From Isoetes taiwanensis (Eukaryota; Streptophyta; Lycopodiopsida; Isoetales; Isoetaceae): a DNA stretch of 64,000 bases. The stretch spans positions 1,603,700 to 1,667,699 of the forward strand of contig JAJEKV010000074.1 in the NCBI GenBank assembly GCA_021234155.1. The letters are read 5' to 3'. How positions within the stretch are numbered: the first letter of the stretch is position 1; each line of letters opens with the position of its first letter. Below, in pieces: positions 1 to 64,000 of this stretch. The translations under genes were made by a program, and so were the position numbers. A model generated the notes under the pieces. It was not told the origin of the DNA, ran no database searches, and saw only the letters and a list, made by a program, of their open reading frames with translations.

Positions 1-514
1 CATAGCTCGATGCAGGGAAAGAGAGCCATATCTAAGAGCTCCAAATGAAAAAACCAACCTCCAAAGAACCCAGACTGCCATAACCAAGAGTTCCACCGCC
101 AGGCCTGCTTAAACGGCCTTCAAAGAATCTAGGGCAAGCGCTGATGGTCGGGAAAGAATAGTATGGGTTCCTTAAGCTATTTCATCCAATTGATTAGACC
201 TTCCTGCACCTTTGAATAGATGTGCTTGTAAAAATAGAGGCATGGCAATCTCGGATGCTATTGAGTAAACAAATGGTTGACTACAACCATCGTGGAATGA
301 AGAGGCAAATCCTCGCTTTCCATCCGTTTTCCTTCATACCACCAGACTTGTCCCAGTTCCCATGAAAGAACGACCTCCTCTAGACGGGACAACCATGGCC
401 CGATATCTCAAACTTTAATCTCGGCCTTTGGATGCGATGGAGAAGATTTAGGCCGCCCAGATTAGGGTTAGGGTTTTATGCACCCACATACACTAAAAAC
501 TTTATAATAAAGGA
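1..514 (-). mobile_element. Helitron, 5' end only (runs off the window)
   Basis: Read on the minus strand, a Helitron-like 5' terminus begins with TC at 514/513 (TCCTTTATTATAAAG), directly after a host A. It is followed by an AACCCTAA block and a GGCCGAGATT block. The same order occurs at the 5' ends of the two complete Helitrons here (2668 and 20890). The 3' hairpin and CTAG end would lie before base 1. No Rep/helicase coding is seen, so a non-autonomous element is likely. Confidence 0.5.
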
Positions 515-833
515 TAGGGGCCTTGAGACCTAAATTTAAACTTTTTTGAACCTAAAGATCCGCAAATCACGGGAATCTCTGAATGCTCAAACTCTAGATT
601 TAGCAAATGGTTTTTGGCGCGTCAATTCTTTTCCCTCCAATTTGGGGATGCATCTGCTATTATTGTTTTTTTTTTTATTAATAAAGTTAAAAGCAATCAT
701 TAATAGGATAAAAACGCCTTTATAGATTTGGGATGGCTTTTTGCTATAGGTTCGGCACCAAGGCTATAGGTTCGGCATCATGACATGGCATTTTCTTAGA
801 AGGCCCTTATTTGATCCCAAAAGACCTCTAATG
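515..833. other. Intervening remnant with a MITE end
   Basis: No gene is seen. Bases 793-833 (TTAGAAGGCCCTT, then TGATC, then CTAATG) match the right terminus of the foldback MITE at 41632-42180. A MITE end therefore seems to have replaced the 3' end of LINE-A. A short direct repeat (GGCTATAGGTTCGGCA) occurs twice at about 745-780. Confidence 0.35.
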
Positions 834-2667
834 AAACTTCCAATGCCATATGTTAGCTTGTCTACAGAGGTTTAGCATGGCATACAAAGCTCTGAAACCA
901 CCTGTAACCCGCTTCTCCACAGCTATTCTCCACTTATAATCATTGGTTACTTCAATTCCAAGGTATTTGTACTGAGTAATAGTTTCAGTCTCACACCCAT
1001 CTACAATGAATGGTTTAGCAGCAGCCCGAGACCCAATGATCATGACTTTTGATTTGGCGTGATTAATCCTCATGTCTCTAGATATACAAAATGCATATAA
1101 CTTATCCAGAAGGTTTTACAAGCCTGCTGGACTCTTTGAAACTAGAACTATATCATCCTCGCGATACAAAAGGAGGTGGATTACATTCTCCTTGACAAAG
1201 CCAATTTTCCAATTCGTCAATGTAAATCTCAAACAAGGTTGGAGAGCAAGGACAACCCTGTTTTACTCCAACGGTCTTGTTCAGATGAGGGAAAAGAGAG
1301 TTGAACCAAAACTTTTTCATATAGACAAGCAACTGCCATTCGTAAATCCACAGGGACCCCAATGTGTTCCAATCTATCAGCTAGCTTTTTCCAATTAACA
1401 CGGTCAAAAGCTTTAGTTAGATCAATAAAGGCTACACACCTCTCATTTCCGGGGCCTTTGCCTCCTTCCATAATAGCCCTCAGAATCACCAGGTGATCCG
1501 TGGTAGAATGCTTAGGCCTAAAGCCCGCTTGACAATGTGCTCTAGCTTTATTGGTGTCCAACCAAGCACTTAATTTATGTTCAAGCATAGAAGCAAAGAG
1601 TTTAGCCAAAAAACTGCTCACTAGAATTGTGCGGTAGTTTTTAACATTGTCTTTGTCTCCCGATTTATGAATCTGAACAACTCTACTTACGCACCAAGCG
1701 TCTGGAAACTTAACTTTGAGTAGCACTTTGTTACATAATTCAGCAAGCTTTTCATATGCGCATCGAGCCTCCCATTTAAAGAATTCCCGCTACCAAACCA
1801 TGTAGATCATTTGCCTTATCATTATGCATTGATTGGAGGGCCTCTATGGTGTCCGAAACCTCAAACATGGGCTGAATATCAGCTGTAATCAAAGGCATTT
1901 ATGGGCAATTTGGGATGTTATACAAGTCTTCAACGTACTCCAACAAGTCATTCGATGAAAAATCTCCCATTTGTGGAGGAGATATCTTGACTCGTTGCCA
2001 AAATTTCTTGGAGGATTTAGACCTGACCTCCTTAAACATCTCATCATTTTGTGATTTGAGCCATAAACGCTTCTTTTGCCTTACTAACTGCTTATAAGAT
2101 TTGAGAGCGTCTTCCTAGCTGCAATCTTATAATGTTTTTTAGCAAGCCTGCACTCTTCGTCAAACCACTTCTTGCATGGGCCAAATTTGCGCCCCCTAGA
2201 AACACCAAAGAGCCGACTTGCCACTGACAAAGCAATAGAAGATAAAGTATCACTGTAAGCAACTGAGTCTTGAGGCCAATCTGCATTCTTGAGCTCAGAA
2301 GTAACCTCTTTCCTGTAAATATGAGCAAGCTCATAATTGGTTTTCACCCGAGCAGTTTTCTCTTTGGTCTTATGAAGTCTTTGCACTTTAACTTTAAATT
2401 GTACTAAGAGTGGTGCATGGTCAGAGTCTAGCACTTGAAGTCATCAATCAAATTAACATGTTCTGGCTGCCCCAAAAGAACGTCAACCACACTATTACCT
2501 CGTGGTTGATAGCATGTCTACCTGCTAGATTCTGGAAAAGCTTTCAGCCCATTACAAACTATCATCCCAAATGTGCTGCATAACTGAAGGACATGCCTAC
2601 CCATGGTATTTGAGGCAATGTCTGCTGATTTCCGGGCCCAAAGTGCATCATTAGTTTCCTCCAGCCA

Positions 2668-4584
2668 TCTTATATGATAAAGTTTTAGCGTATGTCATGA
2701 ATCAAACCCTAATTTAGATGGTTGAGATTGTCTGATTGCATTCGAAGGCCGAGATTTATCGCACAACTTCCCACCACCGTGATTGGCCATGCTCTGATCT
2801 CTTAAGAGGAAAGGGAAAATGGCAGAGAAAAGGGTAAAGTGAGAGGCAAAAAGGCACGGGTAAAAGGGAAAGAAGGAGAAGGGAAAAGGAAAGGGAAAAG
2901 GGCACGAAAAAAGGGAAAGAAAAAGAAAGGGAGAAAAAAGGAAGGAAAAAAGAACACTACGAAAAGGAAAAGGGGGAAAGGGTGAGGACAGAATAAGGGA
3001 AAAGAAAAGGGGAAGGGAGGAAAAGGAAGAAAAAAGGGGCAACGGGAAAAAGGTGAAGAGGGAAAGGGTGACGGAAGGGAAAAAGGGGAAGATAAAAATG
3101 GTGGAGAGAAGGAAAAAAGGGCATGGAAAAATAGAAAGGGAAAGGAAAAAGGAAAAAGGAGGCGAAAGGGGGAAAAGGGCATGAAGAAAAGGGAGAGGGA
3201 AATGGAAGAGAGGAAGGAGAAAGTGGCACGAGAAAAAATAGAAGAGGAAAAGGGTGAGGAAAGGAAAAAAAGAAAGGGAAAAAGAGTATGGGAAAAGGGA
3301 AAAGCGAAAAGCAAAAAGAGAAGAGAAAACATGGAATAGGAAAAGAGGAAAAGGGAAAAGGGGAAGAAGATGGGAAAAGGATGAAAAAGGGCATGTGAAA
3401 AGGTGGAAAAAATGGAATGGAAAAAGGTGTGGGAAAATGGAATGGAAAGGAGAGAAGGAACCAAAAACGCGGAAAGGAAAGAGGAAAAGGGCACGGAAAA
3501 AGAGAAAAGCATGAAAAAAGGAAGGAAAAGGAAAAAGGAAATGGGAGGCAAAAAGGGAAAGGGGAAAGAAAAAAGAACACGAGGAATAAGGAGGGAAAAT
3601 GGAAAAAGAGGAAGGAAAAGGGACACGGAAAAAAATGGAAGAGGGAAAGGGTGAGGAAAGGGTAAAAATAAAGGGAAAAAGAGCATGGGGAAAGGGAAAA
3701 GAAAAAGAAAAAAGGGGAATAGGGACAGGGAGAAGGGGAAGAGGGTAGGGAAAGGCGGAAAAAAAGGCAAGTAAAAAAAGTAGAAAAAAGGGAATGGAAA
3801 AATACATGGGAAAAAGGGAAACGGAAAAAGGAAAAGGAAAGGGAAAGGGAAAGGGAAAGGGAAAGGGAAAGAAAAAAGGAAGGGGGGAAGGAAAGAGGAA
3901 AAGGGCACGGGAAAAAGGGAAAGGGTGGGGAAAGGATGAAAAAAGAAGGAAAGGGAAAAAGAAAAAGAGAGGCGAAAAGGGGGGAAGGAAAGGAAAAAAA
4001 GCACGAGAAAAAAGGAAGAAGAAAATGGGAAAAAAGAGATATGGGATAAATAAGAAGAGGGTGAGGAGAGGAAGAAAAACATAAAAAAAAGGTGGGGAAA
4101 AGGGAATTGAAAAAGGGCATGAGAAAATGGAAGGGGAAAGAGAAAAGCAAAAGGAATGGGAAAAGGAAAGGGAAAAAAGAGCACGAGAAAAATGGGAAGG
4201 GTGGAGAAAGGTGAAAAGGGAAGGAAAAAAGCCGTCAAAAAAAGGGAAAGGGAAAGGGAAAAATGAGAAGGAGAAAAGGAAGGAAAAGAGGAGGGAAAAG
4301 AGAGTAAAAAAGAAAAGCAAAGAAAAAGAGAGAGAAGGAAAAAAGTAAATGTGCAGGGAAAATAAGAAAAAGGAAAAAAGAAGGTGTGTAAGAAAATGAG
4401 GAAAAAAGGATATGCAGGATAGAGCAAAGGGAAGGTTGTCGAATGCACAAAAACCTCTTATAGCCTAGCAATGATGGACTTGGTTTCTATTATATTAGAT
4501 TTATAAAAATGAGTCTGAGCTGAATAGGTTTCCGTCCACAGATGATCCCAACATTTGCCCAGCAACGCTGGGCACCATTACTAG
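2668..4584 (+). mobile_element. Non-autonomous Helitron inserted in LINE-A
   Basis: The 5' end starts TCTTATATGATAAAG after a host A at 2667. The 3' end has a perfect hairpin (TGCCCAGC / GCTGGGCA, 4556-4574), then CCATTA and terminal CTAG at 4581-4584, followed by a host T. This is the canonical Helitron signature: TC...CTRR, a hairpin about 10 nt from the end, A^T insertion, no target duplication. Both flanks are LINE-A endonuclease sequence, which fixes the boundaries. The same 3' hairpin recurs in the Helitron at 18045-20890. There is no Rep/helicase gene. Almost all of the interior is a purine tract. Confidence 0.88.
2805..4410 (+). repeat. 1.6-kb near-pure polypurine tract (AAAGGG-rich)
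   Basis: The plus strand is almost entirely A and G, in runs such as AAAGGGAAAAGG, with a locally perfect GGGAAA hexamer array at about 3838-3870. Rare C and T interruptions often fall in GGGCACG or GGGCATG, which recur about every 80-110 bp and suggest an ancestral longer unit. The Phe/Ser/Pro-rich minus-strand and Lys/Glu/Arg-rich plus-strand open frames here are by-products of composition, not genes. Such R·Y tracts can form triplex DNA; that is general knowledge, not shown here. Confidence 0.9.
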
Positions 4585-5114
4585 TAGACTATTATCAGTA
4601 TCAGAATACATTGTTGCTTGATCCTCTCCCATCCGGCCATTCAGATCACCTAGGATATATACCGCTCCTTTGTTTCAAAACTCTAGGATATCCCTGTAGA
4701 TGTGCATGAAAGGATCAGTTGAACTTAGCTCAGGATGAGAGTATATTTGTGAGGGATAAGGCTGCAAGGGTGCAAAGCACGCAATTGCAATGTGGGTAGG
4801 CATATCTCCTTTTATTTCAAGCCACATAAAGCTGATTATGCATGCTTTTTCTCACAAATGCACATTTTTTTGGCGATCTCATGTTTGGCATAGCAAGTGA
4901 TTCCACCCCAACCGCGTGTACTATTGCCTTTCTCATTCCATACTGAATCTAAGACGCTAAAACCTAGTATGTTTAGTAATCTGTATGTATCATATTCCCA
5001 TGTTTCCACTAAACATAGAATATCACGATAGCAAAGCAGGTGCTCATACTCGGGGATCTTATTCTCTGTCAATCCATGTATATTCCACATCATACACCTA
5101 AGGGTCGCGCTTTC

Positions 5115-5821
5115 CTAGTAATCCTTGCTGCCCTTTCTTGTTACAATCTTATTTCTTCTTAAGAAAACTGTTTTCCCTTCATCCCTTAGTTTCTGTACTT
5201 CTTCCAGTAGTTTCTTCCTTTCAGCCTGCTGCTGGAATGTTAAGTCTTCATTTAACCATATTTGTTGTCCTTTCAAATTACTTCTGTTGAACATAACCCG
5301 ATTACGTGCTTCCACTGAATTGAATTTCAAGATGATGGATCTGTTTCTGCCTTCTATCTTCTTGCCTACTCTAGAACATTACCTTAATCCAGGATCGTGG
5401 AGATGCATAGTTTCATTGAAAAAATGTTCTACTACCTGGTTGGTGTCTTCGCCATCAGATTCTTTGAGCCCCGACAGTTTTATGTTTGTTGCACGAATTG
5501 CCCTCTCTTCTTGTTCTTCTGCTTGCTTTTGCCAGCAATTTACTTGTTGTTCAAATGAAGCTTATCAACTACTTGGATTTGGTGTTCTTGATGCAAACCT
5601 TTTGTTTGCTGCAGCGCAGACACGTGTTCCCTAAGTTCCTGATTCTGAATTGTTAACTGTTTATTTTGTTCCAAACTCTCATATAGCAATCGCTTCAATT
5701 CAGAGAATTCGCTCACTATAAAGGATTTGATTTTAGTTACAATCTGAAGTACCTTAGATTTGTCTTCATATTCCGGTGGGTCTGTTTTGTTTGGGCTACC
5801 AATTGGTTTTTTCTTCCCCAT
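5115..5821 (-). pseudogene. LINE-A ORF1: coiled-coil RNA-binding protein, frameshifted
   Basis: It starts at ATG 5821 (MGKKKPIGS...). The first about 90 residues form a charged, leucine-heptad coiled coil (SELKRLLYESLEQNKQL...). After a break near 5540, the C-terminal part (5330-5115) reads as the L1 ORF1p-like segment 'LKGQQIWLNEDLT', a basic helix and 'GKTVFLRRNKIVTRKG', ending at TAG 5115. This matches coiled coil, RRM-like and C-terminal domains of L1 ORF1 (Transposase_22-like). ORF1 proteins coat LINE RNA. The middle is out of frame. Confidence 0.7.
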
Positions 5822-7105
5822 CAGTCAATAGTTAATCAACAAAAAAGAACCCGGCCGGAAAACGTCAAATTCAGATAGATAAACAGATCCAAACCTGGTT
5901 ATACCATACAGCATTGGAAAGGTCTTGGAACCAGCTTTCCAGCAAGCCTAAAAACGTGATAATCTGACACCGTATGTGAGAGTTATGGCCTGTCAAAGTT
6001 TTGCGTACAAACCCTAGCGTCCAGAGATGCCAAAAGTTTTATCCATGCTTCGCCATAAAGGGCATATTGTACTAAAACCGAAATCAGATGATAATTTATG
6101 CGCGGTCTTGGCCATTTGCTTTATTGTGTTTCATAACTTTCATTTTAGGCCATTCAACAGTTAGTTATTGTTTTGAGGTTTCTGGCTAGATCAATGCATA
6201 CGAGAAAGAACCCTGAACCATTTTGCCCTATCGAACAAGGAGTCTCTTAAGGCACGCGAAACGGAAGTCGGATTTGAGATATATATATGATAGAAATTAG
6301 GGTTTTGAAAAGTATGAGAGGAAGTGTCAGACAGTTAGGCACCTGCAAATCCGAATTTTAACAGACATTTGATCGTGCATTTGGACAACTTTCATCTTTG
6401 ATTGCATTTTGAGAACTTCGTTGTAGGCCGACCATTGAAGATAAAGCAGTTAGAAATAATGGCGTCGCATAAGCTTTGTGGGCACTACGGTTTGGGCGCA
6501 AAAGCGGGATCAAAGCAGGTTCTTTGTCCGAGGCGTGGCTTGTAGATGTTGCATCTGCCGGAGCAATTATTTTGATAGGTTGCAAAGCAGAAGGAATCCT
6601 CCTTATAGCATGAACTACAAAAACATGCTATAGAACTCCAGCCAAAACTCTAATTGCCTAGAGGAGGCCTCTCCGGTTAGTCAGTTTCGAGAGTGCTGCC
6701 CAACAACGGAAACAACCGACGGTTTACAGCCAATAATGGGTTTGAAGCAGTTATTGGTATATTCCAGGCATATACTGGCATATACCTAGAATATACCACA
6801 AACCCATATGAACGAGGTTTGCACCCTTAGGGGCAACCCAAAAATGATGTATTTTAACAGCACTACACAAAAAAAAGGAGGTCTATTTGCCTTAAAAACG
6901 CTCCTATCCACAGCTTCAAATGAAAAGCAAACATATTTGCATCTGATAGATCAGGACTCTCATATGTTAAAGTTAAAAAGGTTAGATAAGGGAGCATTTG
7001 AGAACTAATTTATAAGAATTTATATAAGGGAATCCATTTATTAAAATATAACATGGGTGTTGGTACAAATTGTAGCAACTTCAAGACAAATAAGACCGAT
7101 GGTGG
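5822..7105. other. No gene recognised (LINE-A 5' flank and unassigned DNA)
   Basis: The first few hundred bases may be LINE-A 5' UTR, but I see no boundary or target duplication. Around 6755-6800 the words ATATTCCAG, GCATATAC and ATATACC recur. I see no convincing coding sequence, tRNA or promoter. Confidence 0.4.
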
Positions 7106-7492
7106 TCATTTTTTTTGCTTTTTTGCTTTTCTGGATTTCTCACGCCTTTCTTCCTCTTCAAGAAGTGCAAGCTCACGTTCATCTTCTTCTTTTGAAATCT
7201 TAGCACTTCTCTTTTCTTCTGTTTGCATGCTATCAAAGTCTGCTTCCATTTCTCTATCATCAAAATCCTCATCAAGTATTCTGATGGGTTTATACCCAAA
7301 CATTAATCTAATAACTCTTTTATAATCGGTTGAATCATCGTCCTCTCGCAAGTCATTTTTTGGGAATTTACATTTCCCATCTTTGGATTTTCTAGCGACC
7401 ACTTTTCCAAAATCATTTGGCCTAACATTTACATAGGGATTTGAAACAAGTTTGCTCTTTATTGATGGGATCTTGCCTCCTTCAATCTCCAC
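7106..7492 (-). pseudogene. SPT2-like chromatin protein, C-terminal exon
   Basis: The 128-residue frame ends in an acidic-then-basic tail: 'RLMFGYKP', 'DDREMEADFDSMQTEEKRSA', then 'SKEEDERELALLEEEERR' and a Lys-rich end. This is the SPT2 C-terminal pattern (DMEA..I..EEKRSA..A..ED..E...I.EEE). SPT2 proteins bind histone H3-H4 and assist nucleosome handling during transcription; that is family knowledge. Just upstream (about 7500-7565) another frame reads Ser/Thr-rich 'KVSKATQTDNRKVSKANTTN', so an upstream coding part is present but out of frame. I see no start. It could be the last exon of a live gene, or a pseudogene. Confidence 0.6.
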
Positions 7493-8940
7493 GCACAGTT
7501 ATTTTAGCTGAAGGAAAATTTGTTGTGTTAGCCTTGGAAACTTTTCGGTTGTCTGTTTGTGTTGCCTTAGAAACCTTTGTCGGTGTAATTGAGGATTTTA
7601 TGTAGAGAATTACATTTGTGTAACCATCCTTGCATGCTCCTCTCCCCCCCCGAACCACAACACGCGTCCGGATGGTCCAAAGGCGTACCTAGAACAAGGG
7701 TAACTTCCTTTCGGGCTTTGCAAAGGGGGAAACCAATTTCTTCTCTAGTATGAATTATGAATGCTCCATGGTACATTGCTCGAGCCATGCTATATGTGCA
7801 TGCCACAGTGTTCTTGTTTGGCCTTGTGTTGTGAAATTGTATAGGAAAGAGTTCCCTGGTTGAAATGGACATCGTGTAATATCGATGGCCCATCGAATTC
7901 ATTCGAGGCGGATGCTCACCCATGCCCCGAATCAAACACATTAATAAACGCATCATCTCAAATTGAAGAGTATTTGGTAGAGAGTGTTACCGGTGAATGG
8001 TGATGTTATGCGGTGATAAATTATTGATTCCGATAAGTACCTTGTCTCCTTCATTTGCATGGATCTCGGATCGTGAAACTCCCACTTAATATGGACGATC
8101 TTTAAAGTTGTGCGAGTCGAGTAATGCAACATTGTCACCTATAAAATGCAAGAATTAGTACAAAAACCATGGCACTATGGCCGAGTAGATTGTTGATTTA
8201 TCTCTCCGCAGCCTGTAATTTGACTCCTCCCCAATAAAACTTAATTTGGCTTTCCCTCCAAAACAAAAGCGGTGCTCATATGCTCATTTATAATCTAGTT
8301 CTCTACATCCCTTTGCCCATGCTTAGAGACAAATTATTAGTTTTCACAATTCTCATGGTCCTCATCTTAAGCCCGAGCCACGGTAACTCCATATCTCAAT
8401 ATTATCTCTAAGATCAAGAAGCAAATTTGTAAATATCCGATTATGCTATTTCTATACTTAACCTCTGCATGACTCTTCACCCCACTTTTTTTTTCTCAAA
8501 GCAAATTGAATTGATGACCAAATAAAACTTCTACAACCCCAAAGCAAATCCCAAAACTACAATATCAGCTCCGCGCCAAAGAAGCAAAACAACACAAGGA
8601 CTATTCACAAATTCATATATGAAGCACAAGTTAGAGACAACTATCTCTTCCCCTTGACAAGCTTCATCCATAAGCAGGTTCCCCCAAGCTTGGGGCATAA
8701 CCAAGTCCACCGCTATCTATCCCCTGTTTCCTTATTTCCAGTTGTAAAGTCTTTGGAAGAACATCAAACTTGATGTGGGTCCTTGCGATGACAAATGATC
8801 ATCAAGCCTCATCTGTGCCTTAGGTACAAGTAAATTCTCACTTGGACACATGAGCTTCGGGTGGAATGAATGGACTAGGTAAACCGGGGAGCTATAGTGT
8901 TTGCGATATCTGAGGGGATAGGTTCAATCGTATGTCGTTT
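7493..8940. other. No gene recognised
   Basis: An open frame of 129 codons on the minus strand (7956-7567) has no family features I recognise and no supporting context, so I do not call it a gene. The rest is AT-rich with many stops. Confidence 0.4.
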
Positions 8941-9195
8941 TATCGTAATACATATTTTTCGTTTGATACTGGCACAAATTTGGCGTTTAATCGATCAAAA
9001 ATACGCCCAAAAAATTTCGGTGTCGAAAAATTTGGCGTAAAGCGAAACCTTGATTCCTTACGCTGAACTTTTTTTTTCTTCCCGTAAAGTTTAAACCTTG
9101 ATTTAAACTACGCCAAACTATTACCGGCGTAAAAGTTTAAATGAAGGTTTTTCGTAGTTTGCTTGGCCCGAAGGTTTAAAAAAAAAAAAAAAGGG
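8941..9195. repeat. Inverted short repeats (GGCGTAAA / TTTACGCC, GTTTAAA)
   Basis: Within about 250 bp, GGCGT(A/T)AA, TACGCC and AGTTTAAA words alternate in both orientations (GGCGTAAAGC, ACTACGCCAAAC, CCGGCGTAAAAGTTTAAA), ending in a run of 15 A at about 9179-9194. Dense short inverted words like these are typical subterminal regions of DNA transposons. I could not find the matching terminus. Confidence 0.4.
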
Positions 9196-10382
9196 TGATA
9201 TCCAAGATAGCCCTAAGCCTTAGAGACCAACTTTTTGGAACTCAAAGACCATACACATGCAGCCTTGGAAAAGACTAGGTGTAAGCCTAGACCAAGCCTT
9301 GATTTGAGAAGACAAGTAGACCAATCATGAAGACCATTAACAAGATAAACCCTTTAAGAATTACATAGACAATGTTTAATAAAAACAGACCAAAACTTTA
9401 GAGAAAAACATATGAGAAGAAATAGTAGACCACGAGGAAACTTATAAATAGATCTTAGATCATTTGAAGATACAAAGATATTTAGCACAAGAATTGACCA
9501 GAAGCTTATGCGAGAAAACATGAAAAGGATACATACACCTAAGAGAAGAAAGGCTACAAGCAACATTAGAAATTTCTTAACAATAAAGAGCAGAGACACA
9601 GATTATATCATACCAACGGAAAATGGTAAAGAAAAATTTAAACACGAAAGGACTATTGCAAATGACCAAGCAAAATTAATAGAAGACCTACGATATTTAA
9701 TGATTGTGATACAGAAATCTTTGGGCAACTATATTACCCTATGGTATGAGAAGAAAACCATGTCATACAACGAGGAATGAAGGAAATATGAAAACCTAAC
9801 AGGTAGAATAAACCTTTTGGTTGAAGCCATTTCATAAGAAAAGAAAAAAGGTAAACAATACTATTGAACAAGGGGAATACTTCACGTTGAGAAGATAAAA
9901 TACAAGAAGACAAAATCTAATATAGAACAAAAGATAACACAGAAAATAATATCAAAAGAAAGAGTAACTTAGAACATAAGATCCAAATACTGAGTTTATA
10001 ACAGCAAATTTGAAAATATAAGAGTCTGCATTAAGCAACAGAGGTTCATGCAGCATGATAGCAGAATATAAGTTTGTAGATATCACCAATTGTCATTTTT
10101 AAGAAAACTGAGTCCATTTGCAGCAAATAACTCAACCACATAGCATCATATGGAAGGATAAGCTCGGTTACCTGCACCAAACAATACACAAACAAGCATT
10201 AGACATGGTTGTCATGTACTTGGCGACAGGTAAACTATGAACTTATCCGGCTACTCGCCCTTCACCATAAACAACTATGTGAACAAGAAATACCATAATA
10301 TAAACATGTGGAGTGTTCGAAACCAGGAGATCAGAGCCTATATACAACTTGTTATATACGAGACCCATCACATGCAACAAAA
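9196..10382. other. A/T-rich DNA without a supported gene
   Basis: The sequence is strongly A-rich on the plus strand, with a 90-codon lysine-rich open frame at 9508-9780 that looks compositional. It lies just left of the duplicated block starting at 10383 and has no counterpart next to the second copy (17403). Confidence 0.4.
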
Positions 10383-11399
10383 GAATTCTTTAGCAGGAAC
10401 AGCAGGGGTAACAGTATGACAACCAATAAATAAAAGAAGTCTGCTAAGGGAAATGTGCAAAGAGGACATGAATAACTACACAAGATGTTAGTGACACTAA
10501 AAACACAAACAAAGGGACTTAAGGAGAAGGCAATGCTATTTTGCAGGAGCAAAGTTATAGGAGGAAGATCCTGGAAACACAGATCATAACACTGAAAGCT
10601 TAGAGCAATTAGGAACACATATGGACAGACTAGACACTAATTACAGGAGGAAAGGAAGCTGGTATAGGAACAGAGGTAGTAGAAAGCATTGTATTCACAT
10701 TAGCAGAATATATGAGATACATTTGGTATAGGGAGAAGAGAAGATGTACAAAAACATGACAATTGTAGATTCAAGATTTAAAAAAATTCCTTCACATGTA
10801 GATCAAGGGCTACATCATGAAAACCAATAAACAAAAGCAGAATGCCAGTTAAACAGGTCAAAGAGGTTAGATTAGGCTATAATAAACTACTGAAGTCAAA
10901 TTATATCACTGAATACAAATTATATTAACTATGAAGATCCTGAAAAGCTGGGAATATTATATTATAGGGAACCGAGGATCTAGAAGTCCAAATATGAATG
11001 AGAAGTTAGTACACATGCGAGAACAACCTAGAGAAATTATCTTAAACAGAAATCTAAGGATTCAAGGAAGAATACAGGAATATGGTTGATGTAAAGAGTA
11101 ATCAACTTAATAGAAAGGAATAATGTAAACAGAAAGATTAGACTAGAGAAATGGATAAGGAAAAGAAATACCCTAAGTTATAATATAAGATTAGATGTTA
11201 CAGATAACCTATGAAATAGGGACAGGAATAATCAGATGGTAAACCATCCATGATCAGAAGGTAAACAACCCATGAATTAAGGAATAGAATAGACTGAAAA
11301 ATCAGAATATTAAGGTAAAGGGTTAAATCTAATGGAGATCTTGGGGTTAAGGAAAGAAGACAGAATAATACAAAATGATCCTAAACCTTATTTGTAGAA

Positions 11400-11935
11400 T
11401 CGTCCAGAGGAACTCCAGCTTGCGTAAAAAAATTGGGGGTAATTTGTGAAGATAGATCGATAGTTGGGACTCAAAGACTGGAACATTGGTAGCATTTGGA
11501 GCAAAGATGATCTGCTTGAACCGATAGTGCAGGGGATCTCAGGAGTGCAAGCAACTGACATGGGAATTTCTGCTGCAACATGAGTAGAGCTAGCTTCCCC
11601 TTCAAGATTAATGGGGTTTTTTTTTCAGATCCAGGCAATTTGGCAGTGTTTGTGATAATCAAAGATCTTCCTTCTCTTTTCAGCTTTTAGCTTCTCCTCC
11701 CGCATTCCGATCAAGGTAGCTTTATTGAAGCCTCCTTTCCGTCTACCCATAAACCTCTCAGAGCATAGCTTGTAAGCAAACTTCAAACCGATGGATTCAA
11801 GATGCGAAAAGACGAGATAGCCTTAAGAAGAGGACACACATGAACACTTAGCTGGAAAATCAGATAAAATACTATCATGGAAAACCGTGACAGAGGCCAC
11901 TTGGAGCATTCGTTAGAAAGACATCGGCTGCCATC
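11400..11935 (-). pseudogene. Broken copy of the exon at 21235-21783
   Basis: This is the same reading as the open exon in the duplicate (a GRRKGGFNKATL-type basic block, then a Ser/Pro/Ala-rich linker), but single-base changes shift the frame several times, for example in the runs of T near 11612-11625 and at CTG/CAG-derived sites. It ends at the same apparent splice donor near 11400. Function unknown. Confidence 0.5.
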
Positions 11936-12437
11936 GCCAGTCTTAGTGTCGTGAGCAAGAGAAACCTAACCCTAAATTACGTTTATCTAAAAAGTTGAAG
12001 AGGAAAGTGGAATATTATGGATAATAGACATCATATTAGGTTTATAAGGTTTTTTTCGACATTTAGACAATTATCTATTTGTTCATCGTTCGGGGAAAAA
12101 CAAATAGGGAAGAGTATAGACTTAGTCATTTGAACAAATATTTTAAGCTGTGTAACTGGACGGATCTAGTGGGGGCTTGAAATCGTTTAACTGTAATGTG
12201 TTTTAAACGAATGTGTTTAGCCCTAAAATGCATTTAACCAAAATGTCGAAGGGGAAAGTGGAAAATACTGGAAAATAGAATTAATATTCGATATTAGGTA
12301 TAGATATTGTATTTAGTTCAATTAACTACTCAACCATTAGTCCTATATATGGGGTGTTAAGCATAGGTAACATTAAGTCCTAGCATCATGAAATAATAGG
12401 AAGAATGTGTAATTGGACAGATGTTGTAGTCATATAT

Positions 12438-12461
12438 AAAAAAAAAAAAAAAAAAAAAAAA
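12438..12461 (+). repeat. Poly(A) tail of plus-strand retroposon, copy 1
   Basis: Twenty-four A residues follow CATATAT. They are directly followed by GCCAAAGGAAATGCACATC, the LINE-B target sequence, as in copy 2 (22287-22312). It marks the 3' end of the retroposon whose 5' end is visible only in copy 2 (16025). Confidence 0.75.
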
Positions 12462-13890
12462 GCCAAAGGAAATGCACATCTGTAGACGCAGACCTGGAGA
12501 ATTATCAGCATTATTGAGAATCCGCCATATGAACTTAGAAATCAACACCTTGCTCTGGAGAAGAAAGTGAATCATCCCCAGCCCCCCACAAAGTTTAGGC
12601 ATAATGCACTTCGTCCAACTAACTTTAACATCAGCTCCTTCTTCAGTGCCACCCCAGATGAAGTTCCTGACGGTACGAACAATGAGCTGCATCTTTGTCT
12701 GCGGTGCCAGCAAGATGGATGTCATGTAGACATGTGTACAACTCAGAACTGACTTTGCCACAGTTACACGACCAGCCATGGATAACTTAGCCGTGGACCA
12801 CCAGAACAAATGCCTTTCCAACCCCTTAATAATGACATCCCACGCGTCTCCAGATGAGAGGTGTATACCAACTGGAATGCCTAGAAGCTTAGTTGCCTTC
12901 CCATGCAACCACGTAAGACCTTTGGAGAGTCTAGGGCCCCAAAGAATACACTTTTGCCACCCCACAAAGATACCGAACAAAAGAGAAACCGGTCCAACAA
13001 GGAAACGTCATTCGCAAATTACGCTCATCGACCATTAAGAACAAGAAAGTGGCATCGTGATACCGACAGATCTGTTGTGAACCATTATTCATGGGAAGAC
13101 CATGCAGGATGCCTTCCTGCACCGCAAGAGAGAAGGCCGAGAAAGAATCCTACGCCATAATTTAAAAAGTAAATGGTGCCAAAGGACGACCCCGGGCGAA
13201 TGCCACGCCACTGAAAAATGTTGATGGTTCTCTTGAAAAGAATCAAGAACGAAAGCAAAATAATGAAGTTTCATAACATCTGTTGCGATCTGGGCACCAA
13301 AACCAAGACGTAAAAGGCACTGCTCCAGGAAACTCCAGTCAACAAGTGCTGTCATATGCTTTTGCAAAATCCAGCTTCAAGTTTACAATGGGGTAACCAT
13401 GCATTCTAGCCCAATAGAGACCCTCATATGCTGCTGCCACATTATTCAAGATACACCGGCGAGGCAAGAAACCTGACTGTGTGGAAGAGATGGACTCGGT
13501 AAGCACGCCACAAAGCTTCTGAGCAAAAGCTTTAGCAAAGAACTTGTACACCGAGGACAACAAAGTAATGGGGCGCCAATCTGAAATGGAAGAGGGATCC
13601 TTACATTTTGGAATAAGGGAGATGCAACCAGAGTTGAGGATTTTGTCCAGGTGCCTCTGTCTTTTAAAATCCCTGAAAGCGTCATACACATCTGCACCAA
13701 GCTAATCCCAATACTCCTGGAAAAACTCCACTGGAATACCATCAAGACCCGGACACTTGCCCCTCTTGAGAGAAAATGTGGCCTCAGCTAAATCATTCTA
13801 GCTGATCTCAACCTCCAAAGTGGCCCTTTGCTCATTGGTGACTATAGGATGAACCTTAATACATAACCAAACGTCATTACTTTCTTTATT
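12462..13890 (-). pseudogene. LINE-B reverse transcriptase core, unit 1
   Basis: Minus-strand RT of an L1-type LINE. Blocks in order: ISLIPKCKDPSSISDWRPI, the YKFFAKAFAQKL region, SGFLPRRCILNNV and LKLDFAKAYD, then a damaged 'QGCPLAP' block and the catalytic box. The catalytic box reads Y-H-D-A-T here and Y-A-D-A-T in the two sister copies, so one Asp of the YADD pair appears to be missing in all three. The C-terminal part is cut off at 12462 by the retroposon poly(A). Frameshifts are frequent and mostly at CAG/CTG-derived sites. Confidence 0.85.
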
Positions 13891-13939
13891 CTTTGACAAG
13901 AGTTGTTTGCCAGAGCATTAAAAACAAAATAAAATCAAG

Positions 13940-14540
13940 ATGTCTCATTCAAAGCCTAAGCATATTGCAAATCTAATAGCATACTTCAACTACACGTTGC
14001 TTCAAGGTACTTGAACCCATAGGAGAACCCGAGCCTGATGGTAAGGGAGAGTACAAAGATATCTAGTAAACCCGGTTACCAAACTAGTTTACAAATGCAC
14101 AACTAGGTAGAGATTATCCAGAAGCCAAGAAAGTTTTAAAAGAATGTATACCACATAATTATGAGGGAGATGGCGGGCCAAACAATTCGTGGAGTGTTTG
14201 GCAACACTTCCAAAGGACACCATAATTTCTATTATAGATTTTTGCCGAGAACTATACTTTTAAGATTCAGCAAAAGATACAGAGTCCACACTGGAAGAAT
14301 GATCAATGCACAATTTTAGTTCATATTACATATAGACATGCAACATTGTCAGATAATCCAAGTTTGGATGAAAATGAGAGAAGAATTATAAAGGAGACTC
14401 ATTTCTACATATCGGAGCCGGGGACCATGATACCTTGTATTGCGGTATTGTTTGAATAAGCATCATGCAATTTTTACAAACAATTTGTAAAGCATAACAA
14501 ACACATCATGTGGTCCGATGGGTGTCTCCGATCGGTTCAA
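13940..14540 (+). pseudogene. DDE transposase fragment, unit 1
   Basis: The plus strand matches the transposase at 27382-29022: a PHNY block, 'IIDF(A)ENY', 'LVHITYRHATLSD', 'RIIKETHFYIS' and a 'WSDG' segment. Compared with 27.5-28.0 kb it carries many small indels. Homology stops at GGTTCAA (14540), where the sequence switches to unrelated DNA, exactly as in unit 2 (24403). Confidence 0.75.
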
Positions 14541-14862
14541 GATGTTTCTTTGTGAAGAAGTTTTCAGCTAAATGTTTTTTTTGTAAGGACTTTTTCAACT
14601 AATTATGTCTATTTTCTTAAATTATTTCCATGCAACTGATTATGTTTTCCTTGCTTAAACATAGAATTTTAAATTTATGAACAAATATTTGGGTTGTTTG
14701 TATTACAAAGATGTGGCTAGACTTGCATGTTATATAAATTGTTACCAAATCTGCTACTGCATAAATTGCATGAACATCGGGGTGGCCAAGCAAGTGGTAA
14801 CTCTAGACAAACTTCAAGAGTAAACAAATTAAAGCAATCTAGACAAAACGCATTTTTTTTTT
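14541..14862. other. AT-rich junction DNA, no gene
   Basis: It lies between the DDE fragment and the LINE-B 3' end and is repeated almost unchanged at 24404-24715. I see no coding signal. It may be an intron or flank of the transposase version that seeded units 1 and 2. Confidence 0.4.
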
Positions 14863-16024
14863 GATGAACGTGGACCTTTATTAATCAAAAGAATACAAAG
14901 AGTACATGGGGGACTCAAAACCCAGTGGAGAAGATATCCACTAGAGCAACACTACCCACCACATACATAACATAGAAAAGCAGAGAACACAAATCACCAT
15001 GAGCACAACTGTTTGCTATGAGTAGGTGTGAAAATGACACTTTTGATGTCAACCTTTAAGGTAGAACACTTGTACGCCTTCACAATGTGACTACGGGCAT
15101 CGCTAAGCACTTGCGTATCTAAAAAGAGCTGTCCCTTAAAGATGAGGAGATTTCGTCTCTTCCAGATGGACCAGATGATCCAAGCAGATGCTAAGTGGAA
15201 AGCCCTCTTTGCCAACTTATCCCAAGAACTAGGATAGACTGAGAATAGGACCTGCTGGCTATTCAAGTCACAATGGAAAAGACTCAGAAGCCACTGCCAA
15301 GCAAGTCGAACATGGTGACACAAGAAAAAGCAGTGCTCAATTGTCTCATCCCTCTGCGTGCAAGAGGGCAGATCACAGAGACTTCTGGACGAAATCGATG
15401 AACAACAGTGTTTACCCGCACGCATCTATGAGTGATCTGTCACCATAAAATGGATAGCTTAGGATGAAGCAATTTATCCCATACCCATCGCCAGACTGCT
15501 TTACGATGAGGCTCGGGGATAACTAAAGGCCACTTTGGCGATGGAGGCAACACCTCAGGATGAAGCAGGACCACATACATCGAGTGCACCAGGTGCTCTT
15601 CCTTAACACTGCTGGGGAGCCACGTCTTGTGGATGTGGAGGAAGTGTAGCAGCTACTTTCTCCCAAATGCCCCGGTCCCAATGAAGGAGAAGGAACTTCA
15701 ATTTGAACTCACTCCACGTCAACAATCTTGTCTCATTATACCATGCAGATACCGCGGAGCACACCGCCGATCGCCACCGATGTTAAGGCCAATGGATGGA
15801 CGAGAAGAGACCGGGGACAACCGGGCTTGGCGAGCCACCCAAAGGGATCCACCAACAACGGGGCCATAGGATCTGTGGGCCATTGGATGGAATGAAACAA
15901 AGTGCGCCACAGCCTCCCAGCAGACTAGCAACCCCTTGAGGAAAGGAGATGCATTAGGATATGGAGAAAGCGGATAGAATAATGCCCATGGGAAGAGAGG
16001 CTTAATGGATGGAGAGCCAAAGGA
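14863..16024 (-). pseudogene. LINE-B C-terminus with zf-RVT domain, unit 1
   Basis: A run of 10 T at 14863-14872 is the minus-strand poly(A) tail. Upstream (15425-14994) a 143-codon frame carries the zinc-knuckle C-terminal domain of plant L1 ORF2: CDLPSCTQRDETIEHCFFLC, then 'RLAWQW' and 'ASAWIIWSIWKRRN'. The block ends at the 14-bp target duplication GAGAGCCAAAGGAA (16011-16024), where the retroposon 16025-22312 enters. The rest of this LINE continues at 22313. Confidence 0.82.
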
Positions 16025-18044
16025 AGATGAAGGGGGGATGCTAGGGTTTAGGAGCGGCTAGGGCGGCGGCAGCGTCACGCCCGATCCCCTTGAGTGTCGC
16101 CGCGGCATCTCATTGGGCCGGATGAGTAGCCGTGGAAAACCCTCGCATCGGGCTTCTTCATTTGATGGTTTCTTTGCAGATTTTCTGAAGGTGGGCGCAG
16201 CTTCAAGTTTTTGTAGCAAAGGCATCTTAGGTGTTCGCCTAAACTTCTAAAGATTCATGTCCAGCACAAGACCTGAGGTTAGAAAGCCTTCTTGCCTGTT
16301 CTTCTGTGATCAAATCAGATTGTGGAGTCGCCATTCTGCATCAATCTTTCCTGCTCGGTTGGTGCGACTGGAGGAGATTCCAACAGGGGTTTATGGTACG
16401 ATTTACATCCTTCTCTTTAGTGGGTTGCTTGGCTAGTTCTTTCGCCGAGTCGTGGGATAGAAAGGTCGCACTCACCGCAGTAAGGAAATTTATTGCACTC
16501 ACTGCAATTTGGGGGCTTCGAGGCACTTTTGGGTTCTAGCTCCTATCTTGGGGAGGTGTTTATGCCATAGCACCTAGTTGAGTTTCCTCAGTTTATTAAC
16601 ATGAAAAAGAAATCCGTCTCTCTTAGCTGACATGGTAAGGCATCGGGATCAGTTGGAGCAGGCAACGAACTTGAGCTGTGCGGTCTCTCTATCCTTGTCC
16701 GCTAAAGGTAACGCCGAACTTGGGGTATGGCACACATCTTCTTATTTTGCAAGTAGGGTCATTGATGATTGGTGCTCAAGACTTATTCAGCCGGCATCTT
16801 AGGCACCTTTATTTTGCAATGATTTACCCAGGTTGAGCAGAGTCGTGTTGTATTTGGCATCTTGGTTCCTGTGTTGTTTCTTTGTATGAAACTTTTCGGT
16901 AGATGGGGGATGCTTAAGGTGTGCAAAGTGACTTACAAGAAACAGGTTGCCTTAGCTCGGGTGTTGGTGAGGTCTTGGAAGGCGTTGGCGGAGTGTGGTT
17001 GCATTGCTTCTGCTTGGTGTTGAGTCTAACAGATTTTGAAAGCCTTAATATTGGAATCTTGGAAAGAGTTTGGCTTTTCATGTTGGCTCACTTCTATTCC
17101 AGCAAGAAGAAGGGTGTGGTTGCAGGAGGCAGTATCATGAAAGAAGGCCATGCTTAAGGGAAAATCCAGAGGCATATGGATCGGGAGGGCCAAATGCATT
17201 CATTGCTGCTTATCAGTTTTGCTGGTTGGTTGAGTATAATGATGATGATGCCCAAGCAGGTGACTAAAAGTAGAGACAGAAGTAGTAGACCACCCTTTGG
17301 GGACCCCAAAGGGGAGGCCTCTAGAAGGCATCGGCATTTGGAGAAGACGGTGAGACAACTTATCTCCTAGTACAGCAGGAAAAGAGTAAGCAGCCTCCCT
17401 GTAGAATTCTTTAGCAGGAACAGCAGGGGTAACAGTATGACAACCAATAAATAAAAGAAGTCTGCTAAGGGAAATGTGCAAAGAGGACATGAATAACTAC
17501 ACAAGATGTTAGTGACACTAAAAACACAAACAAAGGGACTTAAGGAGAAGGCAATGCTATTTTGCAGGAGCAAAGTCATAGGAGGAAGATCCTGGAAACA
17601 CAGATCATAACACTGAAAGCTTAGAGCAATTAGGAACACATATGGACAGACTAGACACTAATTACAGGAGGAAAGGAAGCTGGTATAGGAACAGAGGTAG
17701 CAGAAAGCATTGTATTCACATTAGCAGAATATATGAGATACATTTGGTATAGGGAGAAGAGAAGATGTACAAAAACATGACAATTGTAGATTCAAGATTT
17801 AAAAAAATTCCTTCACATGTAGATCAAGGGCTACATCATGAAAACCAATATGCCAGTTAAACAGGTCAAAGAGGTTAGATTAGGCTATAATAAACTACTG
17901 AAGTCAAATTATATCACTGAATACAAATTATATTAACTATGAAGATCCTGAAAAGCTGGGAATATTATATTATAGGGAACCGAGGATCTAGAAGTCCAAA
18001 TATGAATGAGAAGTTAGTACACATGCGAGAACAACATAGAGAAA

Positions 18045-20890
18045 CTAGTAACAGTGCCCAGCGTTGCTGGGCATAGGTTGGAAGCCTGTAAATGTTTTGC
18101 CTGCAATGTGAAAAGTGCATAGTAATAATGATGCCTAGCATTCTTGAGCTTTACTTGGAAAACATGTAGATGATATGCATGCATGCACCTACCATCTAAA
18201 CTGCACATACCTAAAACCGCAGCGAACCTAAATCTTAAGCCTAGCATGGAATCTTGACCATCTTGCACTGACGAACATTTCTTAGAAAAGAATGTGAAAA
18301 ATAGAGAGTTCCTCCTTTTAAATTCTGTCATTCTAAGAAACTATGGAAGATGCGGTATGATCATATAGGGGATAACAGTTGCATGTTGCAGCATTAATAG
18401 GTTGTGTGTCAATATTGACTTTTGATTTTTGTCGGGGCATGTGTCAATGCCTTTGCCCTAATGTAGAGCATAGGCAGTTGTCTACGTTATGTTATAGCAA
18501 ATTGCCCACCTTTGGTGGCACTCCATTGCATTGGCTAAGAATTGGTGGGCACTACATTGCATTAGCTAGAAATTAAAAGTGAACTTTGAATATTTTGTAA
18601 CATATTCATAAACATGTTAGTCACGTCTGTGACAAAGGTGGACACTCCATGTGGTTGACTACCTGTAGACATTACATTTGGCTAAAAATTAAAGGCAAAC
18701 TTTGGATGTTTTGTAACATGTTTATGATTATGGGGTATGACATTTATGATTTGTCTAACATGGGTTTCTATACCTTCAACACGGGCTCAAGTTGATTGAA
18801 TTCCAACATATTGTTTATAGCATCAAGCCAGAGGATTTAGATACCATCACGAAAAGGACTCTGCTATAACCGACCATTAATCGTCAAACGTCAATATCTC
18901 TAAGTGAACATCATCGTCAATTCTGTTATGTGCATAAACAATCGATTGCACAATGCAAATCCATCCATGAGAACTTTTGAAATAGTGTAGGAACAAACTC
19001 ATAACCATTTTCAAGACTAAAATTAATTAAGCGACCATGTTTGAGCCAATAATGAACGAACTCAAATGTAAACCATACAAAAGATTCACACTTTTTAGAC
19101 ATGCAGTTCTCCTCATGTAAGACTCAACCACATGTAAAAAAGAATAGACTCAGCTATAATGAGTGAGCTCGATCTGCATCAGTTTTTTTATTCTACTGAA
19201 ATTATAAATGTGGCATAGACTTTCTGAGACTATTTGCTCACAAAGTCTAAGTGAGACTATATTCCTCAGCAAACAAAAAATCAAAACCTGCCTTGATAAT
19301 TGCCCATGGAGGCCAGGTAATATGGTAGTTGAGAATCGCAATGCTAATTGCAATGTTGGGTTTCTTCAAGCTTTCTGGCATCCTTTGCGTAGATGCATCT
19401 AATGTTCTATTGAAGTTATTGTTGAGGATCTTATCTACCCTGCTGGCTATATATCATGTTCACAGACCATTAGCCCTGCATCAAAATGAAGTAGATTAGG
19501 CAAGAAGGCATCCAACTAAAAAGCCATCAATCATGCGTAGAGAATAAAAATTATAAAAACATAAGATCCTGCAATTGACATTGCTAAACACATTTTGAGG
19601 GCACTGCTTTGGCCTTCTCCATTCTAAACAATAACGATCATTCAGCAAGACATCACAGCCTGCATCTGCTTTTTTTATTCTACTAAAATTATAAAGATGG
19701 CATAGAATTTGTGAGACTATTTGCTACCTGCTGCTATGTAGGATAGAGATGTAAAGAAATGAAGCCATTTTTTAGCTGTAACAGGCCTGCACTGCTTGAT
19801 ATATCAGGAATAGCTCTACCATTATCACAATGAAGGATAGTAGTAAATAGATTTTCCATAGCTCTTTTTGGACAGTCGCTTCAGCCTTAGCAGCACTGAC
19901 TATACATTCTCTCTCTGAACTTCATGTGATAGGATTTCCTCCAAGCAAACAAAAAGTTAACCTGCAGCAGAACCATGATGGATGGCTTTTATAGATAAAT
20001 TGCACTTAGCAATAAGACATTGGTGGGCGGCTTGGTCACATCATGAAGTCAACCCTGTATTCTGCAATATAAACTGTATTCTGCAATGTAAACTGCAAAA
20101 GCAAACTCATCTAGATTTCTTGCATAAGACATTTCAAGCATAGAGTGAGGTGAAGTAACGGTTCAGCATCTTGAAGATGTTGAGCTAAAAGAACCACCAC
20201 CATGCAACTAAATCTTAATAATAATCACCCTGAGCAAGCTTGTATCTCCTTTATCTTTATAAGGTTAATCACACATAAGCTGCCTATTGCGAACAGTTTC
20301 TTGAGTTTTGTTCCTAGGTGCAAGTTTTCTGGCTTTCTGTTGCCAGATTGCACTTGTGAAGCAGAACGAAAAGAATGAACTTCATAGCAAAAATAAAAGA
20401 ATGAATTCAGTAAAAAAGCAAGATGATCCCTAGGCCATCTGCAAATGGATATCAAGGAAATAAAAATCATGACAGAAATATATCAAGTCGATTTCATTGG
20501 GTTATGAAGCTTACATAAATGGCCTTCATCAATAAATCTTGCCCTAAATATGAGTCAAAGAATCTTGCAACTGTTGCTTCTCCTGCACCAAAAGAAGCTT
20601 CAGAATCTAAGAACCTCACGATTCTTATAGCTTTACCTGCAAAAAGCACACTTCACCAAATCGGAGATCACCAAATGCTCTAAAGACTCGTCAATAAATC
20701 GCCAGAACCATTTCCTATGAGAAGAAGCCGTCTTTTCTTTTGGTGCCGCCTTAAGTGTTGATTCAGGTCAGGCCATTTCAAACGTCTACGGCCCCCCTTT
20801 TTTTTCCTACGGCCATTAGATCTTAGCCCGAGATTTCAGCCGTTGGATCTAGGGTTAGATACAACACCGCAAAACATTATAATATAAGGA
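18045..20890 (-). mobile_element. Helitron (2,846 bp) with an empty site in the sister copy
   Basis: Read on the minus strand, it starts TCCTTATATTATAATG at 20890 after a host A. It ends with a hairpin (TGCCCAGC / GCTGGGCA, 18055-18073), then a short spacer and CTAG at 18048-18045, followed by a host T. Sister copy 1 has the uninterrupted site, between A 11036 and T 11037. That proves the boundaries and the lack of target duplication. No Rep/helicase is visible, so it is non-autonomous. The interior has a loose direct repeat around 18510-18730 (TTGCATT..GCTA.AAATTAAA.G, then TTTTGTAACAT) and nothing I recognise as a captured gene. Confidence 0.92.
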
Positions 20891-21234
20891 TTATCTTAAA
20901 CAGAAATCTAAGGATTCAAGGAAGAATACAGGAATATGGTTGATGTAAAGAGTAATCAACTTAATAGAAAGGAATAATGTAAACAGAAAGATTAGACTAG
21001 AGAAATGGATAAGGAAAAGAAATACCCTAAGTTATAATATAAGATTAGATGTTACAGATAACCTATGAAATAGGGACAGGAATAATCAGATGGTAAACCA
21101 TCCATGATCAGAAGGTAAACAACCCATGAATTAAGGAATAGAATAGACTGAAAAATCAGAATATTAAGGTAAAGGGTTAAATCTAATGGAGATCTTGGGG
21201 TTAAGGAAAGAAGACAGAATAATACAAAATGATC

Positions 21235-21783
21235 CTAAACCTTATTTGTAGAATCGTCCAGAGGAACTCCAGCTTGCAGAAAATTGGGGGTAATTTGTGA
21301 AGATAGATCGATAGTTGGGACTCCAGCACCTGGAACATTGGTAGCATTTGGAGCAGTATGATCTGCTTGAACTGATAGTGCAGGGATCTCAGGAGTGCAA
21401 GCAACTGACATGGGAATTTCTGCTGCAACATGAGTAGAGCTAGCTTCCCCTTCAAGATTAATGGGGTTTTTTTCAGATCCAGGCAATTTGGCAGGCTTGT
21501 GATAATCAAAGATCTTCCTTCTCTTTTCAGCTTTTAGCTTCTCCTCCTGCATTCTGATCAAGGTAGCTTTATTGAAGCCTCCTTTCCGTCTACCCATAAA
21601 CCTCTCAGAGCATAGCTTGTAAGCAAACTTCGAAACTGATGGATTCAAGATGCAGAAAGACGAGATAGCGTTAAGAAGAGGACACACATGAACACTTAGC
21701 TGGAAAATCAGATAAAATACTATCATGGAAAACCGTACAGAGGCCAGCTTGGAGCATTCTGTTAGAAAGACATCGGCTGCCAT
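21235..21783 (-). CDS. Open exon of unknown transposon-borne gene
   Basis: The open frame runs 182 codons. Its first about 65 residues are hydrophobic and may be 5' flank or intron, because a second Met begins the block MGRRKGGFNKATLIRMQEEK, strongly basic and probably a nuclear signal. A low-complexity Ser/Pro/Ala/Val linker ends at DDSTNK. An apparent splice donor (AAG|GTTTAG) lies at about 21244, so this looks like a first exon. It lies antisense inside the retroposon. I do not recognise the family. Confidence 0.4.
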   Translation of the reverse strand: MAADVFLTECSKLASVRFSMIVFYLIFQLSVHVCPLLNAISSFCILNPSVSKFAYKLCSERFMGRRKGGFNKATLIRMQEEKLKAEKRRKIFDYHKPAKLPGSEKNPINLEGEASSTHVAAEIPMSVACTPEIPALSVQADHTAPNATNVPGAGVPTIDLSSQITPNFLQAGVPLDDSTNKV

Positions 21784-22285
21784 CGCCAGTGCTGTAGTGC
21801 CGTGAGCAAGAGAAACCTAACCCTAAATTACGTTTATCTAAAAAGTTGAAGAGGAAAGTGGAATATTATGGATAATAGACATCATATTAGGTTTATAAGG
21901 TTTTTTCGACATTTAGACAATTATCTATTTGTTCATCGTTCAGGAAAAAACAAATAGGGAAGAGTATAGACTTAGTCATTTGAACAAATATTTTAACTGT
22001 GTAACTGGACGGATCTAGTCAGGCTTGAAATGCGTTTAACCAGAATGTGTTTAAACAGAATGTGTTTAGCCCTAAAATGCATTTAACCAAAATGTCGAAG
22101 GGGAAAGTGGAAAATACTGGAAAATAGAATTAATATTCGATATTAGGTATAGATATTGTATTTAGTTCAATTAACTACTCAACCATTAGTCCTATATATG
22201 GGGTGTTAAGCATAGGTAACATTAAGTCCTAGCATCATGAAATAATAGGAAGAATGTGTAATTGGACAGATGTTGTAGTCATACA

Positions 22286-22286
<1 letters not shown>

Positions 22287-22312
<26 letters not shown>
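22287..22312 (+). repeat. Poly(A) tail of retroposon, copy 2
   Basis: Twenty-six A residues, followed by the 14-bp target duplication GAGAGCCAAAGGAA at 22313-22326. Confidence 0.8.
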
Positions 22313-22316
<4 letters not shown>

Positions 22317-23740
22317 GCCAAAGGAAATGCACATCGTAAAGCGCAGACCTGGAGAATTATCAGCATTATTGAGAATCCGCCATATGAACTTAGAAATCAA
22401 CACCTTGCTCTGGAGAAGAAAGTGAATCATCCCCAGCCCCCCACAAAGTTTAGGCATAATGCACTTCGCCCAACTAACTTTAACATCAGCTCCTTCTTGG
22501 TGCCACCCCGGATGAAGTTCGATCCAGACGAACAATGAGCTGCATCTTTGTTCTGCGGTGCAAAGAAGATGGATGTCATGTAGACATGTGTACAAATCAA
22601 CCGACTTTGCTACGTTACACCGACCCGACCATGGATAACTTAGCCGTGGACCACCGTAACAAATGCCTTTCCAACCCCTTAATAATGACATCCCACGCGC
22701 CTCCGGATGAGAGGTGTATACCAACCGAATGCCTAGAAGCTTAGTTGCCTTCCCATGCAACCACAGAAGATGGCACTGGAGAGTCTAGGGCCCCAGCAAT
22801 ACACTTTTGCCACCCCACAAAGATACCAGAAGCCAAAGAGAAACTGTCCAACAAGGAAATGTCATTCTGCAAATTCTGCTCATCAGCCATTAAGAACAAG
22901 AAAGTGGCATCTGCATATTGATTACTGATTTGTAGAACCATTATTCATGGGAAGACCATGCAGGATGCCTTCCTGCACTGCAAGAGAGAAGGCCTGAGAA
23001 AGAATCTCTGCCATAATTGTAAAAAGCAGCGGTGCCAAAGGACAGCCCTGGCGAATGCCACGTCCCACCTGAAAAAATGTTGATGGTTCTCCTTGAAAAA
23101 GAACTGAAGAACGAGCAAAATAATGAAGTTTCATAACATCTGTTGCGATCTGGGCACCAAAACCAAGACGTAAAAGGCACTGCTCCAGGAAACTCCAGTC
23201 AACAAGTGATGTCATATGCTTTTGCAAAATCCAGCTTCAAGTTTACAATGGGGTAACCATGCATTCTAGCCCAATAGAGACCCTCATATGCTGCCACATT
23301 ATTCAAGATACATACACAGGCAAGAAACCCCGACCTGTGGTGGAAGAGATGGACTCGGTAAGTTAACGCCACAAAGCTTTCGAGCAAAAGCTTTAGCAAA
23401 GAACTTGTACACCGAGGACAACAAAGTAATGGGGAAACCAATGAAATGGAAGAGGGATCCTTACATTTTGGAATAAGGGAGATGCAACCAGAGTTGAGGA
23501 TTTTGTCCAGGTGCCTCTGTCTTTTAAAATCTCTGAAAGCGTCATACACATCTGCACCAAGCTAATCCCAATACTCCTGGAAAAACTCCACTGGAATACC
23601 ATCAAGACCCGGACACTTGCCCTCTTTGAGAGAAAATGTGGCCTCAGCTAAATCATTCTAGCTGATCTCAACCTCCAAAGTGGCCCTTTGCTCATTGGTG
23701 ACTATAGGATGAACCTTAATACATAACCAAACGTCATTAC
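22313..23740 (-). pseudogene. LINE-B reverse transcriptase core, unit 2
   Basis: Same RT as unit 1, with a better-preserved middle. One frame reads 'GRGIRQGCPLAPLLFTIMAE' and another 'QYADATFLFLMADEQNL', so the catalytic box is Y-A-D-A rather than Y-A-D-D. Its true C-terminus is the block at 14863-16024, separated from it by the retroposon. Frameshifts remain. Confidence 0.85.
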
Positions 23741-23794
23741 TTTCTTTATTCTTTGACAAGAGTTGTTTGCCAGAGCATTAAAAACAAAATAAAA

Positions 23795-24403
23795 TCAAGA
23801 TGTCTCATTCAAAGCCTAAGCATATTGCAAATCTAATAGCATACTTCAACTACACGTTGCTTCAAGGTACTTGAACCCATAGGAGAACCCGAGCCTGATG
23901 GTAAGGGAGAGTACAAGATATCTAGTAAACCAGTTACCAAACTAGTTTACAAATGCACTGTATGGTAGAGATTATCCAGAAGCCAAGAAAGTTTTAAAAG
24001 AATGTATACCACATAATTATGAGGGGAGATGGCGGGCCAAACAATTCAGGGGAGTGTTTGGCAACACTTCCAAAGGACACCATAATTTCTATTATAGATT
24101 TTCTTTGAGAACTATACTTTTTTAAGATTCAAAGAAGAGATGAGAGTCTACACCGAAGAATGATCAATGCACAATTTTAGTTCATATTACATATAGACAT
24201 GCAACATTGTCGGATGATCCAAGTTTGGATGAAAATGAGAGAAGAATTATAAAGGAGACTCATTTCTACATATCGGATGATGGGGACCATGATACCTTGT
24301 ATTGCAAAAGTATTGTTTGAATAAGCATCATGCAATTTTTACAAACAGGGTCAAAAGCATAACAAACACATCATGTGGTCCGATGGGTGCTCCGTCAGTT
24401 CAA
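23795..24403 (+). pseudogene. DDE transposase fragment, unit 2
   Basis: This is the counterpart of 13940-14540 and of the first half of the transposase at 27382-29022. It reads 'HITYRHATLSDDPSLDENERRIIKETHFYISDD' in pieces (about 24180-24280). It breaks at CAGTTCAA (24403), the same breakpoint as unit 1. Confidence 0.75.
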
Positions 24404-24715
24404 GATGTTTCTTTTGTGAAGAAGTTTTCAGCTAAATTTTTTTTTGTAAGGACTTTTTCAACTAATTATGTCTATTTTCTTAAATTATTTCCCATGCAAC
24501 TGATTATGTTTTCCTTGCTTAAACATAGAATTTTAAATTTATGAACAAATATTTGGGTTGTTTGTATTACAAAGATGTGGCTAGACTTGCATGTTATATA
24601 AATTGTTACCAAATCTGCTACTGCATAAATTGCATGAACATCGGGGTGGCCAAGCAAGTGGTAACTCTAGACAAACTTCAAGAGTAAACAAATTAAAGCA
24701 ATCTAGACAAAAACA

Positions 24716-27300
24716 TTTTTTTTTTTTGATGAACGTGGACCTTTATTAATCAAAAGAATACAAAGAGTACATGGGGGACTCAAAACCCAGTGGAGAAGAT
24801 ATCCACTAGAGCAACACTACCCACCACATACATAACATAGAAAAGCAGAGAACACAAATCACCATGAGCACAACTGTTTGCTATGAGTAGGTGTGAAAAT
24901 GACACTTTTGATGTCAACCTTTAAGGTAGAACACTTGTACGCCTTCACAATGTGACTACGGGCATCGCTAAGCACTTTATGTATCTAAAAAGAGCTGTCC
25001 CTTAAAGATGAGGAGATTTCGTCTCTTCCAGATGGACCAGATGATCCAAGCAGATGCTAAGTGGAAAGCCCTCTTTGCCAACTTATCCCAAGAACTAGGA
25101 TAGACTGAGAATAGGACCTGCTGGCTATTCAAGTCACAATGGAAAAGACTCAGAAGCCACTGCCAAGCAAGTCGAACATGGTGACACAAGAAAAAGCAGT
25201 GCTCAATTGTCTCATCCCTCTGCGTGCAAGAGTGCAGATCACAGAGACTTCTGGACGAAATCGATGAACAACAGTGTTTACCCGCACGCATCTATGAGTG
25301 ATCTGTCACCATAAAATGGATAGCTTAGGATGAAGCAATTTATCCCATACCCATCATGCATCGCTTTTACGATGAGGCTCGGGGATAACTAAAGGCCACT
25401 TTGGCGATGGAGGCAACACCTCAGGATGAAGCAGGACCACATACATCGAGTGCACCAGGTGCTCTTCCTTAACACTGCTGGGGAGCCACGTCTTGTGGAT
25501 GTGGAGGAAGTGTAGCAGCTACTTTCTCCCAAATGCCCCGGTCCCAATGAAGGAGAAGGAACTTCAATTTGAACTCACTCCCGCCAACAATCTTGTCTCA
25601 TTATACCATGCAGATACCGCGTGAGCACACTGCTGCCGCCACCCGATGTTGCGCGCCAATGGATGGATGAGAAGAGACCGGGGGACAATGCTTGGCCGCC
25701 ACCCAAAGGGATCCACCAACAACCGGTCAGTAGGATTCGTGGTGGGCCATTGGATGGAATCAAACAAAGTGCGCCATACGGTCTCCCCAGCGACTAGCAA
25801 CCCCTTGAGGAAAGGAGATGCATTAGGATATGGAGAAAGCGGATAGAATATTGCCCATGGGAAGAGGCTTAATGGATGGAGAGCCAAAGGAAATGCACAT
25901 CAGAGACGCAGACACTGGAGAATTATCGGCATTATTGAGAATCCGCCATATGAACTTAGAAATCAACACCTTGCTCGAGGAGAAAAGTGAATCAGCCCCC
26001 ACAAAGTTTAGGCATAATGCACTTGCCCAACTAACTTTAACATCAGCTCCTTCTTAGTGCCACCCCGGATGAAGTTCCCGAGTTATTTAACAATGAGTCA
26101 GATCTTTGTTCCTGGTGCTAGCAAGATGGATGCCATGTAGACATGTGTACAACTAAGAACCCGACTTTGCCACGGTTACACCGACCAGCCATGGATAACT
26201 TAGCCGTGGACCACGGAACAAATGCCTTTCCAACCCCTTAATAATGACATCCCACGCCGCGTCTCGGATGAGAGGTGTATACCAACTGGAATGCCTAGAA
26301 GCTTAGTTGCCTTCCTATGAGGAAGAACCTTCCATGGAAATGCAACCACGTAAGACGCTGACTTTGGAGAGTCTAGGGCCCCGGCAATACACTTTGCCAC
26401 CCCACAAAGATACCGGAAGCCAAAGAGAAGCGTCCAACAAGGAAACGTCATTACGCAAATTACGCTCATCGACCATTAAGAACAAGAAAGTGGCATCCGC
26501 ATATTGATTCTGATCATTTGTGAACCATTATTCATGGGAAGACCATGCGGGATGCCTTCTGCCTTTGCAGAAGAGAGAAGGCCCGAGAAAGAATCTACGC
26601 CATAATTGTAAAAGCGGCGGTGCCAAAGGACAGCCCGGGCGAATGCCACGCCCCACCTGAAAAAATGTTGATGGTTCTCCTTGAAAAGAACCGAAGAACG
26701 AAGCGGAATAATGAAGTTTCATAACATCCGCGACACGGGCACCAAAACCAAGGCGTAAAAAGGTAATCGCCCAGAAACTCCGGTCAACAAGTCTTTGTCA
26801 TATGCTTTTGCAAAATCCGACTTCAAGTTTACAATGGGGTAACCATGCATTCTAGCCCAATAGAGACCCTCATATATTTCTTTGCCACATTATTCAAGAT
26901 ACACGTGAGGCAAGAAACTGATTTGTGTGGAAGAGATGGACTTCGGTAAGCACGCCACAAAGCTTCGAGCAAAAGCTTTAGCAAAGAACTTGTACAAGGG
27001 ACAACAAAGTAATGGGGCCAAATCGAAATGGAAGAGGGATCCTTACATTTTGGAATAAGGGAGATGCAACCAGAGTTGAGGATTTTGTCCAGGTGCCTCT
27101 GTCTTTTAAAATCCCTGAAAGCAACATACACATCTGCACCAAGCTAATCCCAATACTCCTAGAAAAACTCCACTGGAATACCATCAAGACCCGGACACTT
27201 GCCCCTCTTGAGAGAAAATGTGGCCTCAGCTAAATCATTCTAGCTGATCTCAACCTCCAAAGTGGCCCTTTGCTCATTGGTGACTATAGGATGAACCTTA
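24716..27300 (-). mobile_element. LINE-B, contiguous copy (unit 2 C-terminus plus unit 3 RT core)
   Basis: Here RT core and C-terminal domain are directly joined across 25881-25893, with no retroposon between them. It represents the uninterrupted LINE. The T run at 24716-24727 is the minus-strand poly(A). The zf-RVT domain lies at 25291-24977, RT blocks at about 26200-27190. The 5' end is truncated near 27300, before the endonuclease. Frames are broken repeatedly, and unit 3 is the most garbled of the three at CAG/CTG sites. The catalytic box again reads Y-A-D-A. Confidence 0.83.
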
Positions 27301-27381
27301 ATACATAACCAAACGTCATTACTTTCTTTATTCTTTGACAGGAGTTGTTTGCCAGAGCATTAAAAACAAAATAAAATCAAG

Positions 27382-29022
27382 ATGTCTCATTCAAAGCCTA
27401 AGCATATTGCAAATCTAATAGCATACTTCAACTACACGTTGCTTCAAGGTACTTGAACCCATAGGAGAACCCGAGCCTGATGGTAAGGGAGAGTACAAGA
27501 TATCTAGTAAACCCAGTTACCAAACTAGTTTACAAATGCACAAGCTAGCGGTAGAGATTATCCAGGAAGCCAAGAAAGTTTTAAAAGAATGTATACCACA
27601 TAATTATGAGGGGAGATGGCAGGCCAAACAATTCAGGGAGTGTTTGGCAACACTTCCAAAGGACACCATAATTTCTATTATAGATTTTGCTGAGAACTAT
27701 ACTTTTAAGATTCAGCAAGAGATACAGAGTCTACACTGGAAGAATGATCAATGCACAATTTTAGTTCATATTACATATAAACATGCAACATTGTCAGATG
27801 ATCCAAGTTTGGATGAAAATGAGAGAAGAATTATAAAGGAGACTCATTTCTACATATCAGATGACAGGGACCATGATACCTTGTATTGCAGTATTGTTTG
27901 AATAAGCATCATGCAATTTTTACAAACAGGGCTGTAAAGCATAACAAACACATCATGTGGTCTGATGGATGCTCCGATCAGTTCAAAGGAGCAAGGACCT
28001 TTTATTTCCTTGGGAGGAACTACCATACCAATGGCATTCCAATAAATTGAAATTACTTTGCTTCCTATCATGGCAAAGATAACTATATTCTTTGTCAATG
28101 TATTTGTAGTTTTAATTTGTGTTTTTTCTGACAGTTAATGGAACAGGTGAACATGATGATGCTGGAGCTGTCATTAAACGAGCTCTTACACATGAAATAT
28201 TGAAAAGAGGATCAGTACCACTAAAGAATGCACATGATGCAGTAGTTTTTCTAGTGAAGCATTTCAGGGACAACTCCACACTCGGGGGCAAAGACAGATT
28301 CAGGTATGCTGAAATACTGCTTTGTAACTCTTAGGGTTTAGGGTTTACATAGGACATTGAAATTTTCTTTCTTACACAGGTTTTTCTGGGAAATTAGAGT
28401 AGACGAGGTTGATAGGTCAGAGAGATATGATTGTGCTACACTTTCTGGTTCAAGCAAGTTCCATTCCATCAGGCCAATTCAAGCTACAGATCCTATACAA
28501 GTTGCTCATATGGATTACAGTTGTTTCTGTTATAATTGTTGGTTAGGCGAACATGGCAAGTGCCCTAACAAAGGTAGAATAGATACATGGCAATACTCTG
28601 AGCTAAGACCGGGTGCTGGTTATATGGAAGATGTTGTGGATGGCCCTGTTTTTGAAGGTGATCCTCAATGGAAGTCTAACATTCTTGCAGTTGGAGATAA
28701 TTTTTCTGTAGTAGTTGCAGAGCCAGACAATAAGGAGAACATGGACTTTTACATACTCAAGTGCACTAAGGTGAAACATGTGGTGGAGAAGGCATTCAAA
28801 GATCCATGGAGCCAAAAGTTTGCCAGAAACGAGGTAGTTGTTACTGGATTATTCTACAAGTTCTTAGGGGGCAGCAGATATGAGTTACTGGTAAATGAAC
28901 CAAAGTGTAATGTTTATAGTCATTTGGTTACTTCTGTTTGTTTTGAGTTGAGCAAGATTAGTGGTAACTGTTTTGATCTGCCAGAAGATACACATAACCA
29001 AATATTGGACAGCTTGCCATAA
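27382..29022 (+). pseudogene. DDE transposase of a two-gene element (version C)
   Basis: The 5' part is missing or diverged; coding is clear from about 27480. Motifs: 'VIIDFAENY'-type first Asp (IIDFAENY, about 27675), 'ILVHITYKH', 'RIIKETHFYISDD', 'MWSDGCSDQFKG' (second Asp, about 27960), then 'HGK' and 'GEHDDAGAVIKRAL' after an intron (about 28077-28146). A clean GT-AG intron lies at 28304-28379 and rejoins DRFR to FFWEI. The last exon (to TAA 29022) holds a Cys/His patch (CFCYNCWLGEHGKC) and a BAH-like segment (VGDNFSVVVAEP...FYILKCTKV). One frameshift near 27885 and one stop near 28034 break it. Likely role: nuclear DNA transposase. Confidence 0.75.
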
Positions 29023-29029
29023 AACAGTG

Positions 29030-29688
29030 TACTGATAGCTCAAAACTCAGATGAACCTACATCAAGCGAGCTGAATCCAACAAGAAGAACAAGAAACTCT
29101 GGGAAGAAGAAGAGAACAGACTAGTTGTTCTTTTCAATTGTAAATTTCATACCATTGTAATATGATTGTAACCATTGTTAAAAAACATTGTAATATGCTG
29201 CATCATTGTCTTCGTAGAGCATGCTTGCAATGATGTTTTGACCATTGATTTGTATTGAGATTAATTTGTATTGATTTGTATTGAAATTTCAACCATTGAT
29301 TTGTATTAAAATTTTAACCATTGTTTGTATTGAGATTAAAGTTGAATTGTGTGTGAAGTGAAATTGATATGAAAGTGTGTTTGAATTGAAATTGTGTATG
29401 AATTGGACTTGTAACATTCATACATAACAGATTCATAACAGATTGAACATGATATCAAACATGATATTGAACAGATTCATAACAGATTGAACATGTTATC
29501 TAACATTCCTAATAGATTGAACATGAACACATTCATAACAGATTGGTTTGATATCAAGATTTATGAAACAGATGTCACATTCATGAAAATAGTGTTTCAC
29601 AAAATCTCTGCACCTATGGGGAAAATTGGTGCGGTACTAGTCTTGAACAGGAAAGCAGTATTAGTCAGTATTGGTTCATCATTTAAAA
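29030..29688. repeat. Tandem repeats between the two convergent genes
   Basis: Degenerate copies of ACCATTGATTTGTATTGA occur at about 29230-29340, and of ATTCATAACAGATTGAACATG at about 29415-29560. The related elements at 38.7-39.2 and 48.2-48.7 kb also place tandem repeats between their convergent genes. Confidence 0.55.
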
Positions 29689-31534
29689 TTACATTTGCAA
29701 CTTCTTATGCAGCTTCTTCTCCAACCACTTTTCCATGGTAACATCATCCTCTATGGGGCTGTCTGGGCTTTGTGGAGACAATAGCACTTTCCTCCGTGAT
29801 GGAGAAAGTATCTCACATACTGGTGAGATCACCATTGTGCTCAATTCTCGACCTTCAAGCTCAAACAAGTAAATACAAATTTATTTTTGCAAGCAAATTG
29901 TGCAAGCTAACACTTACAAGTGCTTAAGATAGTTGGAATTCGCTCAGACTCACCCACTGCAACTAGAACGTGAGGATCTGCATGATACAACTTAGGTTAG
30001 TCTACAAATAAAACTCTTTACACATGTGCTAAAAAAGTGCTTACCTTTTTTAAAAGGAGTGTTCATTGGAGATAAACCTTTGCCTGAAACCTCAATTTCC
30101 ACAATACCTTCTTGTCCAACCTCATTAAGTACTTCTGAAATTTTTTTTGCATCAAAAAAGCTTTTGTAAGTTATATACACATCAGTGAATGTTATACTGA
30201 AATGTTCCTTACCTTTCATTTTTGGAGACAAATTATGCACTGCAAAATAATGCTGGACAAAGTTATCTACAACATCATCATAGGTATTGTCTGCAGCAAA
30301 AAAATCTTAAGAAAGGTAGTACATCTCATATCTCAATGTTAAATTAATTACCTGCTAATTTAGTGGCTATCTAAGGACTCCCTTCACAAGTTAAGTGTGA
30401 AAACTTCATTGGACTTACCTTATCTACATCAACTGGATCTGCAAGGAATAAACAAACTTGAAGCAACTAAATCAATTGAGAAAATACTGATAAATACATT
30501 TGTTTATTGGTTTTTGACCACGACTTAGTAGCACTCCTTATTATTCTTTTCTTTGCCACTCTGATAGGCTGAAAGTCTGTGCTTGATGGATCATTGAACA
30601 AAGAGGTGCTGGAGCTGGTTTCTTCTTTGAATCCCTTTTTAGGTGTCATCTACTTCTTACCACTCTTGACCTTGCTGGCTTTTTCCAATTCTTCTGCTTC
30701 AATTTCTTGCTTCTTCATCATTTGAACCTGGTGGTTTGAGTTCCTTGAAACCAAGTTCGTCCAAAATACTTGGAGGAACCTCAATATCACAATTAGATGC
30801 AATGCAATGCATGATTTCCAGCACAACACTGAAGCATATAACATGTTAGATATGACCACATGATTTAAGTTTAACATGCAATTCATATTCTTCTGAAAAC
30901 AGAAGGCCACAACCCTCACATGTGGTTGCCCCTTTGGACATTACATTCTCAACAGGTCGATCTGTTTCTGCACCATTTCTTTCTTACTATCCTCATACAT
31001 GAAAGAAAGTGACCTTATGTGATTCAGCAATGCAGTAGTGTTCTTCTCGAAAGCATTCACATGCTCTTTGTTCATCTGAGCTTGGCCAATCCTGTAAGAA
31101 TCTGCTGCTAGACTTACCCAATTAACCTTAAAATCATCAGGTTTCTGCAATGCCTTTGCAGTATGTGACCAGGCGAAAGCCCTTGCAAAAACGGTTCTCA
31201 ATTCATTATTTGGAAGCGGTTTTTGATAAACTCTCTCTATCAAATCAGTGAGTGCTGTCTTAACCTGGTGCGTAATTAACTTGATGTGTATCTTGCCAGT
31301 CTTGGACATAGGCTTTTCCCAAACCTGCTAAAAATTAGCACTTGGAACATCTGCCCACGTGATACTTCTTGGATTCTTTTGCTCCATCAAAAGTTTCCGA
31401 TTTCTTGCAAATTCAATGGGTGTTCTTGCAAAAAGTAACTCCTGCAAAATCGAGTTATTAGCTTAGTCCCTTAAAAATAAATTAGAAATGCAAGAGGGAG
31501 CTTATACCTTATCGGAATTGGGTTTGGTCGCCAT
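29689..31534 (-). pseudogene. Accessory protein: coiled coil plus zinc finger (version C)
   Basis: Start MATKPNSDK at 31534 with a splice donor (GTATAAG) right after it. The next exon reads ELLFARTPIEFARNRKLL; a stop (SANF*) interrupts before KPMSKTGKIHIK. A helical region follows (31309-30941; FARAFAWSHTAKALQKP, then SLSFMYEDSKKEMVQKQIDL). Then comes a Cys/His cluster, 'TCEGCGLLF' and 'LKSCGHI' (about 30910-30850), then 'LDELGFKEL'. The end is 'WLEKKLHKKLQM' at 29689. Homologous blocks in the same order occur at 36.0-37.7 and 45.5-47.2 kb. It lies tail to tail with the transposase. I do not recognise a named family; it may be the element's DNA-binding partner. Confidence 0.6.
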
Positions 31535-32075
31535 GCTTCAAGCTATGGTAATACAGATCGAAAAATAGAGTTTTTTTAATCCAAAACATGAATTATCTCC
31601 AGATTAACTTAAGATGCTGCAGTAATGGGTCGGACGATCCGGGAGATGATGAATTTCAGTAACCTGGGAAAAATCATCAGTGCAGAGATTCATCAGTGCA
31701 GAAAATTTGCGCCCAAAAGCTTCCCTGACTGGTGGCTTTCTTCGACCGTCACTGTCCTTCAACTTTATGGCTGACGGCTTGACAAATTGCTGCTCGTCAC
31801 GGAAGTCCGTGTAAAAAAAATGGAAAGAAACTGCTAAAAAACTGCTTGACGGGCGAAAAATGGCACATATCAAGCATAAATAGACCCTGCTTTAAGATGT
31901 TGTTGAAGCGATATAGAGTTCCCGTTGCAACTCCGTTGAACCAATGCAAAGCTCGTGCTACAGTTATTGAATCACTTGAATCTTCAAGGCCTACTATGGC
32001 ACTAAGATCTTCGAATGCCATGTTTTTAAAAGCTATAACATATGGTTTCAAAAGCTATAGCATATTTTATCTTTA
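31535..32075. other. No gene assigned
   Basis: Upstream flank of the accessory gene. Open frames on both strands (for example 32051-31797 minus) have no recognised domain. The right terminus of element C should lie here, but I could not find a matching inverted repeat. Confidence 0.35.
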
Positions 32076-32463
32076 ACAACTTCCTTGCATTGTTGGAAAT
32101 CCTTCCCCTAGAATGGTGCACCATGAAGAAGGTGGCCTTTCATATAGCTAGGGCCTGGACAATCTGGTCAATATGGAAAAGGAGAAACGCCTTGGTCTTC
32201 GATGAAAATCAAGAAGACATATCACCACATCAGCTTCTAGATATAGTACTTGAAAGGCTGAAAAAATTCAGGCTAGCATTCGAGGGAGAAGAAGAAGTAA
32301 AGGTCGAAATATGGAGAACCTACATAAGCTTACACTAGGAAGTACAAGGGAATAGTGCAAGAAGGAGCCATGTAGCTATCCTCATCTCAGTTTTGCAGAT
32401 GAGTACACCCCTGCCATGTGGCTTTGTACCATTCCTTTAAAGTAAATAAAGTCTATTTTTTAT

Positions 32464-32494
<31 letters not shown>

Positions 32495-32496
32495 AA
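32076..32496 (+). mobile_element. LINE 3' fragment with poly(A), plus strand
   Basis: The frame 32042-32338 ends with the C-terminus of a plant L1 ORF2, 'VAFHIARAWTIWSIWKRRNALVF', closely matching LINE-B 'RAFHLASAWIIWSIWKRRN'. A short 3' UTR and 28 A residues (32469-32496) follow. This is a 5'-truncated LINE insertion. Confidence 0.8.
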
Positions 32497-32696
32497 CAAC
32501 TGGATCAACATGCTTAAAAAATAAAAACAAAATATCCATATTGCACACTCTACTTACCAAGCTTCCTTGAAATTCTGAACCAACGAGTCCAATATAAATA
32601 CAATGCATCCAACAATAGTTCATTATTAAGTTCTATCCTTTACTCTAATATGATCGGACACATAAAATCTTGAACATTTCAAGCTTCAATACTAAA

Positions 32697-32738
<42 letters not shown>

Positions 32739-32777
32739 GAATTCATTCACCAGCAGAACAGATAACAAAAACCAAAA
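32497..32777. other. AT-rich spacer with a 37-bp A tract
   Basis: There is no coding signal. A run of 37 A lies at 32699-32735. It may be the tail of another retroposon, but I see no body or target duplication. Confidence 0.45.
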
Positions 32778-33627
32778 GCAAATGTTTAAGCGCCCAAATG
32801 TAACATTTCAATGGCAAAATGCATTAATGATCAAAAGCATTGCTTGCATGATAGACCTATATAAATTAAACCACCGTGATGGACATGAAAAAGTACCTAG
32901 CTTATTCTCATCACCAAATCAATGATGCACCTCATGAAAATCGGAGAATTGGCAGCATATCCCCAAACAAGTAGTTGTGCATATAGAAAATTTGCAATAT
33001 GAAATTGACATGCTTCAAGAGCTACTAAGTATGAGCCTTTTGAACTGCTCAAAGTCAAGCAAGCAAGAAGAGCAAGGGCACATCTCAATGCACAAATCTA
33101 ATATTTGAATAATCAATGTCCGTAATCATATAGAAACAACGATATGTATGCCCAATATATAGCATACAGAAGCCTAGCTCCATCATCAGGCACAACTGCA
33201 TCATCTGTTTTATCAGTTGCAAAATTGCACATCAACTGTAGCATATGTAGTACACTATGAATCTAATTTAAATTTAGGCATTGACATCCACATTGATGCC
33301 ATAACTACATAAGAAATGTTTTGATCCTACTGAAATCTAGGCATCCTTCATTCCAAGTTCTGTAAGAACCTCTGCAAATATCTTCCATGATTTGAGACTA
33401 TACAATTCCATGTTGCAGGTATATGTCTTCCCCAGCTCATCAATTTTTCTTGCACATTCCAAAAGTAAATCAGGGTCCTAATATATTTAGCAGTGATGCT
33501 TTGTGGCGAATATTCGCAAAAGACGAATTTTTAGGGATTTTCAAATATTTCCTATGAATGTTTAGTAGGTTACGTATCATATTTTTTATTAGAATATTCT
33601 CCCTAAGTTGATATGAAGCTGTCCTTC

Positions 33628-33656
33628 CAAGATAGATAGATAGATAGATAGATAGA
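33628..33656 (+). repeat. GATA microsatellite, present only in copy A
   Basis: Seven GATA units lie between CCTTCCAA and GAAGAAATTC. Copy B has simply CCTTCCAAGAAGAAATTC (about 43190), so the repeat differs between the tandem copies. Confidence 0.85.
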
Positions 33657-34694
33657 AGAAATTCGCCATGTAATCGAACCTAGAACAAGAGCACATTCGC
33701 CCCCAAGTTTATAGCTTCTTGCAACTAAACATCTAGTATTCATTCTGATTCATATCAACACTAGCTTTTGAGCATCACAAGATTGTCTGCAAGTTATTTC
33801 TTGTGATTTGTATGACTTGATAGAGTTTTCCTTGTCGCATTTGTAGATAATATATTTCATGGGATCAATTTGGTTTTAGAACGGAACAATGACCTAAAAA
33901 TGCTAGATTTTCACTATAAAGACTTCTATTTTTGTGCCTTGAATTCAAATCCATTTCTTCTTTGAGTAAAGTTATGCATGTATTTACTTATTATAAAGCT
34001 TCAACAACAAAAATTCTCCAAATAATGATGAGAAGAAATGGATTATTTAACATATTCGCCATTAAAACTAGTTTTATTCTTCTTTACATTCGCCAACCAT
34101 TCTATATAAATTGCATTGAAAAAATAAATAAAAGCATCCCTGTTAGCCACTCAGGACTGTGAAAGTGGACCACAATAAGCATTTTTACAAAAATTTCTGT
34201 GTATTTCGGCCAAGCTTTCACCATAGCCGACAGGCTTAATTGCCACAAATAGAAACAAAATCAAACATAAATGCAACACGAATCAGGGTTTGACAGAAGC
34301 ACACATTATTCTGGCAATTATATTTTTTGTCTAAAAAGACAGACATGAAAAGATCAAACAAAATATCTTGCTCAAGGCATGTGCAAAACCTTGTAGATCA
34401 AAAACTAACCTTTAATCATCTATCCTATATTTGTAGCAGCCCAAAAACCTTTAATCATCTATCCTATATTTGTAGCAGAAGCAAAGAACAACCAAAACAA
34501 AGAATGAAATTTATCATTGACGAGAAGCAAAACAAAGAATGGAAAGAATCTACACTGCTTGTTGGCAAAATTGAGGAGCATACCATAGCAGACTCTCAAC
34601 AGAGTGCAACACCCAAACCGTAGCATGACAACAAAATATTTGCTAACACAACTTTGTCCGATTTTATGATATTATCATTTACGTATTGATTTGG

Positions 34695-34939
34695 GGGTCA
34701 AAGCATGGAGCTGGGGGGCATTTTTGTGCCAGCCAATCTTTTTTTCTATAATCCCGATGAAGCTGATATTTTGTATTCCAAGGCATAATGTGAATGCGTT
34801 TCAGAAAAAAATATCAAAAAAATAAAAGAAAAATATTTTTCAAAAATACAAAAAAAGAAAAAAAAAACCCCAGAAAGCGCCCACTAAGCATCATGTGTTG
34901 CTGACAACAAAAGTGTCCCCCACCTTCATGCTTTGACCC
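34695..34939. mobile_element. MITE (about 245 bp), copy A
   Basis: The left terminus GGGTCAAAGCATG and right terminus CATGCTTTGACCC are perfect inverted repeats, continuing imperfectly into GGGGG and CCCCC runs (about 33 bp in total). Flanking TTGG on both sides (34691-34694 and 34940-34943) looks like a 4-bp target duplication. No coding capacity. The same element is at 44235-44480. Confidence 0.7.
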
Positions 34940-35127
34940 TTGGCAGGCATGCATTACCTGGGATGGTATCTCGAATTCAGAACTGTGAAGTTCTATAAAT
35001 ATGTTGTGGAAGTACCTCGATGTTACGAACCAAGGGTAAGTCGTGCTTGCGGGCCTTGGGACTAGAAGTCTGCCTTGGGAATGCTACGTGGTGGCCTGGG
35101 AATGTTCCGAGAAGTATTTACCGCCTA

Positions 35128-35720
35128 CACTACAAAAATGTTGCCCTGTTACGACATCTATTACGACGTCCAGACGTCGTTTGAACGTCGATGAACGACG
35201 GCAAAAAGTCGATAACGACAACGGCGATACGCCGCGTCGTTTTTATGATGCCGACCTGGGCTGCTATTATCGCCGCAAGTCTCTAGCGATGTCTTAACGC
35301 CGTTTTAACGACACTATGTACACACGCGTGGCAACGGGCGCTGACACGGGCTCTAGGCGCTACGCGATGACGCCGATGTGGCCGACGAAGGCCGGCCAAC
35401 GCCGTTTCATCGGACGAAGTACACGCTTACGCCAACTTGTCGGCGATCCAGCGTGGCGTCGCCAGCGGAAACGCTGACATGGCAGCCACGTGTTTGACGT
35501 CGTTCAACGACGTTTAGCGTGGCGGCCACTTGTCTGCTGACGTCGTCACCTCCTCGCTGACATGGCCACGTGTGTGATGTCGTTCAACGACGACTAAAGA
35601 CACCGGCCGCCACCGCGGCAAGGTGGCGGTGATATTGGTATCGTTTGCCCGACACGACACTGCTATTTGTTGGCGTGGCAGCCACGCGTGAAACGCGATT
35701 TTTACGACGTCAACCGAATT
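35128..35720 (+). mobile_element. CACTA-like terminus with subterminal ACGACGTC repeats, copy A
   Basis: CACTACAAAAATGTTGCC at 35128 matches the usual plant CACTA (En/Spm) terminal inverted repeat. The following about 590 bp is packed with short words ACGAC, ACGTCGTT and GACGTC in both orientations, as in CACTA subterminal regions. The right terminus is not in copy A, because the duplication breakpoint at 42343 cuts first. Whether this end belongs to the genes at 36-42 kb is inference from adjacency and order. Confidence 0.6.
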
Positions 35721-35999
35721 TTGAAGAAAAAAATATTTATTTAATAAATGGGTGTAAAATCGCTAGTGGGGTACAACTTTTGGCGAAGCGTTTAAGCACT
35801 TTAAGGCATCGAAACTCGGGCGGACGCCGAAGTTCGGTCACACCCTTCTCCCTTCTTTTCCCCGGGCGAAAACTTCGGATCGGTGTTTCACCGCTGATGA
35901 TGGAGGGATGGGAGCGGATGATTTTCACAAGATCGAGGTTCAGGTAATTCGGGGTGAAGCCCCACGCAGGAAGAAACTTGGTTGGAAAATAATGTCACG

Positions 36000-37674
36000 G
36001 ATCGAGATTGGGATTCTGTTTGGACAAAGAAGTTGAACAAGGGAAAGATAAAATAGCACTGTGCAAAGGAGCATCATCAAGAGAAGTTGGAAACACTATG
36101 TCGAAAAATCTACAAGAATTGTCACAACAATGAAGTAAGAAAGCAACTAGCCCTTGCTTTTGCGTTTGAAAATTGCACTAGATCAATAGTTGCACCTGAG
36201 GAACACAAAAATGGCGGGCTGCATTTTACGCGGTGCAATGCCAAAGATACCACAACAATAGACAAGTAAAAAACAGAGGCGGATGTTGTAGCACATGTTA
36301 GGAAAAGCGAAATGAAGACAAAGCCAAAGGTGGCAATTTGGATCAAATGAGATCGGTGCATGTGATGAAAACATAAAACCTTAGAGAATGCAGTACAGGA
36401 GATTGGAAAATCAGTTTTACTTATCACAAAGAATCTGGAAGCAGTGGGAAGTGAGCTGAAAGGCAATGAGAAGCCTCTGAATTACAGAAAATGATGTTGG
36501 AAGAGGCTGAGAACAGTTTAAGACAGGCCACAAATGCTTTGGCTACAAAACAGGAGGAGTTCAAGCTTAATCCAAACCGTGAGTTGGAGGCGTAAATCAA
36601 AGATTTGGGAGCGGTCGGTCGGATGGAAACTTGGCACGGGAACAAGGTACAAAAAGCAATGAACCCTACATCCATTAATGAGCAGGTCAAATGTAAAATC
36701 AAACTTGAGGAGGAGTTAAAAGTTCTCGAAGGCGAGCGAGACTTACGCATTTCTACATAAACAATTTGTGGAAGTGAAAATGGATACTCACGCAACATTT
36801 AGCATCTCTACTATTATCTGAGATAAGTTGTTAGTGCAAGATCCATTTTATACATGTTCAAAGATGTGGTGCGGAATTCACTAAAGCTTACGGTGAAGTT
36901 TAGCTTGAATTGCCAACATGAGTATCATATAGCTTGTTGTTCATTGTTGAGAGGAGGACAATGTATTCATGGTTGCCCCCGAAAGGTGCGAGAGGGTGTA
37001 TTTGAAGAGCTAGGTTTTGGCCATCTTGCAGGTGCTTCAAATAGTACACCAAAAAAGGATGTGTTAATCTGTCCTGCAATTGAGGTCTCACCCTATAGGG
37101 TTCAAAGAAGGACAATGGTGCCATTTGAAGATGCACTACACCTGCAAAGTCCTATAGGAGTCTGATCAATTGTGGGTGATTTGAATGCAATGCAGAACCA
37201 CCACCACCAGTCCAAGAAGCTGTCAAGAAGCTATAGAAGAAGCCGTAAACACAAAGCACCGGTTGTAAACACTGACACCGGTTATTGTGGAAAAACAACA
37301 GAACCCGATTGTACCACTTCGAAGCACCTAAGGAAGTTGAGGGAGTAATTCCATCGGATGAGGGCAACTTGGGTGAATATTTGCCAAAAGGAAAGGGCAG
37401 AAGAACAAAGAGGGGTAAGCTGGAGGATAGCAAAGAAGTTGTTCAGGCTACAAGAAAGAGAACAAGAAGTAGCTATGCTAAAGATGCAGGAAGCAGTCTC
37501 AATCATGACACCACACCTATCGAAGTGTATTCTGAAGAAAATGCAGAATCAGGCCCTCAAGTTTCAGGTGAGCCTGATCTTCAACAAGTGATTGACGCCC
37601 TTAATAATCCTGGAAAGTCAGTGTGGAAATTGCTGGCCAAGAAGGCCACAACTAAGTGTTGCTTAAAACATTGA
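36000..37674 (+). pseudogene. Accessory coiled-coil/zinc-finger protein, copy A
   Basis: Pieces in several frames line up with version C. They are EVRKQLALAFAF (about 36140; compare LRTVFARAFAW), a Glu-rich coiled-coil region (36660-36780) and a degraded Cys/His cluster (about 36850-36990) with 'CQHEYHIACCSLLRGG'. Then come 'FEELGFGHLAGAS' and a basic linker with 'GRRTKRGKLEDSK', ending 'VWKLLAKKATTKCCLKH' at TGA 37674. It is not open as written. The copy B reading is better at some places and worse at others, consistent with sequence error. Confidence 0.6.
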
Positions 37675-37879
37675 ATATTATTGATTTTCTTTTGTTGCAT
37701 TCACTGTAAGATTACCAGTTGATTCTGTTAGGTCAGAGAATCCTGCTGTTGATACAGAAAGGTTTCCACATTCAACCCATTTTTCATTTTCATTTTCATC
37801 TATTTATTCATGTAGTAATTCCTGTTGTGTAGGTATTCAGGATGTTTCAACGTACTAAATATTGATTTGGCAGCAAAAG

Positions 37880-38408
37880 ATAAACTCATTGTCTTGGATT
37901 TAAATGGCATTTGGTGCAAAAACACATACGCTTGGAAGCAGGATTGACAATGACATACACTAGCAGAAAGAAAGTGATATTCAGACCAGAAGCAGTGTTC
38001 TTCTTGAAGACTTTGTTACAGAAGTGTTGTGTTGGTATATGGTCATCAATGCAACTCTCTAATGTTCACCACCCTAACAAACCTGGCTGTCCAGTCATGA
38101 TGAAGCCACTTGGGAAAATATATGAGTCATACCCAAGATTCAAAGGTAAGACTTTGCTTCTTGATGATTCATTATACAAGTCTTACCTTAGCAGTCCCTG
38201 GAAACTTCTGCTAGTACCTGCATTCAAGATGGATATCTATGATGAAGTGCTAACAGTACTCACCCCAAAGATAGAAGAAATACTGCAGGCCAAGACTGAG
38301 GAAAAAATGAAGTTACTGGTGAAGAACACACACAGATACAAGCCCTGGCCTAAGACAGATAGAAAGATTATGAAGCTATGCTTGGAAAGACTTTCTGGAA
38401 AACAATAG
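37880..38408 (+). pseudogene. FCP1/NIF-like HAD phosphatase reading frame, copy A
   Basis: It starts KLIVLDLNGIWCKN (about 37885), a plant NIF/FCP1-homology motif I in which DxN-G replaces DxDx. A frameshift lies near 37910. A long frame to 38408 then reads 'VIFRPEAV', 'VGIWSSM' (motif II) and 'KPLGKIYESYPRFKGK', 'TLLLDDSLYKS' (motif III/IV). Its C-terminus is Lys-rich. FCP1-like phosphatases act on phosphoserine substrates such as the RNA polymerase II tail, but this one's activity is unknown. It sits between gene 2 and the transposase. It could be a captured host fragment or a regular gene of this element. Confidence 0.65.
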
Positions 38409-38689
38409 CAGTTCTGCAGGTTTGTGAATGAGGAATTGGAGAAGGTTTATGGTGATGAACTTTGTCATTCTCCATTACTGTGATTAAGCCTGAGACATTT
38501 ATGATTATTGGCCTCATTGTCATTTATTTAGGCCAAGGAATCCTACACTTTTCATGTACCATCTTTATCTTAATTTAAGAATGTTTTTGCTATATTGTAT
38601 ATATAGTTCAATGGACTTTGTCTATAAGTTTTTGCTATATTGTTTATATCTACTTCAATCGACCGCAAAGGGATGCTTAAAACTTATCA

Positions 38690-39330
38690 AGTGCTTAAAA
38701 AAATTGCACAGGCAAGTGCTAGTCCGGTATGAGTCTTAATGGCGGAATCAAGCTTCTTGTCATGCGGTGGCGGTTACTAAGTATGTAGTTGCTTAACGCT
38801 AGCAGAAGTGTTAATGTCATCAAGTGCTTACTGTCATGCAGTTAAGGTGCAGGGCTTGCTGTTAAGCTATATATAACTGTTTAAAGCTAGTTTGTTTTAT
38901 TGCATAAGTGCTTTCGTGTGTTCCAGTGCTTACTCACAAGCACTGCTGAAACTAATTAAAGTGCTTAGTGTTTGAAACTAATTAAAGAGCTAAAGCACTG
39001 TTACATTCAAGCAGAATCTGAATGGACTGTACAAGAATTCAAACTTCATATATTTGATAGATAGACAAAATAACATTTGATAGAGAAACAAAAAACTTTG
39101 ATAGAGACAAAAAAAACTTTGATAGAGACAAAAAACTTTTTATATAAACAAAATTTTTTACAAAAAAAAGGCCCTCAGGCCAGTTTCTTCAGGATATAAA
39201 CAAATTTTTTTACAAAAAAAGCCCTCGGGAGCCGGTGTCTTTAGGGGGTGTCTTGAGGGGGATGTCTTGGGGGGCTTTAGGGGCTTTTGGTTGGGACTCG
39301 GGCTCACTCCACATTCTCCTCAATCCTCGC
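38690..39330. repeat. Repeat-rich intergenic block, copy A
   Basis: Clustered AAGTGCTTA / TAAGCACTT words (38690-39000) are followed by a TTTGATAGAGACAAAAAAC minisatellite (39050-39140). Then comes a roughly 54-bp direct repeat containing TTTTACAAAAAAA and GGCCCTC (39150-39240). Copy B has the same at 48225-48830. AAGCACTT words also occur near the left end (35790-35810, 45315-45340), so they may be element-specific binding or terminal motifs. Confidence 0.6.
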
Positions 39331-39477
39331 CTCCTCCCTCGCCTTTTGGTGGGGGCGCTCTTAAGTAACGACTCTCGAAAATCAGCTGTTTTTCTTCTTC
39401 TTCATCTTACGTGCTTAGGTGCTGGAACAACAAATCACTTGAAAAGAATTACATCAATTTGGTTAAGTGTCAAAGAA

Positions 39478-42317
39478 TTACAATTTTATTGGGAGACTGG
39501 CCATAATTGTTTCATGGGTCTCCTGTTGCCTTCTATTTTGTCCATATCAATTTTAGGATATCTTACCACATGGCTGTGCACGGAGGCTTCGGGTTGTTTA
39601 GTGAGCAACATGTACTTGAAATTACCCAAGAATTGATAATACAGTCCACTTAAGATAACCTCATGCACTCCAAATTTTTGCCCCCATCCATCTTTGTATG
39701 AATCTTCAAGTGTGCATTTGCATTTGGGTTACTTGAGGATGTAGAAGTCCACACCCTCCACGAATTGTCTACCTCGGCATTCACCGCAAAATTGTCACCT
39801 ACCTCTACCGACATTCGATCCATTCATTGGCTTGTTCAAGAGTCTCCTTTTTCTTCTCAACTCCACGGTTTTAAGTCGGGTTACCTCCCACTTTCCAAAT
39901 CTACTGTATTGATGGGGAGTCCCAATTATGATCCATGCAAAACAAGCGTAAAACATGATGGGCATCTATGAGCAAGCCTGTTTGGTCTACTCCTGGCGGC
40001 AGTGCGATCATGATGAATCTTCTTTGTGCCTTTAAGTGTTTCAATTTCATATTCTTCTATGTTTGCCACAACAAAGCGGGGTTCAATTTCCCAAAAATAT
40101 CTTTTGATCTCATCTGTTTCATCAACTGGTAGCTGAAATGAAATATGTACACGAAATTTTACAATATCTTTAGCATGCCTCGGTTGTACACCATTGGGTT
40201 TGAGTTGTTCCTTACTTAGCGACCTTTTGATAGCGGCATCCGCACCATCATGTTCACCTTTACCATGAGCGGTGGGCAAAGTAGTTCCACACTATTTCCT
40301 TGTCATTCATTGTGAAGTACCCGCTAAAAAAAAAGTTTTTCGACTTGAATTGTGATGAGCGACCATCACTCCAAACCCAATGCTTCTCATACTCTATTTT
40401 CTGTTCCTTAAGGCATGCAACATGCTTTTGTAAAGTGTGTTCCACAAATAATGAGTCATGCACTTTATCATGAGAAATGTAAAAGTGAGTCTCTTTTACG
40501 ATCTTCCTACCATTGTTGAGTCTATTCCGACTGCTCCAATCTTACGTTCTTTTTTTTTTCTTCTTTGGCGGTCTTCTTACGTACGCCGCGGGGAACATCA
40601 ATATCGACACTTTTGTCATGTCTATATGTTATGTGAACAAGTATAGAAACTTGAGTGCGTATGCCGGGTGCATTGGTGGGGCTCATTCTAGATCTTGATC
40701 TTTGTAATTTTCTGCAAAGTCAATAATGTATACAATTGTATCTTACGGAAATGATGACACATTTTGTTTAAAAGCGATTGGCCCTGCCAATGTGCTATGT
40801 AAATTGTGTGGAACAAAATCGATATTACCTTCTTCACATCCTCTTGAAACTCTTTGGGACTTCTCTCCTTCTATACTAATCTCAAGACAGGTTTGTACCT
40901 CAAAGCCTTTCTTGGATCCCCGAATTCTCTGTCCTGGTCCACAGGTTGCTTTTGAAATGTCTTCCAAGTAACTAGTACTGAACCCGTGCCATCCATTTCT
41001 GTGGACATTTTCTAATTCTATCCAACCCACTTTTTTTACACGCCAACATCAAGCAGTTATGATCAAACCACTCCTCATCATCACCTTTGCTGCAGACCAC
41101 TTGTCTCCATAAATCACGGGTGCACTTGATTGTATGCTCCTTGGCTGCACATTATACGGGCGGGGCCACAAATCTCCAAGATGGCAGTTGCAATTGTCAT
41201 GAACTCCACCCGATTTTCTCAGTCGTTTCAATCCCGCATGATGTATTCAAAGTGGTAGATGCAGCAAACATGTATGCCCTCACGCATCCTCCTTACAAAA
41301 CTCGGTTTCAACCTCTCTCAAAAGTGCAATGCAATTTTGATATGAGGGTTCTCCTCTCTAAACTGAGAGGTAGAATTGCAGCTATGAGGGGAAATCGTGT
41401 GAATGCCAAATAAATGCTACATATAATGAACCCTACAATATAGGATGAATACTTACTTGGTGACTTCAAGAAGGTGAATTGGATGTTCCATCTTTATTCA
41501 CGTCTCTCGATACATACCTCCTCACGTCTTTCTTGTATGGAGAAACTCTTGTATTTTACGTCCGAACTTGATAATGACTTCTCTATTGTAATCTAACATG
41601 CTATCCATCCGCTTCCTCCTCCTGAACATTGCATTAGGGTTTTTTTGAGATTAAAAAAGGGCCTTCAAAACATGCCAACTAAGCCAAATGAAGATAAATG
41701 AACTACCAATCAGAAATCGAAACGGCGGTCCGGTCAGCAAAAGCATTATAACTAACTCTTTGGATCACATTTTTCTAGCATAACTATTGACCGAGAAAAG
41801 TCCAAATGAGCTCTCGTTTAGTGCAATAGATGATAGATCTCGTTGAGATCTTTCCAACCTTAGGTGCTTTGCACATATTTTAACCACTTATGATTGTCAA
41901 AACTCTAAAAAATATGGTTTTTATCATTTTTTACTATTCTACGGGTCTAAAAGATATGCAAACCACCCAAAGTTGGAAAGATCTCAATGAGATCTATCTA
42001 TTGCACCAAACAAGAGCTCATTTGGACTTTTCTATCAACACTTATGCTAGAAAATGTGATCCAGTGAGTTAGTTATAATCGCTTTTCGAATCGATTACCG
42101 CCTTTTTTTCGATTGATAGTTCATATAGCTTTTCAGCAGTTCTTAGAAGGCCCTTTTATGATCTCAAAAAATCCCTAATGGACCAAGGTCCTTCCCCTTT
42201 GTTAGCTTGCACCCTTCTTTGAAAAGCATTTGAAATTGTTTTTCTGGGGATGCTGAGCAATCTGGCCATTTCTGTTTGATTCAATGGCTTGACACCATTT
42301 GTACCTGCTGCTGCCAT
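39478..42317 (-). pseudogene. DDE transposase, copy A (with MITE in its 5' part)
   Basis: Order on the minus strand: N-terminal HTH-like segment MAAAGTNGVKPLNQTEMARL (42317-42200), foldback MITE (42180-41632), exon 1 (41635-41457; 'EAVIKFW', 'PYKKDVRRYV', ending EVSQ at a GTAAGT donor), an intron of about 70 bp, then the catalytic body. Copy B shows the body intact (49019-50934); here it is broken at many CTG/CAG-equivalent positions. The C-terminus 'GLYYQFLGNFKYML' matches version C 'GLFYKFLGGSRYEL'. The gene is probably less damaged in the real genome than here. Confidence 0.7.
41632..42180. mobile_element. Foldback MITE (about 550 bp, arms about 230 bp)
   Basis: CATTAGGGTTTTTTTGAGAT on the left pairs with the inverse of GATCTCAAAAAATCCCTAATG on the right. 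The arms continue as long imperfect inverted repeats (GGATCACATTTT, AGTCCAAATGAGCTC, GAGATCTTTCC) around a roughly 90-bp AT-rich loop. It sits between the HTH-like N-terminus and exon 1 of the transposase, where GPWS and NVQEEE would otherwise join. No clear target duplication. A partial copy is at 63838-64000, and an end at about 793-833. Confidence 0.75.
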
Positions 42318-44234
42318 TATCAGGGTGGACTTCCTTGCACGAAGCAAATGTTTAAGCGCCCAAATGTAACATTTCAATGGCAAAATGCATTAATGATCAA
42401 AAGCATTGCTTGCATGATAGACCTATATAAATTAAACCACCGTGATGGACATGAAAAAGTACCTAGCTTATTCTCATCACCAAATCAATGATGCACCTCA
42501 TGAAAATCGGAGAATTGGCAGCATATCCCCAAACAAGTAGTTGTGCATATAGAAAATTTGCAATATGAAATTGACATGCTTCAAGAGCTACTAAGTATGA
42601 GCCTTTTGAACTGCTCAAAGTCAAGCAAGCAAGAAGAGCAAGGGCACATCTCAATGCACAAATCTAATATTTGAATAATCAATGTCCGTAATCATATAGA
42701 AACAACGATATGTATGCCCAATATATAGCATACAGAAGCCTAGCTCCATCATCAGGCACAACTGCATCATCTGTTTTATCAGTTGCAAAATTGCACATCA
42801 ACTGTAGCATATGTAGTACACTATGAATCTAATTTAAATTTAGGCATTGGCATCCACATTGATGCCATAACTACATAAGAAATGTTTTGATCCTACTGAA
42901 ATCTAGGCATCCTTCATTCCAAGTTCTGTAAGAACCTCTGCAAATATCTTCCATGATTTGAGACTATACAATTCCATGTTGCAGGTATATGTCTTCCCCA
43001 GCTCATCAATTTTTCTTGCACATTCCAAAAGTAAATCAGGGTCCTAATATATTTAGCAGTGATGCTTTGTGGCGAATATTCGCAAAAGACGAATTTTTAG
43101 GGATTTTCAAATATTTCCTATGAATGTTTAGTAGGTTACGTATCATATTTTTTATTAGAATATTCTCCCTAAGTTGATATGAAGCTGTCCTTCCAAGAAG
43201 AAATTCGCCATGTAATCGAACCTAGAACAAGAGCACATTCGCCCCCAAGTTTATAGCTTCTTGCAACTAAACATCTAGTATTCATTCTGATTCATATCAA
43301 CACTAGCTTTTGAGCATCACAAGATTGTCTGCAAGTTATTTCTTGTGATTTGTATGACTTGATAGAGTTTTCCTTGTCGCATTTGTAGATAATATATTTC
43401 ATGGGATCAATTTGGTTTTAGAACGGAACAATGACCTAAAAATGCTAGATTTTCACTATAAAGACTTCTATTTTTGTGCCTTGAATTCAAATCCATTTCT
43501 TCTTTGAGTAAAGTTATGCATGTATTTACTTATTATAAAGCTTCAACAACAAAAATTCTCCAAATAATGATGAGAAGAAATGGATTATTTAACATATTCG
43601 CCATTAAAACTAGTTTTATTCTTCTTTACATTCGCCAACCATTCTATATAAATTGCATTGAAAAAATAAATAAAAGCATCCCTGTTAGCCACTCAGGACT
43701 GTGAAAGTGGACCACAATAAGCATTTTTACAAAAATTTCTGTGTATTTCGGCCAAGCTTTCACCATAGCCGACAGGCTTAATTGCCACAAATAGAAACAA
43801 AATCAAACATAAATGCAACACGAATCAGGGTTTGACAGAAGCACACATTATTCTGGCAATTATATTTTTTGTCTAAAAAGACAGACATGAAAAGATCAAA
43901 CAAAATATCTTGCTCAAGGCATGTGCAAAACCTTGTAGATCAAAAACTAACCTTTAATCATCTATCCTATATTTGTAGCAGCCCAAAAACCTTTAATCAT
44001 CTATCCTATATTTGTAGCAGAAGCAAAGAACAACCAAAACAAAGAATGAAAGTTATCATTGATGAGAAGCAAAACAAAGAATGGAAAGAATCTACACTGC
44101 TTGTTGGCAAAATTGAGGAGCATACCATAGCAGACTCTCAACAGAGTGCAACACCCAAACCGTAGCATGACAACAAAATATTTGCTAACACAACCTGTCC
44201 AGCTTATGATATTATCATTTACGTATTGATTTGG

Positions 44235-44480
44235 GGGTCAAAGCATGGAGCTGGGGGGCATTTTTGCGCCAGCCAATCTTTTTTTCTATAATCCCGATGA
44301 AGCTGATATTTTGTATTCCAAGGCATAATGTGAATGCGTTTCAGAAAAAAATATCAAAAAAATAAAAGAAAAATATTTTTCAAAAATACAAAAAAAGAAA
44401 AAAAAAACCCCCAGAAAGCGCCCACTAAGCATCATGTGTTGCTGACAACAAAAGTGTCCCCCACCTTCATGCTTTGACCC
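44235..44480. mobile_element. MITE (about 246 bp), copy B
   Basis: Counterpart of 34695-34939, with the same GGGTCAAAGCATG termini and TTGG flanks. It was therefore present before the tandem duplication. Confidence 0.7.
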
Positions 44481-44668
44481 TTGGCAGGCATGCATTACCT
44501 GGGATGGTATCTCGAATTCAGAACTGTGAAGTTCTATAAATATGTTGTGGAAGTACCTCGATGTTACGAACCAAGGGTAAGTCGTGCTTGCGGGCCTTGG
44601 GACTAGAAGTCTGCCTTGGGAATGCTACGTGGTGGCCTGGGAATGTTCCGAGAAGTATTTACCGCCTA

Positions 44669-45250
44669 CACTACAAAAATGTTGCCCTGTTACGACATCT
44701 ATTACGACGTCCAGACGTCGTTTGAACGTCGATGAACGACGGCAAAAAGTCGATAAATGACAACGACGTCTGCACGTCGTTTTATGATGCCTACGCGTCG
44801 TTATACGCGTCGCAAGTCTCTAAGCGACGTCTTAACGTCGTTTAACGACACTATGTACACGTGGCAACGGGCGCTGGGTAAGGGGCGTTAGCGGCGTGGG
44901 CCAAAGACGACGACGATGTGGCCGACGAGCCGCCAACGCCGTTTCATCGACGAAGTACACGCCGTCGCCAACTTGTCCATGATCCAGCGCGGGCGTCGCC
45001 AATGAAACGCCGACATGGCAGTTACGGTTTGACGCCGTTCAACGACAAGAAGCGGGGCGCCACTTGTTCTGGCCGACGCCGCCACCTCCTCGCTGACATG
45101 GCCACGTGTGTGATGTCGTTCAACGACGATTTTACCTACCGCCGCCGCGGCAACCGATGGTATCGTCGCTTACGCCGACACGACCGGTTATTTGTTGACG
45201 TGGCAAATACGAGAAACGTCGTTTTTACGACGCCAACCGAATTTTTGAAA
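44669..45250 (+). mobile_element. CACTA-like terminus with subterminal repeats, copy B
   Basis: CACTACAAAAATGTTGCC at 44669, then dense ACGACGTC/ACGTCGTT words, cleaner here than in copy A (ACGACGTCTGCACGTCGTT). The right end should lie beyond the window. Confidence 0.6.
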
Positions 45251-45539
45251 AAATATTTATTTAATATTATTTAATAAATGGGTGTAAAATCGCTAGTGGG
45301 GTACAACTTTTGGCTTAAGCGCTTAAGCACTTTTAAGTGCTGAAACCGGGCGGACGTCGGTCTGCCACACCCTTCTCCTTCTTTTCCCCCGGGCTTCCGT
45401 GATCGGTGTTTCACCGCTGATGATGGAGGGATGGAGCGCGGATGATTTTCACAAAGATCGAGGTTCAGGCAATTCGGGGTGAAGCCCCACGAGGAAGAAA
45501 CTTGGTTGGAAAATAACGCCACGATCGAGATTGGGATTC

Positions 45540-47202
45540 CGTTTGGACAAAGAAGTTGAACAAGGGAAAGATAAAATAGCACCGCGGCAAAGGAGCATCA
45601 TCAAGAGAAGTTGGAAACACTATGTCTAAAAATCTACAAGAATTGTCACAACAATGAAGTAAGAAAGCAACTAGCCCTTTTGCTTTTTGCGCTTTGAAAA
45701 TTGCACTAGATCAATAGTTGCACCCGAGGAACACAAAGTAACCGGGCTGCATTTGTCAGGCAATGCCAAAGATACCACAACAATAGACAAGTAAAAACAG
45801 AGGCGATGTTGTAGCACATGTTAGGAAAACCGAAATGAAGACAAAGCCAAAGGTGGCAAAATGGATCAAATGAGATCGGTGCATGTGATGAAAACATAAA
45901 ACCTTAGAGAATGCAAAGATGTGAGATTGGAAAATCGGTTTTACTTATCACAAAGAATCTGGAAGCAAATGGGAAGTGAGCTGAAAAGGCAATGAGAAGC
46001 CTCTCAATTACGTAAAATGATGTTGGAAGAGGCCGAGAACGGTTTTAAGACAAAGCCACAAATGCTTTGGCTACAAAACAGAGGAGTTCAAGCTTAATCC
46101 AAACTGCGTGAGTTGGAGGCGTAAATCAAAGATTTGGAGGAGATCGGTATCGGATGGAAACTTGGCACAGAACAAGGTACAAAAAGCAATGAACCCTACA
46201 TCTGTTAATGAGCAGGTCAAATGTAAAATCAAACTTGAGGAGGAGTTAAAAGTTCTCGAAGACGAACAGAGACTTCTGCATTTCTACATAAACAATTTGT
46301 GGAAGCTGAAAATGGATACTCACGCAACATTTAGCATCTCTACTATTATACGAGATAAGTTGTTAGTGCAAGATCCATTTTATACATGTTCAGCATGTGG
46401 TCTGGAATTCACTAAAGCTTACAGGTGAAGTTTAGCACTGAATTGCCAACATGAGTATCATATAGCTTGTTGTTCATTGTTGAGAGGAGGACAATGTATT
46501 CATGGTTGCCCCGAAAGGTGCCGAGGGTGTATTTGACGAGCTAGGTTTTGGCCATCTTGCGGGTGCTTCAAATAGTACACCAAAAAAGGATGTGTTAATC
46601 GTTCCGCAATTGAGGTCTCACCCTATAGGGGTTCAAAGAAGGACAATGGTGCCATTTGAAGATGCACTACACCCAAAAGTCCTATAGGAGTACAGTCAAT
46701 TGTGGACCGATTTGAATGCAACAAACAGAACCACCACCACCAGTCCAAGAAGTCTGTCCAAGAAGCTATAGAAGAAGTGTAAACACAAAGACCAGGTTGT
46801 AAACACAACCGGTTGTGGAAAAACAACAAAACAGGATTGTACACAATGAAGCACCTAAGGAAGTTGAGGGAGTAATTCCATCGGATGAGGGGCAACTTGG
46901 GTGAATATTTGCCAAAAGGAAAGGGCGTAAGAACAAAGAGGGGTAAGTCGGAGGATAGCAAAGAAGTTGTTCAAAGCTACAAGAAAGAGAACAAGAAGTA
47001 GCTATGCTAAAGATGCAGGAAGCGATCTCAATCATGACACCACACCTATCGAAGTGTATTCGAAGAAAATGCAGAATCAGGCCCTCAAGTTTCAGGTGAG
47101 CCTGATCTTCAACAAGTGATTGACGCCCTTAATAATCCTGGAAAGTCAGTGTGGAAATTGCTGGCCAAGAAGGCCACAACTAAGTGTTGCTTAAAACATT
47201 GA
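45540..47202 (+). pseudogene. Accessory coiled-coil/zinc-finger protein, copy B
   Basis: The best-preserved stretch is 46108-46428, a coiled-coil segment (VKCKIKLEEELKVLEDEQRL) followed by 'FYTCSACGLEFTKAY'. In the next frame comes 'NCQHEYHIACCSLLRGGQC'. Together they form a CxxC...CxH...HxxC...CxxxC RING/PHD-like zinc site. 'FDELGFGHLAGAS' follows, matching 'LDELGFKEL' of version C. It ends at TGA 47202. Confidence 0.62.
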
Positions 47203-47419
47203 ATATTATTGATTTTCTTTTGTTGCATTCACTGTAAGATTACCGGGGTTGATTACGTTAGGTCAGAGAATCCTGCTGTTGATACAGAAAGGTTTCCACA
47301 TTCAACCCATTTTTCATTTTCATTTTCATCTATTTATTCATGTAGTAATTCCTGTTGTGTAGGTATTCAGGATGTTTCAACGTACTAAATATTGATTTGG
47401 CAGCAAAAGATAAACTCAT

Positions 47420-47950
47420 TGTCTTGGATTTAAATGGCATTTGGTGCAAAAACACATACGCTTGGAAGCAGGATTGACAATGACATACACCAGCGAAAAG
47501 AAAGTGATATTCGGCACTGTAGCGTTGTTCTTCTTGAAGACTTTGTTACGTATGTTGTGTTGGTATATGGTCATCAATGCAACTCTCTAATGTTCACCAC
47601 CCTAACAAACCGGGGCTGTCCACCATGATGAAGCCACTTGGGAAAATATATGAGTCATACCCAAGATTCAAAGGTAAGACTTTGCTTCTTGATGATTCAT
47701 TATACAAGTCTTACCTTAGATCCCGGAAACTTCTCGCTAGTACCCGATTCAAGATGGATATCTATGATGAAGTGCTAACAAGACTCACCCCAAAGATAGA
47801 AGAAATACCGCAGGCCAAGACCGAGGAAAAATGAAGTTACTGGGTGAAGAACACACACGTATACAAGCCCTGCCTAAGACAGATGATAGAAAGATTATGA
47901 AGCTATGCTTGAAAGACTTTTTCGAAAACAATAGCGCGGTTGAGGGTTTG
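47420..47950 (+). pseudogene. FCP1/NIF-like phosphatase reading frame, copy B
   Basis: Same motifs as copy A (LDLNGIW, KPLGKIYESYPRFKGK, TLLLDDSLYKS), but more broken. Changes against copy A fall on CAG/CTG words (CCCTGG to CCCGG, TTCTGC to TTCTCGC, ACCTGC to ACCCG). The damage is therefore probably technical. Confidence 0.6.
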
Positions 47951-48224
47951 TGAATGAGGAATTGGAGAAGGTTTATGGTGATGAACTTTGTCATTCTCCA
48001 TTACTGTGATTAAGCCTGAGACATTTATGATTATTGGCCTGATTGTCATTTATTTAGGCCAAGGAATCCTACACTTTTCATGTACCATCTTTATCTTAAT
48101 TTAAGAATGTTTTTGCTATATTGTATATATAGTTCAATGCAGACTTGTCTATAAGTTTTTGCTATATTGTTTATATCTACTTCAATGCTGACTGCAAGGG
48201 ATGCTTAAAACTTATCAAGTGCTT

Positions 48225-48830
48225 AAAAAAAAAATTGCCTGCAAGTGCTAGTCTGGTATGAGTCTTAATGGCAGATACTGCTTACTGTCATGCAGTGACA
48301 GTTACTAAGTATGTAGTTGCTTAACGCTAGCAGAAGTGTTAATGTCATCAAGTGCTTACTGTCATGCAGTTAAGGTGCAGTGCTTGCTGTTAAGCTATAT
48401 AACTGTTTAAAGCTAGTCAATTTTATTGCATAAGTGCTCGTGTGTTCCAAATTTTTACTCACAAGCGCTGAAACTAATTAAAGTGCTTAGTGTTTGAAAC
48501 TAATTAAAGAGCTAAAGAAATTACATTCAAGCGTAATCTGAATGGATTTGCACAAGAATTCAAACTTCATATATTTGATAGATAGACAAAATAACATTTG
48601 ATAGAGAAACAAAAAACTTTGATAGAGACAAAAAAAACTTTGATAGAGACAAAAAACTTTTTATATAAACAAAATTTTTTACAAAAAAAAAGGCCCTCAG
48701 GCCAGTGTCTTCAGGATATAAACAAATTTTTTTACAAAAAAAAAGCCCTCAGGCCAGTGTCTTTAGGGGGGTGTCTTCAGGGGGGTGGGTATCTTCAGGG
48801 GGATGTCTTCAGGGGGGGCTTTAGGGGCTT
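48225..48830. repeat. Repeat-rich intergenic block, copy B
   Basis: AAGTGCTTA-type words, then the TTTGATAGAGACAAAAAAC minisatellite (48590-48660), then two copies of a roughly 57-bp unit with TTTTACAAAAAAA and GGCCCTCAGGCCAGTGTCTT (48665-48770), then GGGGG-TGTCTTCA repeats to 48830. Confidence 0.6.
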
Positions 48831-49018
48831 TCTGGTTCGGACTCGGGCTCACTCCACACATTCTCCTCCAATTTCTGCCTCCTCTGCCTTTTGGTGGGGC
48901 TCAGAATAAACTCTCTAAAAATCAATTTGTTTTTCTTCTTCTTCATCTTACTTGCTTAGGTGCTGGAACAATAAATCACTTGAAAAGAATTACATCAATT
49001 TGGTTAAGTGTCAAAGAA

Positions 49019-50934
49019 TTACAATTTTATTGGGAGACTGGCCATAATTGTTTCATGGGTCTCCTGTGAAATTTTGTACATGTCTGTGCCTTCTATTTTG
49101 TCCATATCAATTTTAGAATATCTTACCACATGGTCAGTACCGGAGGCTTCGGGTTGTTTAGTGAGCAACATGTACTTGAAATTACCCAAGAATTGATAAT
49201 ACAGTCCACTTAAGATAACCTCATGCACTCCAAATTTTTGCCCCCATCCATCTTTGTATGAATCTTCAAGTGTGCATTTGGGTTCTCAGGCACTTGAGGA
49301 TGTAGAAGTCCACACCCTCTCAATTGTCTACCTCAAGATTCACGCAAAATTGTCACCTACCTCTACCAGATTCGATCCATTCATTGGCTTGTTCAAGAGT
49401 CTCCTTTTTCTTCTCAACTCCACGGTTTTAAGTCATTTACCTCCCACTTTCCAAATCTACGTATTGATGCGGGAGTTCCAATTATGATCCATGCAAAACA
49501 AGCGAGTAAACATGACAGGCATCTATGAGCAAGCCTGTTTGGTCTACTCCTCACGGCAAGTCTGACATAAGTGAATCTTCTTTGTGCCTTTAAGTGTTTC
49601 AATTTCATATTCTTCTATGTTTGCCACAACAAAGAAGTTCAATTTCCCAAAAATATCTTTTGATCTCATCTGTTTCATCAACTGGTAGATCGCTGAAATA
49701 TGTACACGTAAATTTTACAATATCTTTAGCATGCCTCGCTTGTACACCATTGGGTTTGAGTTGTTCCTTACTTAGCAGCCTTTTGATAACAAAGATCGCA
49801 CCATCATGTTCACCTTTACCATGAGCGTGGCAAAGTAGTTCCACACTATTTCCTTGTCATTCATTGTGAAGTACACGCCTAAGAAAAAAAAAGTTTTTCG
49901 ACTTGAATTGTGATGAGCAGCCATCACTCCAAACCCAATGCTTCTCATACTCTATTTCACATTTCCTTAAGGCATGCAACATGCTTTTGTAGGCAGTGTT
50001 CCACAAATAATGAGTCATGCACTTTATCATCAGAAATGTAAAAGTGAGTCTCTTTTATGATCTTCCTACTATTGTTGAGTCTATTCCTGATCTGCTCCAA
50101 TCTTCTGTTCTTTTTTTTCTTCTTTGGGCAGTCTTCTTCTGTCTGCACAGGAACATCAATATCAGCACTTTTGTCATGTCTATATGTAATGTGAACAAGT
50201 ATAGAAACTTGGTCTGTATGCCAGTGCATTGACTGGGGCTCATTCTGGATCTTGATGCTGTAATTTTCTGCAAAGTCAATAACAGATACAATTGTATCTT
50301 CTGGAAATGATGACACACACTGTTTAAACTGATTGGCCTGCCAATGTGCTATGTAATTGTGTGGAACAAAATCTGATATTACCTTCTTCACATCCTCTTG
50401 AAACTCTTTGGGACTTCTCTCCTTCTGTACTAATCTCAAGACAGGTTTGTACCTCAAAGCCTTTCTTGGATCCCTGAATTCTCTGTCCTGGTCCACAGGT
50501 TGCTTTTCAAATGTCTTCCAAGTAACTAGTAATGAACCCGTGCCATCCATTTCCTGTGGACATTTTCTAATTCTATCCAACCCACTTTTTTTACACGCCA
50601 ACATCAAGCAGTTATGATCAAACCACTCCTCATCATCACCTTTGCTGCAGACCACTTGTCTCCATAAATCACTGGTGCACTTGATTGTATGCTCCTTGGC
50701 TGCACATTCTGGGCCAGGGCCACAAATCTCACAGTGGCAGTTGCAATTGTCATGAACTCCACCCGATTTTCTCAGGCTGTTCAATCCCTGCATGATGTAT
50801 TCAAAGTGGTAGATGCAACAGCATGTATGCCTCTCACGCATCCTCCTTACAAAACTCGGTTTCAACCTCTCAAAAGTCTGCAATGCAATTTTGATATGAG
50901 GGTTCTCCTCTCTAAACCTGAGGTAGAATTGCAA
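49019..50934 (-). CDS. DDE transposase, copy B (long catalytic exon intact)
   Basis: A 325-codon open exon from 50934 (after a CTGCAG acceptor) to 49957. It holds LQFYLRFREENPHIKIALQ, a Cys/His-rich block (CCCIYHFEY, HDNCNCHCEICGPGPEC), 'DHNCLMLACKKSG', 'SVIDFAENYSIKIQ' (first Asp) and 'RKIIKETHFYISDD'. After a frame change near 49960 come 'SDG..SQFKSK' (second Asp), 'AHGKGEHDGA' (about 49830) and 'DEIKRYFWEIE'. The C-terminus 'GLYYQFLGNFKYML' ends at TAA 49019. Exon 1 lies at 63835-63660, beyond the 12.65-kb insertion. It is a cut-and-paste type nuclease by its motifs; I cannot assign a superfamily with confidence. Confidence 0.75.
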
Positions 50935-51094
50935 CTGCAGGGAAATCGTGTGAATGCCAAATAAATGCTACATATAATGAACCCTACAATATAGGATGAA
51001 TACTTACTTAAGCACAATTTCATTAATTATGGACAATACCTGAATTTATGGACCATTTTTTAGTACACTTGGATGAATGACTCATTTTCATACA

Positions 51095-54000
51095 CTAGTT
51101 GACATCCCCTGCGAGTGCTGCATATGCCTCAGCAGCATGCACGGGTATCTTAATAGTATTAGGTATCTTCTTCTTGTTTGATGGCTCCCAAGCGTAGTCG
51201 ATAGTCTCCACTTCTATGCGGTCACTTGCAGTTGTTGGCCTCCATCTCTTCTTCCAGCAATTGGCATAATTAGCTGGGTAGACTTGGTTCCTCACGGGAT
51301 TGGCTCCCACCAAGTCACCGAGAATAGTCTCAAAGTTCTCCTTCTTATCATCCATTTGTGGGTCCTCAAGAGCTAGGCCCACCCAAGTTGGGCACAACTC
51401 ATCATCGTATGCGTGCCATAATAAAACATACCTTTCTTCAAATCTTTGTATGGGTTGAATTCGATGACGGGTTTGTCCTTCGGGGGCCGACATAAGGAGG
51501 AGTGATAGTAGCAATTGGCTCCACCACTATAGCTACATGAGGTGGAGCTTTGTGCTTGCCTAGTACGCGGGCCGAAGTCATTATAAGTGCCTTCACACTG
51601 CTGATGTTCCCGAGTTCTTGCGGGAGTTTCATCCAATATTCAATCGTGGCCGTGGAACTGTGCCGAGTAGTTGGCGCTTCGAGCACCTTTGTTAGACGTT
51701 GAACAAGCAACCCAATGCAATATATGCTTGTGGATCTTGTTCGCGAAGAAAGCCAAGGTCCTTCACCGATTTCTTGGGAGGAAGCGACTTTTAGGATATC
51801 AATTGGCATCATGGGCTTCCGTCCTCTTTTTCTTTCCACATCTTTATTCCACCAAACCAAACCAATCCGTAAGTGGGTCTAGTTTTGTAATACATGATGG
51901 CCAATCACCATTCATAGCGAATCTGAAAGTTAGAGTGGTATGACTGTCAATCTATCATCCCCATCTGGTATGTAGCCTTCTATAAAACCCTTCCAACTGG
52001 AACTTTGTCAACAACATAGGGCACAGGTGTATTCAAGTTGCATTTGTGGAATTCATACAAGAGTTCTCGGCATTGTGAGCACCTCTTGCCTTCTTTAAAG
52101 ATGTAGAGAAGTTACCAAACAAGGCATCGATATCATCATGTGTGTGATGGGGCATCATGAACCCTAGCTCAATCTCTTCAAACACACCAAGATATACTAG
52201 GTAAGAAAGATAGGAGAAGACATACCTATTCTTGTTACGTCAGATCGTTGTCCATTTTGCAAATAAAGTATCTTGGGCAGAGGCTTCAATGATGGTCCCC
52301 GTGTGGCGCGTGGCAAATTAGCAAGTGTTTGCTGGTATTGGATAGTGACAACTTTGACTCCAAGGCCGTTTGTGTCTCGCGAATGAGGAGACCCATTTTG
52401 GAGCAGATGTTTTGATCGGCGGTGGCCTCCGCATACTCGTGCCCCATCTCTAATCTCTTCAAGATCTTTGTTCAAAGAACCTACATGGAAGTTAGAGTCA
52501 TCCGCCATAAGTCCAGGCAAAGTTTCCATAGGATCCATTCCCATGACCATGAGTCAATGCACCGATCAATGTTGTTTTCAGCTTGTCAAGTCTCGAGAGA
52601 CTTCCGCATTGTTGCAATTTTGGAATCATTGTTTTGGCTTGATCCATTTTGTCGTGAATAATACAAAGATATTGGTAGGGATACTGTGGGGAGTATAATC
52701 TCCACGACAAGATCTTGTGTGCGACACGAGGCCTGCTCCAGTCTATGCGCTCTTCTTTCATCATGCAACACCCTCCTCTCTCCTTCATCTTTGGTCTTCA
52801 GTAACTTCGTACGGATCACCTCACATGTATCGCATTTGGAGAATGCAATTTTCTTTGCGATACTGACGTCCCGGAAGCTCCGCCTCCACGTTCTATGAAA
52901 ACACATCCGGTGATACCTTCTTGCGAATCAATGCCACAACCTCTGCATTAACCTCTTCTAGAATCTTTGGACTTCGTAAACATTGCGGGCAACTTCTCGA
53001 CATTCTCTCTTATCCCTCCTCGTTTTCCCCTTTGCGGTGGGGCAAGGATTCACCGATTCTCCTTCACGAACATGGAAAACACGGCCTCACATGCCAACGT
53101 CGAGGAGGCGAGGCTTCAAGGTGCCACAGTTACCATGTTCGGCCCTTTGCACCCTCAAGAAATTGGGCCTTCCATTTCAGATACACCGAGTTTGAGATCC
53201 CGAGACCAAGGTACCACGCCCTTTCGCAAACGAGATTCCCCCGGCAGCACCAGACTACCGTCCCACTCTTCGACCTTTCATGTTGTTGGCGAACATGTCA
53301 TAAACAAAAGTAACCCTATCACTTGATTTCATGGCTAGGAATTCCTTTCAAGATGTTAACAACTTCATTAGTAGAGAACCCGACGCAACACCTATTCTTG
53401 CAACACAAGGTCCTCCCCAGAATCGAGGATAGCATTCTCGAGTGGTGAGACGAGCAAGCTTTGGTGGCCTAACAACCTTCTGGGCTGGGGGAATGAAAAG
53501 TGTAATGTCGTTTCTCATAATTTGGGTGGTTCCGATGCTCACGAGCTCCCCGGCTGGACACAATATCTGGGCTTCTGTTGCGGTCTTTGCGGTCAATATC
53601 TCGAGACCTTTATCCCCGTTAACACAAACGAGATCATTGCTCCATCTCACGAAAGCATCCCCCCGCCCGGCACCTGCAAGCAACCCCGGCAGCGAATGTT
53701 CTTCGTAAAGGAGGGAAACCTTCGCGATTCTGAATACTCCCACAAACTTGAAACCCGAACCGGGTCACAAATCGCATCATCGGGGCGGTGAAAGATATGA
53801 ATCCCTTTCCGCGATGATAATGGAGTCGCGATGAGTGCCATATCTCACAATCCTTTTCAAGAAGGGTATATCTTGTCGTGGTTGTGTCTCCTTCCCCACC
53901 TCTTTCCTCACTGTCTTTTTCTTTGGGGACGTCATTAGCTTGGCGACTCACGAGCATCTTCACTTCTCCAGAGAACCTAATGAGCCCCGGCTTCTGCTAT

Positions 54001-54399
54001 TGTGCTTGCATCTGGAGTTGGCCAAGGAAGGGTATGGTGGCCTTCGAACACTTCCTCCACACCTACGCTCACTAGTCCATTCGATATCTCCTTGAAGTGG
54101 CATTGTGTCATTTGCCCCACAACTCCCTTTGCTACTAGATGTTCATTAAGGAAGAGATACACAACCTGCACAAGGATTTCAGTAGTGTTAAAATCGAGTA
54201 AGGAAGACGAGAAAGCATTGCAAATGACCTGGGGGGATTCCCATTCAATGGTTACAAGGACAATGAAATTGGGCGGGTGCCCTTTTTTACATTTGAGGTC
54301 TTTAGATTCCCCTTGTGTAGGGTTAGTATTGGATGCAGTAAGTCTCACAATGGGTAGAAAAGAAGCTTCTCGCTCTGAACAGGCCATATCCACGCACAA
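51095..54399 (-). pseudogene. DUF7869-type DDE transposase of the 12.65-kb element
   Basis: Coding pieces line up along about 3.3 kb. N-terminal part (54399-53977): unrecognised, with 'VVYLFLNEHLVAKG'. Middle (53963-53348): 'DCEIWHSSRLHYHR', 'GELVSIGTTQIMRNDITLF'. Catalytic part (52906-52100): zinc-ribbon-like 'FSKCDTCEVIRTKLL', 'YLCIIHDKMDQAKTMIPKL', 'LTHGHGNGSYG', 'NFHVGSLNK', 'ILYLQ-MDN' and 'FMMPHHTHDDIDALFGNFS'. These are the DUF7869 hallmarks (HDxMDxAK, QxDN, HTHxDID). C-terminus (51514-51095): 'VETIDYAWEPSNKKK', 'IPVHAAEAYAALAG'. The frame changes often; most breaks look like CAG/CTG errors or introns. Confidence 0.72.
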
Positions 54400-54835
54400 A
54401 TTGGGCGCCCGCCCAATTTGTTCTTGGTGGTAGAAGAGCTGTAAAGTAGGCAGACACTCGGCGCCCGCCCAATTTAGTTGTCACCAAGAGAAAACACATT
54501 CGAGATCTGATTAGCCCACCCTACGGTTTCATATCATCGGTCATCTACACAAGGGGACAATAAGGCGTGCCCAAGTTGTCCCCTTTGTTGCAAATTAGCG
54601 GCCGCCCAATTAGAACCGAATGAGGCGCTTATATAAGGGTAGTATTGATGATCAAATCTCACAATGGGTACAAAAGAAGATTGTCGCCACGAGCAGGCCA
54701 TATCACAAGACAAATTGGGCCCAGCCCAATTTGTTCGTGGGTGGTTAAAGAGTATAAAGTAGGCGGACACACTCCGCCCAATTTAGTTGTCACCAAGAGA
54801 AAACACATTCGAGATACAGTTAGCCCACCCGGACA
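54320..54835. repeat. About 200-bp direct repeat, spacing about 314 bp
   Basis: TCTCACAATGGGTA..AAAAGAAG at 54343 recurs at 54657, and similarity continues through GGCCATATC, a TTGGGC/GCCCAA palindrome, AAAGTAGGC, GTTGTCACCAAGAGAAAAC and TTAGCCCACCC. Both copies carry two palindromes of the element-specific type. Confidence 0.75.
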
Positions 54836-55089
54836 GTGAGCCCACCCGGTCCCTTTCTGTAGATGAAACTGAAGGAGGCAGACACTAAAAGAAGTAAGGA
54901 GGCCCGGAGACACTCACTGGAATTTATCATCGAGCTACCAAAACAAATACAATCGAGCATTGGAAGGGCCTGACTACAAACAAGGGTTAATGGAGAAAAT
55001 AGCCCTCACACAATTCCTGCACAACAATTTCAGGAAAAGGACGGACTGCATGGAAACTTAGAGTTTATGTAAATGTGACAGTAACCAAG

Positions 55090-55210
55090 TGAATGATGGG
55101 GAGTAAATGAACAGGCGCCATCGAAAGGGCGTGAATGAAGAGGTGTGAATGAAGAGGCGTGAATGGAAAGGTGTGAATGAACAGCCGTGAATGGAAAGGC
55201 GTGATTGATT
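55090..55210 (+). repeat. GTGAATGAA minisatellite (unit about 16-17 bp)
   Basis: Six to seven units of GTGAATGAA-GAGGC or GTGAATGGAAAGGC in tandem, between the two divergent genes of the 12.65-kb element. No coding signal. Confidence 0.75.
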
Positions 55211-56289
55211 ACATCCCTTCACATCACATTTGCGGCAATTACACATCGAGGTATGGCGAATTTAACTGGGAGCAAAGACGAACCTTTGGAGATTTCAACA
55301 ATAAGCGACCATGAGTATGAATGTTGAAGATGTTTTGCGTCTTGCGAGAAAATATAGTAGCCAAACAAAACCGAGAAAAAAAACAACAGGTTCGAACCGC
55401 ATTTGCATTTAAACAGAATTCCCCAAAATTTGAATGTAATTTCCCCCATATTTTGAAAGTTAAATGTCCCACCTAACAAGTAATAATGTTTAGGCCCGGA
55501 ACTTTTAAACACAAATCCCGCCTAAAGCACGCGGCGACACGCATGACTCGAAAGTTAATTTTGGGCGGGCTATAAATGACAGATTTGAAATTCAAAATCT
55601 CGGTGCACTTATTATTAAGGTCCACAATTAATTCCTCACGCTCGAACCCATCAACGGTCCATTTTTTTTTTAAAAGGCCAAACTCTTACATGCACGACAC
55701 TTGTCTTCGCGTCATGAAAGGTCCATAACCCTTTAAAAGCCCCTCATTCTCCACTATTGCAGATTTAGAAACTTCAGGCTTCTTTGGCGCTTTTGTGGTG
55801 CTTTTAATGTTGTCGCCTTCATATTTGGTAGCCACGAAAGTCTTTCTCATCCCTATCCCTGTCACAGACTATACTCCCGAACGGTGTGTCGGATCGAGCA
55901 CTTGGCGCCTTTGTGTTTCTCGGCGCTTGTCGCCATCCCATTGGCGCCTTCCTCTCTTCATTGTCCTATCGCCTCGGGTACCCCTTTACAAAGAAATCTT
56001 AGCAGTTGATGGCATCTCGCCCCCACCACAGAGGCAAAGGTAAGCCGGACTACTTTCTTAATAGAAACTTGAGCTACCGCAAATGATTGAGTATCCCGCT
56101 ATTGCATCTCGGAATTTGGGCCGTGGCTGACATATTAACATCTTCTAGATGCCTCATCGGGTCCCCACAAATGCAAACCTCGCGGTGCGTAATCTGAATA
56201 GGGCACCCAATTGCTTCCGGTGGAGGGTCTTTAGTTTGCAAGACATTGGACTTTTTCCCTAACACCAAAGTGGGCGGACGCCCAATTTA

Positions 56290-56480
56290 CTTATCCCTAA
56301 CACCAAAGTGGGCGGACGCCCAATTTGCCTATCCCGAGAGCATTTTAACTTCCTTGGAAGGTAGATTTCATAGACTAATCAGCCCGCCCAATTTACTCTA
56401 CCCAAGTCTACCATCCTAGGAAATCGTGCTCTCCGCGATAGGCAAATTGGGCGTCCGCCCACTTTGGTGTGAGGGATAAG
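56290..56480. repeat. 44-bp inverted repeat around a 103-bp loop
   Basis: 56290-56333 (CTTATCCCTAACACC...TTGCCTATC) is the inverse of 56437-56480 at 43 of 44 positions. Each arm holds one GTGGGCGGACGCCCAA palindrome, so the arms could form a long hairpin or cruciform. Confidence 0.85.
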
Positions 56481-56532
56481 TAAATTGGGCGACGCTTCTT
56501 GGTATGCGAGGGGATTCGGGACAAATGGGCGG

Positions 56533-56830
56533 GCCCAATTTGGCCCCTACGATGGAATCGTCTCCTCAGCCGCAAGGCTCACCATGAGTTCAGCCGAGTA
56601 AATTGGGCGGGCGCCCAATTTGGTGTGCGTAGGGACAATCCAAATTGGGCGGACGCCCAATTTGGCCCCTGTGATGCAGTTGTCTCCTAAGCCCCAAGGC
56701 TCACCATGAGTTGAGCCGATGAAATTGGGCGGGCGCCCAATTTGGTGTGCGTAGGGATCCGGCCAAATTGGGCGGGCGCCCAATTTGCCTCCATCATACA
56801 ACAGTCTCTTCAGCCCCAAGTCTCCCAGGT
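56533..56830 (+). repeat. 122-bp tandem repeat, about 2.4 units
   Basis: Units start at GCCCAATTTGG (56533), 56655 and 56778. Each unit has CAAGGCTCACCATGAGTT, a palindrome, GGTGTGCGTAGGGA and a second palindrome. The last unit is partial and runs into the acceptor before the plus-strand gene. Confidence 0.8.
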
Positions 56831-56863
56831 ACTAACATTACTTTCCGTTCTGCAGGAATTAAT

Positions 56864-59800
56864 ATGGCGCGAACAAAAGACGCCTCGGGTTCGATCAGGA
56901 CCCAAATTTGCGAGAGGCTATTGCAATAGAGGATGCAAGAACGTAAGAAGAGAAAGAACTGCTTTTGTTCGGCATCCGTGTTGTGCCCCATGAAATTTTG
57001 ACGATTTGCCGAGGAATGGGTCCGTGCATAGAGATATGGAACATTCATCCCGGGTCCCGGACAAACCACCTCAAGGATCTTTTGCTTTTCTTTGGCAAGA
57101 TAAAAAGGGGAAAAATGAATTCGGTAATATCGTCATCGACATGGAGGAGGTCTCGAGAACAACGATGACTTCCTCATCGATGTTGAAGACACCGTAGATC
57201 GGACTTTCGTCCGTTATAAAGTTCCACTTTCTAAGTACGAGCCATGTATGATGAGCGCAAGTATAAAGGAAAGCCCACATTCTTGCGCCCAGAAAGGATG
57301 GGCGCTAGACTCATATGAAAGTTTAGAGCGATCGGGAATCAAATCAAGAACTGATATCTTGGATGGCTACTACGCTGTCAGGCAGTGGATATTAGAACAC
57401 AAACAGAACAGGTCGAAAGCACTGTTCACGGAGTATCAGGGCAAAAACCAACCTAAAGTATACGATACTAAGTGGCTTAAGTCTAGATACAAGAAAGGTG
57501 AGGCAAAGACCTAGCGCAGGGGGCAGCGCCATGGAGACCGGATACAACAATAAAGAAGGCGAGGACACCACGCTAAGGCTATTCAATCGAAGTCGCCACT
57601 AAACTTGTATTCGTGGAATGAAGAGAATATCAAGGTCGCCCGAGGTGAGTGCAGAAGAGGACCAGCCGTCTGAAGAGGAACCCCCTAAGCGCAGAGGAAA
57701 AGATTTAGGTGGTCCGTCCAAGAGGCGCAAGCGGGACATCTTATCACAGAGCCCAAATAGTTCGGAGAGGGAGTCCTTGTCTGCTTCTTCATCTGAAGAA
57801 CGGGATAGTAGCCGGCAGATCGTGAAGTTCACTCCATCTGGTGGCGACGCCACCAGAGAGCAGTATATGAGTTGTCACGTAACGCCATAGCAAGCATCAA
57901 GCACGTGGAGAGAATCTACCCTCCGGGGTGGGCTTCGAGATTGAAGTCGATGTGTTCAAGATGCATAAAGCCCCGCAAATATGACTTGTAGGGTCATAAG
58001 TCCAGTAAGCACTTGGACACTCTCTACGAATCGTTTATCGCCCATCGATGCACCCTCCCCGGCCGATGTCACGGTCGATTCGATGCGAGAGGCGAGGCGA
58101 GCAATCAAGTGGAAAAAGGCGGAGGACCTGCAAAATGCAGAATACTGGATTGTCAATGGCAACCATACGACCACGATTGCTCAACCGCTTGTCACACAAG
58201 CTTTGGCATGGCCTCTGAAAAAGGAAGCACTTGGCGAGCCCGATATTCTTTTCTATGCCAAAAAGGAAATGCCGAGTCCTCGCAGGAAATCTCACAAAGA
58301 ATCGAGTGCGTTCGCCGGCCGGAGAATAATGACATAACAAAGAAGACTATACACGAAGAAGTATTCTTGAAGAAATTCAGCAGCCTTCAGAACGATTGGG
58401 CATTCTATGGGAAGCCTAAGAAGGGCAAACGGGCTGGGTCGGTGGAGCTTATTACGTAAGTGCACTACCACCATTACTTCGACGGTTTCGTGCTATCCAC
58501 TAGTTGAAATTGGGCCCGCCCAATTTCAGCCCTGCTGGCACTCTTTTTTCAAATTGGGTTTCCAATTTCGAACGGCCGCAAATAGGGCCGCCCAATTGAA
58601 ACGCTCAGGAAATTGGGCGCCCCGCCAATTCACGAGTGTCGGATGATCCGAAATTGGGGCTAACGGCGTCGGCTAGTGCAAGCAAATTAAGATGATGTGT
58701 ATCGCCTTTATCCGGTGCCTTCGATTGTCATGCGAGGATTGGAAAGTCAGAAGGCAAGCGATTAAGAAGTCAACTATGCGTGACTCGACTACTTTGTATA
58801 TCTTGGCAATAGTCGTGGAATATGTGCACCGAAGTTGCCCGGTTATTCTACTAAGACCGGTTGAAGGAGGATGAAGGGAGAAAAAATTGAGGTGAAGGAT
58901 AGGCTTAGACTTTTCACCAATAATTCGTCGCCCATTAAAGTCCATGCATCCTCTAGATCTGCAAAAGGTCTGCTGAAGGAGATCAAGGATGGCACCACAT
59001 TCTGAAGGGAAGCAAGGATTATCTTGGGAGACGACTATGAAAGTCGAGGGAGAGTGAAGAAGATTGGAACAATGGAGCGGGCCCTTGTCGATACATGAAG
59101 GAAGTGAAGAAACTTCCTTTTCAAGACATGGCTGCCTTGAGGCAAGCTCACCCCATATTCCGCGGAGAATCTGATGCTTATGTTCGCAAGTAGCATCGGA
59201 GTGGATGGGCGAAAGGGCCTTAAAGAGATGGAGAAGGAAAGCTTTTCAGGAGTCCCTCTACAAAGAAAGTATATCTTCTAGGGCGGTTGAGGAGGGTGGC
59301 AAACCTTTCAAGTGTTTCCACGTTAGTCCGCGAGGTTTGTGCGTGGGCGTGGTAAACACTTCGCCCGCTTCATTGGGATGCGACTTCAGATATACGAAGA
59401 AATGGCCAAAGGAAGATTATGAAAAATTCCTTGACCCGCCTAAGCACGATGATGCAGACCCGGCGGCTTTCTTTGGGTAGCTATATTTATTACCCTGGAC
59501 CGCCTCAATGAGTGCCTATCCGCCATGAAGACAATAGACGGTGGCAGGTGTTTGGGTTGGTTCCTACCGGGACCCCGGCGAGCTGCGACTACCTCTAGAG
59601 TTCGAGAGTTGCAATGTCTTGTCCTGCTAATGTATGTTGCCGAGACGCATGGCCTCGCCATCAAGTCTGAGGAAATAAATATTTGCTTCGGCCAATTCCG
59701 ACCATCCAAAGCAATATGCTAAGTTTCCCAAGCATTTCTGAGAAAAAGCAGGGACATCGAAAAGAATTTGCACGATCCGCGAGTGCAAAGCAGTATGCAT

Positions 59801-60750
59801 TTTAAATTGGGCGCCCCCAATTTGCTTGTTGACTATCAATGTTTCTAACATTTGTTTTCCCCGGCTTATTGGTTGTATCGACCTTGGTGCGACAAGGGTG
59901 CGGCGGGGGGGAGGATCTTGGTGCAAAATGTTAGTTGGAAAGTAGGGGCGTGCACCTATCTAGTACGAAGTTGATCTTTGGAAGGTTGCCTTTGTTTCCG
60001 ACTTCTTTTCGGTGGTGCTTTTTAGCCGACGCGCAAGTCGCGAGGGCTATAAAACATTGTCTTTTGAGAGATGCGAGAAGCTGAAAATTAAGCTTGTGCA
60101 TGGATATTCGAGCAACTTCGATGTCATGTTAGGCGAGAAAAATCAAGAGCTCGGGCACTCTGAGAAGATAAAAGAGGGAAAGAAGAAGGCCTCTACTTCC
60201 AAAAATGCTCCTCGGCCTCGACTTCACGCCCCTCGAGACACCTTGTCCGTTCTCGTCTACAACCATAAATGAAGTGCAATCAATTCGAGACGGGACAAGA
60301 GCGATTCAAGTAGAGCTCAAAAAGGGCGTGGCCTTAGGCTCTCGGGATTTGGAACTATTTAGGAGAAGAAAAAACAACATCAACGCCTTTGGCGAGGGGC
60401 GGGGACTGGTGAATACTCGGGGACATGATTGAGGCGACCTCAAAGTTCGAGGAAGAGGTTGCTAGGGAGCCCCGACTGTCGTTGTCATGGAAACACAGAA
60501 GGGGACAATCAGGGATGGAGAGGATGTGGTCCCCAACACGATGAGCGATCAAGATGTAGAGGAAGAGGTGGCGAACACGTAAGACAATCAAGGTGCGGAT
60601 GATGAGAATGAGGAACTGGGGCCCAAGATTTTATGCAAAGAATGGAATTGATCAAAGAGGCAAAGACAACAACAACAGCGGCCAAACATGGAGAACCCGA
60701 AGAGGGATCATCAGGAAGATGTGCCTCGCACGAATGGCGACTTATGATTT
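56864..60750 (+). pseudogene. Unrecognised plus-strand gene of the 12.65-kb element
   Basis: Starts MARTKDASGSIRTQICERLL at 56864. Coding-like pieces follow in changing frames: 'FGNIVIDMEEV' (57120), 'GWALDSYESLERSGIKSRTD' (57298), an acidic/basic linker rich in Ser, Glu, Lys (57618-57890) and 'VDSMREARRAIKWKKAEDLQ' with 'AEYWIVNGNHTT' (58075-58180). Later pieces are 'VKDRLRLFTNNSSPIKVHAS' (58890), 'CFHVSPRGLCVGVVNTSPAS' (59310), 'CLSAMKTIDGGRCLGWFLPG' (59510) and 'KTLSFERCEKLKIKLVHGY' (60050). WIVNGNH loosely recalls ParB-like nuclease folds; that is weak. Palindromes at 58505-58640 and 59803 probably mark introns. Function unknown. Confidence 0.5.
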
Positions 60751-63659
60751 GAAAATACGTGAAATATGTTAATAACAATTGTTCATACTTCTTTTCAGAA
60801 ATGATAACGTTGCACTCATTTCCTTGTCTTAAATTTCTCTAGTTTATTTTTTGCTAACCAAATTGGGCGCCTTAATTTGCTAACCAAATTGGGCGTAGAA
60901 TTTGGTTAACCCTTAGAAACTATAGCCTTTTATTAAATTTATTTGATTTCGCTATCCTCCGAGTAAATTGGGCGGCCCAATTCTTGGCGAAGTAAGCGCC
61001 ATCAAACATGAAGTGAAGTGGAGCCTGCGTAAAACATTGGAGATCAAAGAGCGGACCCTCGGGAATTACTCAGCACGTTACATTATATAATATTGACTAT
61101 GCTTATTACATCCTTACAACATTATTATATCCTTGTCGGTACATTAACATATCCGAAAGTGTACAAAGAGTCACTTTCGTCGTCAGCTTACCCGCCAAGG
61201 CGATGCCATTCAGCTCAAAGATCCAGCGATCGGGAAGCCAATACTGGTGGACCACAACACGAAAGTGAGCTTCCCCGCAATTACTCGCAGTCCATCCGCT
61301 TTGGACTGGAGCCATGGATCAAGACTAACACCGGTCATATAGCAGCCGCAAATATCGTTGTAACTCAAGTAGCACTTGAAGGATCCGGATGTTCTCGGAC
61401 GATCCGACAAAGGAAGCCATGAGAGATGAATGCAAAGTGGGAGCCGCTTTTTATAGTCGTGAGAAATTATTGATGTCAATTATTGGCGTACATTTCATAG
61501 CAATGTAACCGGTATAAGGTACACACAATGCGACCCGCCGAGGGTGGGCGCCGCCCAATTTCGGCGCATCATTCGATATGAGCATTCAAGGGGGGCAAAG
61601 TGGGCGCCCAATTTCGGGACATGTTGGACAAGTTGCACATATAGAAGACAAGTTGTACTAATACTTTATCTCATAGATGATTCTGATCGATTACAACAAG
61701 ATGACAAGCGTTCATTTAGGGGGACTCTTACGGAGTCATTTTCACCGAGCACCCGGTGATCTTCTCTATCATGTACATTTGATGCTCTCTATTCCATATC
61801 GGATGGATGATAACGTCGAAGGATCAGGATAATGGCGAGGATTTAGAGCGTGTGGTCATCCGGTCTTCCATGGGTATCTCTCGCATTTCAACGCCTTTGC
61901 TTGAAGTTTTCGTGATTCATCTTGCGGTTGATGGAATCGTTCGAGGACGAATGAGAGCACATGGCTAGGCGAAGGCCAAATTTGATGGTCAAAATTGGTT
62001 TGAGATATATTTATACCCACAATCATTATTGAAGGTATTATGCGCATAAAGATTATTGGATGTACACCGTATATACAACCAATAATCTTTGCTGAGTAGT
62101 CATCAATAATTCCTTGGCTATAAATATAGGCTGCATTCGACGCGACAAAGACATTTCATTGCCATGTCTCGCCATCTTCCAGGCCCCATGTTGACACCCT
62201 TACTTGCCTTATGACCTATGGCGATCTTTATGCTGCGGAGTTGAAAGGGATCTCTCGATCCCCGGCGTATGGTATAGCCTCTTGGTGAAAAGAAAGACTC
62301 CCGTGAGTATCATGTTACTATCCATATTGTGTGGGTTCGGGCGAGGCTTTTGAGATTAATAGAATCACCAATAATTACAATCTATGACTCATGTATTTAA
62401 TAACTTTATATGATATGATGATGTAAGCGTGTTGTCCATGAATCGGTTGTTATGTTTCGGTTCTTATCTTCGGGTTTCGATCTACGTTTTTCGTTTTCCT
62501 TTTTTGCAAGCAAGAAGGAAAGTGGGCTGGCGCCCTATTTTCCTCAAAGCGGAAGCCTTCATGCAACTAGCTTCAAGCCATCGAAGGGCAAAGTCGGCGG
62601 CCACCCCCGCGGGCGCCCATTCGAAGGGAAATTGGGGCGCCCAATTTCCTCGGGGAAGGAAATTGGGCGGTAATTTCTGCCCTGGAGGCCTCGATATTCT
62701 TGTTGAAATTGCACGTCATTGGGCTGTTCTCAATGTAGACAAAAAACATTCTATTCATATAGGAATGGAGTACATGGATGGATTACGTAGATAATAATAT
62801 CAACTAAACAACATGCCTCGAAAAGAGATAGTTGAATGAAAGATAATATATAATAATAGATAATATTAAACATAGGCGTTTGGTCAATATCCGAGTTCCC
62901 ACCGCAATTAGATCCCCGGTTGGAACTCTGTTATGGCTTGTCGGCGATCTGAGATCCGACCAGATCATCCAATTCTCCCATCGGATAGGGAGTCTTGAGG
63001 ATGAGTTTAGATTACCAAAGCCACCACCATTTGCCTCTTTTCCTTCTTGTAAAGCTTCTTAAACAACGGCCGGGAAAGTGTTGTGCAGCCAAAACATCCT
63101 CCATTTTCAGCAACCTCTTGAGCTTACGCCTGTAAATATGGCGTTTCAAGGAAATCAAAGCGACCTTCGGCTCTACCTGGCGAGGTGATCAGGCTCATCG
63201 CCGTCCTTCATCAACTCTCCGCCGAAGGAGCTTCACGAGTTGGCTTCTCATTTCGTACATTGCCATTTTGGTTTATCTCGTTACGCACCTCAACTTTGAA
63301 GCTGATTAGCGCCCATGAGCTAATATTGGCTCGGCGATATAGCCTTTGCATTTAAGCTCATTGTGAATCCATCGCTGCTTTGGTTAGGACCATTCGGTGG
63401 ACGACTATTAATCTACACTATCGTTTCGCGAATGCGGTACAGCGTGGCGAGACTCCGATCTCTGAAGAAGCTTGGAGACACAAACTTCGGTTCGCACTTC
63501 TTTGGCTTAATAGATACAAGGCCTGCCATCTCACCTACCTGCACACATTTCGAAAATTTGCATCATTCTACTAATTAAAACCCTTATATTCTAAAAAATC
63601 GGGTCCATTTGGGAGTCATATGGACTCAGCCAAAGTCCACAATTAATGAAATTATGCTT
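60751..63659. other. Right arm of the 12.65-kb element, no gene recognised
   Basis: Scattered short frames on both strands without recognised domains. Palindromes occur at about 60860, 60885, 60964, 61545, 61597, 62519, 62610 and 62655. The right TIR ends at 63659. Confidence 0.45.
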
Positions 63660-63835
63660 ACTTGGCTGACTTCAAGAAGGTGAATTGGATGTTCCATCTT
63701 TATTCCTGTCTCTGATACATACCTCCTCACGTCTTTCTTGTATGGAGAAACTCTTGTATTTTCTGTCCAGAACTTGATAACAGCTTCTCTATTGTAATCT
63801 AACATGCTATCCACCCGCTTCCTCCTCCTGAACAT
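63660..63835 (-). CDS. Transposase copy B, exon 1
   Basis: Reads MFRRRKRVDSMLDYNREAVI, then 'KFWTENTRVSPYKKDVRRYV' and 'HPIHLLEVSQ', ending next to a GT donor at the insertion point. It is in phase 0 with LQFYLRF at 50934. The equivalent in copy A is 41635-41457, where the same exon is broken by CTG/CAG-type changes. The N-terminal HTH-like segment would lie beyond the window, past the foldback MITE. Confidence 0.7.
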
Positions 63836-63837
63836 TG

Positions 63838-64000
63838 CATTAGGGTTTTTTTGAGATTAAAAAAGGGCCTTCAAAACATGCCAACTAAGCCAAATGAAGA
63901 TAAATGAACTACCAATCAGAAATCGAGTCTGGCCCGGGTCGGTCGTAAAAGCTGATATAACTAACTCACTGGATCACATTTTCTAGCATAACTATTGACA
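63838..64000. mobile_element. Foldback MITE, left arm only (window end)
   Basis: CATTAGGGTTTTTTTGAGAT at 63838, then the same arm as 41632-41790, up to the window edge. Confidence 0.75.

Follow-up and report, generated by a model that had tools for sequence, protein, structure and literature searches.

A DNA transposon of 12.65 kb in the lycophyte Isoetes taiwanensis carries, beside a DUF7869-type transposase gene, a partner gene whose protein, in better-preserved copies, starts with the tail of histone H3 lacking lysine 9 (K9). The best explanation for the whole, to which we give a probability of about 0.55, is a terminal inverted repeat (TIR) transposon with an anti-silencing factor that displays this tail. 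Plant transposons are silenced by DNA methylation and histone marks, and to our knowledge few counter-measures encoded by the transposons themselves are known. The conserved H3 tail, together with DNA of the element's own that is filled with palindromes, offers a direct test of transposon escape by histone imitation. It is the partner gene (gene 2) that appears to be new. The element occupies positions 51010-63659 of the window, i.e., the whole stretch of 64,000 nucleotides that was analysed, and its features are listed in Table 1.

Table 1. Features of the transposon and of its empty target site (positions refer to the window).
Feature	Position	Strand	Basis
Target site without insertion (tandem sister copy)	41449..41458	.	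flank alignment
Left copy of the target site duplication, ACTT	51006..51009	.	window sequence
Left TIR, AAGCACAATTTCATTAATTATGGAC	51010..51034	+	end alignment; fetched copies
Transposase gene, frameshifted in the window copy	51098..54370 (limits approximate)	-	window spans; ORFs of other copies
Predicted DUF7869 catalytic region	roughly 51880-52700	-	match of the corresponding ORF in copy c5
Motif cluster (AAATTGGGCG / CGCCCAATTT), upstream of the transposase gene	54268..54775	.	motif scan
Densest motif cluster, immediately 5' of gene 2 and in part made up of a 122-bp tandem repeat	56279..56777	.	motif and repeat scan
Gene 2, several exons, frameshifted in the window copy	56864..60750 (end approximate)	+	N-terminal and C-terminal comparisons
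Palindrome motifs, probably intronic (gene 2)	58517..58612	.	motif scan
Palindrome motifs downstream of gene 2	60862..60967	.	motif scan
Single or paired motifs	near 59806; 61552-61605; 62638-62662	.	motif scan
Gene 3, ~170-200 aa	62803..63417 (limits approximate)	-	ORFs in copies c14, k2 and k3
Right TIR	63635..63659	-	end alignment; fetched copies
Right copy of the target site duplication, ACTT	63660..63663	.	window sequence

An earlier note on this DNA had proposed a large TIR transposon with exact ends, and these ends were confirmed: the TIRs match at 23 of 25 positions, ACTT stands on both sides, and the site is uninterrupted in the tandem sister copy. The left flank (42342-51009) is 92.8% identical to positions 32776-41458 in the alignment with this sister copy, and the right flank (63654-63999) was aligned to its positions 41449-41791. 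The genome was searched for further copies with both ends, and at least 21 left-right pairs, each on one contig and strand, were found among the candidates scored (for the left end 40 out of 643 from a first look, for the right end 40 out of 298). Twelve pairs span 12.40-12.66 kb and nine span 14.1-37.4 kb. A perfect 4-bp target site duplication (TSD) at identical end points is present in 19 of the 20 pairs that were fetched, and the remaining pair has three of the four TSD bases and an altered last element base; an identical flanking 4-mer is expected by chance at about 1/256 per locus. Second loci thus exist and the end points do not differ, the two matters on which the earlier note had staked its boundaries. 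The first 35 bases are the same in all 20 fetched copies, which were chosen from 100%-identical left-end matches. The 4-bp repeats are also perfect in two additional full copies (k1 and k2), a distant family (k4) has the TSD CATG and a TIR beginning with AAGCACAATTTCATTA, and the TSD of family k3 reads as 5 bp (CCATT). Eleven aligned copies of the same family as the window copy are 85.5-93.2% identical, with 3336 single-copy vs 1485 shared gap states and 2877 single-copy vs 2163 shared substitution states; the shared states indicate that subfamily structure also exists.

The minus-strand gene had been taken to be of the DUF7869 type, and a profile search bears this out: the corresponding ORF in a sister copy of the element (c5) matches PF25273 with an E-value of 6.6e-40 and that of family k3 with 5.7e-40 (137.2 and 137.4 bits, respectively, vs a curated cut-off of 26 bits). 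The same search of single ORFs of the window gave no match. The transposase ORFs comprise 716 aa (k1), 997 aa (k3) and 1136 aa (k4), and D-131/133-D-39-D motifs are constant in these three families, the third motif reading HTHDDID; catalysis by the DUF7869 transposase is predicted on such sequence grounds. None of the papers covered by a literature search on DUF7869 contains the term, and the family here gains a genomic context: it sits in a mobile element with defined borders and a target duplication of constant length. We are nearly certain that the element at 51010-63659 belongs to the cut-and-paste class of TIR DNA transposons, duplicates 4 bp of its target and encodes, next to two accessory genes, a DUF7869 transposase of predicted DDD type. 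The two divergent genes of the original description require amendment: the divergent partner gene stands and recurs in other families, and the count of two does not, there being at least three genes, with the third near the right end. This third gene is also found in family k3, and a profile search with it returned no family above the cut-off. Nor is the window copy the complete autonomous element that it had been called, as its reading frames are interrupted. The interruptions may represent residual assembly error or real decay; the published I. taiwanensis assembly was built from nanopore reads and polished with racon and pilon (PMC8566536).

In better-preserved copies, gene 2 starts with M-ARTKQTAR, which is the histone H3 tail without K9. 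A sample of 22 N-termini was compiled, 20 of them chosen from alignments beginning at residue 1, plus those of k2 and k3; 19 read MARTKQTAR, two MARTKSTAR and one MARTKQTCT, and in the 21 with MARTK(Q/S)TAR, H3 position 9 is occupied by V, M, L or A, never by lysine. The alignment starts at query residue 1 or 2 in 85 of 128 gene 2 matches. The exact coding pattern for MARTKQTAR is present in only three (c4, c14 and k2) of 13 same-family copies (the 11 aligned ones plus k1 and k2); the start reads MARTKDASG in the window copy and MARIKQTAR in k1, and gene 2 of the k4 family has no MARTKQTAR-like start. Between k2 and k3, all nine N-terminal residues are equal and seven of the nine codons differ, and the following 89 aligned residues are 52% identical. 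Selection on the tail therefore acts at the protein level, and this comparison of predicted products shows that the H3-identical N-terminus is conserved as protein.

The C-terminus of gene 2, examined in related families, is weakly DNA methyltransferase-like. The family phrog_3008 matches six of 11 C-termini (best E-value 2.1e-4) and PF01555 three of 11 (best score 19.6 bits, under the Pfam cut-off of 26.7), the Pfam methyltransferase matches spanning the motif I region only; NCBIfam returned just an unrelated weak name in two of 11. When the C-terminus profile was compared with the PDB, a synthetic PPR protein ranked first (E-value 0.0047, no stretch being significant by itself), ahead of RsrI methylase (E-value 0.079). 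The catalytic motif of N6/N4 DNA methyltransferases, (D/S)PP(Y/W), is missing at the position judged equivalent, where 10 of 11 aligned rows have D-x-R or D-x-K and the other has HAR. Merely two short matches to the C-terminus (E-value 2) were obtained among phages and no close relative among viral contigs, both being collections without plant genomes. A ParB identity of the central domain, prompted by an NGNH motif, found no support in eight tests: profile searches gave no match to the ParB/sulfiredoxin superfamily, comparison with the PDB gave no match, hhalign to YbdM yielded a probability of 0.3, and a PF02195 search of genome G000 produced a single match below the cut-off (E-value 1.49), the control being found in 11 of 14 genomes. 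Profile tests identified no DNA-binding domain in gene 2, and no close relative of the central domain was present in bacterial, archaeal and viral contigs (collections without plant genomes). Two unnamed PHROGs families match the central domain weakly (best E-values 0.0059 and 0.0093), as does a nucleoporin Ig domain in three of 18 members (best E-value 0.0031, below the cut-off).

The motif ATTGGGCG occurs 30 times within the element and not once in the remaining 51,350 bases of the window, and of the window's five full palindromes, four lie in the cluster that immediately precedes gene 2. Across the genome, 2720 sites of the full palindrome were counted (control, 0), and some of those listed are solitary. 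Only two of 46 motifs in k3 and one of 33 in k2 fall inside the approximate coding intervals. The k4 family carries AAATGGCGCC in place of the window-type motif, and the perfect 14-bp palindrome stands at one location only in k4.

With slightly less than even odds, gene 2 encodes a sequence-specific anti-silencing factor, its DNA binding and its role being inferred. The protein would bind the palindromes (AAATTGGGCGNNCGCCCAATTT) packed in the introns and intergenic DNA of its own element and would show the exact H3 residues 1-8 without K9; the displayed tail could engage or tie up readers, writers or erasers of the H3 tail, and the element would stay unsilenced. H3 residues R2, T3 and K4 are read by PHD-type readers. 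These positions are intact in all 22 selected N-termini, and the TSD 4-mers are without consensus across the insertion sites of the 20 fetched pairs, so that targeting could be via chromatin; both observations would suit a tail that steers integration or transposition by recruiting host H3-tail readers to particular chromatin instead of counteracting silencing. We consider such steering unlikely, since the tail is borne by the partner protein and not by the transposase, and since it leaves the dense motifs in the non-coding DNA of the element unexplained. The palindromes might also be binding sites of the transposase, with gene 2 as a transposition cofactor that resembles H3 without any consequence for chromatin: motifs and transposase co-occur, the k4 family has other versions of each than k2/k3, and large transposons with many internal repeats provide a parallel. 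This, too, is improbable, as the window copy has no motifs in the first 3.2 kb or the last 1 kb of the element, where transposase sites would be expected, and as nine residues kept with different codons in N-termini of such divergence demand a reason. It is more doubtful still that the H3-like start was captured from the end of a histone gene, possibly from H3-like genes of other repeated loci, and merely inherited: the tail coding pattern does occur 1888 times in the I. taiwanensis genome, with most sampled occurrences in other proteins, some with an H3 fold, but the codon differences between k2 and k3 are synonymous, and an H3 query aligned to gene 2 loci by its tail only (residues 1-37 at most, E-value >= 0.19).

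Other repeated loci of the genome carry H3-like histone sequence, and at one of them a Ty3 gag follows downstream. Among 20 occurrences of the MARTKQTAR-type coding pattern that were sampled (every fifth of those listed), 17 represent proteins other than gene 2, and a histone H3 fold lies downstream in four of the five of these that were examined further. We tentatively propose that mobile elements of this lycophyte acquired the H3 tail repeatedly, as a means of countering silencing, namely as a K9-less tail on a DUF7869-transposon protein aimed at the element's own palindromes and as H3-like histones in other repeated elements. If true, such repeated uptake would account for nearly all 1,888 H3-tail patterns in one genome and would represent a chromatin-level arms race through histone imitation.

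TSDs are 3 bp long in CACTA and PIF/Harbinger elements, 8 bp in hAT and about 9 bp in Mutator elements. Those of Tc1/mariner measure 2 bp (PMC10741241). The 4-bp TSD without consensus fits none of these five groups, and the ends of the element read AAGCAC, not CACTA. The Sola superfamily, reported from the moss Physcomitrella, is described as having a 4-bp TSD, a DDD transposase, variable TIRs and members of more than 15 kb (PMC10741241, PMC9033089). Compared by description only, the element resembles Sola in its large size and its 4-bp TSD (19 of 20 copies, the window copy, k1, k2 and k4), whereas the cited passages on Sola mention neither an H3-tail partner gene nor palindrome arrays. Its transposase core matches the DUF7869 (PF25273) proteins, a Pfam name that carries no function. 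The VANDAL transposons of Arabidopsis are Mutator-like, with a long TSD and a different transposase, and we know of no H3 tail in their VANC proteins. VANC proteins are described as binding short, fast-evolving motifs that lie densely in the non-coding DNA of the VANDAL transposons encoding them, and as removing marks of silencing (PMC5735166, PMC10398659). The likeness lies in dense, short, family-specific motifs, partly in tandem, in introns and upstream DNA beside a partner gene (PMC5735166). DNA binding is demonstrated for VANC, whereas gene 2 is likened to it by motif architecture alone. No transposon-encoded histone-tail mimic or transposon-borne histone H3 was described among the literature matches listed (titles and abstract starts, with subscription papers mostly outside the search). 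Histone mimics are non-histone proteins with a short exact histone-tail sequence, such as G9a and viral proteins. Gene 2 shares the short exact tail with them but carries it at the protein's actual N-terminus and without K9, and it belongs to a multicopy DNA transposon.

The window element belongs to a family of terminal inverted repeat (TIR) elements that has moved with a 4-bp duplication. Its ends, its duplication and its empty site had been proposed in an earlier note, and all were borne out: the TIRs match at 23 of 25 bases, ACTT stands outside each end, and the tandem sister copy runs on without interruption at the equivalent place. The genome (1,658,258,908 bases, 1,110 contigs) was searched with a 91-base query for the left end, which gave 643 first-look candidates (40 scored, all with 100% identity), and a 100-base query for the right end, which gave 298 (40 scored, 97–100% identity). 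Among the scored matches, left and right ends pair on one contig and strand at no fewer than 21 places, and the 21 pairs comprise 12 of 12.40–12.66 kb and 9 of 14.1–37.4 kb. Junctions were read at both ends for 20 of the 21; 19 of these share the same ends and have identical bases in the four positions directly outside them, while the other pair agrees in three of four. The duplicated 4-mers have no common sequence across the loci. Eight of the longer pairs were fetched; each is flanked by a matching duplication, and they are therefore best read as single insertions holding extra internal DNA. Two more full copies of the same family, k1 and k2, carry the duplications ATTG and CTTG. The ends are also common to two related families, k3 and k4. 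Copies diverge from one another by 7–15%, with many gaps confined to one copy, which may be due to assembly error or decay. The features are listed in the table.

Features of the window, of related families and of other loci with an H3-like tail
Feature	Location	Strand	Description
Element	window 51010-63659		ends of the TIRs
Gene 2	window 56864-60750 (approximate)	plus	partner gene
Gene 3	window 62803-63417 (approximate)	minus	near right end; ORF of about 170–200 residues; common to copies c14 and k2 and to family k3
Empty site	window 41449-41458		tandem sister copy
Host duplication	window 32776-41458 and 42342-51009		8.8-kb tandem duplication, 92.8% identity, hosts the insertion
ORF in host duplication	window 49960-50967	minus	336 aa; no Pfam match
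Repeated blocks	window 10382-27986		several, 0.65 to 5 kb, 90–98% identity
Long open frames	window 2698-4464	minus	nearly all F, S, P, L; probably simple-sequence DNA
k3 element			TIRs match 25/30; CCATT on either side (5-bp duplication)
k3 palindrome array	L093 8860-9001 into L094 1-532		ten full palindromes
k4 element			10,126 bases; TIRs begin AAGCACAATTTCATTA; CATG on either side
Tail and H3 fold	L137, L138, L139, L140		contigs C68, C3, C35, C113, respectively

The minus-strand gene of the window element has a reading frame disrupted by indels, and ten single ORFs from the window had no match in Pfam. Its proposed DUF7869 identity is supported by the equivalent ORF of copy c5, which matches PF25273 (E 6.6e-40); a 997-aa ORF of the related family k3 does so at E 5.7e-40, and the transposase of a second related family, k4, shows 59% identity. 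The conserved acidic motifs HDKMDQ, LDN..GQNKN and HTHDDID are spaced by 131 or 133 and then 39 residues in k1, k3 and k4. The protein has at least 130 matches in its own genome (127 of 13,245 candidates scored), several of them in open frames that reach or exceed roughly 1,000 residues. We infer that the DUF7869 protein is the transposase.

The partner gene, gene 2, carries a conserved histone H3 tail. In copies c14 and c4 it starts with M-ARTKQTAR-VPG (plus strand). The N-terminal 313 residues have at least 128 matches in the genome (127 of 2,277 candidates scored), reaching as low as 44% identity and with open frames in many of those scored, and the alignment begins at query residue 1 or 2 in 85 of the 128. 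Among 22 N-termini, comprising k2, k3 and 20 picked for alignments beginning at residue 1 (a choice biased toward conserved starts), 19 read MARTKQTAR, two MARTKSTAR and one MARTKQTCT. Independent of that choice is the contrast between k2 and k3, where seven of the nine tail codons differ and all residues are equal, and the following 89 aligned residues are 52% identical. Position 9 of H3 is lysine; the 21 N-termini that keep MARTK(Q/S)TAR have V, M, L or A there instead. The exact tail is legible in 3 of 13 same-family copies and altered in the window copy, k1 and others; no H3-like start was seen in gene 2 of the k4 family.

A DNA pattern encoding MARTKQTAR is present at 1,888 genomic sites, compared with none for the reversed control. 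A sample of every fifth of 100 listed places (n = 20, low-numbered contigs only) contained one ordinary histone H3, two copies of gene 2 and 17 other proteins. Five of the latter loci were read further, and in four of them the tail is followed downstream by an H3 fold (tblastn, E 1.7e-27 to 5e-6); the fifth, L141, showed no convincing H3 fold (tblastn, E 0.051). In all four a long insert separates tail and fold, and the two never lie in a single open frame as assembled (0/4), the frames being interrupted. A piece of L138 matches PF00125 (E 9.8e-14), and L137 has a Ty3-type gag ORF about 2.3 kb past the H3 fold (Retrotrans_gag, E 6.7e-17; Ty3_capsid, E 1.6e-15). The four appear to be repeated loci carrying H3-like histones. 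An ORF that looks similar to the gag ORF is present in L140.

The central domain of gene 2 contains an NGNH motif invariant across nine aligned sequences; profile searches gave no convincing match and did not support a ParB identity. In an alignment of 11 sequences from related families, the C-terminus weakly matches the DNA methyltransferase profile phrog_3008 (6/11, best E 2.1e-4) and, around motif I, PF01555 (3/11, best 19.6 bits, under the cut-off of 26.7). Against PDB, its profile found first a synthetic PPR protein (E 0.0047, without any individually significant stretch), which we take as chance, and second RsrI methylase (E 0.079, at motif I). In 10 of 11 rows D-x-R/K stands at the putative position of the catalytic DPPY, so methyl transfer would not be expected of this protein. 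Gene 3 had no family match above cut-off.

The motif ATTGGGCG is dense in the window element (30 occurrences) and absent from the remaining 51,350 bases of the window; the full palindrome AAATTGGGCGNNCGCCCAATTT occurs five times in the element. Counted irrespective of element copies, the genome has 2,720 sites of AAATTGGGCGNNCGCCCAATTT vs none for the reversed control, and those listed are mostly clustered, with a few solitary. Only 2 of 46 motifs in k3 and 1 of 33 in k2 fall within coding intervals, which are approximate. The tandem array of k3, with identical palindromes at 71–73-base spacing, probably sits in a gene 2 intron. The k4 loci (L095, L096) contain no ATTGGGCG; instead AAATGGCGCC, counted together with its complement, occurs there 23 times, and a perfect 14-bp palindrome is formed at a single place.

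The gene 2 protein may bind the palindromes of its own element, a DNA binding to which domain searches lend no support, and its tail might engage host proteins that act on the H3 tail, with the outcome that the element would escape silencing. The missing K9 could suit a tail unable to receive the silencing mark.

The 4-bp duplication and putative DDD transposase are compatible with Sola, a TIR superfamily known from mosses (PMC10741241; PMC9033089) to which the element may belong. The partner gene is unusual within an element of otherwise known kind, and the literature searches turned up no transposon protein bearing an H3 tail. As in the Arabidopsis VANDAL transposons and their anti-silencing VANC proteins, a dense, non-coding and family-specific motif adjoins a partner gene; there, VANC21 binds YAGTATTAY and methylation is lost (PMC5735166; PMC10398659).
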